DNA of 54,684 nt from a bacterium HR37 (lineage in GTDB: Bacteria; Desulfobacterota_D; UBA1144; Nemesobacterales; CSP1-2), in the NCBI GenBank assembly GCA_002898375.1, contig BEIN01000016.1, positions 1 through 54,684 on the forward strand. Direction: 5' to 3'. Each line of letters opens with the position of its first letter. Position 1 is the stretch's first letter. A program made the position numbers and the translations under genes. The notes beneath the pieces are model-generated. The model searched no databases and was not told the DNA's origin. It worked only from the letters and a program-made list of their open reading frames with translations. Positions 1 to 54,684 of this stretch are shown piece after piece.

Positions 1-612
1 ACTTGCCTTTTTTCAACCCCCCTACCTTTACTTCCCTCCCATCTTTAAGCCTTATCAATTTGTCCTTCTTTAACCTTATAACAAATCCTACCCCTTTTTT
101 ACATACAAACCTTAAAAACTCATAGAAGCAAAAACCCCTATCTGCAATGATTATTGGCTTAAAAGGTAAGATTCCCAAAATCTCCTCCATACATTTGAAT
201 ATGAAATCGTTTTGAGATTTGTATTTGATCGAATCTATATCACTTTTTCTCAAAACTCTTGCATAAAATGGACAAGACCTTCCTTTTAATGGAAAGGAGG
301 CTATAAAGATGGACACATCGTAAGCTTTAAGGGAGGTAAAATCAACTATTACGTATCTGGTTTTAACTTTTGAGACAATTAGCTTGGCAAAGGCTTTGAA
401 ACAATCCAAGGTATTGAATTTCATCTTATGAAAGAACCTCCAGATTCTGTTAACTCTTGACTGCTTTATACCATCAGATGGAATGTAAAGAGTAACCCTC
501 TCATAAAGAGGGTCTGAGATTTTAGGATAGAGTATGCTATTAGAACAATATTTTTAGCAACTCTCTTTTTGATTGATTTTTGGTGTAAAATGTTAATAAG
601 AGTGTTTATCAT
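1..612 (-). pseudogene. Frameshifted DDE (IS4-like) transposase, cut by the window edge
   Basis: The minus strand from an ATG at 612, with a GGGAGGTGAG ribosome site just upstream, reads about 48 codons and stops at 466-468. A second frame, open from 553 to the window edge, continues the protein and ends in a block typical of DDE transposases: IIIADRGFCFYEF followed by VGFVIRLKKD. This is the second catalytic Asp region and the YREK-like segment of IS4-type enzymes. Joining the two frames needs a -1 shift between 553 and 469. The C-terminal part, with the catalytic Glu, would lie left of base 1. It is either a decayed insertion sequence or one using frameshifting. Family placement is from motif appearance only. 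Confidence 0.7.
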
Positions 613-626
613 CTCTCACCTCCCAG

Positions 627-669
627 GGGTTATTGGTAGTCAATATCTATTTTACCCTCTGGGAGGGTT
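627..669. repeat. Inverted repeat beside the transposase start
   Basis: CCTCCCAGGGG near 629-639 is nearly the reverse complement of CCCTCTGGGAGG near 657-668, so the DNA can form a hairpin around the transposase ribosome site. It could be the end of the insertion sequence or a translational control hairpin. No target duplication can be checked because the other end is outside the window. Confidence 0.4.
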
Positions 670-697
670 TTTGATTACAGACCAGTAAAAAAAGGTA

Positions 698-726
698 TTG
701 ACTTTTTTTTGTAGATTTTATACACT
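698..726 (+). promoter_or_regulatory. Promoter of the TetR gene
   Basis: A TTGACT -35 element at 698-703 and a TACACT -10 element at 721-726 are 17 bp apart. The predicted start falls inside the palindrome at 729-746. Confidence 0.5.
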
Positions 727-728
727 TG

Positions 729-746
729 TGACTGACTGGTCAGTTA
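729..746. promoter_or_regulatory. Palindromic TetR-type operator
   Basis: ACTGAC-TG-GTCAGT at 731-744 is a perfect inverted repeat with a 2-bp centre, extended by a T/A pair at 729 and 746. The size and symmetry suit a TetR-family dimer. It lies just after the -10 element and before the TetR start codon, which suggests that the regulator represses its own gene and perhaps the genes after it. Confidence 0.6.
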
Positions 747-770
747 GTTATATATAACACAGGTTTTTAT

Positions 771-1421
771 ATGGCTAAACCAAAAGAAGTCGTTGGCAAA
801 AGGAATGCAAAAGTTGGCTATGGCTCAAAAAGGGCAAACCGACGAAAAGAGATAATAAGGGTGGCTTCAAGGTTGTTTTCAGAGAAGAGCTATCACGATG
901 TTACAATGGAGGAGATTGCGGAGAAAGTTGGTGTTGCAAAGGGTACAATTTACCTTTACTTTGATTCAAAGGAAAAGCTCTATCTGGAGATCCTAGAGGA
1001 CAGTTACCAAGATATAGAGTCTCTAATCAAGAAGGAAATAGCAAAAAGCGATCCAGCTCCTCAAAAGCTTAAAAAGGTTTTAAACCTAATTTTCGGATTT
1101 TACCGTCAGAACCTGGATATACTCCGTATTTTAAGCAGGGATGAGACTCATCTTATAAGGGAACATTATGAATTTACTGAACACTGGAGACTTAGAAGAT
1201 TAAGGCTTTATGAAAGAATACTGGAGAAGGGGGTTAAAGAAGGCTCTTTTCGACCGATTAATACAAAACTTACGGCTCTTGTCATTTTTGGTCTTGTAAG
1301 GTCTGTTATGTTCTTTCATGAAACAGATAAAAGTGTAGAGGAGATAGTGGATGAGGTCTTTTCTCTGATTGGAAACGGAATCTTATCTGAGGAAAGAAAA
1401 AAAAGTTTAGAAGTCAGCTGA
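771..1421 (+). CDS. TetR/AcrR-family transcriptional regulator
   Basis: This 216-residue protein has the TetR N-terminal helix-turn-helix at about residues 24-70, including TMEEIAEKVGVAKGTIYLYF and the following DSKEKLYLEIL. The all-helical C-terminal half is the usual ligand-binding and dimer domain. The first 22 residues are rich in Lys and Arg and may add DNA contacts. The ATG at 771 has no strong ribosome site; it is the first ATG after the palindrome. The signal is unknown. The aminotransferase follows after 53 bp and may be co-transcribed. Family assignment is firm; targets are inference. Confidence 0.9.
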   Translation: MAKPKEVVGKRNAKVGYGSKRANRRKEIIRVASRLFSEKSYHDVTMEEIAEKVGVAKGTIYLYFDSKEKLYLEILEDSYQDIESLIKKEIAKSDPAPQKLKKVLNLIFGFYRQNLDILRILSRDETHLIREHYEFTEHWRLRRLRLYERILEKGVKEGSFRPINTKLTALVIFGLVRSVMFFHETDKSVEEIVDEVFSLIGNGILSEERKKSLEVS

Positions 1422-1474
1422 AATGCAAACAGGTTTTTTGATCCTAATCTTTATTTAAAAGGAGGTTGGTTTAA

Positions 1475-2656
1475 ATGGCTATGACATATCCATTTAGTAG
1501 AAGGATAAGCCATTTTGTTCCACCAAAGCAGTGGGCAAGTATGCGGGTAGCAAAGGAACTTGAAAAGACAACCGGAAGGAAGATAATCCACTTCGAGAAA
1601 GGGGATTATCAGGGACCAGACTTTGATACCCCTGAGCACATAATTGAGGCTACAGTAAAAGCCCTCAAGGAGGGGTATGTCAGATACGATCCGGGTCCGG
1701 GTCTTCCGGAGTTAAGGGAGGCTATCGCTGAGGAGATGACAAAAAGAGGGAGAAGAACAACCCCAGATGAAGTGATTGTTACGGCTGGAGCCAAGCATGC
1801 TTTAACCATGTCCCTTTTAACCTTTCTTGAGGATGGAGATGAGGTGATCTTCCCCAACCCAGGTTATCCACCCGATGAGGTATGGGCTAAATATGCAGGG
1901 GCTATTATAAAGCATACGCCTCTTACCAAGCCTGATTGGCAATTTGATCTGGAGAAACTTGAAACTCTTATTACTCCAAAGACAAAGCTCCTGATTATAA
2001 ACACGCCTCAAAGACCAAATGGTCATCTTGTGGAGAATCCTGAGGAGATTGCTGAGATATGTCTTAAGCACAAGAATCTTATGGTTATTTCAGATGAGAT
2101 ATTCTCACATATTGTTTACGATGGTAAGCAGCACAAAACGATTTCGGCTGTTCCGGGTATGGAGGAGAGGACAATTGTTATTGATACCTTCTCTAAAACA
2201 TATGCTATGACCGGATGGAGAATAGGGTGGGCAGTTGCTCCTAAACCTGTTATAGAAAAGCTTTCCATATTCCTTCAGGACACGATTACGAATGTTGCAG
2301 CCTTTATCCAGAAAGCAGCATATGCGGCTATGACAGGCCCTCAAGATTGGGTTGAAAGGAAAAGACAGATACTTCAGAGGAAACGTGATAAGATGGTAGA
2401 GGGGTTGAACTCGATCCCTGGCATAAAGTGTGATAAACCAGCAGGTGCTTTCTATGCGTTTCCCGATATTACGGGAACCGGGCTAACCTCACAGGAGTTT
2501 ACAAACAGGCTGCTGGAGAATGCAGGTGTTGCGGTTGTGGCCGGAACTGCTTTTGGAAGCCAGGGGGAAGGCTACGTAAGGGTAACCTATGCAGTTCCTG
2601 ATGAGGATATAGAAGAAGGGATAGAGAGGATAAAGAACACCAACCTTAAGGCTTAA
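1475..2656 (+). CDS. Class I/II pyridoxal-phosphate aminotransferase (AspC-like)
   Basis: This 393-residue fold-type I PLP enzyme transfers amino groups between an amino acid and a 2-oxo acid. Visible family features are YDPGPGLPELREAI (71-84) near the substrate loop, NTPQRPNG (176-183), SDEIF (about 207-211, with the Asp that pairs with the PLP nitrogen) and TFSKTYAMTGWR (238-249) with the PLP lysine at 241. A C-terminal EGYVRVTYA carries the likely substrate-carboxylate arginine. Length is normal for aspartate aminotransferase-like enzymes. The ATG follows an AAAAGGAGG site at 1457-1465. Substrate could be aspartate, alanine or an aromatic amino acid; sequence alone does not decide. Confidence 0.88.
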   Translation: MAMTYPFSRRISHFVPPKQWASMRVAKELEKTTGRKIIHFEKGDYQGPDFDTPEHIIEATVKALKEGYVRYDPGPGLPELREAIAEEMTKRGRRTTPDEVIVTAGAKHALTMSLLTFLEDGDEVIFPNPGYPPDEVWAKYAGAIIKHTPLTKPDWQFDLEKLETLITPKTKLLIINTPQRPNGHLVENPEEIAEICLKHKNLMVISDEIFSHIVYDGKQHKTISAVPGMEERTIVIDTFSKTYAMTGWRIGWAVAPKPVIEKLSIFLQDTITNVAAFIQKAAYAAMTGPQDWVERKRQILQRKRDKMVEGLNSIPGIKCDKPAGAFYAFPDITGTGLTSQEFTNRLLENAGVAVVAGTAFGSQGEGYVRVTYAVPDEDIEEGIERIKNTNLKA

Positions 2657-2667
2657 CTGTTTAAGTA

Positions 2668-2714
2668 AAAGGAGGCTGTTCTGTATCTTTATGGGTATGG
2701 AACGTGCCTCCTTT
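2668..2714 (+). repeat. Inverted repeat that includes a ribosome site
   Basis: AAAGGAGGC at 2668-2676 is the exact reverse complement of GCCTCCTTT at 2706-2714, with a 29-nt loop. The left arm is the only strong ribosome-site sequence before the M48 protease gene. No in-frame start codon lies at normal distance from it. Confidence 0.55.
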
Positions 2715-2718
2715 AATT

Positions 2719-3567
2719 ATGGCAGAAACCATGTTTGGAGCTAAACTGGATAAAAAGGCAGGGGTATTTGTAGCGGTTATCCTGGTTCTTTGTGTTTTTT
2801 TGCTCTTAAACTGCTACAAAGCTCCCGTAACTGGAAGGTCCCAGATTATTCTTGTTTCCTCAGAACAAGCTGCCCAGATGGGGGCTGTGGCTTTTCGAGA
2901 GCTTCTAAAGAAGGAAGAGTTATCCAACAACCCTATCTACAATGAAGCTGTGGTAAGGGTGGGAAAAAGGATAACAAGGGTAGCTGACACCCCAAACTAT
3001 AACTGGGAGTACAGGGTTATAAAGGGGGATGACAAAATAAATGCCTTTGCCCTTCCTGGAGGGAAGATAGGTGTTTATACGGGCATAATACCAATTGCAA
3101 AAAACGATGCAGGGCTTGCAACCATTATAGGGCATGAGGTTGCTCATGTTGCTGCCCGACATGGTGAGGAGAGGTTATCTGTTGGAATTCTTGCTGAACT
3201 TGGAGCTGCAGGACTGGGTCTTGCCCTTAGCAGACAGGATCCGGCTGTAGTAAGTGCTGTAATGCAGGCCTTTGGAATTGGGGTTACTATAGGTGGAATA
3301 CTCCCTTTTAGCCGTGCTCAGGAGGCAGAAGCTGATAGAATCGGTCTTGTTTATATGGCAAAGGCAGGATATGATCCCAGGGAAGCCCTGGCCTTCTGGG
3401 ACAGGATGGAAGAGGCAACAAAAAACAAACCACATCCACCTGAGTTTTTGGCTACACACCCAAGTTATGGGAGGAGAAAGAGTAATATAAGGATGTGGCT
3501 TCCCGAAGCCATGTTTTACTATGAGCGTTCAAACAAGGCTCCAAACCTTCTAATTTCTTTAAGATAG
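2719..3567 (+). CDS. M48-family zinc metalloprotease, predicted lipoprotein
   Basis: The protein has a short basic N-terminus, one hydrophobic segment and a lipobox-like LLNC, followed by YKAPVTGRSQ, a pattern typical of periplasmic M48 (BepA/YcaL/LoiP-like) proteases. The zinc site is HEVAH, in IIGHEVAHVAARHG, and the downstream EAEADRIG supplies the third ligand. It probably degrades or assists folding of envelope proteins from the periplasmic side of a membrane. I place the start at the ATG at 2719; a GTG at 2704 is an in-frame alternative, and neither has a well-spaced ribosome site. The aldo-keto reductase follows after 13 bp. Confidence 0.85.
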   Translation: MAETMFGAKLDKKAGVFVAVILVLCVFLLLNCYKAPVTGRSQIILVSSEQAAQMGAVAFRELLKKEELSNNPIYNEAVVRVGKRITRVADTPNYNWEYRVIKGDDKINAFALPGGKIGVYTGIIPIAKNDAGLATIIGHEVAHVAARHGEERLSVGILAELGAAGLGLALSRQDPAVVSAVMQAFGIGVTIGGILPFSRAQEAEADRIGLVYMAKAGYDPREALAFWDRMEEATKNKPHPPEFLATHPSYGRRKSNIRMWLPEAMFYYERSNKAPNLLISLR

Positions 3568-3580
3568 AGGGATAAGAGAG

Positions 3581-4576
3581 ATGGAATTTGTAAGAGTAAG
3601 TGGTACAGATATTGAGGTTTCTCGAATAGGTTTGGGAACATGGTCAATAGGTGGCTGGTTGTGGGGGGGAACAGATGAGGAGATTGCTATAAAGACGATT
3701 CATAAAGCGATTGAGCTTGGGGTTAACCTAATTGATACCGCTCCTGTTTACGGACGTGGGGTGTCTGAAGAAATCGTGGGTAAAGCTGTTTCCGAGTACG
3801 GTTTTCGTGATAAGGTGGTAATTGCTACAAAGGTGGGACTCGAATGGACAAGTGGAAAGGTTTATCGTAACTCGAGCAAATCCCGCATTTATAAGGAGAT
3901 AGAGGATTCTCTAAGGCGGCTTAAAACCGATTATATAGACATTTACCAGGTTCACTGGCCTGATCCCCTTGTTCCAATAGAAGAAACTGCTCAGGCTTTG
4001 TATTCTCTGTATAGGGAGGGAAAGATAAGGGCAATTGGTGTAAGCAATTACTCAACGGAACAAATGGATGTTTTCCGTAGGGTTGCTCCACTTCATACCT
4101 CTCAGCCTCCTTACAATCTGTTTGAACGTGGAATTGAAAAGGACGTACTACCGTACTGCCGTGAAAATGGGATTACTACTCTTCTTTACGGTGCTATCTG
4201 TCGTGGATTGCTTAGCGGGAAGATGAAGCCCGATACTGAGTTTAAAGGAGATGACATAAGAAGGGTTGATCCAAAGTTTCAACCTCCTCGTTACTACCAG
4301 TATTTGGATGCCGTTGAAAGGCTTGATCGGCTTGCCAGAGAAAGATATGGAAAACGCGTTATACACCTTGCGGTGCGATGGGTATTAGACCAGCCAGGTG
4401 CTGATGTAGCCCTTTTGGGTGCACGCAGACCCGAACAGATAGAGGAGGTAGTGGATCAGGTAATGGGGTGGTCTGTTGATAAGGATACAATGAGAGAGAT
4501 AGACAGGATCCTTAAGGAAACAATTAAGGATCCAGTGGGACCGGAATTTATGGCTCCTCCTGCACGTTTAAGTTAA
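3581..4576 (+). CDS. Aldo/keto reductase
   Basis: This 331-residue NADPH-dependent (beta/alpha)8 barrel oxidoreductase has the full catalytic tetrad: Asp52 and Tyr57 in LIDTAPVYG, Lys84 in VIATKVG and His125 in YQVHWPDP. The C-terminal VLDQPGADVALLGARRPEQIEE is the usual cofactor phosphate-binding region. It resembles the general AKR11/YhdN-type stress reductases. The substrate is unknown. It ends two bases before the convergent phoU stop codon, so no separate terminator fits between them. Confidence 0.88.
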   Translation: MEFVRVSGTDIEVSRIGLGTWSIGGWLWGGTDEEIAIKTIHKAIELGVNLIDTAPVYGRGVSEEIVGKAVSEYGFRDKVVIATKVGLEWTSGKVYRNSSKSRIYKEIEDSLRRLKTDYIDIYQVHWPDPLVPIEETAQALYSLYREGKIRAIGVSNYSTEQMDVFRRVAPLHTSQPPYNLFERGIEKDVLPYCRENGITTLLYGAICRGLLSGKMKPDTEFKGDDIRRVDPKFQPPRYYQYLDAVERLDRLARERYGKRVIHLAVRWVLDQPGADVALLGARRPEQIEEVVDQVMGWSVDKDTMREIDRILKETIKDPVGPEFMAPPARLS

Positions 4577-4578
4577 GG

Positions 4579-5247
4579 CTACTCTCTTGACATTTCCATA
4601 GCATGATGTTTTAGAATCTGACCCGAGGCAATGTAGAATGCATCTTCTGCTATATTCGTTGCAAGGTCTGCAACCCTTTCAAGGTCTCTTGCTATTAAGA
4701 TGAGGCGGAGGGAGCGGTCAATTGTGCTTGGGTCTTCCATCATATAGGTTATAAGTTCCCTCATGATCTGGTTTTCCAGATAGTCTACCTCATCATCTTT
4801 CTTACAGACTTCAACGGCCAGTTCAGCATTTTTGTTTACAAAGGCTTCTATGCTTTCCCTTAGCATCTCTGTTGCTTTTTCTGCCATTCTTGGTATATCA
4901 ATCAGGGGTTTTACAGGTGGTTTATCCGAGAGGTAAATGGCCCTTTCAGCAATATTTACAGCGTGGTCACCAATCCTTTCAAGGTCATTGTTAATCTTCA
5001 TAATCATGGTAACTGTCCTTAAATCTTCGGCTTCGGGATGATAGAGGGCAAGTATTTTTATACAAAGGTTGTCTATATCAATCTCCATCCTGTTGATGAC
5101 ATCGTCATTTCTTATGATCTCTTCTGCAAGCGGTGTGTTTTTTTCCTTTAATGACTTTACGCTTTTTACTATCATTTCTTCCACCATGGATGCCATTTGA
5201 AGAAGAGACTTTTTTAAGTTGTTAATTTCCTCTTGTAGTCTTTTCAT
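4579..5247 (-). CDS. phoU: Phosphate transport system regulator PhoU
   Basis: PhoU links the Pst transporter to the PhoR kinase and damps the Pho response when phosphate is ample. The protein is two tandem three-helix PhoU repeats (about residues 10-95 and 115-205), each with the acidic metal-binding pattern seen in ENDLERIGDHAVNIAE and ARDLERVADLATNIAED. I start it at the ATG at 5247, eight bases after AAGGAG. An in-frame GTG at 5256 would overlap that ribosome site and is less likely. It is the last gene of the pst operon and overlaps the preceding metallophosphoesterase gene by 26 bp. Confidence 0.93.
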   Translation of the reverse strand: MKRLQEEINNLKKSLLQMASMVEEMIVKSVKSLKEKNTPLAEEIIRNDDVINRMEIDIDNLCIKILALYHPEAEDLRTVTMIMKINNDLERIGDHAVNIAERAIYLSDKPPVKPLIDIPRMAEKATEMLRESIEAFVNKNAELAVEVCKKDDEVDYLENQIMRELITYMMEDPSTIDRSLRLILIARDLERVADLATNIAEDAFYIASGQILKHHAMEMSRE

Positions 5248-5980
5248 TAAACTCACTCCTTAAGATAACCTTTATTTGTTTTGTGCTTTTCTGGGCTACG
5301 TTTACCTCATAAAGGGTTAACTTTTCCTGGCTTATATCCAATATGTTAAATGAGGGAAAGGACCTGCCCTTTAATCTTCTGGTTGTTGCTGTTCCTGCTG
5401 TAACAAAGTAGCTTTTCTCTAGTTTCCATATCCATGGTTGGTGTTTATGCCCGGAAAAAATAAAGTTTATTTCAAGTTCAGTACACAGCCTCAATACATC
5501 ACCAGCGTCTACAGGAATGTGCCTTTCTCTTCCGGTTCCCGGAATAGGAATTAGGTGATGGTGCAGAGCAAGTATCTTTATCTTGTCTTTAGCCCAGAAC
5601 CTATCCTTTATTATATCATAGTTTTCTCTTCCTATGTGTCCATCATCTATGTCCGGCTCACTTGAGTCTATTCCCAGTATTACAACCTCGTTATCCTCGT
5701 AGTAGGGATATCTTGTTCCAAATATCTCTTCGAATATGAGGTATCCTTCGTTCCTTGAGTCATGGTTTCCGGGAACCACTATTAACCTGTTTGCCTTTAT
5801 TTTTTCAAAAAAGCCACTCACCACACGGTATTCGTATTCATATCCCCAATCGGTGAGGTCTCCTGTAACAACCAGTATGTCTGGTTTTATGGAGTTTAGT
5901 GTGTTTATAACGTTTTGTTCCCATTCAGGAACAAAGGTTGGGCTTGTAAGGTGGAGATCCGATATATGGACTATTTTCAT
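5222..5980 (-). CDS. Calcineurin-like metallophosphoesterase (CpdA/Icc-type)
   Basis: This 252-residue protein has all metallophosphoesterase motifs in order: D-x-H in HISDLHL (Asp8, His10), GDLTDWG, GNHDSR, ALHHHL and GHKHQPW. These bind two metals and cleave phosphodiesters or phosphomonoesters. There is no signal peptide, so it should act in the cytoplasm. It sits inside the pst operon between arsC and phoU, starting 4 bp before the arsC stop, so it is probably made under phosphate starvation. The substrate could be a cyclic nucleotide or another phosphodiester and is not shown by sequence. Confidence 0.85.
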   Translation of the reverse strand: MKIVHISDLHLTSPTFVPEWEQNVINTLNSIKPDILVVTGDLTDWGYEYEYRVVSGFFEKIKANRLIVVPGNHDSRNEGYLIFEEIFGTRYPYYEDNEVVILGIDSSEPDIDDGHIGRENYDIIKDRFWAKDKIKILALHHHLIPIPGTGRERHIPVDAGDVLRLCTELEINFIFSGHKHQPWIWKLEKSYFVTAGTATTRRLKGRSFPSFNILDISQEKLTLYEVNVAQKSTKQIKVILRSEFNEKTTRGN

Positions 5981-6408
5981 AATTTGCCTTTTTTTGCCGT
6001 TTTGTTAAAGGTTTCTTCAATCCAGTTTCTGATTTCATCCCTTATAAGTCTAAAGCCTAAGAGTATTTCATCTTCGCTTCCCTTAAAATCTGAGGGGTCT
6101 TTAAAGCTCTTGTGGATGCGTTTCCCTGCATTTGTGAATACCGGACAGTTTTCTTTAGCACTATCACAGAGGGTTACTACGTAGTCGAACTCTTTTTTTT
6201 CAAGTTCTTCTATGGTTTTTGATCTGTTATTTGATATGTCTATACCGATCTCTTTTAAAACCTTTACGGCATAGGGGTTAACGGTTGATGGTTCTGTTCC
6301 CGCACTGAATACCTCAAAGAACTCACCGTATATCCACTTCATTATACCCTCTGCTATCTGAGAGCGAGCGGAGTTGTGGGTACATATAAAGAGGATACTT
6401 TTTTTCAT
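5977..6408 (-). CDS. arsC: Thioredoxin-type arsenate reductase, LMW phosphatase fold
   Basis: This 143-residue protein has the P-loop CTHNSARS (Cys9 to Arg15), a cysteine pair in [10 protein letters not shown] (Cys81 and Cys88), and the Asp of KDPSDF near 105. This set marks the thioredoxin-coupled ArsC family, which reduces arsenate to arsenite by a three-cysteine relay. Simple tyrosine phosphatases of the same fold lack the second cysteine pair. It overlaps pstB by 4 bp and the downstream phosphoesterase by 4 bp. Location in the phosphate uptake operon fits arsenate entering through Pst. No arsenite efflux gene is in the window. Confidence 0.87.
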
Positions 6409-7277
6409 CCAAACCTTCCCGTTATGTAGTCTTCTGTCAGTTTGTTACTTGGGTTGGTAAATATCTTTTCGGTTCTGTCAAATTCCACTAGCTCACCAAG
6501 GTGCATAAACGCTGTGTAATCTGATATCCTTGCAGCCTGTTGCATATTGTGTGTAACTATAATTACGGTTGTGTGTTGTTTTAGTTCAAGGATAAGCTCT
6601 TCTATCTTTGAAGTAGAGACAGGATCAAGAGCCGATGTTGGTTCATCGAAAAGAAGCACCTCGGGGTCCATTGCTATTGCTCGGGCAATGCAGAGTCTTT
6701 GTTGCTGTCCTCCGGAAAGAGAATATGCATTCTCTTTCAACCTGTCTTTAACTTCTTCCCAGAGTGCAGAGGCTCTAAGGGCCCATTCTACTTTTTCATC
6801 AAGTGTTTTTTTATCCTTTATGCCTTTGATTTTAAGTCCATAAGCTACGTTCTCGTAAATCGATTTTGGAAAGGGATTCGGTTTTTGAAACACCATACCT
6901 GCTCTCATTCTTATTGATATGGGATCTACCTTTTTATCTATTATGTTTATCCCATCGGGATAAAGTATTATCTTTCCGCTGTATCCGTTCTTTGAGTACA
7001 GGTCATGCATTCTATTTATACACCGAAGAAAGGTGGTTTTCCCGCATCCTGAGGCACCTATAATTGCTGTTATCTGGTAACTGGGTATCTTTATGTTTAT
7101 GTTCTTTAGGGCCTGAACGTTTCCGTAGAAAAAGCTAAGGTCTTCTACTTCTAGTTTTATATCTCCTGGTTCTTTTTTGGGCATTGAATCTTTCCTATTA
7201 AAGCTATCATCTTCTTGGTCTTCTTTCAATTTTTTCTGTACCATATTTAGGGTTTTTATTGCCAGATTTCTTACCAT
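6405..7277 (-). CDS. pstB: Phosphate ABC transporter ATP-binding protein PstB
   Basis: PstB hydrolyses ATP to drive phosphate import through PstA-PstC. Visible are Walker [10 protein letters not shown] (74-82), signature LSGGQQQR (187-194) and Walker B LLFDEP (208-213), followed by SALDPVS typical of PstB. The N-terminus is about 40 residues longer than usual and lysine-rich. The ATG at 7277 has an AAGGAG site, so the extension looks real; an internal start at 7184 would give the standard length. It overlaps the end of pstA and the start of arsC. Confidence 0.95.
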
Positions 7278-8215
7278 TTTACTCTCCTTCTAACCTTGTA
7301 ACGTAAGAATAAAGCAAGACTGTTCATAACAAGGGTAAGCGCTATAAGGACAAGACCAGCAGCTGCTGCATTTTCATGGAATTCCTTCTGTGGTCTGGAG
7401 ATCCAGTTAAACATCTGAATAGGGATAACAGTAAAAGGAGATTTCAGCATCTCTACAAAAGAGTCCCAGGAGACAAATGGAAAATCTGCTTTTATTGGAG
7501 AAGGGGGAAGAAAGGCTATAAAGGTTAGCGCACCAATGGTTATAAGGGGTGCTGTTTCACCTATTGCTCTTGAAGCTGCTATTATCACACCCGTTAGTAT
7601 TCCTCCGGCTGAGTATGGAATCACATGATCCCTTACGGTTTCCCACTTTGTAGCTCCCATGGAGTATGCAGCTTCTCTTATAGACTGGGGAATTCTCTTT
7701 ATTGATTCTCTTGTGGCAACCACTATTACAGGAAGCATAAGAAAGCCAAGCGTTAGTCCACCTGTTAATATACTCTCCCCAAATCCCAGTCTGTATACAA
7801 AGATACCGAGGGCTAAAAGGCCATATATGATGGAGGGAACTGCAGCCAGGTTGTTTATGTTGATTTCTATTATGCTCGTTAACCAGTTTTTTCTCGCATA
7901 CTCTTCAAGATATATACCGGCAGGTACCCCAAGGATTACGGACCAGAAAACCGCTCCTGCCATAACGTAGATGGTTCCCACCCAGGCAGAAAGTATCCCG
8001 GCTTTTTCTGGGAATCTAGAAGGATATGAGGTTAAAAAACCAAGGCTTAATCTCCGTAGCCCATCCATAAACAGGTCCAGGATAATTGCAAAGATAAATG
8101 TCATAACAAGAAAAACGGCTATAATCCCAAGTGCCTCAAATACCGTGTCCATAAACCTTAGTTTTTTAATCCGGTAAAGTAGGTGTTGTTGTGCTTCAAC
8201 ACTCCCTTTAGACAA
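7271..8215 (-). CDS. pstA: Phosphate ABC transporter permease PstA
   Basis: This 314-residue inner-membrane protein has about six membrane segments. The permease EAA loop is [28 protein letters not shown], and the PstA-typical [15 protein letters not shown] follows it. It forms the phosphate channel with PstC. It starts 4 bp after the pstC stop and overlaps the start of pstB by 7 bp, as expected for tightly coupled translation. Confidence 0.95.
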
Positions 8216-8219
8216 CCTG

Positions 8220-9110
8220 TCAGTATACCTCCCTTAGTTTTGACTTTAGCCAGAGAGCCAGCGTGTTAAATATCAGGGTTATAATAAAAAGTGTAAAACC
8301 TACAGCGAATATGGATAGATACTCTACAGAACCAAAGGGCAGGTCTCCAAGGCTTATCTGAACTATATATGCGGTTATCGTCTCCAGGGGTTCCAGTGGA
8401 TTCAGGGTTAGGTTTGGATAGATCCCGGCCGCTATTGCAACCACCATTGTTTCACCAAGTGCCCTTGATATGCCAAGTATAAAAGCGGCTATTACCCCTG
8501 AGAACGCAGAAGGAAGAACCACTGTAAGGGCGGTTTTAAGTTTGGATGCTCCAAGTGCATAAGCCGCTTCTCTTAGCTCTTGAGGAACGCTTCTGAGTGC
8601 ATCTTCGCTCATTGATGCGGTATATGGAAGAATCATAATTCCCAATACAATGCCCGGGGAAAGTCCGTTAAATCCCTGCAGTTCGGGGATGATTTTCTGA
8701 AGGTTTGGGGTTACAAAGAGAAGAGCAAAGTATCCGTATACAACGGTAGGTATTGCCTCTAGGAACTCTATAATTGGTTTTACAGTTTCTCTAACTGCAC
8801 CTGGGGCAAATTCGCTTAGATATATGGCCAGCAAGATCCCTATTGGAGCCGAAAACAGAATTGCTATTCCGGCTATCAAAAAGGTTCCGGTAATTAAGGG
8901 GGCAATACCAAACTTCTTTATTGCAAATACCGGAGTCCATTCTCTTTCGGTAAGAAATTCAATAATGGATACGTGTTTAAAGAATTCAATTGTATCTGAC
9001 AGAAGAACATACACTATGCCAGCTGTTATAAAAACGGTAAAAAGAGCGGTGGTAAACAGGAGTACCGTTACAACCCTATCTACCACCTTTTTGTATCGTA
9101 GGCCTTTCAT
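8220..9110 (-). CDS. pstC: Phosphate ABC transporter permease PstC
   Basis: This 296-residue permease has six predicted membrane segments. Its EAA loop is LREAAYALGASKLKTALTVVLPSAFSG, followed by ISRALGETMVVAIAAG, the PstC hallmark. It pairs with PstA. Its ATG directly abuts the pstS stop codon. No defects are visible. Confidence 0.95.
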   Translation of the reverse strand: MKGLRYKKVVDRVVTVLLFTTALFTVFITAGIVYVLLSDTIEFFKHVSIIEFLTEREWTPVFAIKKFGIAPLITGTFLIAGIAILFSAPIGILLAIYLSEFAPGAVRETVKPIIEFLEAIPTVVYGYFALLFVTPNLQKIIPELQGFNGLSPGIVLGIMILPYTASMSEDALRSVPQELREAAYALGASKLKTALTVVLPSAFSGVIAAFILGISRALGETMVVAIAAGIYPNLTLNPLEPLETITAYIVQISLGDLPFGSVEYLSIFAVGFTLFIITLIFNTLALWLKSKLREVY

Positions 9111-10127
9111 CTATTCAGTGGTTTCTCTCTTTACTATTTCTTCTATGCTTACCCCAACCTCAGATCCTCCAGCAAATACCGTACCCGTTTTCCCTGCCTT
9201 AACCCTTTCAAGAGCAAGTCTGTATACCTTTTCTGGGAGGGCAATGTATCCTACCTGGGGTACAAGCTCTTTGGCATTGTTTATGTAGAACTCTACAAAT
9301 TCTCTAACCTCCGGTTTCTTCGCTAGAGATTCTGCATTTACGTATATAAATAGCGGTCTTGAGAGTGGTTGATATTTACCGTTTTCTACATTTTCAGCAC
9401 TCGGCAGGTAGCAGTTTCCATCCACAGGACTCTTTATGGGAACTGCCTTTAGCTTGTCTTTGTTTTCCTCATAGTAGGCAAAACCAAAGAAACAGAGAGC
9501 GTTTTTTTCGTTTGCAGCAAACTGAACCAATACGTTATCGTCTTCACTTGCTGTATAGTCTCCTCTGCTTGAGTGTTCCTTGCCGACTATTGCCTCGGTG
9601 AAGTAGTCATATGTTCCGGAATCAACCCCTGCACCACACAGCTTTAAATCTGCATCAGGCCATTGAGGTCTTACCTGGTTCCACTTCTTAATTTTACCCT
9701 GAGCCTCAGGCTCCCATATCTTCTTTAGCTCCTCTACGCTCATACAATCCACCCAGCTGTTTTGGAGGTTTACAACAACGCTTAACCCATCGAATGCGAC
9801 TGGAAGCTCTATGTACCTTATTCCGTTCTGAGAGCATGCCTCCATCTCTATCTTCCTTATGGGCCTTGATGCATTTGATATATCTGTTTCTCCTCTACAG
9901 AACTTCTTAAATCCACCTCCCGTTCCTGATATCCCTACCGTAACCCTTACTTTCCCCCTTTTTGCATTCTGAAACTCCTCAGCCACGGCCTCGGTTATTG
10001 GATAAACTGTACTTGAACCATCCACCTTTATGGTTTCCTGGGCGCTTGAGTTGCATGCATATCCTGCTCCTAAAAGCAGGGTGGTTACCAGACAAAAACT
10101 TAATACCATTTTATTGTGCATTGTCAA
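9111..10127 (-). CDS. pstS: Periplasmic phosphate-binding protein PstS
   Basis: This 338-residue binding protein captures phosphate for the Pst ABC importer. An N-terminal signal peptide (about residues 1-30, ending near ACNSSAQ) precedes the mature start [22 protein letters not shown]. The phosphate contacts [18 protein letters not shown] and the later [12 protein letters not shown] are typical of PstS. A cysteine near the cleavage region raises the chance of a lipoprotein, but the lipobox is poor. It has an AAGGAGG ribosome site and lies 83 bp after phoR, behind its own Pho-box promoter at 10156-10214. Confidence 0.95.
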
Positions 10128-10155
10128 ACATCCTCCTTATATTTTTATCTTCTTA

Positions 10156-10214
10156 ATCTTAATCTGTCTGCCAAATGTTAATTTTGCATTAAAAAGGGGT
10201 TAAGCTTAAGTTAA
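10156..10214 (-). promoter_or_regulatory. Candidate Pho box and promoter of pstS
   Basis: On the minus strand four units begin with TTAA at 10214, 10203, 10192 and 10181, exactly 11 bp apart: TTAACTTAAGC, TTAACCCCTTT, TTAATGCAAAA, TTAACATTTGG. A TAAGAT -10 element follows at 10161-10156, 20 bp after the start of the last unit. PhoB-type regulators bind 11-bp direct repeats in other bacteria. The first unit overlaps the phoR stop codon. The same design stands before the porin gene at 12721. Confidence 0.65.
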
Positions 10215-11884
10215 GCTTTAGCGGGTATCGTTATTATAAACCTGCTTCCCTTTCCCACCTCACTTTGAACCTCTATTTTCCCACCATGTAATATTACAAT
10301 GTGCTTAACTATGCTTAGGCCAAGCCCAGTTCCCCCTAGTTTCCTCGAGCGTGTTTTATCCACACGGTAAAAACGCTCAAATATCCTTGGTATGTGTTCT
10401 TTTGGAATTCCTATACCTGTGTCAAAGACCTCTAGGACAAGCTCTGAGTTTGATTTAAAGCACCTAATTCCTATGGTTCCCCCTTCAGGGGTGTATTTTA
10501 CTGCATTGTCCATAAGGTTTATAATCATCTGTTCAAGAAGAAACCTGTTTCCTTTAAGAGGCGGTAATGACTCTTCTATATCAAGTACGGTATTTAGCCT
10601 TTTATCCAGGGCATTATTTTTAACCGCTTCGAGTGAGGAGAAAACAATCTCTCCTACATCATCTATATCTTCAAAATCCTGTTTTGGGTCGTCTCTAAAA
10701 AGTGAGTTTCTGTTCTCTATTTCAGAGAGCACAAGAAGGTCAGACACTATGTTTATAAGCCTCTCTGTGTTTCTCTTAACTATGCTAAGGAAGTGGTTTC
10801 TCTCTTCCCTGCTTGTGTTTTCGTTTTCAAGTGTTTCTATATAGCCTTTAATAGCTGTAAGCGGTGTCCTTAGTTCGTGGGATACGTTTGCAACAAGATC
10901 AGCTTTTATTTGCTCAAGTCTTTTGAACTCGGTTATATCAAATAAAACAAGTATTATTCCTCCAGCAGGTAGGTTCAGGGGAAGTGCATTTACCATATAG
11001 TTTCTTTCCCTCGGATAAAGGAAGATGATTTCTTCTTTTTCGGGCCTTCGGTTTTGCATTACGTTTTCTATCAGTTTTGCCAGCTTTACCTCTCTTAGAA
11101 CCTCCCAGTATGCTTTTCCTGTGCAATCGCCCTTTATATTGAGCATGTCTTTTAGGGCATTGTTTACAAGAACAACTCTGCCCTCCGCTGATATTACAAC
11201 AACCCCCTCATTCATTGCGGTAAGTACGGCCTGAAGCTGGGTTTTCTCCCGGGAAAGCCCATTAAATAGCTCATTTAGCCTCTCAGACATACCCTTTATT
11301 GATTGAAAAAGCCTTTCGTAATCTCCGTTTTTCGTTTGGATATCTATGTTAAAGTTACCCCCTGCAATTTGCTCCGAAATCTCTATTACCCTCTTTATTG
11401 TTTTTTTAAACTCCCTGGAAAGTAAAAGAACAAAAAGAAACACAAGTATGGTTAAAGCTACTCCGGGATAGAGAAGTCTATAAATGTTTTTGCGCCCAAA
11501 ATCGCTTAGAGGCTCCATTCGTACTAACATTTGTGTTTTATTGTCTTCCGTATTTACTACTACAGGGATGTAGATGAGTTTTTTTTCTCTCCCTATTAGT
11601 CTATTGTATGTGTTTTTTTTATCAGCTCCGTATGGAGCCATGTTTTTATCAACCAATTCGATATCCAGCCCATATATCTTGCCAAGGCTTGAGAGTAGTG
11701 CCTCTAGCTCTTTAATCTCTGGTGACTTTTCTTTTAGAAGCTCGGTTATAACTTTAGATACCTCAGTAAGCCTTTCTTTCTCTTCCTCTATTCTATATTT
11801 TCTAAGCTCTATTAAGGTAAGTACATAGAAAAGCAATATAAGAACAGCCAAGATTAGAATAAACTTCCTTTCAGAACCCCTCAA
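10211..11884 (-). CDS. phoR: Phosphate-sensing histidine kinase PhoR
   Basis: This 557-residue membrane kinase phosphorylates PhoB when phosphate is scarce. Order of parts: membrane segment 8-24, a periplasmic domain to about 138, a second membrane segment at about 139-156, a HAMP linker, a PAS domain at about 218-325, the phospho-acceptor His336 in VANVSHELRTPL, and an ATPase domain with N-box NLMDNAVKY (456-464), DTGIGIP (488-494) and GGTGLGLS (517-524). The large extracytoplasmic domain is longer than in Escherichia coli PhoR. It lies 5 bp after phoB. Confidence 0.92.
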   Translation of the reverse strand: MRGSERKFILILAVLILLFYVLTLIELRKYRIEEEKERLTEVSKVITELLKEKSPEIKELEALLSSLGKIYGLDIELVDKNMAPYGADKKNTYNRLIGREKKLIYIPVVVNTEDNKTQMLVRMEPLSDFGRKNIYRLLYPGVALTILVFLFVLLLSREFKKTIKRVIEISEQIAGGNFNIDIQTKNGDYERLFQSIKGMSERLNELFNGLSREKTQLQAVLTAMNEGVVVISAEGRVVLVNNALKDMLNIKGDCTGKAYWEVLREVKLAKLIENVMQNRRPEKEEIIFLYPRERNYMVNALPLNLPAGGIILVLFDITEFKRLEQIKADLVANVSHELRTPLTAIKGYIETLENENTSREERNHFLSIVKRNTERLINIVSDLLVLSEIENRNSLFRDDPKQDFEDIDDVGEIVFSSLEAVKNNALDKRLNTVLDIEESLPPLKGNRFLLEQMIINLMDNAVKYTPEGGTIGIRCFKSNSELVLEVFDTGIGIPKEHIPRIFERFYRVDKTRSRKLGGTGLGLSIVKHIVILHGGKIEVQSEVGKGSRFIITIPAKA

Positions 11885-11889
11885 ACCCT

Positions 11890-12582
11890 TTACTGCTCCT
11901 CAAGTTTATAACCTATGCTTCTTATTGTTTTTATCATGCTTCCGGCTTTGCCTAGTTTTTCTCTTATGTTCTTTATGTGAACATCTATTGTTCTATCATA
12001 AACCAGCTTTTCATCTCCCCAAAGCCTCTTTTTCTTTAAAAGCTGGTCCCTTGTAAATACCCTTCCTTGCCCTTCTGCAAGCACCTCAAGTATCTTGAAT
12101 TCCGTGGTTGTTAGCTCTACCTTTTCCCCATCTACAGAAACCTCAAACTTTTCTGTATCGATCTGCAGAGGGCCTATTCTTATGGTTTTTCTGTCAGCCT
12201 CTTTATTTGCTCTTCTCAGTATGCTTTTTACCCTTGCTATAAGCTCTCTTGGACTGAAGGGCTTTACTATATAGTCATCTGCCCCAAGCTCCAGTCCCAC
12301 AACCACATCTGCTTCTGAGGCCTTTGCCGTAAGCATTATTATGGGGATAGAGTGTGTTCTGGATTTACTTCTTAGAGACCTGCATATATCTAATCCATCG
12401 GTTCCCGGAAGCATTATATCCAGAATCACAAGATCAGGTATCAAAGACGATTCCACATAAAGAAGGAAATCTCTGCCGTTTTTAAACTCTTTTACCTTAA
12501 ATCCTTCCCTTTTTAGGTGGTGGGAGACAAGCTCTAAAATGTCTTCCTCATCATCCACCACAGCTATTAGCTTCTCTTCCAT
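11890..12582 (-). CDS. phoB: Phosphate regulon response regulator PhoB
   Basis: This 230-residue OmpR/PhoB-family regulator has a receiver domain with acidic pocket Asp10-Asp11, phospho-acceptor Asp55, Thr85 and Lys107. A winged-helix DNA-binding domain follows from about residue 130, with TTEFKILEVLAEGQGRVFTR and YDRTIDVHIKNIREKLG. It should bind the 11-bp repeats found before pstS and the porin. No ribosome site precedes the ATG, and the predicted promoter is so close that the mRNA may be nearly leaderless. Confidence 0.93.
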   Translation of the reverse strand: MEEKLIAVVDDEEDILELVSHHLKREGFKVKEFKNGRDFLLYVESSLIPDLVILDIMLPGTDGLDICRSLRSKSRTHSIPIIMLTAKASEADVVVGLELGADDYIVKPFSPRELIARVKSILRRANKEADRKTIRIGPLQIDTEKFEVSVDGEKVELTTTEFKILEVLAEGQGRVFTRDQLLKKKRLWGDEKLVYDRTIDVHIKNIREKLGKAGSMIKTIRSIGYKLEEQ

Positions 12583-12593
12583 CTTGTAAAATT

Positions 12594-12622
12594 ATAATAA
12601 AGTCTCCATATTCGGTATTCAA
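12594..12622 (-). promoter_or_regulatory. Promoter of phoB-phoR
   Basis: On the minus strand a TTGAAT -35 element (12622-12617) and a TATTAT -10 element (12599-12594) are 17 bp apart. Transcription would start only about five bases before the phoB ATG. The neighbouring 11-bp repeats at 12628-12671 lie immediately upstream and could give autoregulation. Confidence 0.45.
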
Positions 12623-12627
12623 CTTTC

Positions 12628-12686
12628 TTAACGAAATTTTAACATCCTTTTAAATTTGTTTTAATGGATCCTCCCTACCCTATAGG
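12628..12686 (+). promoter_or_regulatory. Candidate Pho box and promoter of the phosphate porin
   Basis: Four units begin with TTAA at 12628, 12639, 12650 and 12661, each 11 bp apart: TTAACGAAATT, TTAACATCCTT, TTAAATTTGTT, TTAATGGATCC. A TATAGG -10 element follows at 12681-12686, 20 bp after the start of the last unit, the same geometry as at pstS. This supports a PhoB-activated promoter without a normal -35 element. Confidence 0.65.
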
Positions 12687-12720
12687 TCAGTTAAATTAAC
12701 CCAAAAAGGAGGAGGAAGAG

Positions 12721-14082
12721 ATGATAAGGTTATTTGCTCTGGCCATCTGGCTTGCTTCACTCTTTGCCTTTGTTTGTTTCCTGGGCTTTAATGCCTATTC
12801 ACAGTCAAAAGGTGAAGAGGTTGATGAGTTAAGGAAGAGGATGGAGGAGTTGGAGAGGGAATACAGAAGTAAAATGGAGGAGCTAAGAAGCAGGATAGAG
12901 GAGTTAGAGGGTGAGAGGGAAAGAGAGGAGAAAGATGGTTGGTGGAAGAGAATAGAAGTAGAGTATAAAAAGCCTGGAGACGGTTTTACCATTAAGACAG
13001 AAGATGGTAACTTCAAGTTGAGAACAAGGCTTCGGGCTCAGATTCAGTTTTCTGTAAACGATACGGATAGAGAGGATACGGCTACGGATTTTAACTTGAG
13101 GAGGTTTAGGGTAACATGGGATGGTAACGCTTTTAGACCCTGGTTACTCTACAAGTTTCAAATTAGTGGGGATAACAACGGGAATTTTCAGTTAAGGGAT
13201 GCCTATTTCGATTTTGCTTATAACACGTTGTTTGTTCCAAGACCGGGCCAATTTAAGGTTCCATTCTCAAGGGAAGAGTTAACCTCTTCGTCGGAACTTC
13301 AGCTTGTTGAAAGGTCGGTTGTAAACGAAGAGTTTGCTCTGGGACGTGATAGGGGTACGGCGATTTACGGGGTTCTTGGAAACTATATTGTTTACGGTGC
13401 CGGTGTATTTAATGGTGATGGAAGAAACGGAAGCAGTGCGGACTCTAACCTTTTATATGCTGGAAGGATTATGCTCACCCCTTGTTGTGGTGAGTTGAAA
13501 TACGGTGGTGATTTTCCCGCAGGTGGGGACTATAAGATAGAGCCCAACTTTGGAGAAAGAAATAAGCCTCTTGTTGCTATTGGAGCAGCAGTAGCGGGAA
13601 TCCCAGGGTTAAACATCGGGAGAAAAACACCGGATAGCAATATAGACGAGAGATTCGGTGAGATCTTTGGTGGTGACGTAATAGCAGCAGGAAATGCAGA
13701 AGCCGATGTGATTTCGTTCACAGCAGATGCCAATTTTAAATACTGGATTTTCAGCCTGGAGGGGGAGTACCATCTAAGGAATATAGACCCAAAAGAAGGA
13801 GGGTTTGAAAAGGTAACGGATCAGGGATTTAGGGTTCAAAGCGGTTTTTTTGTGGTTCCTGAGTTCATGGAGGTTGCCGGAAGGTTTGCATATATAGATT
13901 TTGATGACGATGTGGACGGCAGGGACAGCAGGTGGGAGATCACACCTGGTTTAAATCTGTACCTGTCAAAAAGCCACAAGTATAAGCTGCAGTTTAGCTA
14001 CTCTTTCATAAGGGATGAGGATACGGATGGTCAGAAAATTGACCAGAACGTGTTTCTAACTCAACTCCAGGCATACTTCTAG
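12721..14082 (+). CDS. Phosphate-selective porin (OprP/OprO-like) with coiled-coil N-terminus
   Basis: This 453-residue outer-membrane protein has a signal peptide (about 1-27, ending AYSQS), then a charged coiled coil at about 32-75 built of repeated EELERE/MEELRSRIEELE units, then a beta barrel that ends in an aromatic residue (LQAYF). Barrel motifs such as LRTRLRAQIQF, NLRRFRVTWDGNAF and RPGQFKVPFSREELTSS match the OprO/OprP porin family, which passes phosphate or other anions. It diverges from phoB and has its own Pho-box-like promoter, which supports phosphate as substrate. An AAGGAGGAGG ribosome site precedes the ATG. Confidence 0.85.
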   Translation: MIRLFALAIWLASLFAFVCFLGFNAYSQSKGEEVDELRKRMEELEREYRSKMEELRSRIEELEGEREREEKDGWWKRIEVEYKKPGDGFTIKTEDGNFKLRTRLRAQIQFSVNDTDREDTATDFNLRRFRVTWDGNAFRPWLLYKFQISGDNNGNFQLRDAYFDFAYNTLFVPRPGQFKVPFSREELTSSSELQLVERSVVNEEFALGRDRGTAIYGVLGNYIVYGAGVFNGDGRNGSSADSNLLYAGRIMLTPCCGELKYGGDFPAGGDYKIEPNFGERNKPLVAIGAAVAGIPGLNIGRKTPDSNIDERFGEIFGGDVIAAGNAEADVISFTADANFKYWIFSLEGEYHLRNIDPKEGGFEKVTDQGFRVQSGFFVVPEFMEVAGRFAYIDFDDDVDGRDSRWEITPGLNLYLSKSHKYKLQFSYSFIRDEDTDGQKIDQNVFLTQLQAYF

Positions 14083-14090
14083 TAGTGGTA

Positions 14091-14135
14091 AAGCCCGGCC
14101 GGGTGCCGATGTCAAATCCCGGTCGGGCTTTTTTG
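14091..14135 (+). terminator. Rho-independent terminator after the porin gene
   Basis: AAGCCCGGCCGGG at 14091-14103 pairs with CCCGGTCGGGCTT at 14118-14130, with one G-T pair, and is followed by a T run. It closes the porin transcript and separates it from the convergent phosphoesterase gene. Confidence 0.85.
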
Positions 14136-14148
14136 TTTGTGTAGGGGT

Positions 14149-14835
14149 TTACCTTTGTATTCCACCCATAACCAGTATGGATGTGATCCTTTTTAGGATG
14201 GTTTTGGGCAATCTGGTTTTTCCAAGCTCATTTATGGCTTTATCAATATCGTACGTGGTTCTCTTTATGGTCGCCCTTCCGTTCTCTATAATTGCATAGG
14301 AAACACAGGGGTTTAGATCCATAGGTTGTCCTGCAGAACCTGGATTTATAACCGTTGTCCTTCCAATACGCCTGATAAAGGGTCTGTGGGAGTGACCAAC
14401 CAGTAGAAAATCCACGCTGGGTTTTGTGTTCTCTGACCCAAGGACCTCAAGATTTAAGGCCTGGTTGTGAACCATTTTGAAGGTGAAACCATCAAGCTCA
14501 AAGGAGTTTTTGTGGGGAAGCCTTCTTAGAAAACCAATCTCCTTACCTGTAAGCACCCCCTCACTCCACTCCCGTGTGATCCTTGAGATAACGTTTAACT
14601 CACGGCTACACTGGCAGTTTATACCGTATGCTACCGCATTGTCATCATCTCCTCTAACACCGATAAAAACTCCCTTTTCGTATAGCTCCAAAAGAAACCT
14701 TATGCATTCTCTTGGATTTGGCCCAAAACCCACTATATCTCCAAGAAACAAAAACCTCTCATAGCTCTCCTTTGAAAGGATTGCCTCAAGTGCGTACCAG
14801 TTTGCGTGTATATCTGAGGTAACAAGTATTCTCAT
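14149..14835 (-). CDS. Metallophosphoesterase (YfcE/MJ0936-like) with altered GNHD motif
   Basis: This 228-residue calcineurin-fold protein has SDIHANWYALEAIL (Asp8, His10), FLGDIVGFGPNP, a histidine region in MVHNQ and GHSHRPF, then NPGSAGQP. These fit the short phosphodiesterase family found in bacteria and archaea. The usual GNHD motif reads GDDD, in VRGDDDNAVAYG, so the catalytic histidine position is Asp; activity may be changed. It has no signal peptide. It is a single gene convergent with the phosphate porin; a link with phosphate supply is possible but not shown. Confidence 0.8.
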   Translation of the reverse strand: MRILVTSDIHANWYALEAILSKESYERFLFLGDIVGFGPNPRECIRFLLELYEKGVFIGVRGDDDNAVAYGINCQCSRELNVISRITREWSEGVLTGKEIGFLRRLPHKNSFELDGFTFKMVHNQALNLEVLGSENTKPSVDFLLVGHSHRPFIRRIGRTTVINPGSAGQPMDLNPCVSYAIIENGRATIKRTTYDIDKAINELGKTRLPKTILKRITSILVMGGIQR

Positions 14836-14859
14836 ACCGCAAAGGATAGGTTTGCTCTT

Positions 14860-14893
14860 TTAAAACCTTATGAATTTTTCATTAAGGTTTTAA
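14860..14893. repeat. AT-rich inverted repeat upstream of the phosphoesterase gene
   Basis: TTAAAACCTTATGAA at 14860-14874 pairs with TTCATTAAGGTTTTAA at 14878-14893 except for one bulged base, with a TTT loop. It lies 25 bp before the phosphoesterase start and could be an operator or a hairpin between the divergent genes. The remaining intergenic sequence to 15050 is AT-rich with no other structure that I trust. Confidence 0.5.
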
Positions 14894-15053
14894 GAAGATG
14901 CTTCATTATCTTTAAGGATTTATCTTAAGTTTAGTGGCTCAGCTTTTTGGGCTCTTGGTGCGTTTTTGCTTTGATTGAAATAGGTTAAAATATCTTATTA
15001 TCATAGTAACTTAAGTAATCTACTTATATGTAAAAAGGTAGATAAAAAACCTC

Positions 15054-15080
15054 TTGACAAAAGTTTACAATTTATATAGA
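15054..15080 (+). promoter_or_regulatory. Promoter of the second beta-barrel gene
   Basis: A perfect TTGACA -35 at 15054-15059 is followed by TATAGA at 15075-15080. The 15-bp spacing is short, but the -35 is the best match in the area. An AAGGAGG ribosome site lies just before the ATG at 15123. Confidence 0.4.
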
Positions 15081-15122
15081 GTTAGCACAGATTTAAAACT
15101 TTTTCTAAGGAGGTAAGGAGAG

Positions 15123-16706
15123 ATGAGTAAAGCCAGATGGCTTTTCTTTTTACTGTTGGCTGTATGTGTAGCTCTCCCTTCTTACGCGGTAGAGCTTACC
15201 TTGGGTGGTTTTCCAAGTTACTTACGTACCCGATATCGTTTTATTAAAGACGCAACCTTTATAAGCTCTATAAGTGATGACCTGGCAAGAGATCTGGGTT
15301 TTAGTGATGCTGATGACAACATCTCTTTTGCCGACACCAGGCTTCGTTTAACCCCGCAGTTGGTGTTAAGCGATTCTGTAACGATAAGGGCACAGGTTGA
15401 TGTTTTTGATAACGTGATATGGGGTGGAGCCACATCTGCTCTTTTAGGTGGTCGTAGCACGCTTGTTAACTCCTCTATTACCACTGGGGACAGGTTTAGG
15501 GGTGCTCTTCTTATAGGTACAAATGCCATTGACAGGGGTATAGGAGAGTCCTTTGGAGTGGATGATAATGTACAGTTCTTTAATGTTCGTATGCTTCATG
15601 CAGATATTGTTCTCCCAGCAAACCTTGGTTTTGTGAGGATAGGGCGTCAACCATTTGACTGGGGACTTGGAATACTTGCAAACGGTGGTTGGGACCCACT
15701 TTCAGACCTTGGTTTTGTGCTTGACCGTTTCCTCTATCTTAAGTCTTGGCCTCTTTCTGGAGGAACCTTTACGTTTGTGTTTGTTACAGACAGGTTTACC
15801 CAGGGTAACAGTGTAGTAACGGCTAACGGAGATGGATGGGATGGAGGTGCATTTGCCCTGATTTACAACCATCCACAGGCACTCGGTGGCAATCTGACAA
15901 TAGGTGGTTATCTGTTCCCCTACATTCACCAGGATCACTTTGCTGTGCCATGCCCAAATCCTGACCTTTCCGCATGTACCCGTGGTGTGGATTTAGATCT
16001 TAACCGCTTTACCCTTTATGCAGGTGTTATAGACTACAAGACCGACCTTTTCAGGCTGGTTGGAGAGGTTCAGGGAGGATGGGGAGAGCTTGATATCGGA
16101 GGTACAGAGGTAGATATAGACCCATCCAACCTGCTTTTTGCGGTTCGTGGAGAGGTCTATCCGGGATTTCCAGTAAAACTTGTGGCTGCTGAGTTTGGAT
16201 GGGCAGGTGGTGATGATTTAAATACACCTGAGCTTGAGGGTAACGTTATAGTGTTTAACCCTGCTTATAACATTGATTATCTACTTTTCAAGCACATGAT
16301 ACCCACCATTTATCAGATAGAGGGTAGCGTGATAAATGCATTCTATGCAAGGGCTTGGGCCACGGTTAAGCTTCTTGACTATCTCTCGTTTACACCCCAG
16401 GTCTTGGTTGCATGGAATCAGGATAACGACAATCCTTTAGGTTTTGGCCCTGTGGACAGGTATCTTGGAACGGAAATAGAGGGAACATTTACCATAAACC
16501 TGCTTCCCGGTGTTAACTTCGATATCATAGGTGGTGCGGTAATAAACGGAGACGGTGTAAAAGACCTGCTGAGACAGCAAGCTGCAGCTCAGGTAAACAA
16601 TGCTCTAAATGCCAATTTTGTCCCTGGTGACTTTGATCCTGAAGATGTATCCTGGACTGCTCAGGGAAGACTCCTTGTCTACATTGACCAGTTTCTTAAG
16701 AAGTAA
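15123..16706 (+). CDS. Predicted outer-membrane beta-barrel protein, function unknown
   Basis: This 527-residue protein starts with a clear signal peptide (LLAVCVALPSYA before VELTLGG) and continues as repeated amphipathic strands rich in Gly, Asp and aromatic residues, for example YLRTRYRF, TRLRLTPQLVL, FVRIGRQPFDWGLGIL and GRLLVYIDQF. The pattern, together with RxGRQPFDWG, is that of large outer-membrane porin-like proteins. I do not recognise the exact family. It has its own promoter and terminator and so is a single-gene transcript. The cargo cannot be told from sequence. Confidence 0.75.
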   Translation: MSKARWLFFLLLAVCVALPSYAVELTLGGFPSYLRTRYRFIKDATFISSISDDLARDLGFSDADDNISFADTRLRLTPQLVLSDSVTIRAQVDVFDNVIWGGATSALLGGRSTLVNSSITTGDRFRGALLIGTNAIDRGIGESFGVDDNVQFFNVRMLHADIVLPANLGFVRIGRQPFDWGLGILANGGWDPLSDLGFVLDRFLYLKSWPLSGGTFTFVFVTDRFTQGNSVVTANGDGWDGGAFALIYNHPQALGGNLTIGGYLFPYIHQDHFAVPCPNPDLSACTRGVDLDLNRFTLYAGVIDYKTDLFRLVGEVQGGWGELDIGGTEVDIDPSNLLFAVRGEVYPGFPVKLVAAEFGWAGGDDLNTPELEGNVIVFNPAYNIDYLLFKHMIPTIYQIEGSVINAFYARAWATVKLLDYLSFTPQVLVAWNQDNDNPLGFGPVDRYLGTEIEGTFTINLLPGVNFDIIGGAVINGDGVKDLLRQQAAAQVNNALNANFVPGDFDPEDVSWTAQGRLLVYIDQFLKK

Positions 16707-16725
16707 AGATAGCTGATTTGTTATT

Positions 16726-16763
16726 AAAAAAGGGGAAGGTTTATATAACCTTCCCCTTTTTAT
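16726..16763. terminator. Bidirectional terminator between the barrel gene and purH
   Basis: AAAAAGGGGAAGGTT on the left pairs with AACCTTCCCCTTTTT on the right around a short AT loop. With A runs on the left and T runs on the right it can end transcripts from both convergent genes. Confidence 0.85.
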
Positions 16764-16782
16764 TATTTAAATAAAACCTCTT

Positions 16783-18345
16783 TTAGTGTCTAAAGTGTCT
16801 TATCCCTGTAAAGACCATGGCAATTCCGTGTTCATCTGCAGCAGATATCGTTTCCTTGTCCCTTATTGAGCCCCCTGGTTGAACTATTGCGGTGATTCCA
16901 GATTTTGCAGCTTCATCTATTCCGTCACGGAAAGGAAAGAAGGCATCCGATGCAAGAACAGCCCCTTTTGTTGGAACCCTTGCCTTCATAACGGCTATCT
17001 TTACAGAATCCACACGGCTCATCTGTCCGGCCCCTATTCCCACCGTTTGACCTCTGCGAGCAAGCACTATAGCGTTAGACTTTACGTGCTTACATACCTT
17101 CCATGCGAATTTGAGATCTTCAAGCTCCTCAACAGTGGGTTGCCTTTTCGTTACTACCTTAAGCTCCTTAAAGTCTTCTTCACTCCTTAGGTCTCTATCC
17201 TGTATGAGGGCACCTCCGACAACCTTTTTTATATCAAAGCCGCTCTTTTGCCCAAAATCCAGGGGAGGGGTTTTTAGAATCCTCAGGTTCTGCTTTGTTG
17301 AGAGTACATCAAGGGCTTTATCTGTGTAGCCCGGTGCAATTACTACCTCAAGAAACATGGAAGCAAGCTCTGTTGCTGTGTTTTCATCTACCTCTGTATT
17401 GAAGGCAACTATCCCACCAAAGGCGCTTTCAGGGTCGCATTCCTTTGCCCTTAAAAAGGCTGTAACCGGGTTTTCTGCAATTGCAACCCCGCATGGATTG
17501 TTGTGCTTTACTATAACACAGGCAACACTGGAAGGGAACTCCTTTACCAGTTCCAAAGCTGCATCTGCATCGTATATGTTGTTAAGGGATAGCTCCTTTC
17601 CCTGGATTTGAACGGAATTTGATATACACGGCTCCTCTATCCAGGCTTCAGTATAAAAGGCACCTTCTTGATGGGGGTTTTCACCGTATCTAAGCTTCAT
17701 GCGTTTTTCGAAGTAAAGTGTCAGGCTGGATGGGAACTTTGTTTTCTTTCCATTTTCAAGTGAGTTAAAGAAGTTAGATATTGCTGCATCATAGCGTGAA
17801 ACATACGAAAATGCCTTTGCAGCAAGGCGCATGTTAAGCTCCGGGGATATAAATCCCTTGTTTTTCTTTAACTCGTTTATAACGGTCTTGTAATCTTCCG
17901 GGTGGGTAACAACCGTTACGTACCTGTAGTTTTTTGCAGCAGCACGAAGAAGGGTTGGCCCTCCTATATCTATATTCTCTATTGCCTCGCTTAAATCCAC
18001 TTCATCACTCTTTATAACATCTTCAAAGGGGTAGAAGTTAACAACCACTATATCTATGGGTTTAATACCGTGCTGTTTCATCTCTTCAAGGTGAGATTCG
18101 TTATCGCGTACTGCAAGGATTCCTGCATGGATTTTGGGATGAAGGGTTTTTACCCTTCCCCCTAGGAGTTCTGGTGATTGTGTGTATTCTGATATATCAA
18201 CCACATTTACCCCGGCATCTTTTAGAAGCTTTGCTGTACCCCCTGTTGAGAGGATCTCTATGCCAAGCTCTTTAAGCTCTCTGGCGAAGTTGCTTATTCC
18301 ATCTTTTTTCCATACACTTATAAGGGCTCTTTCTATCTTGTTCAT
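16783..18345 (-). CDS. purH: Bifunctional AICAR transformylase / IMP cyclohydrolase PurH
   Basis: PurH performs the last two steps of purine synthesis, AICAR to FAICAR to IMP. The N-terminal MGS-like cyclohydrolase domain shows STGGTAK (33-39) and [16 protein letters not shown] (62-77). The C-terminal transformylase shows RYGENPHQ and the catalytic KHNNPCG (280-286, with Lys280 and His281). The length of 520 residues is normal. It stands alone, divergent from mlaD, with its own promoter. No purine riboswitch is visible upstream. Confidence 0.96.
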
Positions 18346-18382
18346 ATCAAGACTCCATAGGGTTTTTGTTTAGGATATTGAA

Positions 18383-18411
18383 AATTAACATGGGTTTTGA
18401 GAAATTGTCAA
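18383..18411 (-). promoter_or_regulatory. Promoter of purH
   Basis: On the minus strand a perfect TTGACA at 18411-18406 is followed by TTAATT at 18388-18383 after 17 bp, or GTTAAT after 16 bp. It overlaps the divergent mlaD promoter. Confidence 0.5.
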
Positions 18412-18425
18412 TTCTTGAATATAAT
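18397..18425 (+). promoter_or_regulatory. Promoter of mlaD
   Basis: TTGAGA at 18397-18402 and a perfect TATAAT at 18420-18425 are 17 bp apart. The element shares bases with the purH promoter on the other strand, so RNA polymerase probably cannot occupy both at once. Confidence 0.55.
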
Positions 18426-18475
18426 CTCTCTAGGTCTAATTCGTATAAAAAATTCTAAGGCAGGTAAACCGGATT

Positions 18476-19504
18476 ATGAGAGGTAAGGGAACTTTAAGCC
18501 TTAAAGTTGGGTTATTTATATTTGTTTCGCTGCTCATTCTTGTAGTTTTTGTCTTTTTTCTTGGGGAAGGGAGCAATCTTTTTAAAAAGAGATATACGGT
18601 TGTTACAACCTTTACCAATGCCGGTGGACTTATAGAAGGTGCTACAGTTAGGCTCTCTGGTGTTCGCATAGGTAGTGTAAAGAGCATCTCTTTTCCAAAG
18701 GAGACAGATAAAAACTTCATAGTGGTGGAGATGGAGGTAAGTGAGGATGGAATAAGGAGAATCGGTCCCGATTCGGTTGCAACCATTAGAACAGAGGGTC
18801 TTCTTGGTGATAAATATATAGAGATAAGGAGAGGACAGGAAGTGCTAAGCAGGATACCTGATAGGCTTGAGATTAAGAGTTATACACCACCAGAGTTTGA
18901 AAAGCTCCTTGGTCAATCTGAGGAGCTTATAGATAACATAGTAAGTATATCAAAAAGCCTTGATGAGATAGTAAAGGCATTTGGCAGAGAAGAGAACATA
19001 GAAAACATATCCAGAACAATAGCCTCTATCAGAAGGACGCTGGAGGCTATAGAGACCGAACCCGGTGTTCTTCATACCCTGATATACGGGAGAAAAGATG
19101 GTTCGGGAGGTGGTTTTGAATCAACGCTTGAGAAACTGGATGAAACAATTACAGCCCTAAACAGGCTAATTTCAGACATAAGGGGTGGAAACGGGTTGAT
19201 AAGTACCTTTATTTACGACAAGGAGTTGGCATTTAAGGTGGATCAGGCAATCTCAAACATAAACTCTATAACCAGAGAGCTAGGAGACAGAGAGGGCTTT
19301 GTTGCTGAGCTGGAGAAAACTGTGAAGAACCTAAGGGAGATATCTGAAAGCATAAAAGAGGGGGAGGGAACCTTAGGAGCCCTGGTAAAAGACCCCACTC
19401 TGTACTATAGGTTAACGGGTGTGCTTGGGGAGGCTGAAAGAAGCAGATTCATCAGGGCTGCCATAATGTACATGATGGAAAACAGGGGTAAAGGCTCTAA
19501 GTAA
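18476..19504 (+). CDS. mlaD: MlaD/MCE-family lipid-transport protein
   Basis: This 342-residue protein has one N-terminal membrane anchor (about 10-30) and a single MCE domain (about 38-116) with the signature FTNAGGLIEGATVRLSGVRIGSVKSI and TEGLLGDKYIEI. A long helical C-terminal part (about 145-330) resembles the tunnel-forming helices of MCE proteins. It should face the periplasm and help move phospholipids between membranes. The partner permease and ATPase (MlaE, MlaF) are not next to it, which is unusual. A tRNA gene follows on the other strand. Confidence 0.85.
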   Translation: MRGKGTLSLKVGLFIFVSLLILVVFVFFLGEGSNLFKKRYTVVTTFTNAGGLIEGATVRLSGVRIGSVKSISFPKETDKNFIVVEMEVSEDGIRRIGPDSVATIRTEGLLGDKYIEIRRGQEVLSRIPDRLEIKSYTPPEFEKLLGQSEELIDNIVSISKSLDEIVKAFGREENIENISRTIASIRRTLEAIETEPGVLHTLIYGRKDGSGGGFESTLEKLDETITALNRLISDIRGGNGLISTFIYDKELAFKVDQAISNINSITRELGDREGFVAELEKTVKNLREISESIKEGEGTLGALVKDPTLYYRLTGVLGEAERSRFIRAAIMYMMENRGKGSK

Positions 19505-19517
19505 GGGTTTTACGTTG

Positions 19518-19589
19518 AGCGGGCGACGGGTTTCGAACCCGCGACCCCAAGCTTGGGAAGCTTGTGCTCTACCTCTGAGCTACGCCCGC
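19518..19589 (-). tRNA. tRNA-Gly (anticodon CCC)
   Basis: The minus strand folds as a full cloverleaf. The acceptor stem is GCGGGCG with CGCCCGC, the D arm GCTC-AGAGGTA-GAGC, the anticodon stem CAAGC/GCTTG with loop TTCCCAA (anticodon CCC), and the T arm GCGGG-TTCGAAA-CCCGT. The discriminator base is T and no CCA is encoded. Confidence 0.93.
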
Positions 19590-19600
19590 ACTACAGATTA

Positions 19601-19629
19601 AATTTATTACAGTCTTAAAGGAAAGTCAA
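19601..19629 (-). promoter_or_regulatory. Promoter of tRNA-Gly
   Basis: On the minus strand TTGACT (19629-19624) and TAAATT (19606-19601) are 17 bp apart and place the start a few bases before the mature tRNA end. Confidence 0.45.
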
Positions 19630-19645
19630 ACGTTTATCAGGAGCC

Positions 19646-20542
19646 GTGAAAAAAAGGGTGGAAAAGACACAGTTACCTATTACAGAGGAGCTAAACCCAA
19701 GGTCAAAGGACCTAGATACGCTTTCTACCGGTGAGATAGTTAAGGTTATGTTAGAAGAGGATAAGAATGTAGTTAAAGCTGTTTCCAGAGAGAAGGAAAA
19801 CATAGCCAGGGCTGTAGAGCTTATAGTGGAGAGACTTTCAAGGGGTGGGCGTTTGATCTTTATAGGTGCTGGAACAAGTGGACGTTTAGGGGTTATGGAA
19901 GCAGCCGAGTGTCCTCCAACGTTTGGCACACCTTCTGGGATGGTTTGTGGAATCATTGCAGGCGGAAAAAAGGCCCTGTGGCGTTCTATTGAAGGGGCGG
20001 AGGATTCAAGGAGTGAGGCAAAAAAGGCTTTAAAGAAACTAAATCTGGGTAGAAACGATGTGGTTGTTGGGATAGCTGCAAGCTCTACAACACCTTTTGT
20101 CCAAGCAGGGCTTTCATACGCCTCAAAATTGGGCTCTGCCACCGTACTTATAACGAGTAATCCGGTGTCTTGCTGTGTTTATGATGTCTGTATATCCCTT
20201 GTTGTTGGCCCTGAAGTTATAGCTGGCTCTACAAGGATGAAAGCAGGAACGGCTACAAAGATGGTATTGAATATACTTACTACAGCCTCTATGGTCAGGC
20301 TGGGAAAAACTTACGGAAACCTTATGGTTGAGGTGCAGCCCAATTCAAAGAAGTTAAGAAACAGAGCAAAAAAGATTGTTATGCAGATTCTTGGTGTGGA
20401 CTCTAAAAAGGCTGCCAGATTGCTTAGAAACTCTGGTTGGAATGTAAAGATTGCGCTGGTTATGGGAAAAAGGAATGTGGGTTATAAAGAGGCAAAAAGG
20501 TTACTTGCCAGGAATAATGGGTTTTTACGCGGGTTAATCTGA
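19646..20542 (+). CDS. murQ: N-acetylmuramic acid 6-phosphate etherase MurQ
   Basis: MurQ cleaves the lactyl ether of MurNAc-6-phosphate to give GlcNAc-6-phosphate in cell-wall recycling. The protein has a SIS sugar-binding domain with IGAGTSGRLGVMEAAECPPTFG (about 73-94) and the acidic SIEGAED segment (114-120) that holds a catalytic Glu, then GSTRMKAGTATK. Length of 298 residues is standard. The start is a GTG four bases after an AGGAG site. It is the first of three genes, 21 bp ahead of anmK. Confidence 0.94.
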   Translation: MKKRVEKTQLPITEELNPRSKDLDTLSTGEIVKVMLEEDKNVVKAVSREKENIARAVELIVERLSRGGRLIFIGAGTSGRLGVMEAAECPPTFGTPSGMVCGIIAGGKKALWRSIEGAEDSRSEAKKALKKLNLGRNDVVVGIAASSTTPFVQAGLSYASKLGSATVLITSNPVSCCVYDVCISLVVGPEVIAGSTRMKAGTATKMVLNILTTASMVRLGKTYGNLMVEVQPNSKKLRNRAKKIVMQILGVDSKKAARLLRNSGWNVKIALVMGKRNVGYKEAKRLLARNNGFLRGLI

Positions 20543-20563
20543 GAGATTAATGGTTGCTCTTAG

Positions 20564-21754
20564 ATGAATTGGCTTGATTCAATTGTTAGGAAAAAAGAGC
20601 GTTTGGTTGTGGGGCTAATGTCTGGAACATCAATGGATGGGGTTGATGCTGCTCTTGTTAGAATAAAGGGTAGTGGGATGGAAACTGAGGTTGAGCTAAT
20701 TGAGTTTCTGTGTATGCCTTATAGCCCAGCAATCGTTAAGAGGCTTGGAGAGATTGAGTCTTCTGGAACCATACGTGATGTGTGCGAGCTTAACTTTTTA
20801 ATAGGGAATGCGTTTGCCAAAGCAGCTTTAGAGGTTATAAAAAAGGCAGGATTGTCTGTGAAAGAGGTTGACCTTATAGGTTCTCATGGACAGACGGTTT
20901 ATCACAATCCCCCATCTTACGGAAAGGGGATTCCCTCTACACTACAAATTGGTGAGCCTGATGTTATAGCAGAGTGTACCGGGATAACAACAGTAGCGGA
21001 TTTCCGAACACGCGATGTGGCTGCTGGTGGAGAGGGGGCTCCTCTTGTTTCCTATGTGGATTACATTCTCTTTCGGGAACCCGGGGCTGTGCGTATAGCA
21101 CAAAATATAGGTGGTATTGCAAATGCCACAGTTATCACCGAAAGGGTAGAGGATGTTTTGGCTTTTGATACAGGGCCTGGAAATGCACTTATGGATGGCC
21201 TGTTGATTTTGGCAACAGGGGGAAGGGAAAGATATGACAGGGAAGGGAAAATTGCCTCAAAGGGTAAGGTTAACAAAGGACTTCTTAAGAAGCTTTTAAA
21301 GCACCCTTATTTTTTTAAGCCCTTGCCTAAATCCACCGGAAAAGAGGTCTTTGGCATGCAGAAGGCAGGACAACTCTACAAGATGGTTAAAAGTGGAAGG
21401 GTGTTACTTGAGGATATGATGAGAACACTTTTGGAGTTTACCGTTGAATCCATTGCCCTTTCATATGAGCAATTTGTGTTTTCTCGGTGGAGGGTTAAGG
21501 AGGTTGTATTAAGCGGTGGTGGTGCTAGAAACCTATTTCTTTTAGAAAGGTTAAGAAAAAGGTTATCCCCCCTTGAGCTTTCCCTTTCAGATAACTATGG
21601 AATTCCAGTGGAGGCAAAGGAGGCCGTTGCCTTTGCAGTTCTTGCAAACGAGCTTGTATCAGGTAATGCTGCAAATATACCTTCAGCTACTGGAGCAAAA
21701 AGGCGGGTTTTTCTGGGAAAGATTTCAGTAGGCGTGGGTGCTGGGAACCTTTGA
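20564..21754 (+). CDS. anmK: Anhydro-N-acetylmuramic acid kinase AnmK
   Basis: AnmK opens the 1,6-anhydro ring and phosphorylates the sugar to MurNAc-6-phosphate, the substrate of MurQ. The kinase motifs are GLMSGTSMDGVDAALVRI (17-34), GSHGQT (106-111), ADFRTRDVAAGGEGAPL (145-161) and DTGPGNALMD (202-211) with the likely catalytic Asp. The length of 396 residues is slightly above the usual range. It sits between murQ and a sodium symporter gene that begins 8 bp later. Confidence 0.94.
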   Translation: MNWLDSIVRKKERLVVGLMSGTSMDGVDAALVRIKGSGMETEVELIEFLCMPYSPAIVKRLGEIESSGTIRDVCELNFLIGNAFAKAALEVIKKAGLSVKEVDLIGSHGQTVYHNPPSYGKGIPSTLQIGEPDVIAECTGITTVADFRTRDVAAGGEGAPLVSYVDYILFREPGAVRIAQNIGGIANATVITERVEDVLAFDTGPGNALMDGLLILATGGRERYDREGKIASKGKVNKGLLKKLLKHPYFFKPLPKSTGKEVFGMQKAGQLYKMVKSGRVLLEDMMRTLLEFTVESIALSYEQFVFSRWRVKEVVLSGGGARNLFLLERLRKRLSPLELSLSDNYGIPVEAKEAVAFAVLANELVSGNAANIPSATGAKRRVFLGKISVGVGAGNL

Positions 21755-21762
21755 TCTAAATT

Positions 21763-23532
21763 ATGATTGAATCTCTAGGGAAAGAATTAGGGGTATTTAC
21801 TCTACTTGACTGGATAATCATAGCGGGCTATTTTCTTATTTCCCTTGGAGTTGGTATCTGCTTTACCAGGCGCGCAGGTAGGAGTTTATCTGAGTATTTC
21901 GTCTCAGGTAGAAACCTTCCCTGGTGGATCATAGGAACCTCAATGGTTGCAACCACCTTTGCAGCCGATACCCCGCTTGTTATTACCGGATGGATTCGTA
22001 CGGATGGAATATGGAAGAACTGGTTCTGGTGGAACTTCCTATTTATACACGTATTTATAGTCTTTGTCTTTGCAAGGCTCTGGAGAAGAGCTGAGGTGAT
22101 TACGGATAACGAGCTTATAGAGATCCGCTATGGTGGGAGACCTGCTGCGTTTCTTAGAGCCTTTAAGGCCCTTTACTTCTCTACGGTTTTTAATTTTTTG
22201 GTAATGGGTTGGGTAACAAGTGCTATGGCAAAGATACTAAAGGTTTTTTTTGGGTTTGAGACTGCCTTTGCTGTGCTTGTATGTATTGTGATTGCCTTTG
22301 GTTATACGATTCTTTCTGGACTCTGGGGAGTTGTTCTTACAGATTTTCTTCAGTACTTTATAGCTCTTTTGGGTACTGTTTTGCTTGCCTGCGTTGTTTT
22401 AAGCTCTTCTGATGTAGGAGGTTACTCTGGATTCATAAACAGGTTGGGAAGTATCCAAGAGCATCTCTCCTTTTTTGTTACTCGATGGAGCGGTTCCTCT
22501 GGAGAGGGATTTTTTTCATCTGATCTCTTTGCTTTCCTCGTTTATGTCCTTGTTATATGGTGGTCTTCGCATAACGCTGACGGTGGTGGGTACTTTATCC
22601 AACGCATCTCTTCGGCGAAAAATGAGCGGCATGCGATTTTGGGAATGGCCTGGTTTTCTCTTAACCACTACGTGATTCGTTGTTGGCCCTGGATTATTGT
22701 AGCCCTTTTCTCTCTTATGGTTTATCCAAGTGCGGATAGAACCAACGGTGATCAGGAGGCCATGTATGTGGTTGTTATAAAGGATTATCTTGGAGCTGGG
22801 CTTAAGGGGTTGCTTTTTGTTTCTTTTCTTGCAGCGTTTATGTCTACACTGACGACCCAGCTTAACTGGGGCGCTTCTTATCTGGTAAACGATATCTACA
22901 GGAGATTTATAAAAAACAATGCGGATGAGAAGCACTATGTAGTGGTTTCAAGATTTTTTACCCTTGCACTTGCTATCTTTGCAGGCTACTTTGCCTTTCA
23001 TATAAAAAACATAGGAAAGGCATGGATCTTTTTATGGGCTATGAGTGCAGGACTGGGTTCGGTTCTTATACTACGATGGTTTTGGTGGAGAATAAATGCC
23101 TGGTCCGAAATCGTTGCACTTGGCTCTTCTGTGCTTTTTGCCCTGTGTCTTGTTATTTACAGCGTATCCAGGGGGGTTGGTATTGAGCTAAAGCATCAGG
23201 TCATTGTCATTCCCTTATCTATGGCCTGCTGGTTAACTGTAACCCTTCTTACCCCACCCGAATCCGAAAAAACCTTGGTTAACTTCTACAAAAAGGTGCG
23301 TCCTTGGGGTTGGTGGAATCCTGTCAGAGAAAAGCTCCCTGAACTTAAGGCGGCTCCTTTTTTGCCAGTTATCCTAAACTGGTTATTTGGTGTTGGTTTT
23401 TTGGCCTTTTCCATGATGGGTATTGGGAAGCTTCTTCTCGGGTTTTTTCTTGTTGGGTTGGGTATGGTTTTTCTGTCGCTCTGTTTTGGGGCTTTAATAC
23501 TGCTTAACATAAAAAGAGAAGGATTTTGGTGA
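21763..23532 (+). CDS. Sodium/solute symporter (SSS family)
   Basis: This 589-residue integral membrane protein has about 13-14 hydrophobic segments. The SSS-family start is SLSEYFVSGRNLPWWIIGTSMVATTFAADTP, the loop after the first helices. A later STLTTQLNWGASYLVNDIY is the equivalent of the family's conserved helix-8 region that holds the sodium site. It lies 8 bp after anmK, so it is probably co-transcribed with murQ-anmK. The cargo may be a cell-wall sugar such as anhydro-MurNAc, but this is inferred from context only. Confidence 0.82.
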   Translation: MIESLGKELGVFTLLDWIIIAGYFLISLGVGICFTRRAGRSLSEYFVSGRNLPWWIIGTSMVATTFAADTPLVITGWIRTDGIWKNWFWWNFLFIHVFIVFVFARLWRRAEVITDNELIEIRYGGRPAAFLRAFKALYFSTVFNFLVMGWVTSAMAKILKVFFGFETAFAVLVCIVIAFGYTILSGLWGVVLTDFLQYFIALLGTVLLACVVLSSSDVGGYSGFINRLGSIQEHLSFFVTRWSGSSGEGFFSSDLFAFLVYVLVIWWSSHNADGGGYFIQRISSAKNERHAILGMAWFSLNHYVIRCWPWIIVALFSLMVYPSADRTNGDQEAMYVVVIKDYLGAGLKGLLFVSFLAAFMSTLTTQLNWGASYLVNDIYRRFIKNNADEKHYVVVSRFFTLALAIFAGYFAFHIKNIGKAWIFLWAMSAGLGSVLILRWFWWRINAWSEIVALGSSVLFALCLVIYSVSRGVGIELKHQVIVIPLSMACWLTVTLLTPPESEKTLVNFYKKVRPWGWWNPVREKLPELKAAPFLPVILNWLFGVGFLAFSMMGIGKLLLGFFLVGLGMVFLSLCFGALILLNIKREGFW

Positions 23533-23599
23533 TAAGCTTTTAATTGGATACAGTTATGTTAAACTTGTAGTAACATACTTTCTTGGAACAAAGCAGGAT

Positions 23600-24184
23600 A
23601 TGGCAATAAAGGTAAAGGTAATACAGACTCCTAAGCTTGGGCTTCTTCAAAGGCTCTATATCCCTGAGATAATAAGGGGCCTTAAAACAACCCTAATGCA
23701 CATCCTTAGATTCAATCCTGTTACCGTTCAATACCCTGAAGAGGTAAAAGAGCTTCCCCCAAGGTACAGGGGACTTCATATTCTACCTGCAGACGATAAG
23801 GGAGAGATAAGGTGTGTGGCCTGCAAACTGTGTGAGGTTGCGTGTCCTACCCAGGCTATTTCCATAGTGGCTGAACCTGCAGATGATTACGGTATTGAAA
23901 GGAGACCAAAGGTCTACAATATAGACTTTATGAGGTGCGTTTTTTGTGGATTCTGTGTGGAGGCTTGTCCCTGTGATGCTTTAAGGATGGGGATGAAGTA
24001 CGAACTCGCATCTTACAACAGGGCTGGACTTATACATACAAAGGAAGTGTTTTTTGACCCTAACGTGAAAAGCAGGGCTCCTAGGGATAATGCTAATTTT
24101 CTATATGAGATGGGGGAAGGTGAGATTCTTGATGAGCCTGAGGAAGTTGAGAAGGTAAAGGGGCTTTCAGGAACCTATAGTTGA
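23600..24184 (+). CDS. Two-cluster ferredoxin, NuoI-like
   Basis: This 194-residue protein resembles subunit I of NADH:quinone oxidoreductase. It has two [4Fe-4S] motifs, CVACKLCEVACP (Cys72, 75, 78, 82) and CVFCGFCVEACP (Cys113, 116, 119, 123), spaced as in NuoI, and an amphipathic N-terminus with RGLKTTLMHILRF as in NuoI. No other Nuo gene is nearby; the neighbours are a symporter and a dehydrogenase. It could serve a complex I encoded elsewhere or a separate electron-transfer reaction. An AT-rich palindrome follows at 24193-24204. Confidence 0.8.
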   Translation: MAIKVKVIQTPKLGLLQRLYIPEIIRGLKTTLMHILRFNPVTVQYPEEVKELPPRYRGLHILPADDKGEIRCVACKLCEVACPTQAISIVAEPADDYGIERRPKVYNIDFMRCVFCGFCVEACPCDALRMGMKYELASYNRAGLIHTKEVFFDPNVKSRAPRDNANFLYEMGEGEILDEPEEVEKVKGLSGTYS

Positions 24185-24217
24185 TTCCCTCTAAAACCGG
24201 TTTTGTTCTCTGGGGCG

Positions 24218-24246
24218 TTGATTGGGGAAGAACATAAGGATAAAAT
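24218..24246 (+). promoter_or_regulatory. Promoter of the MDR dehydrogenase gene
   Basis: TTGATT at 24218-24223 and TAAAAT at 24241-24246 are 17 bp apart. A GGGAGG ribosome site lies before the ATG at 24295. Confidence 0.5.
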
Positions 24247-24294
24247 TGCTTTTGTATCCGGATAAATCCTTTTTGTTAAAGGGAGGTTTTTTAT

Positions 24295-25329
24295 ATGAAA
24301 GCAGTTGTAATATATGAGCACGGTGGTGTTGATAAGTTAAAGTACGATGAGATCCCCGATCCCGTGGTAAGGGCGGGTGATGTCCTGGTTCAGGTAAAGG
24401 CGTGTGCCATGAATCATCTTGATATATGGGTAAGAAAGGGCTTTCCTGGACTAAAGGTCAAGTATCCCCATATTCTCGGCTCAGACGTTGCAGGTGTTGT
24501 TGTAAGTGTAGGAGATGATGTAAAGGGAATAGAGCTGGGAACACCTGTTATGGTATCTCCAGGTATATCCTGTGGAAGGTGTGTTTACTGTTTAAGTGGT
24601 CGCGATAACCTTTGCAGGGAGTATGCTATTTTGGGTGAGAACTGTCCGGGTGGATGTGCAGAGTATGTTTCTGTTCCAAAAGAAAATATACTTCCTATGC
24701 CAAAAAACCTCTCCTTTGAAGAAGCTGCCTGTATTCCCCTTGTTTTTCTTACCGCATGGCATATGCTTGTAACACGTGCCCAGATTAAACCTGGGGAGGT
24801 TGTTCTGGTTCATGCGGCAGGAAGCGGTGTTGGAAGTGCGGCGATACAGATTGCAAAGCTATTTGGGGCAACGGTAATCACAACGGCTGGAACGGATGAG
24901 AAGCTGGAGAAGGCAAAAAACCTCCTGGGTGCGGACTACTGTATAAACTATAAAACCCAGGATTTCGTTGCTGAGGTAAGAAAGATTACGGAAAAAAGAG
25001 GGGTGGATATAATAATAGATCATACAGGGGATGTGAACTGGGAGAAAAACATCCTGTCTCTTACAATGGGTGGCAGGATGGTTGTATGTGGTGCAACTTC
25101 TGGTTATGAGGGAAAGACAGATATAAGATATGTGTTTTTCAGAAGACTCTCCATTCTTGGCTCTACAATGGGAAGTAAGGGAGACCTATTTGAGGTGGTA
25201 AAACATGTAGAGTCGGGAAGGCTAAAGCCGGTTCTTCACAAGGTCTTACCGATGTCGCAAGTTGCAGAAGGCCATAGGCTTATGGAAAGCAGAGATGTTT
25301 TCGGAAAGATAGTGTTGATTCCTTCCTAG
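24295..25329 (+). CDS. MDR-superfamily dehydrogenase lacking the catalytic zinc site
   Basis: This 344-residue alcohol dehydrogenase/quinone reductase-fold protein has the structural-zinc lobe with four cysteines (Cys93, 96, 99 and 107 in ISCGRCVYC...C). The NAD(P)-binding motif is AAGSGVGSAAIQIAKL. The two best-known catalytic zinc ligands are absent: the Cys position reads AMNHLD and the GHE motif reads GSDVAG. It should therefore reduce double bonds or quinones rather than oxidise alcohols by zinc, or use a different mechanism. It precedes hxlA-hxlB by 74 bp and may act in the same aldehyde-related pathway, which is inference. Confidence 0.82.
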   Translation: MKAVVIYEHGGVDKLKYDEIPDPVVRAGDVLVQVKACAMNHLDIWVRKGFPGLKVKYPHILGSDVAGVVVSVGDDVKGIELGTPVMVSPGISCGRCVYCLSGRDNLCREYAILGENCPGGCAEYVSVPKENILPMPKNLSFEEAACIPLVFLTAWHMLVTRAQIKPGEVVLVHAAGSGVGSAAIQIAKLFGATVITTAGTDEKLEKAKNLLGADYCINYKTQDFVAEVRKITEKRGVDIIIDHTGDVNWEKNILSLTMGGRMVVCGATSGYEGKTDIRYVFFRRLSILGSTMGSKGDLFEVVKHVESGRLKPVLHKVLPMSQVAEGHRLMESRDVFGKIVLIPS

Positions 25330-25403
25330 GTAAAATACTGTGAATTGCATTAGCTATAGGGTAGAATTTTAATGTGGTAAGCCTAGAGGCACTTTGAGGG
25401 TTC

Positions 25404-26060
25404 ATGAAGGGGATGGTGTTTCTTCAACTTGCCCTTGATCTTATAGAGTTAAAAAAGGCTCTGGATATCGCTGAGTTAGCTTATCCATATGTGGATATAA
25501 TAGAGGCTGGAACACCCCTTATAAAGTCTGAGGGAATAAGGGTGGTAAGTGAGCTAAAGAAGCGGTTTAAAGATAAACTCGTATTTGCTGACCTAAAAAC
25601 CATGGATACGGGTGCCCTTGAGGCACAGCTTGCTTTTAGGGCAGGTGCTGACATTGTAAGTGTTTGTGCTCAGGCCTCAAGGGATACTATCCGTGCAGCA
25701 GTAGAAGAGTCTAGGAAATGGGGTAGAAGGATTACAATTGACCTTATAGGGGTTGAGGATGTGGTGTTAAGGGCAAGGGAGCTGGTTTGCTTCTCCCCTG
25801 ATTATTTCTGTGTTCATACCGGTGTGGATGAGCAGGTAAGCGGCAAAAGAGGCTTTGATAAGGTTAAGAGGTTTCACCTAGAGGTTAGCTATCCTTATGC
25901 GGTTGCTGGTGGTATAAGGCCAGAAGATATTGCGCTGTTAATGGATTTTAAACCATCAATTGTAGTTGTCGGAGGGTATGTTACAGGGGCCAGTGAGCCT
26001 GATAGAGCTACAAGGGTTATAAGGGAGGAGCTTGATAGGTTTACCAGATATCATTTTTAA
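25404..26060 (+). CDS. hxlA: 3-hexulose-6-phosphate synthase (OMPDC-family)
   Basis: This 218-residue (beta/alpha)8 protein condenses formaldehyde with ribulose 5-phosphate in the ribulose monophosphate pathway, or runs in reverse to supply pentoses. The OMP decarboxylase-family motif FADLKTMDTG gives Asp63, Lys65 and Asp68, and GGIRPEDIALL with VVGGYVTGA forms the phosphate site. Orotidine decarboxylase has the different DxKxxDI pattern. The next gene is the partner isomerase, 8 bp downstream, which settles the assignment. GAGGG precedes the ATG. Confidence 0.88.
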   Translation: MKGMVFLQLALDLIELKKALDIAELAYPYVDIIEAGTPLIKSEGIRVVSELKKRFKDKLVFADLKTMDTGALEAQLAFRAGADIVSVCAQASRDTIRAAVEESRKWGRRITIDLIGVEDVVLRARELVCFSPDYFCVHTGVDEQVSGKRGFDKVKRFHLEVSYPYAVAGGIRPEDIALLMDFKPSIVVVGGYVTGASEPDRATRVIREELDRFTRYHF

Positions 26061-26068
26061 GGTTGCGG

Positions 26069-26647
26069 ATGGGTATGGGGGTTGATTACTATTCCTTTAT
26101 ACTCGATAAGGTAAAGGAGATTACAGGAAAGATATCTCCAAAGGAATTTGAAAACTTTATAAACTTTATCCTTCAGGTCCCCCGCATATACATAATTGGA
26201 GCTGGTAGGTCAGGTCTTGTAGCAAGAGCCTTTGGTATGCGTCTTGTCCATCTTAGAAAGAAGGTCTTTATAGTGGGAGAAACTATAACCCCTGCCCTGA
26301 GAAAGGGAGATGGTTTAATCGCTGTTTCTGGCTCTGGGAAAACGAGTTGGGTTGTTGAGACTGCAAGGGTATCAAAGTCTCTTGGGGGAAAGGTTGCAAC
26401 GGTTACCTCCAATCCCGAATCTGATATTGCACGAATTGCAGATGTTTTGGTGGTTATAAGGTCAGAGGTTATACCCAGAAACGTTAACGATTACACAACA
26501 AGGGAGCTAATGGGTATTCCTCTTCCGCCTCTTGGCTCTCTTTTTGAGATATCTGCCCTTATCTTCTTTGAGGCATGTGTTCTTGAGTTGATGAGGCGTC
26601 TGGGTATAGAGGAGGAAGAGATGAAAAAGCTGCATGCAAACCTTTAG
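26069..26647 (+). CDS. hxlB: 6-phospho-3-hexuloisomerase (SIS domain)
   Basis: HxlB converts hexulose-6-phosphate to fructose-6-phosphate. The SIS fold shows YIIGAGRSGLVARAFGMRLVHL, ISxSGKT-like AVSGSGKTSWVVETA and TSNPESDIARIAD, all typical of this isomerase. I choose the ATG at 26069, six bases after AAGG at the end of hxlA; a TTG at 26063 is possible but badly placed. It is convergent with the wzt gene, with only two bases between the stop codons. Confidence 0.88.
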   Translation: MGMGVDYYSFILDKVKEITGKISPKEFENFINFILQVPRIYIIGAGRSGLVARAFGMRLVHLRKKVFIVGETITPALRKGDGLIAVSGSGKTSWVVETARVSKSLGGKVATVTSNPESDIARIADVLVVIRSEVIPRNVNDYTTRELMGIPLPPLGSLFEISALIFFEACVLELMRRLGIEEEEMKKLHANL

Positions 26648-26649
26648 TC

Positions 26650-27459
26650 CTATAGCTTTGCATCCGGATTTCCTGACAGGTATTTTGAAATGGCCTTCTT
26701 TATATCACCATCGAAGACAATTTTTCCTCTCTCAAGAAGAATTGCCCTGTTACATAGTGTTTTAAGTGAGTCCATATTGTGGCTTACAAAGAGGACAGTC
26801 CTTCCTTCCCTTACTATCTCTTTTAGCTTGCTCAGGCACTTTTCCTTAAAGGATATGTCCTCTATTGCCAGAACCTCATCTATCAGAAGTATCTCAGGCT
26901 CCAGGTGAACGGCAACTGCAAAGGCAAGCCTTCCCTGCATACCGCTTGAGTAGTACTTAATCGGCATGTCCAGGAGATCCCCTATTTCGGAAAACTCTAC
27001 GATCTCATCAAACTTCGTCTTTATTTCCCGTCTTGTCATACCAAGGATAGCACCGCTTAGGTATATGTTCTCTCTGCCGGTTAGCTCTGGGTGAAAGCCT
27101 GTGCCAACCTCAAGCATTGCCCCTACTCTGCCGTGTATCTCCGCATAGCCCTCTGTGGGTTTTGTAACCTGAGAGAGTATCTTTAGGAGCACTGATTTGC
27201 CTGCACCGTTATGGCCCAGGATACCTACTGCTTCCCCATGTTTTACCTCAAACGAGACGTTTTTTAAGGCCCATATGTGCTTATTGGCAAATGGGTGTTT
27301 TTTTTCGTTTTTCTTTGCGTCAGGGGAAAGTGCGGTAAATAGGTGCTTAAGGGAAAGCCTTATCTTTTCCTCGAGGGTCTCACGCAGCTTTCCCCTTTTC
27401 TTTTGGTTAAGATAAAAGAGCTTCCCCAGGTTTACTGTTCTTATGGCAATATTTCCCAT
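26650..27459 (-). CDS. wzt: Polysaccharide ABC exporter ATPase (Wzt/TagH type, short form)
   Basis: This 269-residue ATPase powers export of a lipid-linked glycan across the inner membrane with the Wzm permease before it. It shows Walker A GHNGAGKS (82-89), the family-typical YSSGMQGRLAFAVAV signature, and LLIDEVLAIED (Walker B). It ends just past the H-loop SHNMDSLKTLC and so lacks the C-terminal carbohydrate-binding domain of Wzt proteins that read the chain end. It is the last gene of the 22-kb operon and starts at the base where wzm ends. Confidence 0.92.
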   Translation of the reverse strand: MGNIAIRTVNLGKLFYLNQKKRGKLRETLEEKIRLSLKHLFTALSPDAKKNEKKHPFANKHIWALKNVSFEVKHGEAVGILGHNGAGKSVLLKILSQVTKPTEGYAEIHGRVGAMLEVGTGFHPELTGRENIYLSGAILGMTRREIKTKFDEIVEFSEIGDLLDMPIKYYSSGMQGRLAFAVAVHLEPEILLIDEVLAIEDISFKEKCLSKLKEIVREGRTVLFVSHNMDSLKTLCNRAILLERGKIVFDGDIKKAISKYLSGNPDAKL

Positions 27460-28331
27460 TATACCACGTCTGCAAAGGTATCTTCTTTGTATCTAAAGAA
27501 AAAGAGCCCACCTATAAGGAGGATGGTAACAACGGTTATTGAGGCAATTAGCAAGGGTATATGAGGTGGGTTTGTACCAAGAATAGCCCATCTAAAACCA
27601 TCTACTACACCTGCCATTGGGTTAAGGCCATATATAATCCGCCACTTTTCTGGAACGAGGTTGCTTGGATATGCAACAGGGGTGGCAAAAAGCCATATCT
27701 GCGTTAGGAATGGGAGTATAAATTTTATGTCCCTATACTCTACGTTAAGTACTGCAAGCCAGAGTCCAAACCCAAGTGCGGTGGCTAAACTCATCAGCAT
27801 GAAAAACGGAAGCGTTAAAAGAGCAGGGGTTGGTATAATCCCGTAAAATACCATGAGTCCAAATAGTATGAGGAGCGCTATGGCAAAGTCCAGTAACCCG
27901 GTTGCTACAGCGGAGATGGGAATTATTAGCCGTGGAAAGTAAACCCTGGTTATAATCGTGCTGTTAAATATAAGGCTGTTACTTGAATGGGTGAGTGCGT
28001 TGACAAAGTACGTCCATGGGACAAGTGCTGTATATGCGAAAATGGGGTAGGGTACTTCTCCAGAGGATATACGTGCCAGTTTGCCAAAAAACAGGGTAAG
28101 AACCAGGCAGGCTATAAGGGGTTGTAAAAGTGCCCATGCTGTTCCAACAAATGTCTGTTTGTATCGTACCTTTATATCACGCCAGACAAAAAGGTAAAGG
28201 AGGTCTCTGTATCTCCAGAGCTTTCCAAGTTCAAGCGGGGCAAGCCCTTTTGGTGGATGTATTAGGGTTAAGGGAAGGTTCCTTATCCTGTACATGTATC
28301 TTTGCCCTGGTGTGTTAAGTTTGCTTACCAT
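27459..28331 (-). CDS. wzm: Polysaccharide ABC exporter permease (Wzm/TagG type)
   Basis: This 290-residue ABC-2 type permease has about six membrane segments. The cytoplasmic N-terminal helix reads LWRYRDLLYLFVWRDIKVRYKQ, and it is followed by the hallmark GTAWALLQPL. It forms the glycan channel with the Wzt ATPase encoded next. It overlaps the glycosyltransferase gene ahead by 7 bp. Confidence 0.92.
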   Translation of the reverse strand: MVSKLNTPGQRYMYRIRNLPLTLIHPPKGLAPLELGKLWRYRDLLYLFVWRDIKVRYKQTFVGTAWALLQPLIACLVLTLFFGKLARISSGEVPYPIFAYTALVPWTYFVNALTHSSNSLIFNSTIITRVYFPRLIIPISAVATGLLDFAIALLILFGLMVFYGIIPTPALLTLPFFMLMSLATALGFGLWLAVLNVEYRDIKFILPFLTQIWLFATPVAYPSNLVPEKWRIIYGLNPMAGVVDGFRWAILGTNPPHIPLLIASITVVTILLIGGLFFFRYKEDTFADVV

Positions 28332-29383
28332 ATTTTATACCTTGTTTGTTTCATTCTGAAACGGGAAAATGCTTTGTAGAGGATCCAGCATACCACAAAG
28401 GATATACCGCTGTAGAGATAGTAGAAAAAGTGAAGCGGAATGGAACGAATTGCAAAAAACAGCCCTCTTTTTTTTAGAAGGAATATATATAGCCTGTGAT
28501 TGAGTATAACGAATGCAGCTATAAGTACCAGAAGAAGCGCAAATAAAGAGGGAAGGGAAAACTCCGTTTCTTTTAGAAAACCAAGGATAATAAGCAGGTT
28601 AACGAGGATAATTGCACCTGTTAGCATGGCACTTATCCTGTGGCTTGTCTTTAGGTTAAGGTCTTTCGGTATGGAGCCGCTCTCTATAATAAGACGTGAC
28701 CAGGGAATAGCACGGTGAAGGATATCGGTTTTAAGCCAGGAAACCCATTTCCACTGCTTAAGATGCTTTACCTGGGTGTTTTTATCAAGAAGTATCCTGT
28801 ATCCATCTCTCCGTAGTCTTAGCCCAAGCTCTATGTCCTCTATTGAGGCTTTAGGGTACCTAGCCTCATCAAAGCCTCCAAGCTTGAGGAAAACATCCCT
28901 GCGTATAGCCCCACATCCTGCCCAGAAGGTCTGTGCCTCTTTGCTTGAGGTCTGGTGAATGAAGTGGTGAAAGAGGTTACGAAACTGAGAGAGAAAATCA
29001 GGAGATTCGGGGGAATCATCATAAGAACCAAATACTGCTGCAACATCCTTATTCTCTTTAAGAGCGCTGGCAAGCCTCTCAATTGTGTCACTTTTTACAA
29101 CCACATCTGAATCTATAAATACCAGTATTTCCCCTCTTGCTCTTCTGGCTCCGTAGTTTCTTGCTGCTGCTGGGCCTGATTTGGTCGGTAAACGAAAAAC
29201 TGTGGCACCTCTTTCCTCTGCTATTTGGCTGCTTCTGTCTGTAGAGGCGTCATCAACTACTACCACTTCATATGGCTCGTAGGATGAGAGTTTTAGTGCA
29301 TTAAGACACTTTTCGAGCTCTTTGCCCCCGTTGTGCACAGGGATAATGACAGATACAAGTGGTTTTTCTTTGCATGTACTCAT
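28325..29383 (-). CDS. Family 2 glycosyltransferase with C-terminal membrane segments
   Basis: This 352-residue GT-A enzyme starts with VSVIIPVHNGGKELEKCL, then VVVDDASTDRS, GPAAARNYGARRARGE and the metal-binding FIDSDVVV, followed by the acceptor region IRRDVFLKLGGFDEARY and EDIELGLRLRRDGY. Two or three hydrophobic helices near 255-345 should anchor it in the inner membrane. It adds a sugar from a nucleotide donor to the growing chain. Its ATG overlaps the stop of the previous glycosyltransferase gene by 4 bp. Confidence 0.9.
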   Translation of the reverse strand: MSTCKEKPLVSVIIPVHNGGKELEKCLNALKLSSYEPYEVVVVDDASTDRSSQIAEERGATVFRLPTKSGPAAARNYGARRARGEILVFIDSDVVVKSDTIERLASALKENKDVAAVFGSYDDSPESPDFLSQFRNLFHHFIHQTSSKEAQTFWAGCGAIRRDVFLKLGGFDEARYPKASIEDIELGLRLRRDGYRILLDKNTQVKHLKQWKWVSWLKTDILHRAIPWSRLIIESGSIPKDLNLKTSHRISAMLTGAIILVNLLIILGFLKETEFSLPSLFALLLVLIAAFVILNHRLYIFLLKKRGLFFAIRSIPLHFFYYLYSGISFVVCWILYKAFSRFRMKQTRYKIW

Positions 29384-30279
29384 GATCTGCTCTTTTGGTA
29401 TTTTACCTTCTCCCAGAAAAAGCCCATTGCATTTGCAACCTGTGAGGTTACTAAAAGGGATAAGAGGGCCAGAGCCGTTTTTGTTCTGGCATGTGAGAAG
29501 GGGTATCTAAAAAGGTTTAGGTAAAATGAAAGGGATTCTATGCTGGGAAGTATTCTGTTGTCTAGACCCGTTATCTTGTAAAAGAGAAAGGCTCCTCTTC
29601 CGTAGTTAAAGTGTTGTTTGAAGAAAGATTTAAAGGTTAGGTGGTGTGTGTGATAGACCACCGCCTCTGGAACGTATACTATCTCTATGCCATGATATCT
29701 ACACCTATTACAGAACTCACGGTCTTCTGCTGCTGCAAGGTAGAAGGAAGGGGTAAAGCCACCAATTGAGTGAAAGCACTCTGAGCTTATAGCCATGTTG
29801 TTTGACGTGATAAAAGAGAGTTTATGGTTCTTTATTTTGAAAAAGTAGTGGTAGAGATAGTCAATTAGGAGCTGGCTTGCTGTAGAAAAAGGGTTTTCAC
29901 TAAGTGCGTTAATCGTTCGGCCCCCTATAACTGATTTTGGTTTTTTAAAAAGATGTGATTCAATCACCTCTAACCAGTTAGATTTTGGGGCGCAGTCATC
30001 GTCTAGGAAGGCAAGAAACCTGCCCCGGGCTTTACCCGCTCCGGTGTTTCTTGCAGTGGCAGGACCGGAGTTTTTTTGGGTAAAGAGCCTTATGTTTAGT
30101 GTTTCTTTAAACTCGATTACCGTGTTCTCAAGTGGGATTTTACTCCCGTCATCTACCACTATTACCTCAAACCTCTCCCTTGGGTAGCTTAGTTTGCAAA
30201 TTGATTGAAGACAGTTCCTAAGTTGTGTGGGGCGGTTGTGGGTTGGTATGATAATTGAGAATACAGGTCTTTTGCTCAT
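29380..30279 (-). CDS. Family 2 glycosyltransferase
   Basis: This 299-residue GT-A enzyme has FSIIIPTHNRPTQLRNCL, VIVVDDGSK, GPATARNTGAGKARGRF and LAFLDDDCAP as the donor and metal site, followed by IGGFTPSFYLAAAEDREFCNRCRYHG. It is soluble or loosely membrane-bound. It probably adds one residue of the glycan made by this operon. The sugar cannot be deduced. Confidence 0.9.
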   Translation of the reverse strand: MSKRPVFSIIIPTHNRPTQLRNCLQSICKLSYPRERFEVIVVDDGSKIPLENTVIEFKETLNIRLFTQKNSGPATARNTGAGKARGRFLAFLDDDCAPKSNWLEVIESHLFKKPKSVIGGRTINALSENPFSTASQLLIDYLYHYFFKIKNHKLSFITSNNMAISSECFHSIGGFTPSFYLAAAEDREFCNRCRYHGIEIVYVPEAVVYHTHHLTFKSFFKQHFNYGRGAFLFYKITGLDNRILPSIESLSFYLNLFRYPFSHARTKTALALLSLLVTSQVANAMGFFWEKVKYQKSRS

Positions 30280-30290
30280 ACCTTTGAAAT

Positions 30291-31151
30291 TTATATCTCT
30301 TCGTAAGAGTATCCTTTAAGAAAGGGAAAACTTAAAGACCTTGCTTTTACAAGCTCAATTAGTTTTAAGTCCCAATTTAGATCGAATCTGCTTCTATGTG
30401 GGTTCTTAAAGACTATACCTGCACAGTCCTTTAGATAGTCCTCACCGGCATCTACACCCAAAAACCTGCATAATCTCTCCAGGTATTCTCTGGGGTTTGA
30501 TATAAAATCCTCATGTCTAAGCTCAAATACCTCTTCTTCCTTAAGACGTCTCTTTACCTCACTTACGGTCTCACAGAGAAGGAAGTAGTGTTCTATGGTT
30601 TCCTCTAGGCTCCAATTGTCTGATTTAATGAACATGGTGCTTATTGTATCGTAGGGATTCCTTACGACGTGTAAAAACCTAAGTTTTACATTAAAGGTTT
30701 TCCTTAGCTTATCCAGAAGAGAAGGTTTTGCACGTAACCTTAGGGTTGAGCTCCATCCCTTTTTATCCCCTATAACCCTTAGCCTCCTGAATCTTCCCTG
30801 CCACTGATTTGGGACGCTGTAGTTGTATTTGCCATGCTTCCCTCCGGATTTGGCAAAAACCATGGATCTCTCAAGTATCAGGTAGAGTATTTGCTCTTTT
30901 CTAAACCCCGCATATAGAAACTTTAGGGCATCCAGTTCCTGGGCAACTATAACATCTGGGTGAGCATCCAGTAAGGAGCCTATAAGGCTGTGGCCGCTTC
31001 TTGGATAACCTATAAACATGCAGTATGTTTCTATATCGCTAAAGGTATCTTTGTATCTGAATCCGTAGTATAAGGATTTGGGATACACCTTTAACAGTTC
31101 AAAAGAGGTTCTAAAAACTCTGCCTATATCTTTTGCTTTTACCGTATTCAT
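30291..31151 (-). CDS. Sulfotransferase (first of a pair)
   Basis: This 286-residue enzyme transfers sulfate from PAPS to a hydroxyl or amino group. The 5'-phosphosulfate loop is GYPRSGHSLIGSLLDAHP (48-65), and the 3'-phosphate site is HVVRNPYDTIST near residue 160. EVFELRHEDFISNPREYLERL is the familiar later segment. It is cytoplasmic. It lies 3 bp from another, only distantly similar sulfotransferase gene, and so may modify a different position of the same glycan. PAPS synthesis genes are not in the window. Confidence 0.88.
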   Translation of the reverse strand: MNTVKAKDIGRVFRTSFELLKVYPKSLYYGFRYKDTFSDIETYCMFIGYPRSGHSLIGSLLDAHPDVIVAQELDALKFLYAGFRKEQILYLILERSMVFAKSGGKHGKYNYSVPNQWQGRFRRLRVIGDKKGWSSTLRLRAKPSLLDKLRKTFNVKLRFLHVVRNPYDTISTMFIKSDNWSLEETIEHYFLLCETVSEVKRRLKEEEVFELRHEDFISNPREYLERLCRFLGVDAGEDYLKDCAGIVFKNPHRSRFDLNWDLKLIELVKARSLSFPFLKGYSYEEI

Positions 31152-31154
31152 TGC

Positions 31155-32018
31155 CTAAACTGACCATTCTTTAAAACTGTAACCTGTAAATTCCCTTAAG
31201 CGGTTTATATCGTCTCTTAGGTGATCTGCTATCTCCTCTCTTAGAACTCTATCAAGTACTGGTCTTTTTATTTTTGATGAAAACGGAAAGCAAAGTAGCT
31301 GTCCCATATGCCATCTTATAGGGGGTGGAAGCCTTTCTGCAACCGTTTCCCTGTAGAGCCTGTATAAAAACATCCCCACCCTGTTTTTTCTTCTCCTGTC
31401 GGAGGACCTGTGTTTTAGCTTAAAGAATCTGGGAGAGTAGAAAGAGTCATCCACGTTTAGAAACTTAAAGACCTCTTTTAGGGTTTGCAGGCGATTTCTA
31501 TACAGGTTTTCCTGCGTGATAATTAGGATGTTTGATGCCGGAAAGAACTGCAAAAACTGTTCCAGTTGCATGTAGTATCTGCTTCTATATATATATGAGC
31601 TGTTAAAGTCCTTTAGGGCTTCATTTATTGGTCTGCTCTCACGCCCCTCCGAGTATTCGTGTATGTAGTGTGATATTATCCTCTCAATAGGGTCCCTTAG
31701 GATGTAGATAAGCTTTGCATCAGGTATTACCGAGTGCATTCTCTCTGGCACCCCACTCCATACCGGGTAGTTTGTGTAGTTTGGAGAGCTCTCTCCGTGA
31801 ATTTTTTCACTGCCTCTAAAGTGTGCTCTGTACCAATCAATTCCCTTGTCCCAGTTTCGCTCTTTAATAAAGAAGTTTAGCTCTTTCTCCCTTGTCATCC
31901 TTATCTCTGGATGCAGGTTGAGATAGTAGTGTAGACTGGTTGTCCCACATTTCATTGCTCCTATAATAACAAGATTTGGAAGCCTTGTATCGTTTTTGTC
32001 CAACTTAAAGAAACCCAT
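31155..32018 (-). CDS. Sulfotransferase (second of the pair, heparan-type)
   Basis: This 287-residue protein has the PAPS loop GAMKCGTTSLHYYLNLHP (20-37) and the 3'-phosphate motif YILRDPIERIISHYIHEY. This is the pattern of the bacterial and animal heparan-sulfate sulfotransferase group (Sulfotransfer_1). Phosphate and sulfate contacts look intact. It starts 3 bp after the alkaline-phosphatase-superfamily gene. Together with the next gene it suggests that the exported product is sulfated. Confidence 0.9.
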   Translation of the reverse strand: MGFFKLDKNDTRLPNLVIIGAMKCGTTSLHYYLNLHPEIRMTREKELNFFIKERNWDKGIDWYRAHFRGSEKIHGESSPNYTNYPVWSGVPERMHSVIPDAKLIYILRDPIERIISHYIHEYSEGRESRPINEALKDFNSSYIYRSRYYMQLEQFLQFFPASNILIITQENLYRNRLQTLKEVFKFLNVDDSFYSPRFFKLKHRSSDRRRKNRVGMFLYRLYRETVAERLPPPIRWHMGQLLCFPFSSKIKRPVLDRVLREEIADHLRDDINRLREFTGYSFKEWSV

Positions 32019-32021
32019 CTT

Positions 32022-33557
32022 TTAAAAAAGCATTATAGATTCCAAAACATCTCCCGTTATGTACTCTGGAATTGGCTCACCAAGCAATGAGAGAAAAGTA
32101 GGGGCAAGGGCCAGTAAGGGAATCTCTCCTATAAATCCTCTGTTTTTGATCCGTGGACCCTTTGCTGCAAAGAAGCCGTTTTGTGAGTGATCACTTCGTC
32201 GGTAAAAATCGGGTTTCTTCTGGGTTATCTCTGCTCTAGGATGCAGAAGGCGGTTCATAAAGCGACCGGGTTTCCACTCTACAAAGAGGTCGGGTAAAAC
32301 TGGATGCGGGGGGCAGTTAAATATCTCAACCGTTTTCGATACACACACTACAGCCGGTTCCTTTGTTTCAGGATCGCTAAGTTCCCTCAGATCAGCCTCC
32401 AGCCTGTTTAACAGCTCGTGGTACTCTGTTCCGGGTTTTACCGTGCCCTGTGGTTCCCTGCCATGTAAGTTTACCCTAATAAAGCTTGTATAGGCTGAGG
32501 GAATTGCAAACGCAAGTGTCCTTTTCCAGTCTGTTCCGTTTCTGAATATATCTGCCATAAGTGATTCCCTCGTTTCTCTCGGGAAGTGCCTGCTTATGGC
32601 TATACGGAGTGATTCCGGTATTATACGACGGGCAATATCTATAGGCCTTAAGGAGGAATTTTTTTTCTCCGGAGTGATCTGGTATCCGAGTTTTTTAAGA
32701 AAGTCTTCTATAAGCCCTGTTGTTGGAAATTTATCTTCCATTCCTACTGAGGAGACAACAAACACATTGTACTCTGGGGTTAGTTCATCTAGGATCCGTC
32801 CTATCTCTCTATCAATTGCTTGATACACATCACGTATTGCGCTTGAAAGCTCGTTTTTTTCTTCTCCTCTGCTAATCTCAGGAAGGTACTTCCAGAACTG
32901 ATGATTTGCCATGTGTGATTCCGAAAATACCAAGACAATAAGGTCAAAGCTATCCTGCTTCAGGATATATCTGCAAAGGGCCCCCTTCCTGGGAATCCTT
33001 TTTATGAGCTCATTGTATATTTTTCTATCTTCCCTAAGTGAGCTTTCGTGTTTTTCAAGTGATGGCAACTTGTTTCCAAAGCGTCTTCTTACCTCTTTTA
33101 AAACCTCTGGAGGCTCAGATACTGCTAAGAAGTACTCCGGATTCCAGCTATCATGTATATCCCAGTTGAGGAGCTGTATCCCTTTAAGCCCTTTTATAAG
33201 CGGTGTATCCGGAACATCTATAATTGCGGCCTTTTTTTTGCCTCTAAGCAAACGGCTCCAGAAAGGGGGTGCATCCACATCATATCCTGTTACGCTTTCC
33301 AGGTCATATGTTCCTGGCTTTAGCTGGCGGAAGTAATAGTATCCGTGCTTGCCTCGGGATATACCGCTAAAGAGTGATACCCATACACCGTGCTCGCTTA
33401 TTAACTCAGGACCTGAGGTAAGACCCCATGAGCCTTGCTTCATTATAGAGGCTATCGTGGGAAGATAGCCTTCATCTGCCCAGCGTCTTATGAAGTCTGG
33501 ATCTCCTGCATCGAGTCCTACAATTATGAGTTTTTCATTTCCCTCTTTTGATCTCAT
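32022..33557 (-). CDS. Alkaline-phosphatase-superfamily protein (type I phosphodiesterase-like)
   Basis: This 511-residue cytoplasmic protein begins with LIIVGLDAGDPDFIRRW, the metal-binding Asp of the superfamily. SEHGVWVSLFSGISRGKHG is the nucleophile region, FSESHMANHQFWKY a second metal region and HSQNGFFAAKGP the final His region. Where many relatives have a DHG or HG metal motif it reads VVSSVGME, so one ligand appears lost. It may hydrolyse or transfer phosphate or sulfate esters, or be a non-catalytic relative. Such genes are often found beside sulfotransferases in glycan clusters, as here. Confidence 0.78.
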   Translation of the reverse strand: MRSKEGNEKLIIVGLDAGDPDFIRRWADEGYLPTIASIMKQGSWGLTSGPELISEHGVWVSLFSGISRGKHGYYYFRQLKPGTYDLESVTGYDVDAPPFWSRLLRGKKKAAIIDVPDTPLIKGLKGIQLLNWDIHDSWNPEYFLAVSEPPEVLKEVRRRFGNKLPSLEKHESSLREDRKIYNELIKRIPRKGALCRYILKQDSFDLIVLVFSESHMANHQFWKYLPEISRGEEKNELSSAIRDVYQAIDREIGRILDELTPEYNVFVVSSVGMEDKFPTTGLIEDFLKKLGYQITPEKKNSSLRPIDIARRIIPESLRIAISRHFPRETRESLMADIFRNGTDWKRTLAFAIPSAYTSFIRVNLHGREPQGTVKPGTEYHELLNRLEADLRELSDPETKEPAVVCVSKTVEIFNCPPHPVLPDLFVEWKPGRFMNRLLHPRAEITQKKPDFYRRSDHSQNGFFAAKGPRIKNRGFIGEIPLLALAPTFLSLLGEPIPEYITGDVLESIMLF

Positions 33558-33599
33558 TTTAGTTAACCAAAAATACCCAAAAGATACCCTGACGACAAG

Positions 33600-34784
33600 C
33601 TACTCCCTAACCAGGAGCCTGTTATACAGTTTGATAAACTGTTGGGTATAAGATTCTATGTTGAATCTCTCCAGTACAACCCTTCTTCCCTCTTTCCCCA
33701 CCTGTTCTATTAAATCCGGGTTTTTCAGTATGTAAAGCAAGGTCTCCTTAAGGAGTTCTACATTTCCTCGTGGAACCAGAAAACCCGTTTTCCCATGCTC
33801 TATGATTTCTTTAAGCCCACCTGCAGAACTTGCAACCACAACTGTACCGCGTGCCATTGCTTCAAGTGCAACGTTGCCAAAAGGTTCTTCCCAGATAGAA
33901 GGGATAACCTGTACCCAGGATGAGCTAAAAGCCTCTTCTAGTTTTTCCCGTGGTATATGACCCAAGAAGGTAACGTTACCTGAAGCTCCCAGCTGTCTTG
34001 CCATTGCTTCGAGTTCCTTTCTCTTTGGACCGTCTCCTGCTAAAATGAGTTTTGCCTCTGGGATGTGCTTTATAACCTCTGAAAAGGCTCTCAGTAAGAC
34101 GTCAACTCCCTTTTCCCTAACCATTCTTCCGGCAAAGGATACTACTGGAGTGGGCAAAATGCGTACGCATTTGGGTATATTCCCGATTCCATTCATTACG
34201 ACCTCAACCGGTTCAAATCCTTCCTCTACCAAACGCTTCTTTACGTGCTCACTGCAGGTAACAAAGAGTCTAAAGCTTTTTTTCCATCTTCTGAAAAGTT
34301 TTGCCTGTAACATTAGCAGAATCCAGTCTCTTAGGGGTAGACAACCCCTGCTGTAACAGACCCTACCCTGTGTTAAATAACACGGAGTGTTATCTGGAAG
34401 AAGCTTTATTCCCGTGGGACATATGGGTCTATACCATACTATATGATAAAGGGTAGGTGTGTTTTTAAGCAGGGGCAGTATAAGAGGTGATATCTGGGTC
34501 AAAAACAGCTTGACGTGAACCACATCCGGTTTAAATTCCTCAAGTACCCTTTTTAGTTTCCAGTATGCCATTGGATTTGCCACCTGAAGCAGTGTACGAA
34601 AGGGTGATGTTGTCCCAAAACACTGGTAATCTGCCATACCCTTTTCTTTGGTAGAAAGGTGGGCAGAGGTTGAAAAAATACGAGCATCATGGCCTCTTTT
34701 CCTTAGTTCCTCCTTTAGGAAGAGCGATTGAATCTCAGCGCCTCCAATCGGAACCGGGTAATCATTTACAAGCAATATCTTCAT
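33600..34784 (-). CDS. Family 4 glycosyltransferase
   Basis: This 394-residue GT-B enzyme starts with NDYPVPIGGAEIQSLFLKEEL, the glycine-rich acceptor loop. The donor domain shows VSFAGRMVREKGVDVLLRAF, LAGDGPKRKELE, FLGHIPREKLEEAF, and the E-x7-E region in SIWEEPFGNVALEAMARGTV. It is a retaining enzyme, probably adding a hexose or a related sugar at the membrane. It overlaps the oxidoreductase gene ahead by 23 bp. Confidence 0.9.
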   Translation of the reverse strand: MKILLVNDYPVPIGGAEIQSLFLKEELRKRGHDARIFSTSAHLSTKEKGMADYQCFGTTSPFRTLLQVANPMAYWKLKRVLEEFKPDVVHVKLFLTQISPLILPLLKNTPTLYHIVWYRPICPTGIKLLPDNTPCYLTQGRVCYSRGCLPLRDWILLMLQAKLFRRWKKSFRLFVTCSEHVKKRLVEEGFEPVEVVMNGIGNIPKCVRILPTPVVSFAGRMVREKGVDVLLRAFSEVIKHIPEAKLILAGDGPKRKELEAMARQLGASGNVTFLGHIPREKLEEAFSSSWVQVIPSIWEEPFGNVALEAMARGTVVVASSAGGLKEIIEHGKTGFLVPRGNVELLKETLLYILKNPDLIEQVGKEGRRVVLERFNIESYTQQFIKLYNRLLVRE

Positions 34785-35829
34785 CTATAACCTCTGAGAT
34801 ATGCACTTCCTTTCCCGTTCTAGCGGATCTCTCAGCTGCCTCCACAACCACAAGGCTCTTGTATCCATCAATAAGATTTGGGCTTACAGGATGTTTCTCT
34901 CTTATGGCCTTTACAAAATGAAAGAGAGCATCCTCATAAGACCTCTCTCTACCCGGAAACAGAACCCTATCCGTTAAAAGGGGGCTTTTTGGTGCTGTCA
35001 TTAGGCCCTTTAGCAGTTTCTTTAGGCGTGTCTGTTTGGGGGTGGAGTCTGTAATCTCCACGTCAAGGGATAAGTAACGGTTTATATACATCTTTCCCCC
35101 TGTTCCAAAAACCTCAAAACTGTCTTCATCAATTGAGTAAAGTGAGAAAAAGGACTGCACCCGTAGTCCATCTTCAAGTGTAAATTCAACCGTTGCTGTA
35201 TCGTCTTCGCTTTTGTATGAGGTTGTATGTGCATTTACCCTTTCTATATTCCTTTCAAAAAGGAAGTAAAGAAGGTCTATGTGGTGTGAAGCAAGGTCTA
35301 GGAGAACACCTCCCCCACTTATTCTTTCCTTTTTCCATTGGGGGAGAGCTCGTGGTAAGGAGGTAAAGGTGGAACGAACACTGAGAATCCTTCCTACTCT
35401 TTCTGAAGCTATATGGTATTTAAGTTTTCTGTACAGCGGATTAAAGCGCAGGTTAAAGCCAATCATACCAACCAAACCGCTGCTCTTCCAGGCAAAAACC
35501 ACATCTTTTGCCTCATATGTATTTAGGGCAATTGGTTTTTCTAGGTACACATGCTTTCGGTGTTTAAAGGCCATTACCGCAGCCTCAGCATGAAGCTCGT
35601 TTGGAAGGCATACCACAACGGCCTCTATCTCTGGCGTTTGAATCAATTCTCTGTAGTCCTCAAAAAAGGTAGTTCCAGATGGTAGTTTCCCTTTTAATCG
35701 TTTTAACACGGAGGGATTTGTGTCTGCAACAGCAACAAGCCTTGCTCCATTTAGTTTTGCTAAGGTATTTATATGATCAAGCTGAGCTATACGCCCACAA
35801 CCAAGAAGTCCTATCTTTACGGGTTCCAT
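34762..35829 (-). CDS. Gfo/Idh/MocA-family NAD(P)-dependent oxidoreductase
   Basis: This 355-residue protein has an N-terminal Rossmann fold with GLLGCGRIAQLDHI (7-20), the family lysine motif YLEKPIAL (95-102) and the substrate-domain segment GGGVLLDLASHHIDLLYFL with the usual His. Members oxidise or reduce a hydroxyl on sugars, often on nucleotide sugars in glycan pathways. It is the only sugar-modifying oxidoreductase of this type in the operon. Confidence 0.87.
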   Translation of the reverse strand: MEPVKIGLLGCGRIAQLDHINTLAKLNGARLVAVADTNPSVLKRLKGKLPSGTTFFEDYRELIQTPEIEAVVVCLPNELHAEAAVMAFKHRKHVYLEKPIALNTYEAKDVVFAWKSSGLVGMIGFNLRFNPLYRKLKYHIASERVGRILSVRSTFTSLPRALPQWKKERISGGGVLLDLASHHIDLLYFLFERNIERVNAHTTSYKSEDDTATVEFTLEDGLRVQSFFSLYSIDEDSFEVFGTGGKMYINRYLSLDVEITDSTPKQTRLKKLLKGLMTAPKSPLLTDRVLFPGRERSYEDALFHFVKAIREKHPVSPNLIDGYKSLVVVEAAERSARTGKEVHISEVIDEDIACK

Positions 35830-35836
35830 ATACAGT

Positions 35837-37177
35837 TTATAACATAAATTCTTCTGGCTTACATAGGGAGATAACGGGTTTGAATTTTGCAGAACCCTCC
35901 CTTCTTATCTCTTCACAGTATTCGCACTCAATGTATGTGTTATTGCCCAAAAGGGCCTTAAGATCATTTATTACATCGTTTACAATCAAATCATAGTTTT
36001 TCCTATCTACAGTTAAGAGCCTTAGCTCAAACCTCCTTGGCTCGTGCTGAATCAGCTGATACTGTAAGACCTCTTTTCTCCCCTTAAAAACATCCCATAT
36101 TGCCCTGGGATGTATAAACTTTCCATCCGGCAGGAAAACAATATCTTCTACACGCCCATCAAGACTCGATAGGAGAGAAAGCGTACGACCGCATTTGCAC
36201 TCTACCAAATTTGAAAGAGATCCCAGATCCCCAAGGCGGTAGTTTATAAGAACCATTCCTCGGTTTACCAGATTGGAGATTACAACCTCTCCTTTCCCGT
36301 TTTTCTTCTTATCCTCGCCAACAATCCTTACATCGCAGAGGTCTTCATGAATGTGGAATCCGGTTCTTTCTTCACAGAAAAAACCTATCTTAAAGGCCTC
36401 GACCGCATTGTATCTGGATAAAACGGGTATGCCCAGGGTTTCTTCTATAAAGCGTCTTCCGTCCTCAGTCATTGAGTCACCACCATATAGCACTGCTTTA
36501 GGTAGATGCACTTTAAGCCCACGCAGGTAGACCAGTTTAAAGAACGTTTCAAGGTAGGAGCCATAACTCATTATAATCTCAGGACAAATCCGGTTAATTT
36601 GCTCAACTATCTTCTCTACGGGGTCTAGAACCGATACAACGTGCCTTTCAGGACGAAATGGTATGTAGGTTAATTGCCTGTACAGGTTCCATACCTTTCT
36701 CATCGTCGAGGTTGAGTAGCTGATGTAGAGCTCCCTGTATCGTCTGCCACAAAGCTTTACAAGAACCTGCCTTTCCCTTTCTCCAAAGGCGATATTGGCA
36801 AGCAGGGATCCTATGTCGTGGTAAACCGTTAGGGGCTTGCCACTTGTTCCGCTTGTAACAAAGGGTATCGGCTTTAGCTTATCCGGGGAATCTGGGGTAA
36901 AGAGATCCGGATTTCTACGCACGGTTTCCCTCTCTATAATGGGAAGGAGTTTAAGATCCTCTTTTGTTTTTATATCCTGTGGTCTTATCCCCAGCTCTTT
37001 AAAAAGCCTTCGGTAGTAGGGAACTCTATAAGCTGCGTATGCTATTGTCTTTCTTAAGTTTTCGTTAGAGAGCTCCGTAATCCTTTCTCTGGATAGATAA
37101 GGGATACGTCTTTGACCCTTAAGGTTGGAAAGAACCACCAGGTTTCCGTATAGCTTTTGTAGGGTATCTTTAACCAA
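35837..37177 (-). CDS. PaaK/CapK-type adenylate-forming enzyme
   Basis: This 446-residue protein belongs to the phenylacetate-CoA ligase-like group. It has the ATP loop TSGTSGKP (108-115), YGGDSMTEDGRRFIEETLG, and SRYNAVEAFKIGFFCEE with the usual acidic residue. The ending region MVLINYRLGDLGSL and GRVEDIVFLPDG match the C-terminal half. CapK-like members occur in capsule and exopolysaccharide clusters and are thought to activate an acid for transfer. The substrate here may be the product of the upstream small-molecule genes, which is inference. It overlaps the dehydrogenase gene ahead by 8 bp. Confidence 0.85.
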   Translation of the reverse strand: MVKDTLQKLYGNLVVLSNLKGQRRIPYLSRERITELSNENLRKTIAYAAYRVPYYRRLFKELGIRPQDIKTKEDLKLLPIIERETVRRNPDLFTPDSPDKLKPIPFVTSGTSGKPLTVYHDIGSLLANIAFGERERQVLVKLCGRRYRELYISYSTSTMRKVWNLYRQLTYIPFRPERHVVSVLDPVEKIVEQINRICPEIIMSYGSYLETFFKLVYLRGLKVHLPKAVLYGGDSMTEDGRRFIEETLGIPVLSRYNAVEAFKIGFFCEERTGFHIHEDLCDVRIVGEDKKKNGKGEVVISNLVNRGMVLINYRLGDLGSLSNLVECKCGRTLSLLSSLDGRVEDIVFLPDGKFIHPRAIWDVFKGRKEVLQYQLIQHEPRRFELRLLTVDRKNYDLIVNDVINDLKALLGNNTYIECEYCEEIRREGSAKFKPVISLCKPEEFML

Positions 37178-38423
37178 TCTTAATTTCCCCGTACCAGAGA
37201 TCTTCGGGACTTACAATTGAGCTTTCAAAGTACCCCAGAGACAACCTGGCTACAATACTACCGGGTATCCATCCACGGCGGTATAGCTCAAGCCCTGCTT
37301 CAAAGAGTCTTTTATATAATAACCTGGAGTTATTTACCTGCTTCCTTATCCTTTCGAGGTTCTTTAGTGTAAGGTGTAGTGCAATATCTCTAGGCAAGAG
37401 ATTTTCTTCCCTTGCCCTCTTAAGCAACCATAGTATACGTATCCCGATCTGTTTCTCTATAAAATCTGAAATCGTTTTCCTGTCAACAGAGGCAAACTCC
37501 ATTGTGCCACCAAGAGCCCCTCCGCAGTTTGTTACAAAGTCTGGCAAGCACAGTATGCCTTTTCTAAAGAGTAGCTCATCAGCTTCGTATGTAACCGGAT
37601 TGTTTGCTCCTGAACAGATAAACTTTGCCATTATTTTGTCAGCGTTATCCACACGTATTGTGTTATGTCTGGCACAGGGACACAGTATGTCAACTGGAAG
37701 CTCAAGCAACTCTGAGTTTTTAATCTGCTCTGCATCCTTATAAAGGGTTACCATATGGCTTCCTGCTTCCCTTGAAAGGGTTTTTAAACGTTTTATATCA
37801 AGCCCCTTTGGGTTAAATATTGCCCCTTTAGATGTCGATACAGCAACTATACGTGTATTTGCTCTGGCAAAGAGGTTTGCCAGCTCACCTCCTACTTTCC
37901 CAAAGCCTTCAATTGCTACTGAACAGTTTGATAGCTCTAGGTTCAGGAAGTCCGCTGTGGTTTTAGCTGCCGCAAATACCGAAAGTGCGGTGTAGTAGCC
38001 AGAGGGGATATCAAGGAGTTCCCGGTGTTTTACCGGAGCTCCAATTGATTTAAGCATGAACCTTATATCGTCGTTACTTGTGCCCATATCCGGAGCAGGA
38101 AAGTAAACCCCATTAAGGATTAAGGGTGCAATTGCCCTTCCAAACTCTTTAAGACGCTCTTTTCTTGCTTCTTGAGGGGCCTCAGGCTCGTACCTTATTC
38201 CTGCCTTTGCTCCTCCATGCGGTAAGCCAAGGAATCCATACTTTAGGGTCATTGAGCGTGCAAGAGAGCTAATCTCCTCTACATCAACGTCTGGTTGCAT
38301 ACGTAATCCCCCATGCGAGCGTCCACCAAAGGGTGAATCAATTGCAACGTATCCCAGTGTATCTGTTTCCTTCTTAACGGTTATTAGCATCTGTGGTATG
38401 TTTATTTCGTAATTAAACATCAT
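37170..38423 (-). CDS. Glu/Leu/Phe/Val dehydrogenase-family protein
   Basis: This 417-residue protein resembles amino-acid dehydrogenases that aminate 2-oxo acids with ammonia and NAD(P)H. The active-site pattern SHGGLRMQPDVDVEEISSLA, MTLKYGFLGLPHGGAKAGI (Lys61 and Lys73) and PAPDMGTS (Asp112) is kept, and VAIEGFGKVGGELANLF is the Rossmann loop. The usual GGGKGGI reads GGAKAGI. It lies between a methyltransferase gene and a ligase gene with overlaps on both sides, so it probably acts on a special 2-oxo acid rather than on glutamate. The exact substrate is unknown. Confidence 0.85.
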   Translation of the reverse strand: MMFNYEINIPQMLITVKKETDTLGYVAIDSPFGGRSHGGLRMQPDVDVEEISSLARSMTLKYGFLGLPHGGAKAGIRYEPEAPQEARKERLKEFGRAIAPLILNGVYFPAPDMGTSNDDIRFMLKSIGAPVKHRELLDIPSGYYTALSVFAAAKTTADFLNLELSNCSVAIEGFGKVGGELANLFARANTRIVAVSTSKGAIFNPKGLDIKRLKTLSREAGSHMVTLYKDAEQIKNSELLELPVDILCPCARHNTIRVDNADKIMAKFICSGANNPVTYEADELLFRKGILCLPDFVTNCGGALGGTMEFASVDRKTISDFIEKQIGIRILWLLKRAREENLLPRDIALHLTLKNLERIRKQVNNSRLLYKRLFEAGLELYRRGWIPGSIVARLSLGYFESSIVSPEDLWYGEIKIG

Positions 38424-39268
38424 TGTTTTATAGCTTTAATACCTGTAAAGTAACCTGTAAGCAACCCTGTAGGCAAGCTTGAGAGCCTCTCAAATGATAT
38501 TAAAAACTCTATAAGCCTCTGTTGTGTTCCCTCGGATATCTTTTTTGAAACTGCTTCAACCAACCTGATAAGGATCCTTGGAAAGTGCATAATGGTTTTT
38601 ACCTCAACCACTTTAAATCCCAGTTCCTCAAGGAGTTGTCTGAAGCGGCGGGCACTTAGGGTAGCTCCAACACGGTATGGAACGAGTCCGGTGGAGTGCA
38701 AAAACCAAAAGGGCAGTATGTTTCTTATTGTGATTACAGGGTTTAGGGGATTATCAAGGGTTATAAGCAGTAGCCCTCCTTTTTTAAGCACCCTGTAGAG
38801 CTCTCTTAGGCTGATAACTATGTCTTCAACAGTGTCAAAGTGGTCAAGTGTTGAGTTGGAAACTACAACATCAAAAGAGCCATCAAGGAAGGGAATCTTT
38901 CTTACATCGCCTACAACTACGTTTATATCCGGATGGTTTAGCTTTGCTCTCCCAGCGGTAACGGAGGATACATCCATACCAAAAACGCTTTCAGCACTTT
39001 CCCTCAAAAGTGGGTATAGCCCTTTACCAAGTGATTCATCAAAGAGGTCAGTTTTAAGGACTCTTAGAGCTGTTTTACCCGCTGGTAGCCATCTGGAAAA
39101 AGCCAGGTTGTTTACAGCATCGCTGTAGCTTCGCCAAAAGGTCTTTGGTTTGGTTTCTTTTAAGCTTTTTGCAACTGCATCCCAGTAAGAGGGGTTCATC
39201 TGTTTAAACAGGGCTTGCATCTTGTGTATAGGTGGGCCTAGCTTAATCCTGTCTTGCAAACAATCCAA
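38420..39268 (-). CDS. SAM-dependent methyltransferase (class I)
   Basis: This 282-residue protein has the class I features VFGMDVSSVTAG, VVVGDVRKIPFLDGSFDVVVSNSTLDHF and LRELYRVLKKGGLLLITLDNP. The first glycine-rich motif is degenerate, reading TDLFDESLGKG. The target could be a sugar or the acid made by this operon. It overlaps the radical SAM gene by 26 bp and the dehydrogenase gene by 4 bp. Confidence 0.82.
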   Translation of the reverse strand: MDCLQDRIKLGPPIHKMQALFKQMNPSYWDAVAKSLKETKPKTFWRSYSDAVNNLAFSRWLPAGKTALRVLKTDLFDESLGKGLYPLLRESAESVFGMDVSSVTAGRAKLNHPDINVVVGDVRKIPFLDGSFDVVVSNSTLDHFDTVEDIVISLRELYRVLKKGGLLLITLDNPLNPVITIRNILPFWFLHSTGLVPYRVGATLSARRFRQLLEELGFKVVEVKTIMHFPRILIRLVEAVSKKISEGTQQRLIEFLISFERLSSLPTGLLTGYFTGIKAIKQ

Positions 39269-40823
39269 GTGCCTTTGCTATTTTGGTCTCTATTGGAAAA
39301 CGTACGTTCATGTGTTTTATTCTGTATCTGGCTATTGGGTAGTAGAGCTTTCCTAGTGCAGCTACTATGGGGTTTGTTTTCTTATAGGGGCTTACAAAGT
39401 GCCCTTTGCCTAAAAACATAAGCGGAAAATCAAGGCCTTCTACCAGCCTCTTTGTCTCTGGAGGAATCCAAGGGGCATCTCTGGCAACGTGTCGGAAGTT
39501 AAAGCTTGCCCAATCCTCAAGCCTTTCGGGTTCTTTTAGCCCGTGCTGTAGGGCAACGTTATAGAGTTCTGTTCCCGGATAGGGGGTGTATATGTTAAAC
39601 CTTGCCACAGCCTTTGGGTTTTCATCCACCAGGCGTTCGGCCAGGCGGATGCTTTGAGCAAGCTCATCTGGGGTTTCAGTGGGAAGGCCCATCATAAACA
39701 GGTACCAAGGTACAATGGGGTAGGGAATCAGCTTCCGGCTGGCTTCAATCACCTCTTCTATGTAGATGTCCTTGTTTATTAGGTCCAGTATACGTTGTGA
39801 GCCTGATTCTATACCTATCGTAAGGCGTTTAACCCCGGCCCTGACCATGAGATCTAGAAAATCCCTGTCCATTTTGCATATGGTATCGGCACGTATTTGA
39901 AGTTTACCGATTGTGATGTTTAAATTGGCACGGACGATCTCTTCCAGGATACCGTATGCACGTTTCATATCTATGAAGAAGTGATCATCCGTAAAGTTAA
40001 AACCCCGTATGTTGTAGTCGCGAATGATCCTCTTTAAGTGCTCTACTACGGTTTTTGGTTTCATTGCCCTCCATTTTCTCTTGTGAAGAACTGGGTCCCA
40101 GCAGAAACTGCATCGGAATGTACAGCCACGGCTAGAGTTAAAGCTAAAGGTATCCTCTCCAAAGAGCCTTCGTCTGTAGTGGTTCATGTTAACCAGATGA
40201 TAGGAAAGAGGAGGCTGTTCATCAAGGTTTACAAATGGACGTTCTCCGGTCCATCTTATTACGTAGTTATTTCTGGAGGTTACACTAACTGGCTCCTTCG
40301 CTTCATAGGTTCCAAGAACACGAAGCTCTTTTTTATTTTGCTGTATTTCTTTTAAATCCAAAGAGGGTTTGTACTCTTTGTAGCATATCCCTTTTACGTT
40401 CTTAAGGGGGGATTTTGATTCGATTGCTTTAACAAGCTCTTTAAAGGTTTCCTCTCCTTCCCCCACCACAACTATATCCACATAAGGGTTTTCCAGTGTT
40501 TGCTGGGGTAGAAGGCTTGCATGAATCCCACCCCACACTATTGGAACATCCGGGTGGTGCTCTCTAAAGAGTTTGGATGCTTCCAGGGCACGGAGTATCT
40601 GTGGACCCGTCATGGAGGTTACACCAAAGCATATCGGCTTGTACCTTAGTGCCTCTTTAAACTCCCTTTCCCACTGGGGATTTGCAAACTGGTCTATTAT
40701 CTTTACCTTGTATCCCTCTAAATCCAGGGGTGTAGCTGGACAGAGAAGGCTAAGCGGAACTTCAACCCTTCTTTGTGCCTGCCATCCTCTTCTGGGAGCG
40801 GGATTAAACAACAAAACATCCAT
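39243..40823 (-). CDS. B12-binding-domain radical SAM enzyme
   Basis: This 526-residue enzyme has an N-terminal cobalamin-binding-type domain (about 1-140, with VWGGIHASLLPQQTL and VVVGEGEETFKEL) and a radical SAM core. The [4Fe-4S] motif CTFRCSFC gives Cys234, Cys238 and Cys241. Members methylate unreactive carbons, rearrange skeletons or form C-C bonds in natural product and lipid pathways. FTDDHFFIDMKRAYGI and RLTIGIESGSQRIL are typical of this class. Placement directly after the condensing enzyme suggests it modifies that product. The reaction is unknown. Confidence 0.87.
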   Translation of the reverse strand: MDVLLFNPAPRRGWQAQRRVEVPLSLLCPATPLDLEGYKVKIIDQFANPQWEREFKEALRYKPICFGVTSMTGPQILRALEASKLFREHHPDVPIVWGGIHASLLPQQTLENPYVDIVVVGEGEETFKELVKAIESKSPLKNVKGICYKEYKPSLDLKEIQQNKKELRVLGTYEAKEPVSVTSRNNYVIRWTGERPFVNLDEQPPLSYHLVNMNHYRRRLFGEDTFSFNSSRGCTFRCSFCWDPVLHKRKWRAMKPKTVVEHLKRIIRDYNIRGFNFTDDHFFIDMKRAYGILEEIVRANLNITIGKLQIRADTICKMDRDFLDLMVRAGVKRLTIGIESGSQRILDLINKDIYIEEVIEASRKLIPYPIVPWYLFMMGLPTETPDELAQSIRLAERLVDENPKAVARFNIYTPYPGTELYNVALQHGLKEPERLEDWASFNFRHVARDAPWIPPETKRLVEGLDFPLMFLGKGHFVSPYKKTNPIVAALGKLYYPIARYRIKHMNVRFPIETKIAKALGLFARQD

Positions 40824-40840
40824 AAGAGCCTCCTTGTTGC

Positions 40841-41785
40841 TCAGGTGTTACTTACCTCTCTAAAAGAAGCAATCAACCCCGGGTCAAAGGCTTCAAAAAG
40901 CTCAAGCTTTTCCAGATGACCTGGGGACTTATGGGAGAAGACAAAATCACCTATAACGGGAGCCAGTTTGTATACGGTGATACCGCTTTCTTCCTCAACT
41001 GTTTTTGATAACTCCTTTAGTTTTTCCAGTTTGATTCCCGTGCTAAATCCCTTTAGATAGAGGTTTAAAGCGACCTGTTCGAGGGAAGCGTTTCCTGCCC
41101 TATCACCCAAACCGTTTACAGTTACATCAAGCCCATCTGCTCCGGAGTAGACTGCAGCCAGTGAGTTTGCGGTTGCAAGACCCAGATCATTGTGTGCATG
41201 GAAGAATAGTTTAATGTGACCTAGCTCGTCTTTTATGTGCTTAATGAGGCTATAAACTGTAAAGGGATCTGAGGTTCCGTTGGTATCGTATATGGTTACC
41301 CTGCTTGCACCGTTTTTCACTGCCTCCTTTGCTATCTCTAAGAGAAAGGAAGGCTCTGTTTGTGTGGAGTTTGGAAAGCCCACCCCAATATCATGGTTGT
41401 AGCTTAGTGCGTATTTTAGTGCCTCTACAAGAAGCCTGATCTTGGTCTTCTTATCATAGGGCTTTCTCTTTAGAGAAACTGGCATAAGAAGATCAAACCT
41501 ATCAAGATACCTGCTTGCTTCCTCTATCTCCTCCTTACAGGTAGGGTTTTGAGAGTATATAAGACCTGAGGTTTTTAATCCAAGATTGTACTGTGTTTTA
41601 AGCACCTTTACGAACTCAAGGTCTTTTAAAACCCTGCTTGGGGCAACCACTTCGGCCTCTGAAACACCAGCACTGTCAAGAGATGTTGCTATCCTTAGCC
41701 TTTGCTGAATCGAGAAGTCCACACCCGGGACATCCATTCCCTCACGAAGTGTTGAATCTCTTATCGTTACGTTTCTGCCACTCAT
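40841..41785 (-). CDS. Short isopropylmalate/homocitrate-synthase-like condensing enzyme (DRE-TIM)
   Basis: This 314-residue DRE-TIM metallolyase has RDSTLREG (9-16, with metal Asp10), HAHNDLG (196-202, with metal His196 and His198) and TVNGLGDRAGNASLEQV (222-238). The last motif is diagnostic of the isopropylmalate/citramalate/homocitrate synthase branch rather than HMG-CoA lyase. These enzymes condense acetyl-CoA or a similar acyl-CoA with a 2-oxo acid. It is shorter than NifV/AksA types and has no C-terminal regulatory domain. It overlaps the PLP enzyme gene by 4 bp. Its role in leucine synthesis is unlikely, given the neighbours. Confidence 0.85.
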   Translation of the reverse strand: MSGRNVTIRDSTLREGMDVPGVDFSIQQRLRIATSLDSAGVSEAEVVAPSRVLKDLEFVKVLKTQYNLGLKTSGLIYSQNPTCKEEIEEASRYLDRFDLLMPVSLKRKPYDKKTKIRLLVEALKYALSYNHDIGVGFPNSTQTEPSFLLEIAKEAVKNGASRVTIYDTNGTSDPFTVYSLIKHIKDELGHIKLFFHAHNDLGLATANSLAAVYSGADGLDVTVNGLGDRAGNASLEQVALNLYLKGFSTGIKLEKLKELSKTVEEESGITVYKLAPVIGDFVFSHKSPGHLEKLELFEAFDPGLIASFREVSNT

Positions 41786-42996
41786 AGCTTACCTGCTCTT
41801 TGCCTTATCTCCTTGCTTATGGTGTATACATCAGATAGATTAGATACCCTAAATTCAGCCTCTGCCTTTCCATCTGCCTCACTTATACCGCTTGTTAAGC
41901 AGCAAAGTACCCTGCTACCTTTCTCTATTGTACTCCTATCTATTTCTTTTAGGACACCTGCCAGAGCTATCAAACCCGTTTTCTCTATCACCTCGTTGTT
42001 CCTTATGGTTATATCTATACCATTCTCAGAAAACAACTCTAGTATACCCTTTCCTTCAAAGTTTTTCTCAAGGAGTTCTTTAAACTCAAGGTGGTTTACT
42101 GTGGTTATATCTCCTCCTGTTCTTACCAGTATGGTCTCAAGTTCATTGTACGTTCCATAGGTATAGGGCTTAACATCATACATTATATCTGTAAGCAGTT
42201 CTCCACTTTCAGGTGGGCTTTCCTCAAGAGATACCCCTTTGTTTTTCCATGCTCTATACATCGGGCAGTTGTTTTCCTGTTGGACTCCAAGAAACCTCGG
42301 TATCTTTTTGATCCCCTTACCCAAATTTAACAGAACCCTGTATATACCAATTGGGCCAAAGGCTGCACTTATTGTCTGCGTTATCCAGTCAAATCCTTTG
42401 TTCTCCATCAAGTATTCAAGTATAAATAGACCTCTGAACATGGATGCCTCGTAACGCCAGCTAATCTCAGGTATGTGCCTAAATCCGTTTATCTTGGCAA
42501 ACAAAAGGGCTGCTCCTTTTACAATTTCGGCCTTTTCCACCTTTATAAGGTGTGCTCTTTGGGATTCGAATACCTTGCTTTTTAAAAGGTTTATATTTCT
42601 CTCAGGAATGAAGAAAAAGGTTTCAATCCCTGCCTTCTGTCCGTATTCCGTTAGGGCTGTACCTGTGTTTCCACCTGACTCAAACACCACCTCCCTAGAG
42701 CCTTCTGCTAGGCATTTTGCTATGCTAACACATCCATCTATTGATTTTAGAGTCTTTGTATGCATTAGGGAAGTTTCATCAAGTATATATATATCCACTC
42801 CTTTGTAGTTAAGAATGTAGAATATCCTTGCTCCTTCTCTTATACTGGTTTGCTTTAAGTACTCCCTGTACTCCTCTTTACCGTAATAAACAGATTTTAA
42901 AATGTTTCTGTATCTGAGAACTATGCTTGACTCGGGAGCGTAGCTGGTATCTATGAACCTGTAAAGATCTTTGCCGGTTATCTCAAAACTTTTCAT
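41782..42996 (-). CDS. PLP fold-type II enzyme (threonine/cysteine synthase-like)
   Basis: This 404-residue protein has the tryptophan-synthase-beta fold. The PLP lysine is probably Lys84 in HTKTLKSIDG. SGGNTGTA (107-114) binds the substrate carboxylate, and SAAFGPIGIYRVL is a glycine-poor version of the phosphate loop. Such enzymes perform beta-elimination or replacement on amino acids. The N-terminal 60 residues have no close counterpart that I recognise. It overlaps the condensing-enzyme gene by 4 bp and the nitroreductase gene by 14 bp. I cannot name the reaction. Confidence 0.78.
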   Translation of the reverse strand: MKSFEITGKDLYRFIDTSYAPESSIVLRYRNILKSVYYGKEEYREYLKQTSIREGARIFYILNYKGVDIYILDETSLMHTKTLKSIDGCVSIAKCLAEGSREVVFESGGNTGTALTEYGQKAGIETFFFIPERNINLLKSKVFESQRAHLIKVEKAEIVKGAALLFAKINGFRHIPEISWRYEASMFRGLFILEYLMENKGFDWITQTISAAFGPIGIYRVLLNLGKGIKKIPRFLGVQQENNCPMYRAWKNKGVSLEESPPESGELLTDIMYDVKPYTYGTYNELETILVRTGGDITTVNHLEFKELLEKNFEGKGILELFSENGIDITIRNNEVIEKTGLIALAGVLKEIDRSTIEKGSRVLCCLTSGISEADGKAEAEFRVSNLSDVYTISKEIRQRAGKL

Positions 42997-43525
42997 AATG
43001 TACTATCTCTTCTTGTGGTTTTAGCTTTTTTTCATCCGGGATTTCATCCGGATAGCCAAGCGGGATTATGGTAACCGGCTTGTAGTCTCCAGGTATGGAG
43101 AGGATCCCTTTTATCTCTTCCTCTAGTTCGGGTTTTTCCCTATTGTATGCAGATAGGTAGACGCTTCCTAGACCCCTGCTGTATGCGGCAAGCATTATCG
43201 TGGCTGCTGCCAGAACCCCGTTTTCAATCTCTCTCCCGTATGATTTCTCGATGTTAACGCAGACCACTATAAGTACTGGGGCGTCTTCTATAAAATCGGC
43301 CCTGTAGGCCCTTTTCTCAGGGGGGCAGTGCCTGTTTTTTACCTCTGCTATTAGCTTTTTGGTTACATTATCCCGAACAACTATAAAATGCCAGGGTTGC
43401 CCGTTCATTGAGGAAGGGGTGTACCTGGCAAGATCAAGTATCTGGCCAATAGCTGAGTCCGGCACATCTGTTGCCTTGTACTTTCTGATGGACCTTCTTC
43501 CTTTAATTGCATTATCCAGATTCAC
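42983..43525 (-). CDS. Nitroreductase-family flavoprotein
   Basis: This 180-residue FMN protein has the family start IKGRRSIRKYKATDVPDSAI, the flavin contacts SSMNGQPWHFIVV, and GLGSVYLSAY near the C-terminus, with PLGYPDE. Members reduce quinones, nitro groups or double bonds, or act as oxidases/dehydrogenases in peptide and natural product pathways. Within this operon it may oxidise or reduce the small-molecule intermediate. Confidence 0.88.
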   Translation of the reverse strand: MNLDNAIKGRRSIRKYKATDVPDSAIGQILDLARYTPSSMNGQPWHFIVVRDNVTKKLIAEVKNRHCPPEKRAYRADFIEDAPVLIVVCVNIEKSYGREIENGVLAAATIMLAAYSRGLGSVYLSAYNREKPELEEEIKGILSIPGDYKPVTIIPLGYPDEIPDEKKLKPQEEIVHYEKF

Positions 43526-43558
43526 ATATACTAATTTACTATAATTCTCTAAAATTTG

Positions 43559-45142
43559 TCAATAAGGTTTATCTATGACGTATGGAAGTTTTTGTCCCTC
43601 GGTAACTTTTGGGTAATCCCTTACAACCTGTATTGTGTGTGCCTGTTCCCAAAAAAGAGATGCTATCTTGGTACTAACTTCCCTTTCTTTAAGTTTTCCT
43701 AGCACCGTATTTACCACCTCCCTTTCGCTGATAGAGGGGATATCGGGGTTTATTGCTATGGTTATCCTACCCACACCGCTTTCATCTTGGGTTTTCCATA
43801 TTTGATAATCGTTGGGACTTCCACCTGCTCTCTCTACAATCTCTCCCACTATCTCATAGAGGTCTGAGGTAAGGACACTTATTCCCTCCTCGGTTAGCTT
43901 ATAGTTGCTTCTTATGTTTGAGAGATGAACGTTCATTCCAAGGCTTCCAAAAAGGCAATTGCACTCCCTTTTATACAGGTTCCCTATATCTCCAAGCTCC
44001 GTGTTTAGAAGAACCTTTCCAGCGTTTGTAGAAAGGGATGTAAAGAGAAAGGAATCCACCTGCTGTTCTTTTGTTTTAAAATTTTTTGGTATAACTGCAA
44101 GTCTATCCATATAAAGGTGAATATCATCAGGGTGGTCATTGTACAAACAGGAAGTTCCCATCATACCGGCCTCTGTGGAGGCGTATCTACAGATGACATT
44201 TACCCCAGAGCGTTTAATAAACCTGTATCTTGCCTCCGTAAGAGGTTCTCCCCCGGTTGATATAACGCAACCACCAAGGTCCAACCCCTCCTCCAGTGCC
44301 TTTTGAACAACGTAGACAGCGGAGCTTGTAAAGGTTCTAAGAACAACGGTTCCTCTTCTGCATTTCCTCTTCCTGTCTTCCATCCACTTTGCTACCCTCA
44401 GTGCGCTATCTATTTCGGTAATCTGTGGTCTTGGGATACTTAGTCCAAGAATCCTGCAGCTCCAAACAAGGTATTCAATAGCTACTTTATGAAGGATTCG
44501 GTTAAAAATCCCCGGGCTCTTTATATGAGAAAACCACTTTTCAGGGGGTTTTTGAAACTTTATATGAAGTAGCAGGTTGTGTATACCTGATATACTTGGT
44601 AACCCTGGCAACCAGAGAGCCACGGGGGAATCCACTAACCCATGTGCCTCGTATGAGAGGAGTTCATCTTGAGCTTCTTCTTCAAGGAATCTCCAGTCGT
44701 ATGCAACCCGTGTTACCCTTGAACTGCTTCCGCTGGTTTTTCCGTATATGCTTTTGCCCATAAGAAAGGGGTTATCAAAGTCTTCTTGTTGCGTTTCTAT
44801 GGTTAGCCCCCTTCTGAATACAGGGGTTTTACCCTTTAATTCATCAAAGGTTATGTATACACCCTCGTCTCTAAGCAGCACGAGTGTGTCCTCTATACCC
44901 CTGATTTTTACACTTCCTTCAAGGTCGCTGTACTCACAGCCAGCATGAAGTAGCAGTTTTCTGTAGGGGCTTTGTTTGTTTTCGTATATAAGTTTCTTGA
45001 CAGAGGCAAGAAAAAGCTCCTCTCTTTTCTCCATGCGTCTCTTTATATTCTCTCTTGCCTGCTTTGGGGTAACTGGGTTTTTTATAAATCCCTGAAGCCC
45101 CCAGGCAATTGTAGCTATCTGCCTAAGCCTGGCCAGTCTCAT
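43559..45142 (-). CDS. PaaK-like adenylate-forming enzyme, long divergent form
   Basis: This 527-residue protein has the ATP loop KTSGSSSRVTR (135-145), a counterpart of TSGTTGKP. VISTGGEPLTEARYRFIKRSG and CRYASTEAGMMGTSC follow, with the acidic residue of the adenylate site, then NTELGDIGNL. The family makes acyl-adenylates and often CoA thioesters. It is only distantly similar to the second ligase gene at 35837-37177, so two different acids, or an acid and a second step, may be activated. It overlaps the THI5-like gene by 20 bp. Confidence 0.78.
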   Translation of the reverse strand: MRLARLRQIATIAWGLQGFIKNPVTPKQARENIKRRMEKREELFLASVKKLIYENKQSPYRKLLLHAGCEYSDLEGSVKIRGIEDTLVLLRDEGVYITFDELKGKTPVFRRGLTIETQQEDFDNPFLMGKSIYGKTSGSSSRVTRVAYDWRFLEEEAQDELLSYEAHGLVDSPVALWLPGLPSISGIHNLLLHIKFQKPPEKWFSHIKSPGIFNRILHKVAIEYLVWSCRILGLSIPRPQITEIDSALRVAKWMEDRKRKCRRGTVVLRTFTSSAVYVVQKALEEGLDLGGCVISTGGEPLTEARYRFIKRSGVNVICRYASTEAGMMGTSCLYNDHPDDIHLYMDRLAVIPKNFKTKEQQVDSFLFTSLSTNAGKVLLNTELGDIGNLYKRECNCLFGSLGMNVHLSNIRSNYKLTEEGISVLTSDLYEIVGEIVERAGGSPNDYQIWKTQDESGVGRITIAINPDIPSISEREVVNTVLGKLKEREVSTKIASLFWEQAHTIQVVRDYPKVTEGQKLPYVIDKPY

Positions 45143-45989
45143 GTTTTTGTCTGGCTTTATCCAGGAAGCTCAATTCGATAAAGTCTTTTGGTATCTCATC
45201 TATGTAACCAAGCCTCTTCATAAGGGAGAGAACCTCTTCCATTGCACCTTTGTTCCTTATGGCATCTACGTTTGGTCTGTTAACATCAAGGGCTTTTCGT
45301 ATGAATTCTGCGTTTACACCTATATAGCGGGATGAGATCTGTGAGGCTTCTTCGGGATACTGGTGGGTAAAAGAAGCTCCTAGTAAGAATGCGTTAACCA
45401 ATCTCTGAACCAGCTCAGGTTCTTTTTCCACAATCTCAGTGGTTGTGGTTAAGGAACACCCCGGGGCTCCACCCCATACATCCCCTGTTCTTTTTACAAC
45501 ATTTCCAACACCCAGAGACTCCATCATGGTTGCAAATGGCTCTACCATTGAAGCTGCATCTGCTCCTTTACCAAAAAGTGAGATTATAGCTCCGTCTCCT
45601 GATGGCATCCTTATTAGCTCAGCATCCTGCCATCCCAGTTTCTCAATTAAACTCATTGCTGTTAGGTCTTTCATTCCTCCACGTTGTGGTACCGAAACCT
45701 TCTTTACCTCTTGGGGAGCTATACCCTCTCTTATAACCATAGCTGCTTCCTCAAAGCCCGAACCGCAGATCAAAACGAGTTTTGGGTTTTTTGAAACAGC
45801 AACCCTTGTCCACGGTATTACAGCAAATTGGATCTCACCGGTTCTAAACTTATGAGGGACCATCCATGCTGTGGGTTCAACGCTTAGGTAAACCTCTATG
45901 CCCTCTTCTCTAAAAAAACCCTTTTCATATGAAACGTAAGCTGGAATCTGACAAACACCTCTTAAAACCGAAAAAGTTACCCTTTGCAT
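45123..45989 (-). CDS. NMT1/THI5-like periplasmic-binding-fold protein without signal peptide
   Basis: This 288-residue protein has the ABC solute-binding fold of the NMT1/SsuA group: IPAYVSYEKGFFREEGIEVYL, GEIQFAVIPW, LTAMSLIEKLGW and GKGADAASMVEPFATMM. It begins directly at MQRVTFSVLRG with no signal peptide or lipobox, so it should stay in the cytoplasm. No permease or ATPase of that transporter type is nearby. THI5 (pyrimidine synthesis) and MqnA/MqnD (menaquinone) show that this fold can be an enzyme. An AAAGGAGG site precedes the ATG, one base after the methyltransferase stop. Confidence 0.75.
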   Translation of the reverse strand: MQRVTFSVLRGVCQIPAYVSYEKGFFREEGIEVYLSVEPTAWMVPHKFRTGEIQFAVIPWTRVAVSKNPKLVLICGSGFEEAAMVIREGIAPQEVKKVSVPQRGGMKDLTAMSLIEKLGWQDAELIRMPSGDGAIISLFGKGADAASMVEPFATMMESLGVGNVVKRTGDVWGGAPGCSLTTTTEIVEKEPELVQRLVNAFLLGASFTHQYPEEASQISSRYIGVNAEFIRKALDVNRPNVDAIRNKGAMEEVLSLMKRLGYIDEIPKDFIELSFLDKARQKHETGQA

Positions 45990-46766
45990 CTAGCTACCTC
46001 CTTTCTGTGCTAAAATTATAAAGTTCCTTCCAAGTATGCTTGCAATCCGGGGAGAGAGACGTTCAAGGTAAACAGAGATATAGGGTGGTGGAAGCAACCT
46101 GTTTCCCACTCTTAAGAAGAAGTTGTGGAAACTTACACTTAGCACTTTAAATCCAATCTTTTTAAGGCTATATACTGTGTGGTCCGGATCGTAGGTTCTG
46201 TAGAAGTCTCCCCTGCAACCCCTGACAAGGTTTCTTGCCCTGGTTATAAAACCGTTTGTCTTTATAAAAAGGCTTTTTTCATTCGTAAATGTGGCTATCA
46301 TGAATCCCTCTTTACGTAAAACCCTGTATGCTTCTTTAAAAAAGTCTTCGGGTGATTGAAGACAACCCATTAAGGAGACTGCTGTAATACCGTCCAGTGT
46401 GTTATCACCAAGAGGTAAATTCTCTGCCCTGGCTGTGATAAAGTATATTTGCTCTCCTGTTCCATAGTCTTTTGATAGAATCCTTTTTCTTGCAAATCCT
46501 GTCATGTTGATATCGTGGTCTATACCGATTACATATATGCCCATCTGGGATAGCTTTTCTGCTGTGTGCCCGGATCCACATCCAATATCAGCCCAGAGTT
46601 CTTCAGGGGTGGTTATACTCAGGCAGATTTGCTCTACAGTTCTTGTGTTCTGCCAGAATGTAAGGTGTTTGTTTCTGTACTCTTTGTTTTCGTATATAGC
46701 ACTCCACTCGGGGGGATCGAATTTGTCTCTTGGTTTTGGTGTGCGGGTGGGAGGGGATTTTATCAT
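45990..46766 (-). CDS. SAM-dependent methyltransferase (class I)
   Basis: This 258-residue protein has the SAM motif ADIGCGSGHTAEKL (59-72), IGIDHDINM, and ARAENLPLGDNTLDGITAVSLMGCL with EAYRVLRKEGFMIATFTN. It resembles UbiE/small-molecule methyltransferases. The target is unknown. It overlaps the small membrane protein gene by 4 bp. Confidence 0.87.
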   Translation of the reverse strand: MIKSPPTRTPKPRDKFDPPEWSAIYENKEYRNKHLTFWQNTRTVEQICLSITTPEELWADIGCGSGHTAEKLSQMGIYVIGIDHDINMTGFARKRILSKDYGTGEQIYFITARAENLPLGDNTLDGITAVSLMGCLQSPEDFFKEAYRVLRKEGFMIATFTNEKSLFIKTNGFITRARNLVRGCRGDFYRTYDPDHTVYSLKKIGFKVLSVSFHNFFLRVGNRLLPPPYISVYLERLSPRIASILGRNFIILAQKGGS

Positions 46767-47095
46767 GCGGTAAGTTTATCCTTGATCTCAACAATCCTGT
46801 TGTATATCCAGCCTATTAATGCCCCTGCTATTGTTCCCACGATAAAGCCGTAGGCAAATCCTATGATGCTTCCCAAAAATGAAACCCTGTAGCCAATAAA
46901 GAATTGGCTTAGCAGTTGAAGGTGGGGGCCCACTACGTACTTGCCATCAGGGGTTATGTGTCCACCCTTTAGGATAAGCCAGTTTGTTGCAATAAATACG
47001 GTAAGCCCAAGCAGTATGCCAAGGGTAAATCCAAGCATTTTTGCATTCAGCATGGCAACAGCAGTTAAGAGTTTTTTGTCATTGTAGTTTTCCAT
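46763..47095 (-). CDS. Small membrane protein related to the flavoprotein C-terminus
   Basis: This 110-residue protein has two to three membrane segments (about 18-38 and 58-98). The segment QFFIGYRVSFLGSIIGFAYGFIVG matches, by eye, QYFIGYSVTPEGVAIGTIHSFLWGF in the C-terminal domain of the flavoprotein encoded just before it. It is thus a stand-alone copy of that membrane module. No known domain name comes to mind. It may pair with the flavoprotein in the membrane. Confidence 0.75.
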   Translation of the reverse strand: MENYNDKKLLTAVAMLNAKMLGFTLGILLGLTVFIATNWLILKGGHITPDGKYVVGPHLQLLSQFFIGYRVSFLGSIIGFAYGFIVGTIAGALIGWIYNRIVEIKDKLTA

Positions 47096-47107
47096 TTTTC
47101 TTATAGG

Positions 47108-48979
47108 CTATATCTGGTCTAGTAAATCTTTAAGGGACATGGATTCTGCCCTTCTTCTGGCTTTGTAAATTAAAAACGCTAAAATCAGGTTTCTTACGTA
47201 AGCAAACAACCATCCCCACATAAAGCCCCACAGAAAGCTATGGATGGTTCCTATCGCTACACCTTCTGGGGTTACGGAATAACCGATAAAGTACTGGTTG
47301 ATAAGTTGAAACATGCGGATTGCCTCTTTGTCTCCTTTTATAAGTAGTATCAGGTTTAGTATGCAGAAAAACAGGCTTGCAACCATGCCCAGTGCTACTG
47401 CAAAAGCAAGCTTATCCAGCTTTGCAAAGGCCTTTACAATGATTTCATCAGGTATCGTTGCTTTATCTTTTTCCGTAATTCGGGTTGGAACCTTTGGTTG
47501 TGTTGATGCAAGAAGCTTTATATCGGTTTGCTCTCTGCCCTCTACCGTTTCTTCAAGGTATTCCTTTTCCTCGTTTACCTGCCACAGGTCATAGTTTGCG
47601 CCCATTATGTTTCTGGCTGCCAAGATAGCTGTAAGCATTGAATGGTCTTGGTTATTGTATTTGTGCATACCGTTTCGTCCCACAAGCTGCAGGTTCTCTA
47701 TACTGCTTAGGAACCGACGTATGGTGCTTAGAGACTCCTTATATGTGGAGTCATATACGGGATAAGCCTTTGGCATTCTAAAAACCGTTCCATCTTCTAC
47801 CTCAGATGCATCTATTAAGCCCAGCATCTCTAGCTCCTTCTGCCCAAGCCTAATAAGCTCTTCATCAGGCATCGTCCATAGGGAATCTCCTTCAAAACAA
47901 AAGTACTCAAGCCCCAGGCAGGTTTTGTTCTGATCTGGAACCATATAGGGACTCCAGTTTTTAAAGTTCTGAACCCTTCCCACTTTGACTTCGGGGTCAT
48001 GTATGTAAATCCAGTTATCGGGAAACACCTCTTTTCTGTTAACTATAAGCACCACCGTAAGAAAATCCCTGTACTTGAGATTGCTCGCTGCTATTGTTAC
48101 CTCTTCGGGTGGTGAGGGCTCAAGTTTGTGTATAAGCTCCCTAATTGGCATGCTGCTTATAAAGTGTGTTCCACCTATGGTCTTTATCATTCCGTTTAGG
48201 TTTACCTCAACCGAACTAACCCTGCTGTCCTTAAGCATTATCCTCTGAACATCTGCTCCAAGAAAAACGGTTCCTCCCATCTCCTCTACCCTTTTTGCCA
48301 TCTTTTCCCACATCATACCAGGCCCAAGCTTTGGATAGTAAAAGGAATCAATAAGAGTTTTTATCACATCTGCGTTTCTGGATTTTTTATGGGCAAAAAG
48401 GGTGTTTTTAATGGCTGTTAGGAGTGAGAGTCCTTTTATTCTCTGGGCAGCCCATTCAGCCCTTATCTCGCTACATGGGATTCCCCAGACCTTTTCTGTG
48501 TATGTTTTAAAGAAAATCCTGTAAAGACGTTTACCGAATCTGTTGGATACCCACTGCTCAAATGTTTCCTCGGGTTTTTCAGGAAATAGCTGGGCCTTTA
48601 GGTAGCTTAAGAGTATCAACATGCTGTTTAAAATACCAAGACCAAACAGCGCGTTGGATGTGCGAAATGGGTAGAAAAAAAACCTCTTGTTATAGTAGAT
48701 TCTGGAAAGACGACGGCACCTTAGTAGATCCTCACCTAGGATTTCGTGCCATAGCTCTTCTATCAGCTTAACTTTTGTGAAGAAGCGGTGTCCTCCTATG
48801 TCAAAGTGGTATCCCTTGTAGTTAACCGTTCGTGCAAGTCCCCCAACTGTATTGTCCTTCTCAAGAACAAGTGCTTTCCATCCGGCTTTACAGAGTTCGT
48901 ATGCAGCGGTAAGACCAGCAGGACCTCCACCTATTATAACAACCCTTCTATCATCATGGCCTCTTAAGGATCCCTGCAT
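47108..48979 (-). CDS. FAD-dependent oxidoreductase with C-terminal membrane domain
   Basis: This 623-residue protein has the FAD-binding start VVIIGGGPAGLTAAYELCKAG (13-33), EKDNTVGGLARTV and the FDIGGHRFFTKV motif. The last is typical of the protoporphyrinogen-oxidase/UDP-galactopyranose-mutase-like proteins of glycan clusters. The domain ends near 490. A separate C-terminal region (about 515-610) has two to three membrane helices and is shared with the next gene. It may oxidise or isomerise a lipid-linked sugar at the membrane. It is the first gene of the 22-kb operon, with a weak ribosome site. Confidence 0.85.
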   Translation of the reverse strand: MQGSLRGHDDRRVVIIGGGPAGLTAAYELCKAGWKALVLEKDNTVGGLARTVNYKGYHFDIGGHRFFTKVKLIEELWHEILGEDLLRCRRLSRIYYNKRFFFYPFRTSNALFGLGILNSMLILLSYLKAQLFPEKPEETFEQWVSNRFGKRLYRIFFKTYTEKVWGIPCSEIRAEWAAQRIKGLSLLTAIKNTLFAHKKSRNADVIKTLIDSFYYPKLGPGMMWEKMAKRVEEMGGTVFLGADVQRIMLKDSRVSSVEVNLNGMIKTIGGTHFISSMPIRELIHKLEPSPPEEVTIAASNLKYRDFLTVVLIVNRKEVFPDNWIYIHDPEVKVGRVQNFKNWSPYMVPDQNKTCLGLEYFCFEGDSLWTMPDEELIRLGQKELEMLGLIDASEVEDGTVFRMPKAYPVYDSTYKESLSTIRRFLSSIENLQLVGRNGMHKYNNQDHSMLTAILAARNIMGANYDLWQVNEEKEYLEETVEGREQTDIKLLASTQPKVPTRITEKDKATIPDEIIVKAFAKLDKLAFAVALGMVASLFFCILNLILLIKGDKEAIRMFQLINQYFIGYSVTPEGVAIGTIHSFLWGFMWGWLFAYVRNLILAFLIYKARRRAESMSLKDLLDQI

Positions 48980-48994
48980 TTCTTTAAGGTAACT

Positions 48995-49023
48995 TTTATA
49001 GCATACGAAAACCTATAAATCAA
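48995..49023 (-). promoter_or_regulatory. Promoter of the 22-kb glycan operon
   Basis: On the minus strand TTGATT (49023-49018) and TATAAA (49000-48995) are 17 bp apart, just before the flavoprotein start at 48979. The -35 element lies in one arm of the inverted repeat at 49019-49062. Confidence 0.5.
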
Positions 49024-49062
49024 CAGAAAACTAGGGGAAAATTGAGGGGACTTTCTGTTGAT
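49019..49062. repeat. Inverted repeat over the operon promoter
   Basis: ATCAACAGAAA at 49019-49029 and TTTCTGTTGAT at 49052-49062 are exact reverse complements. Their starts are 33 bp apart, about three DNA turns. One arm covers the -35 element. It looks like a paired operator; an RNA hairpin in the iscA 3' region is the alternative. Confidence 0.6.
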
Positions 49063-49069
49063 AAACGCA

Positions 49070-49088
49070 TTCCCCCTTTGAGGGGGAA
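49070..49088. terminator. GC-rich hairpin after the IscA-type gene
   Basis: TTCCCCCT at 49070-49077 pairs with AGGGGGAA at 49081-49088 around a TTG loop. It lies downstream of the iscA-type gene on the minus strand. No T run follows, so termination would be weak or Rho-assisted. Confidence 0.4.
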
Positions 49089-49128
49089 AAGGAACTTTTA
49101 CGTAGATAGGCGGTGGGCTATAGCAAGG

Positions 49129-49452
49129 CTAAACTGTAAATGATGAGCCGCATCCGCATGTGCCCCTGGCATTAGGGTTCTTTATTGTAAATCCGGTGCC
49201 GCTTAATCCATCTGAGTAGTCAAGTACAGCACCCTGGAGATAGGGAAAGCTAAATTCATCAATAGCAATCTTTACGCCACCGGATTCAAATACCTTATCC
49301 GTTTCATCGGTTGTATCGTCAAAACCCATCTCGTAAGAAAACCCAGAACAACCTCCAGGTACTACTCTAACCCTTAGAACGGCATTGGGTATGTTTTCAG
49401 CTTCTAGAAGCTTCTTTATCTGATCCGCCGCTTTTGGTGTTAACTCAAACAT
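49129..49452 (-). CDS. IscA/ErpA-type iron-sulfur carrier protein
   Basis: This 107-residue A-type carrier delivers Fe-S clusters to target enzymes. The three ligand cysteines are present: Cys35 in VPGGCSGFSYEM and the C-terminal pair in GTCGCGSSF. LQGAVLDYSDGLSGTGFTIKNPNA is the family core. It stands alone behind a good promoter. Several Fe-S enzymes in the window (radical SAM, ferredoxin) would need such a carrier. IscA and ErpA cannot be told apart by sequence here. Confidence 0.93.
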   Translation of the reverse strand: MFELTPKAADQIKKLLEAENIPNAVLRVRVVPGGCSGFSYEMGFDDTTDETDKVFESGGVKIAIDEFSFPYLQGAVLDYSDGLSGTGFTIKNPNARGTCGCGSSFTV

Positions 49453-49462
49453 ATCTCTTCCT

Positions 49463-49475
49463 CCTCTTTAAGAGG
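49463..49475. repeat. Small palindrome at the IscA-type ribosome site
   Basis: CCTCTTTAAGAGG is a perfect 13-bp palindrome (one central base) next to the AGGAGG ribosome site on the minus strand. It could mask the site in the mRNA or bind a repressor. Confidence 0.35.
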
Positions 49476-49499
49476 TTATCTAATTGTTATTTAATATTT

Positions 49500-49528
49500 A
49501 TTATATGTGGGAAAATGAGGAATAGCAA
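49500..49528 (-). promoter_or_regulatory. Promoter of the IscA-type gene
   Basis: On the minus strand TTGCTA (49528-49523) and a perfect TATAAT (49505-49500) are 17 bp apart. Confidence 0.6.
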
Positions 49529-49556
49529 TTCTTTATTTTAACCGAGTAAGGCTTTT

Positions 49557-50489
49557 CTAAGTGGTTAGAAGATCCAAAACCCTCTTTGCAACGCTCTCTG
49601 CTTTCCTATCATCTGACATGACGGTATCAATTACAACAGGTTCAATCCCGAGGGACTCTATCCTTAAAGACTCAGCAGCATCTTTTTCGTCTATCACCAT
49701 CTTATCTAGAAAGTCTCTATATAACCTGGCTATCTCGGTTGAAGAAACCTCAAGGCCAACTCCCCTCATCAATCTGTCTGCAGGTCCTTTAAGAGGTGCT
49801 CCTCCAACAAGGGGGCTTATGGCTATTATCTTTGCATCCGTTCTAATAAGGGCCTCTTTGATCCCCTTAACTTGAAGGATAGGTCCTATGCTTATTATCG
49901 GATTGCTTGGACAAACTACAATACCCCGTGCTTGTTCTATGGTCTCAATAACCTCCGGGGCAGGTTTTGCCCTCTCTATACCTTTTACAAATACCCCTTT
50001 TACCCTTGGTTTCATTGACCTCTTTACAAGGTATTCCTGAAAGTGCATATCCCCTTCTTCAGTTACTATCCATGTCTCAACGTCTTCATCGGTCATTGGA
50101 AGAATTTTTATGTTCTCTTGAATCCTAAAGGCCTTTACCAACCTCTCGGTTATCTCTGAGGGGGTAAGTCCTTTTTGTCTTAGGTAGGTTCGGTATATAT
50201 GGGTTGCCATATCCCTATCACCCAGTCTAAACCATGACTCAAGACCGAACCTCTCGAGTGCATGCAGACAGTGGAATGTATCCCCTTTGATCCCCCATCC
50301 TTTCTCTTTATCAACGGTGTCTGAAAGCCAGTAGATTACTATATCTATATCCGGTGATATTCTCAGTCCATAAATTGTTATGTCATCTCCGGTGTTTACT
50401 ATCACCGTAAGTGCTTCATCCTTTATGACACGGGAAAGTCCCCTTAGAAACTTAGCTGCTCCGACTCCTCCACCAAGGGCTACAATCAT
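49557..50489 (-). CDS. cofD: 2-phospho-L-lactate transferase CofD (coenzyme F420 synthesis)
   Basis: CofD joins the lactyl- or enolpyruvyl-phosphate side chain to the deazaflavin FO, an essential step to F420. The start MIVALGGGVGAAKFLRGLSRV, then VNTGDDITIYGLRISPDIDI, LGDRDMATHIYRT and VVCPSNPIISIGPIL, are all hallmark segments. The length of 310 residues is normal. No other F420 gene is in the window, so they must be elsewhere. It is the clearest metabolic clue that this bacterium uses F420. Confidence 0.92.
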   Translation of the reverse strand: MIVALGGGVGAAKFLRGLSRVIKDEALTVIVNTGDDITIYGLRISPDIDIVIYWLSDTVDKEKGWGIKGDTFHCLHALERFGLESWFRLGDRDMATHIYRTYLRQKGLTPSEITERLVKAFRIQENIKILPMTDEDVETWIVTEEGDMHFQEYLVKRSMKPRVKGVFVKGIERAKPAPEVIETIEQARGIVVCPSNPIISIGPILQVKGIKEALIRTDAKIIAISPLVGGAPLKGPADRLMRGVGLEVSSTEIARLYRDFLDKMVIDEKDAAESLRIESLGIEPVVIDTVMSDDRKAESVAKRVLDLLTT

Positions 50490-50568
50490 GTAAGCTAACC
50501 TTTGTTATTGTATTTTAAGGGTAAAATAGATTGTCTAGGCGTTAGCATATGTAACAGACAGAGAGGTG

Positions 50569-51033
50569 TCAAGTGTGGAGCAACTCATACCAGAAGTCGG
50601 TAATTCGTCCTCTCCTTTTCCTCTTGAAAACTACTTTAACCCTTGCACCTATCTTGATTCTTTCTAAGGCCTCCTGCAGGTTGTTTAGGTCCACTTTTTT
50701 TAAAAAATTAACCATGGCTGTGCTTGCACCATCTAAAAGGACATAAGCTATTGCGTAGGGTGGTTTTGGAAGCCCCCTGAATTGCTCATAAACTATGGTA
50801 AAGGCCTCTATTGTCCCTTCCTTACCAACCTTTACCCATTCCAGCGTGTCGACAAAACACCTTTCACAGAAGGAACGAGGGGGTAGAAGCACTCTCTTGC
50901 AAGCTGGACACCTTCTGCCAAGGATCTCTTTCCTTTCCTTTATTGCCCTAAAGAATACGCTTGCTGTTTCTCCCGCAGCATGGTTAAATTCTATGTTCCA
51001 GTGCTGTGATATAAATAAAAGCTCTTTGCTCAT
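50569..51033 (-). CDS. DUF35 / OB-fold zinc-ribbon acyl-CoA-associated protein
   Basis: This 154-residue protein has a rubredoxin-like zinc ribbon with Cys42, Cys45, Cys56 and Cys59 (CPACK...CERC). An OB-fold domain follows with EGTIEAFTIVYEQF and PPYAIAYVLLDG. Such proteins bind thiolase-fold partners and channel acyl-CoA, as in archaeal HMG-CoA synthesis and steroid side-chain aldolases. It starts 6 bp after the thiolase-fold gene, which fits a complex. Confidence 0.87.
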   Translation of the reverse strand: MSKELLFISQHWNIEFNHAAGETASVFFRAIKERKEILGRRCPACKRVLLPPRSFCERCFVDTLEWVKVGKEGTIEAFTIVYEQFRGLPKPPYAIAYVLLDGASTAMVNFLKKVDLNNLQEALERIKIGARVKVVFKRKRRGRITDFWYELLHT

Positions 51034-51039
51034 CTTTTC

Positions 51040-52221
51040 TTAAATCCCTTTTGACAGGACCGTAACCGTGTAGAATTGCAGGGAGCCACCTTCTCCCGTT
51101 GCAACAGCATTCTTTACCCCCTTAACCTGTCTCTCCCCTGCCTTTCCCATAACCTGAAGTGCTGCCTCCGCTACCCTTACAAGGGCCGTTACACTTATTG
51201 GGTTTGAGGTAAGTACACCCCCAGATGGGTTAACTGGGAGTTTTCCGTCCATATCAAATATTCCTTTCTCATTGCATATCCCTGACTCACCTTTCTCACA
51301 AAACCCAAGTGCCTCAACCGCAGCAAGCTCAGTGGAGGTAAATGGGGCGTATATCTCTGCAACATCTATCTCTTTCTTGGGATCACTGATTCCCGCCATT
51401 TTGTATGCCTTCTTTGCCGCAATTAAAAGACCTTCTGCATCGGCATGGTCATTTAACCCGGAGTTATCCATCCTGTCTCCCATAAAGTAAGAGTTTGTGC
51501 AGCTGCCTATTCCACTGATCCAGGCTATCCTTTTTTTACCCAGTTTCTTAATGAATCTGCTTGAAGCCACTAAAACGGCACATGCTCCGGTTGACCTTGG
51601 ACAACAGTCGTATAGCTTTATGGGGTAGCATATCACCCTGGAGTTTAAAACGTCTTCAACAGTTATTTCTTTCTTTATATGGGCATAGGGGTTTTTTAAA
51701 GCGTTTTTATAGCTCCTTACTGCCACAAGTGCCATATGGTACTCTGTTGTTCCGTATTTTCTCATGTGTCTTATTGCCTGAAATGAGCACATATTTATTG
51801 CATTTATTGCAACTTCTCTTTCATACACTGGATCAAAGATCAGGTTTAGAATGCTCTGTGCATCCTGTGTTTCCCCCATCTTTTCGGCCCCTACAACAAG
51901 AACACAGTTAAATAATCCGGAGAGTATGTGAAATAATCCCGTATGAAGTGCTGAACCTCCCGTTGCTCCTCCCATGTGTACCCTGATACATGGCTTTTTA
52001 CAACCCCCTACGGCCTCAACACACCATCTCTCGGCGTTTTCCATCCCCTCTAGGGCATCAAGCGCAAGGGAAAATACTACGGCTTCTATATCCCTAAACT
52101 CTATACCTGCATCTTCAAGGGCAATAATTGTGGCCTCTCTTGCAAGCTCACCAAGGTTTACATCGTCTCGTCGTGTAACAAACCTTGTCTGACCAATACC
52201 TATAATCCCTGCTTGAATCAT
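51040..52221 (-). CDS. Thiolase-fold (SCP2-type) protein lacking the usual catalytic residues
   Basis: This 393-residue protein has the SCP2/lipid-transfer thiolase fold: GIIGIGQTRFVTRRD, VLVVGAEKMGETQ, VAEIYAPFTSTELAAVEALG and LPVNPSGGVLTSNP. At the nucleophile position, where thiolases carry Cys, it reads MGGATGGSA (Ala86), and the GHPxGATG histidine motif reads SNPISVTA. It is therefore unlikely to be a normal thiolase. A retro-aldol or carrier role with the DUF35 protein is possible, as for Ltp2-type aldolases. It lies 3 bp after its paralogue. Confidence 0.8.
   Translation of the reverse strand: MIQAGIIGIGQTRFVTRRDDVNLGELAREATIIALEDAGIEFRDIEAVVFSLALDALEGMENAERWCVEAVGGCKKPCIRVHMGGATGGSALHTGLFHILSGLFNCVLVVGAEKMGETQDAQSILNLIFDPVYEREVAINAINMCSFQAIRHMRKYGTTEYHMALVAVRSYKNALKNPYAHIKKEITVEDVLNSRVICYPIKLYDCCPRSTGACAVLVASSRFIKKLGKKRIAWISGIGSCTNSYFMGDRMDNSGLNDHADAEGLLIAAKKAYKMAGISDPKKEIDVAEIYAPFTSTELAAVEALGFCEKGESGICNEKGIFDMDGKLPVNPSGGVLTSNPISVTALVRVAEAALQVMGKAGERQVKGVKNAVATGEGGSLQFYTVTVLSKGI
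51134..51184. repeat. 51-bp perfect repeat, copy 1
   Basis: This stretch is identical to 52322-52372, 1188 bp away, in the same reading frame of the paralogous thiolase gene. The flanks are also similar for about 20 bp on one side (from about 51113). Confidence 0.9.
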
Positions 52222-52224
52222 CTT

Positions 52225-53376
52225 CTATATCCTGTTATCAAGGATTACCACACAGCTTCCCTGAGTTCCACTCCAGGTAAAGCCCTGAGCTAAGGCCGTA
52301 TTTACCCCCTTAACCTGCCTTTCCCCTGCCTTTCCCATAACCTGAAGTGCTGCCTCCGCTACCCTTACAAGGCTTGATGCAAAAATGGGGTTGGAGGAGA
52401 GTATTCCACCTGAGGGATTTACCGGAAGCTCTCCATCTATCTCTGTAACCCCTTTCCTTACCAGCTCTATTCCCTCTGAATCACCACAGAACCCAAGGGC
52501 TTCATATATCATAATCTCATGGTACGCTGTAATATCGCTTACCTCAGCAGTATCTATTTCCTTGGCTGGGTTTTTTATACCTGCCATCTTATATGCGGTT
52601 TTTGCTGCTTTTCTTAAGGAGGAGAGTTTTACAAGCTCTTTCTTTTCATCCCTGTAGTATCCCTCAAGTGACCACCCTATACCACGTATCCATGCATATT
52701 TTTGCCCTGTCTTTTTCCTGGTTTTTAACCATCTCTCCGACGATATAACAAGGGCGCAGGCACCATCAGATTCCGGGGGAATGTGTATTTCCCGCAGAGG
52801 ATAGGAGACAAACCTGCTGGATTTTATCTCCTTTACCGAAGGTTTACGTTTTAGATGGGAAAGTGGATTTTTAAGTGCATTACCCCTGTTTTTTACTACT
52901 ACCTTTGCTGCATCTTCATCCCTTGCACCTGTTATGTGCTTGTAGAGGGAAACCTGGATGGCGGAGTAGGTTATGGGGTTAATTCCCGCTTCTCTTAGAT
53001 ACAGCGGATCAAAAGACAGATTTCCAACCGTATCTGGTGAAACCTCTGAGGACTTTGTCCAGCTTACTACAAGGGAGTTACCAAATAAACCTGAAGCTAC
53101 CCTTAAGTACGCAAGTACAAGACCGTATATTCCCCCATCAGAAACCTTTACCTCATCCTTTAGATAGGCTCCACACGAGCCAGAAACCGTCATATTGGAT
53201 ATAGCGCGTCCATCAAGTCCATCTGAACCTGCTGTAACTACGCTTTCTATCTCCTGGAGGTTAAGGCCACTATCCTCTAAGGCATTTTTTGTAGCTTCAA
53301 AAACAAGTTCATCAAGGGAGATACCTTTTTCTCTCTCATAAGAGGTTTGTCCAACACCTAAGATAGCGACTCTCAA
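52225..53376 (-). CDS. Second thiolase-fold (SCP2-type) protein without catalytic Cys
   Basis: This 383-residue paralogue starts VAILGVGQTSYEREKGISLDELVFEA and ends with LPVNPSGGILSSNPIFASS. The nucleophile region reads KVSDGGIYGL (around residue 80) with no Cys, and the GHP histidine motif is again SNP. The two paralogues probably form a heteromeric complex with the DUF35 protein. It follows the acyl-CoA dehydrogenase gene by 23 bp, so all four genes should be one operon. The reaction is unknown; a C-C bond cleavage of an acyl-CoA is a reasonable guess. Confidence 0.8.
   Translation of the reverse strand: MRVAILGVGQTSYEREKGISLDELVFEATKNALEDSGLNLQEIESVVTAGSDGLDGRAISNMTVSGSCGAYLKDEVKVSDGGIYGLVLAYLRVASGLFGNSLVVSWTKSSEVSPDTVGNLSFDPLYLREAGINPITYSAIQVSLYKHITGARDEDAAKVVVKNRGNALKNPLSHLKRKPSVKEIKSSRFVSYPLREIHIPPESDGACALVISSERWLKTRKKTGQKYAWIRGIGWSLEGYYRDEKKELVKLSSLRKAAKTAYKMAGIKNPAKEIDTAEVSDITAYHEIMIYEALGFCGDSEGIELVRKGVTEIDGELPVNPSGGILSSNPIFASSLVRVAEAALQVMGKAGERQVKGVNTALAQGFTWSGTQGSCVVILDNRI
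52322..52372. repeat. 51-bp perfect repeat, copy 2
   Basis: This stretch is identical to 51134-51184. It encodes the shared C-terminal protein block beginning LVRVAEAALQVMGK and ending RQVKGV. Confidence 0.9.
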
Positions 53377-53399
53377 CTTACCAGCCTGGTTAGAGTTTT

Positions 53400-54551
53400 T
53401 TATAGCTCTAGCCTTTTTGCTATGATCTCTTTCATGATTTCAGATGTTCCAGCCCCGATTGTAAGAACACGTGCATCCCTGTAGAATCTCTCTACTGGAA
53501 ATTCACGCATATAGCCATATCCACCGTAAATCTGTAAGGAATCATAGGCAATGCGGTTTGCTACCTCTGTTGTAAAGAGCTTTACGGTCGATACGTCTTT
53601 GTCGGTTGCCTTTCCTTTATAGAAAAGCCACGCTACATGGTAGGTAAGTCTTTTTGCAGCTTCGATATAGGTAACCATATCTGCAATCTTGTGCCGGATT
53701 ACCTGAAACTTGGAAAGCTGGCGGTTAAACACAACCCTTTCACGGGCATATGTTATTGCGTCTTCGATTACCTTTTGTGAAGCAGAAACGGATATTATGG
53801 ATATAACAAGCCTTTCTCTTTGAAAGTGCCTCATGATCTCTCTAAATCCCTTACCTTCTTCACCAAGGAGGTTCTCTTTTGGAACAATACACTCATCGAA
53901 GAAAAGCTCTGCTGTATCTGAGCAAAGCCATCCCATCTTTTGGAGTTTCCGTCCAATTCTTAGTCCAGGTGTTCCTCTCTCAACGATAAATATTGATATA
54001 CCCCTGTGTCTAAGTTGATCCTCTGGTTCACCAACTCTTGCTGCAACTATGTAGATATCTGCTTTAACTCCGTTGGTTATAAACACCTTACTTCCGTGTA
54101 AAGCGTAGCAGTTCCCATACTGCTTGGCCTGGGTACGAATGCCAGCCACATCGGAACCTCCAGTTGGTTCTGTAATCGCAATAGCACAGATCTTTTCTCC
54201 CTTTATTATCTGAGGCAGGTATTTTCTTTTCTGTTCTTCGGTCCCTAAAGAGAAAATATAGGGAGAGGCCATATCGGTGTGTACGCTTACGCTTATTGGA
54301 AACCCCATTGCTCCACATCTTGCAAGCTCTTCCATAAGGATTAGGGTATAGGTGAAATCTGCGCCCGAACCTCCGTATTCTTCAGGATACTCAACCCCAA
54401 GAAAACCAAGCTCTCCCATGCGTTTCCAAACTTCTTTTGGTATCTCTCCTTGTGTTTCCCACTCTTCTATATACGGAGTTACCTCTTTTTCTACAAATTG
54501 TCTTACCTGATTGCGAAAGATTTCGTGTTCTTCTTTAAATACCCAATCCAT
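53400..54551 (-). CDS. Acyl-CoA dehydrogenase (isovaleryl-CoA dehydrogenase-like)
   Basis: This 383-residue FAD enzyme makes the 2,3-double bond of an acyl-CoA. It has AIAITEPTGGSDVAGI (124-139), KVFITNG, IYGGYGYMREFPVERFYRDARV and TIGAGTSEI. The last has no Glu at the short/medium-chain catalytic position (YEGT), as in isovaleryl-CoA dehydrogenase. Glu246 in RERLVI is the probable catalytic base, as in that enzyme. It is the first gene of an operon with two thiolase-fold proteins and a DUF35 protein. A branched or cyclic acyl-CoA substrate is plausible. Confidence 0.9.
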   Translation of the reverse strand: MDWVFKEEHEIFRNQVRQFVEKEVTPYIEEWETQGEIPKEVWKRMGELGFLGVEYPEEYGGSGADFTYTLILMEELARCGAMGFPISVSVHTDMASPYIFSLGTEEQKRKYLPQIIKGEKICAIAITEPTGGSDVAGIRTQAKQYGNCYALHGSKVFITNGVKADIYIVAARVGEPEDQLRHRGISIFIVERGTPGLRIGRKLQKMGWLCSDTAELFFDECIVPKENLLGEEGKGFREIMRHFQRERLVISIISVSASQKVIEDAITYARERVVFNRQLSKFQVIRHKIADMVTYIEAAKRLTYHVAWLFYKGKATDKDVSTVKLFTTEVANRIAYDSLQIYGGYGYMREFPVERFYRDARVLTIGAGTSEIMKEIIAKRLEL

Positions 54552-54576
54552 ATACCTTCCACTTCCCCTACCTCTA

Positions 54577-54604
54577 ATTATATCACTGGAGATTAACAGA
54601 TTAA
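54577..54604 (-). promoter_or_regulatory. Possible promoter of the acyl-CoA operon
   Basis: A perfect TATAAT (54582-54577, minus strand) lies 26 bp before the start codon. The best -35 candidate is TTAATC at 54604-54599 with 16-bp spacing, which is weak. Confidence 0.35.
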
Positions 54605-54651
54605 GGGGGGCGAGGGAGAGGAAGAGGGGAAAGGGGGAAGAGGTAGAGAAA
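54603..54651. other. Homopurine tract
   Basis: Forty-nine bases on the plus strand are all A or G except C54611 and T54644, with several runs of G. It fills most of the space between the acyl-CoA operon and the window edge. No gene is seen in 54605-54684. Confidence 0.7.
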
Positions 54652-54684
54652 TTCTTTTAATCCTCGGATAATACGATAGTATTT

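Follow-up and report, generated by a model that had tools for sequence, protein, structure and literature searches.

Do the enzyme genes packed onto one strand of a bacterium HR37 contig form a dedicated route to an unusual amino acid, and what would their condensing-type enzyme do there? The stretch analysed (the window) is 54,684 nt of contig BEIN01000016.1 (GCA_002898375.1, positions 1-54,684). A preliminary description had proposed that an isopropylmalate synthase (IPMS)-type enzyme elongates a 2-oxo acid, that a dehydrogenase aminates the product, that radical SAM and methyltransferase enzymes add carbon groups, and that a neighbouring ligase then activates the result. Our analysis partly confirms the observation behind this proposal and partly supports its interpretation.

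A packed minus-strand operon

Every ORF named in that description is present on the minus strand, within a tightly packed run of genes, all in the same orientation, from 35837 to 46766. Listed from upstream to downstream, the genes are:

45990-46766, minus strand: methyltransferase, the furthest upstream gene noted
45123..45989, minus strand: NMT1/SsuA-like binding protein (PF13379, PF09084 and TIGR01728 below cut-off)
43559..45142, minus strand: putative distant PaaK-like adenylate-forming ligase, 527 aa (NF041878, 28 bits; no Pfam match)
42983..43525, minus strand: nitroreductase-family flavoenzyme, core gene 1 (PF00881, 104 bits)
41782..42996, minus strand: fold-type II PLP enzyme, threonine-synthase/cysteate-synthase-like, core gene 2 (PF00291, 44.6 bits)
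40841..41785, minus strand: DRE-TIM (HMGL-like) enzyme, 314 aa, core gene 3 (PF00682, 180 bits)
39243..40823, minus strand: B12-binding radical SAM protein, BchE-like, accessory (PF02310 and PF04055)
38420..39268, minus strand: class I SAM methyltransferase, accessory (PF08241)
37170..38423, minus strand: ELFV amino-acid dehydrogenase, core gene 4 wherever the contig extends far enough (PF00208, 140 bits; PF02812, 68 bits)
35837..37177, minus strand: PaaK/FlxY-like ligase (NCBIfam PaaK/FlxY, about 105 bits, below cut-offs)

The close packing described for 37170-42996 is borne out by its junctions: the PLP and HMGL genes overlap by 4 bp, 17 bp separate the HMGL and radical SAM genes, the radical SAM and methyltransferase genes overlap by 26 bp at a TTG start, and the methyltransferase and dehydrogenase genes overlap by 4 bp. 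The dehydrogenase gene overlaps the downstream ligase gene by a further 8 bp. The components had been named in part correctly, but with the first two names exchanged: 41782-42996 matches PALP alone and 40841-41785 matches the HMGL-like family, so the former is the PLP enzyme and the latter the condensing-type enzyme. The genes listed are real and belong to one operon, but the list missed the nitroreductase gene (43525-42983), which shares 14 bp with the PLP gene. The operon thus reaches further upstream than had been described, with PaaK-like, NMT1-like and methyltransferase genes preceding the nitroreductase. The NMT1/SsuA-like protein has no obvious signal peptide at its sequence start, and its homologue in genome G001 is 70% identical.

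A three-gene core in fixed order

Homologues of the PLP enzyme led us to ten loci: the window, one same-family relative, two Syntrophaceae, two Planctomycetes, and four more genomes from the phylum to which the Syntrophaceae belong, so that the loci fall into three groups (the window's phylum, that of the Syntrophaceae genomes, and the Planctomycetes). Four of the loci were recovered with a two-sequence PLP alignment as query; a genome-contig scan with a single HMGL protein gave no match, and neither did a search for the PLP enzyme on plasmids. In all ten loci the nitroreductase gene lies directly upstream of the PLP gene and the DRE-TIM gene follows, adjacent, on one strand and in identical order, a recurrence that is more than a chance arrangement. 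Pairwise identities of the three core proteins correlate (r = 0.91-0.94), a level reached in at most 2 of 5000 permutations. The module is rare: the window's phylum yielded 2 carriers among 58 genomes, and two other sampled phyla 6 among 395 and 1 among 392. This patchy, rare occurrence and the correlated divergence fit the horizontal spread of one unit.

Three contig pairs were treated as continuous. L016/L047 and L008/L046 were joined by inference from 13 and 22 shared end bases, respectively, and the pairing of L017/L048 relies solely on homology to the L016/L047 pair. The surrounding genes vary, with glycan genes at several loci and TRAP transporters at L027. Literature searches gave no paper on clusters that pair a nitroreductase with either isopropylmalate synthase or threonine synthase, and among the titles listed by a looser search none was relevant.

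A LeuA-like scaffold with altered catalytic residues

The third core enzyme scored 180 bits against a PF00682 cut-off of 29, which places it in the DRE-TIM metallolyase (HMGL-like) superfamily, and both the metal-binding HxH motif and the Arg of TLRxG are present in all ten members. At 314 aa it is without the C-terminal regulatory domain of LeuA; the same genome also carries a LeuA of 528 aa and a CimA-like protein of 538 aa. When DRE-TIM domains from these genomes are placed in a tree, which has long branches, the ten module enzymes group in a single clade (97/97) separate from LeuA and CimA, and are not nested in the LeuA clade. The situation that would have spoken for ordinary metabolism, a condensing enzyme nested within LeuA or CimA in a genome with no other LeuA, is therefore not what we find, and the earlier view of a dedicated unit is upheld. 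HMGL, PALP and ELFV are all primary-metabolism families, and a duplicate of ordinary branched-chain amino-acid metabolism within a glycan locus might be imagined; such a duplication is extremely improbable given that the genome also has an ELFV of the true GDH type. Ordinary leucine/isoleucine synthesis is largely ruled out by the separate LeuA and CimA, the separate DRE-TIM clade and the changed catalytic residues.

Those changes consist of five differences from LeuA/CimA-type controls, fixed in all ten members of the alignment: R-E-G-x-D in place of R-D-G-x-Q, GFP in place of a Glu-bearing motif found in 14 of 14 controls, GLGDR in place of GxGER, Phe for Tyr, and the loss of four residues following the conserved general-base His. 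In the window enzyme D18, P138 and F297 are atypical and H290 is kept. The position of the catalytic Glu (E227 of methylthioalkylmalate synthase, MAMS) is Pro in 10/10 members against Glu in 14/14 controls, a call that is robust because the flanking columns align without gaps; the position of the CoA-contacting Gln (Q93 of MAMS) is Asp in 10/10 members against Gln in the 13/13 controls covering the site. The general-base His, which corresponds in function to His388 of MAMS (PMC11532901), is conserved in all 24 sequences, members and controls together. No activity could be detected for the MAMS mutants E227A, E227D, Q93A and Q93N, whereas E227Q and Y399F were still partly active (PMC11532901). 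As the Glu and the Gln are both needed in MAMS and both replaced in every member of the family, acetyl-CoA chain lengthening becomes doubtful. The module enzymes thus have the metal and enolate machinery but not the residues that serve acetyl-CoA, and the preliminary description was probably too quick to take this protein for an acetyl-CoA chain-lengthening synthase. A different acyl donor may be used instead.

Alternatively, the family may perform DRE-TIM enolate chemistry without acetyl-CoA, as an aldolase or lyase in which Asp18 serves as a new base and whose product would be a hydroxylated or branched amino acid. The fixed Glu-to-Pro, Gln-to-Asp and GER-to-GDR replacements and the 4-residue deletion would suit such an enzyme, and a further lead is that DRE-TIM aldolases such as BphI and DmpG have their catalytic His at the position matching the replaced CoA-contacting Gln. 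However, models of 4-hydroxy-2-oxovalerate aldolase score no higher than 93-104 bits, compared with 219 for IPMS, and no aldehyde-forming partner gene was seen, so that we regard an aldolase or lyase as rather unlikely. It is conceivable, and we raise it tentatively, that the family represents a new reaction class, in which a LeuA scaffold without the acetyl-CoA Claisen residues would form or cleave a C-C bond through a rewired base, Asp18, in a new natural-product pathway leading to a new amino or oxo acid.

A PLP enzyme of the threonine/cysteate synthase branch

The second core enzyme belongs to the PALP fold-type II PLP family (44.6 bits against a PF00291 cut-off of 35). The threonine synthase and cysteate synthase models match all ten members at scores far below their cut-offs; the window protein reaches 43.9 bits against 303 for the curated threonine synthase model and 34.5 against 324.9 for the cysteate synthase model TIGR03844, and qualifies as neither. 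Among PDB structures, threonine synthases match its AlphaFold model (pLDDT 81.8) best, and the cysteate synthase CapA2 (9k3c) comes at rank 9. By sequence and fold, the protein falls in the threonine/cysteate synthase branch. K84 is invariant in the family and occupies the position of the threonine synthase PLP lysine; R181, likewise invariant, aligns with an Arg by which threonine synthase binds the substrate phosphate. R181 may be a lead towards a phosphorylated substrate.

By analogy with phosphonate antibiotics, one might suppose a sulfonate route, in which the PLP enzyme would combine O-phosphoserine with sulfite to give cysteate, the dehydrogenase would convert this to sulfopyruvate and the DRE-TIM enzyme would elongate the latter. 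The match of all ten members to the cysteate synthase model, the appearance of CapA2 among the top fold matches and the SsuA-like binding protein in the window lend this some appeal, but threonine synthase scores equally well or better, all scores lie far below the curated cut-offs, and no sulfite-related gene was seen nearby. We consider a sulfonate route quite improbable.

Dehydrogenase and aconitase

Both PF00208 and PF02812 score above cut-off in the dehydrogenase, making it a member of the ELFV family. It is linked to the core in seven of the ten loci (window, G001, L015, L026, L027 and the Planctomycete G063/G064), in agreement with the earlier assignment of an amino-acid dehydrogenase to the unit. 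In the window, L015, L026 and L027 it stands in one gene run with the core. In the relative G001 the linkage runs across the L008/L046 join: the start of the radical SAM gene closes contig L008, and the dehydrogenase follows the end of that gene on L046. The stretch of L014 that was read contains no dehydrogenase, and the L024 and L025 contigs end before its position could show. The catalytic Lys pair and the Asp of the family are kept. In glutamate dehydrogenase a Lys and a Ser hold the glutamate side chain; in the module enzymes these are replaced by His/Cys and Gly (4/4). Judged by these ligand residues the module dehydrogenase is not a glutamate dehydrogenase, and all eight genomes examined carry at least one ordinary full-length-type ELFV gene outside the module.

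In the Planctomycete loci, genes for an A-T-TE protein and an aconitase come after the core (L016), and the ELFV dehydrogenase gene comes after that of the aconitase (L047, L048); the shared end bases of L016 and L047 fall inside the aconitase gene, and the two contigs are probably adjacent. These genomes keep separate LeuC-like and AcnA-like genes, so the aconitase beside the module is an extra one. A route that elongates a 2-oxo acid would be expected to include a dedicated aconitase, here after the HMGL gene, and a linked dehydrogenase, and their presence supports it. Strict chain lengthening would make the DRE-TIM enzyme an acetyl-CoA synthase, as LeuA, homocitrate synthase and phosphonomethylmalate synthase are, that elongates a 2-oxo acid for isomerisation by the aconitase and amination by the dehydrogenase. 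Its nearest models are indeed IPMS and NifV (210-219 bits), the general-base His is kept in all 24 aligned sequences, and MAMS tolerates the Tyr-to-Phe change when it is the only one (PMC11532901). Yet no decarboxylating dehydrogenase was seen at any locus read, nor any IPMDH/ICDH-type gene near any locus, so that enzymes of the host would have to complete the elongation cycle. The Planctomycete aconitase keeps chain lengthening alive as a model, while the residue changes speak against it, and we judge its strict form unlikely.

Accessory enzymes and ligases

The radical SAM and methyltransferase genes that had been placed in the route are present in the window, but they are accessory, each missing from some loci. 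The B12-binding radical SAM gene occurs in the window, G001 (L008/L046), L015 and L027, and homologues of the methyltransferase (38420..39268) occur in L015, L026, L027 and L046. Against the BchE model the radical SAM protein scores 165.9 bits with a cut-off of 481, too low to be called BchE.

The ligase at 35837-37177, previously suggested as the activating enzyme, had no match in ORF comparisons of the other loci. The recurrent gene is instead that of the upstream 527-aa putative PaaK-like protein (43559..45142), whose homologues lie near the core in L014, L015, L025 and L046. Its putative relationship to PaaK draws on weak scores: 28 bits with NF041878, and a probability of 7.7% in an hhalign comparison with the 35837-37177 ligase, with which it shares a C-terminal motif. 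The AlphaFold model (pLDDT 50.8) is too low in confidence to use for its fold.

A proposed route and its relation to known systems

The module, with the nitroreductase, PLP enzyme, DRE-TIM enzyme and ELFV dehydrogenase as its core, has probably spread horizontally and most likely yields an unusual amino acid or 2-oxo acid for subsequent activation, a reading we hold with moderate confidence. From gene content, order, conservation, correlated divergence and residue changes we infer the reactions and their sequence as follows. The PLP enzyme would carry out a replacement or elimination on a phosphorylated hydroxy-amino acid (O-phosphoserine or O-phosphohomoserine), and the dehydrogenase would interconvert an amino acid and the corresponding 2-oxo acid. 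At the 2-oxo carbon, the DRE-TIM enzyme may form or cleave a C-C bond through a catalytic arrangement unlike that of acetyl-CoA synthases, and the nitroreductase-type flavoenzyme may adjust a double bond. In some hosts the aconitase paralogue could isomerise the product, and the B12-binding radical SAM and SAM enzymes could methylate or cyclise it. An adenylating enzyme would activate the acid: a PaaK-like ligase in the window, and the A-T-TE protein in the Planctomycetes.

The module is a compact, mobile set of enzymes, carried by members of hard-to-culture phyla, and we found no described product for it in the literature. It also offers a test of how the chemistry of the LeuA fold can change, as two residues essential in MAMS are replaced family-wide, yet gene order and partners stay fixed.

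Compared with 2-isopropylmalate, homocitrate and methylthioalkylmalate synthases, the module enzyme shares the TIM-barrel catalytic domain, TLRxG with its Arg, the acidic metal ligand, the HxH metal motif, the general-base His and the NGLGxRxGN motif, but differs in the missing C-terminal domain, the Glu-to-Pro, Gln-to-Asp, Tyr-to-Phe and GER-to-GDR changes and the 4-residue deletion. Threonine and cysteate synthases are nearest to the PLP enzyme in sequence and fold, and the PLP lysine and SxGNTG motif are kept, although identity over the fold match is only about 15-20% and scores are 30-45 bits against cut-offs above 160. With Thermotoga-type glutamate dehydrogenase the module dehydrogenase has both domains and the catalytic Lys/Lys/Asp in common, and differs in the Lys and Ser side-chain ligands. 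The radical SAM protein resembles BchE-type B12 enzymes in domain order and CxxxCxxC motif, but scores 166 bits against 481 and is not found in every locus. Pathways of the FR-900098 and phosphinothricin type combine HMGL and aconitase enzymes, and the Planctomycete version of the module likewise has a synthase-like enzyme followed by a dedicated aconitase; it differs in that no PEP mutase was recognised in the loci read, and in its additional PLP enzyme, nitroreductase and dehydrogenase.

Genes accompanying the core module

The pair encoded upstream of the core (nitroreductase, PLP enzyme and DRE-TIM enzyme) in the window recurs upstream of the core in L008, from a relative of the same family, and in L014, at 60-66% identity.
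Window 47108-48979: FAD amine-oxidase/UGM-like protein with a C-terminal membrane stretch
Window 46763-47095: small membrane protein
L014 also carries a second PaaK-like gene, broken into two frames (12171-13790).

In the Planctomycete contigs, the DRE-TIM gene is immediately followed by an NRPS-like gene, of which the L017 contig covers the A-domain start only, and an ELFV dehydrogenase gene comes after an aconitase paralogue, overlapping it by 17 bp in L048.
L016:3407-5905, L017:2913-3816: NRPS-like A-T-TE protein
L048:10131-12815, L016:6023-7491: aconitase paralogue
The paralogue carries SCTSTSN and GFGCATC where the aconitase motifs are SCTNTSN and GYGCTTC.

Elsewhere in the window, reading by eye suggests two neighbouring sulfotransferase-like genes (30291-32018) embedded in a locus for glycosyltransferases and ABC-2 export. 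Also by eye, the two side-by-side genes at 25404-26647 look like those for 3-hexulose-6-phosphate synthase and 6-phospho-3-hexuloisomerase, and a putative CofD-like protein (49557-50489) is encoded next to an IscA/HesB-like gene; CofD acts in F420 biosynthesis.

A binding protein and its homologue in the same relative (G001) share 70% identity.
Window 45123-45989: NMT1/THI5-like binding protein
L046:3235-4140: homologue in G001
The binding protein lacks an obvious signal peptide, and its gene in the window is not flanked by genes for an ABC permease or ATPase. In L015 and L025, two further core loci, similar proteins are accompanied by complete ABC transporters.
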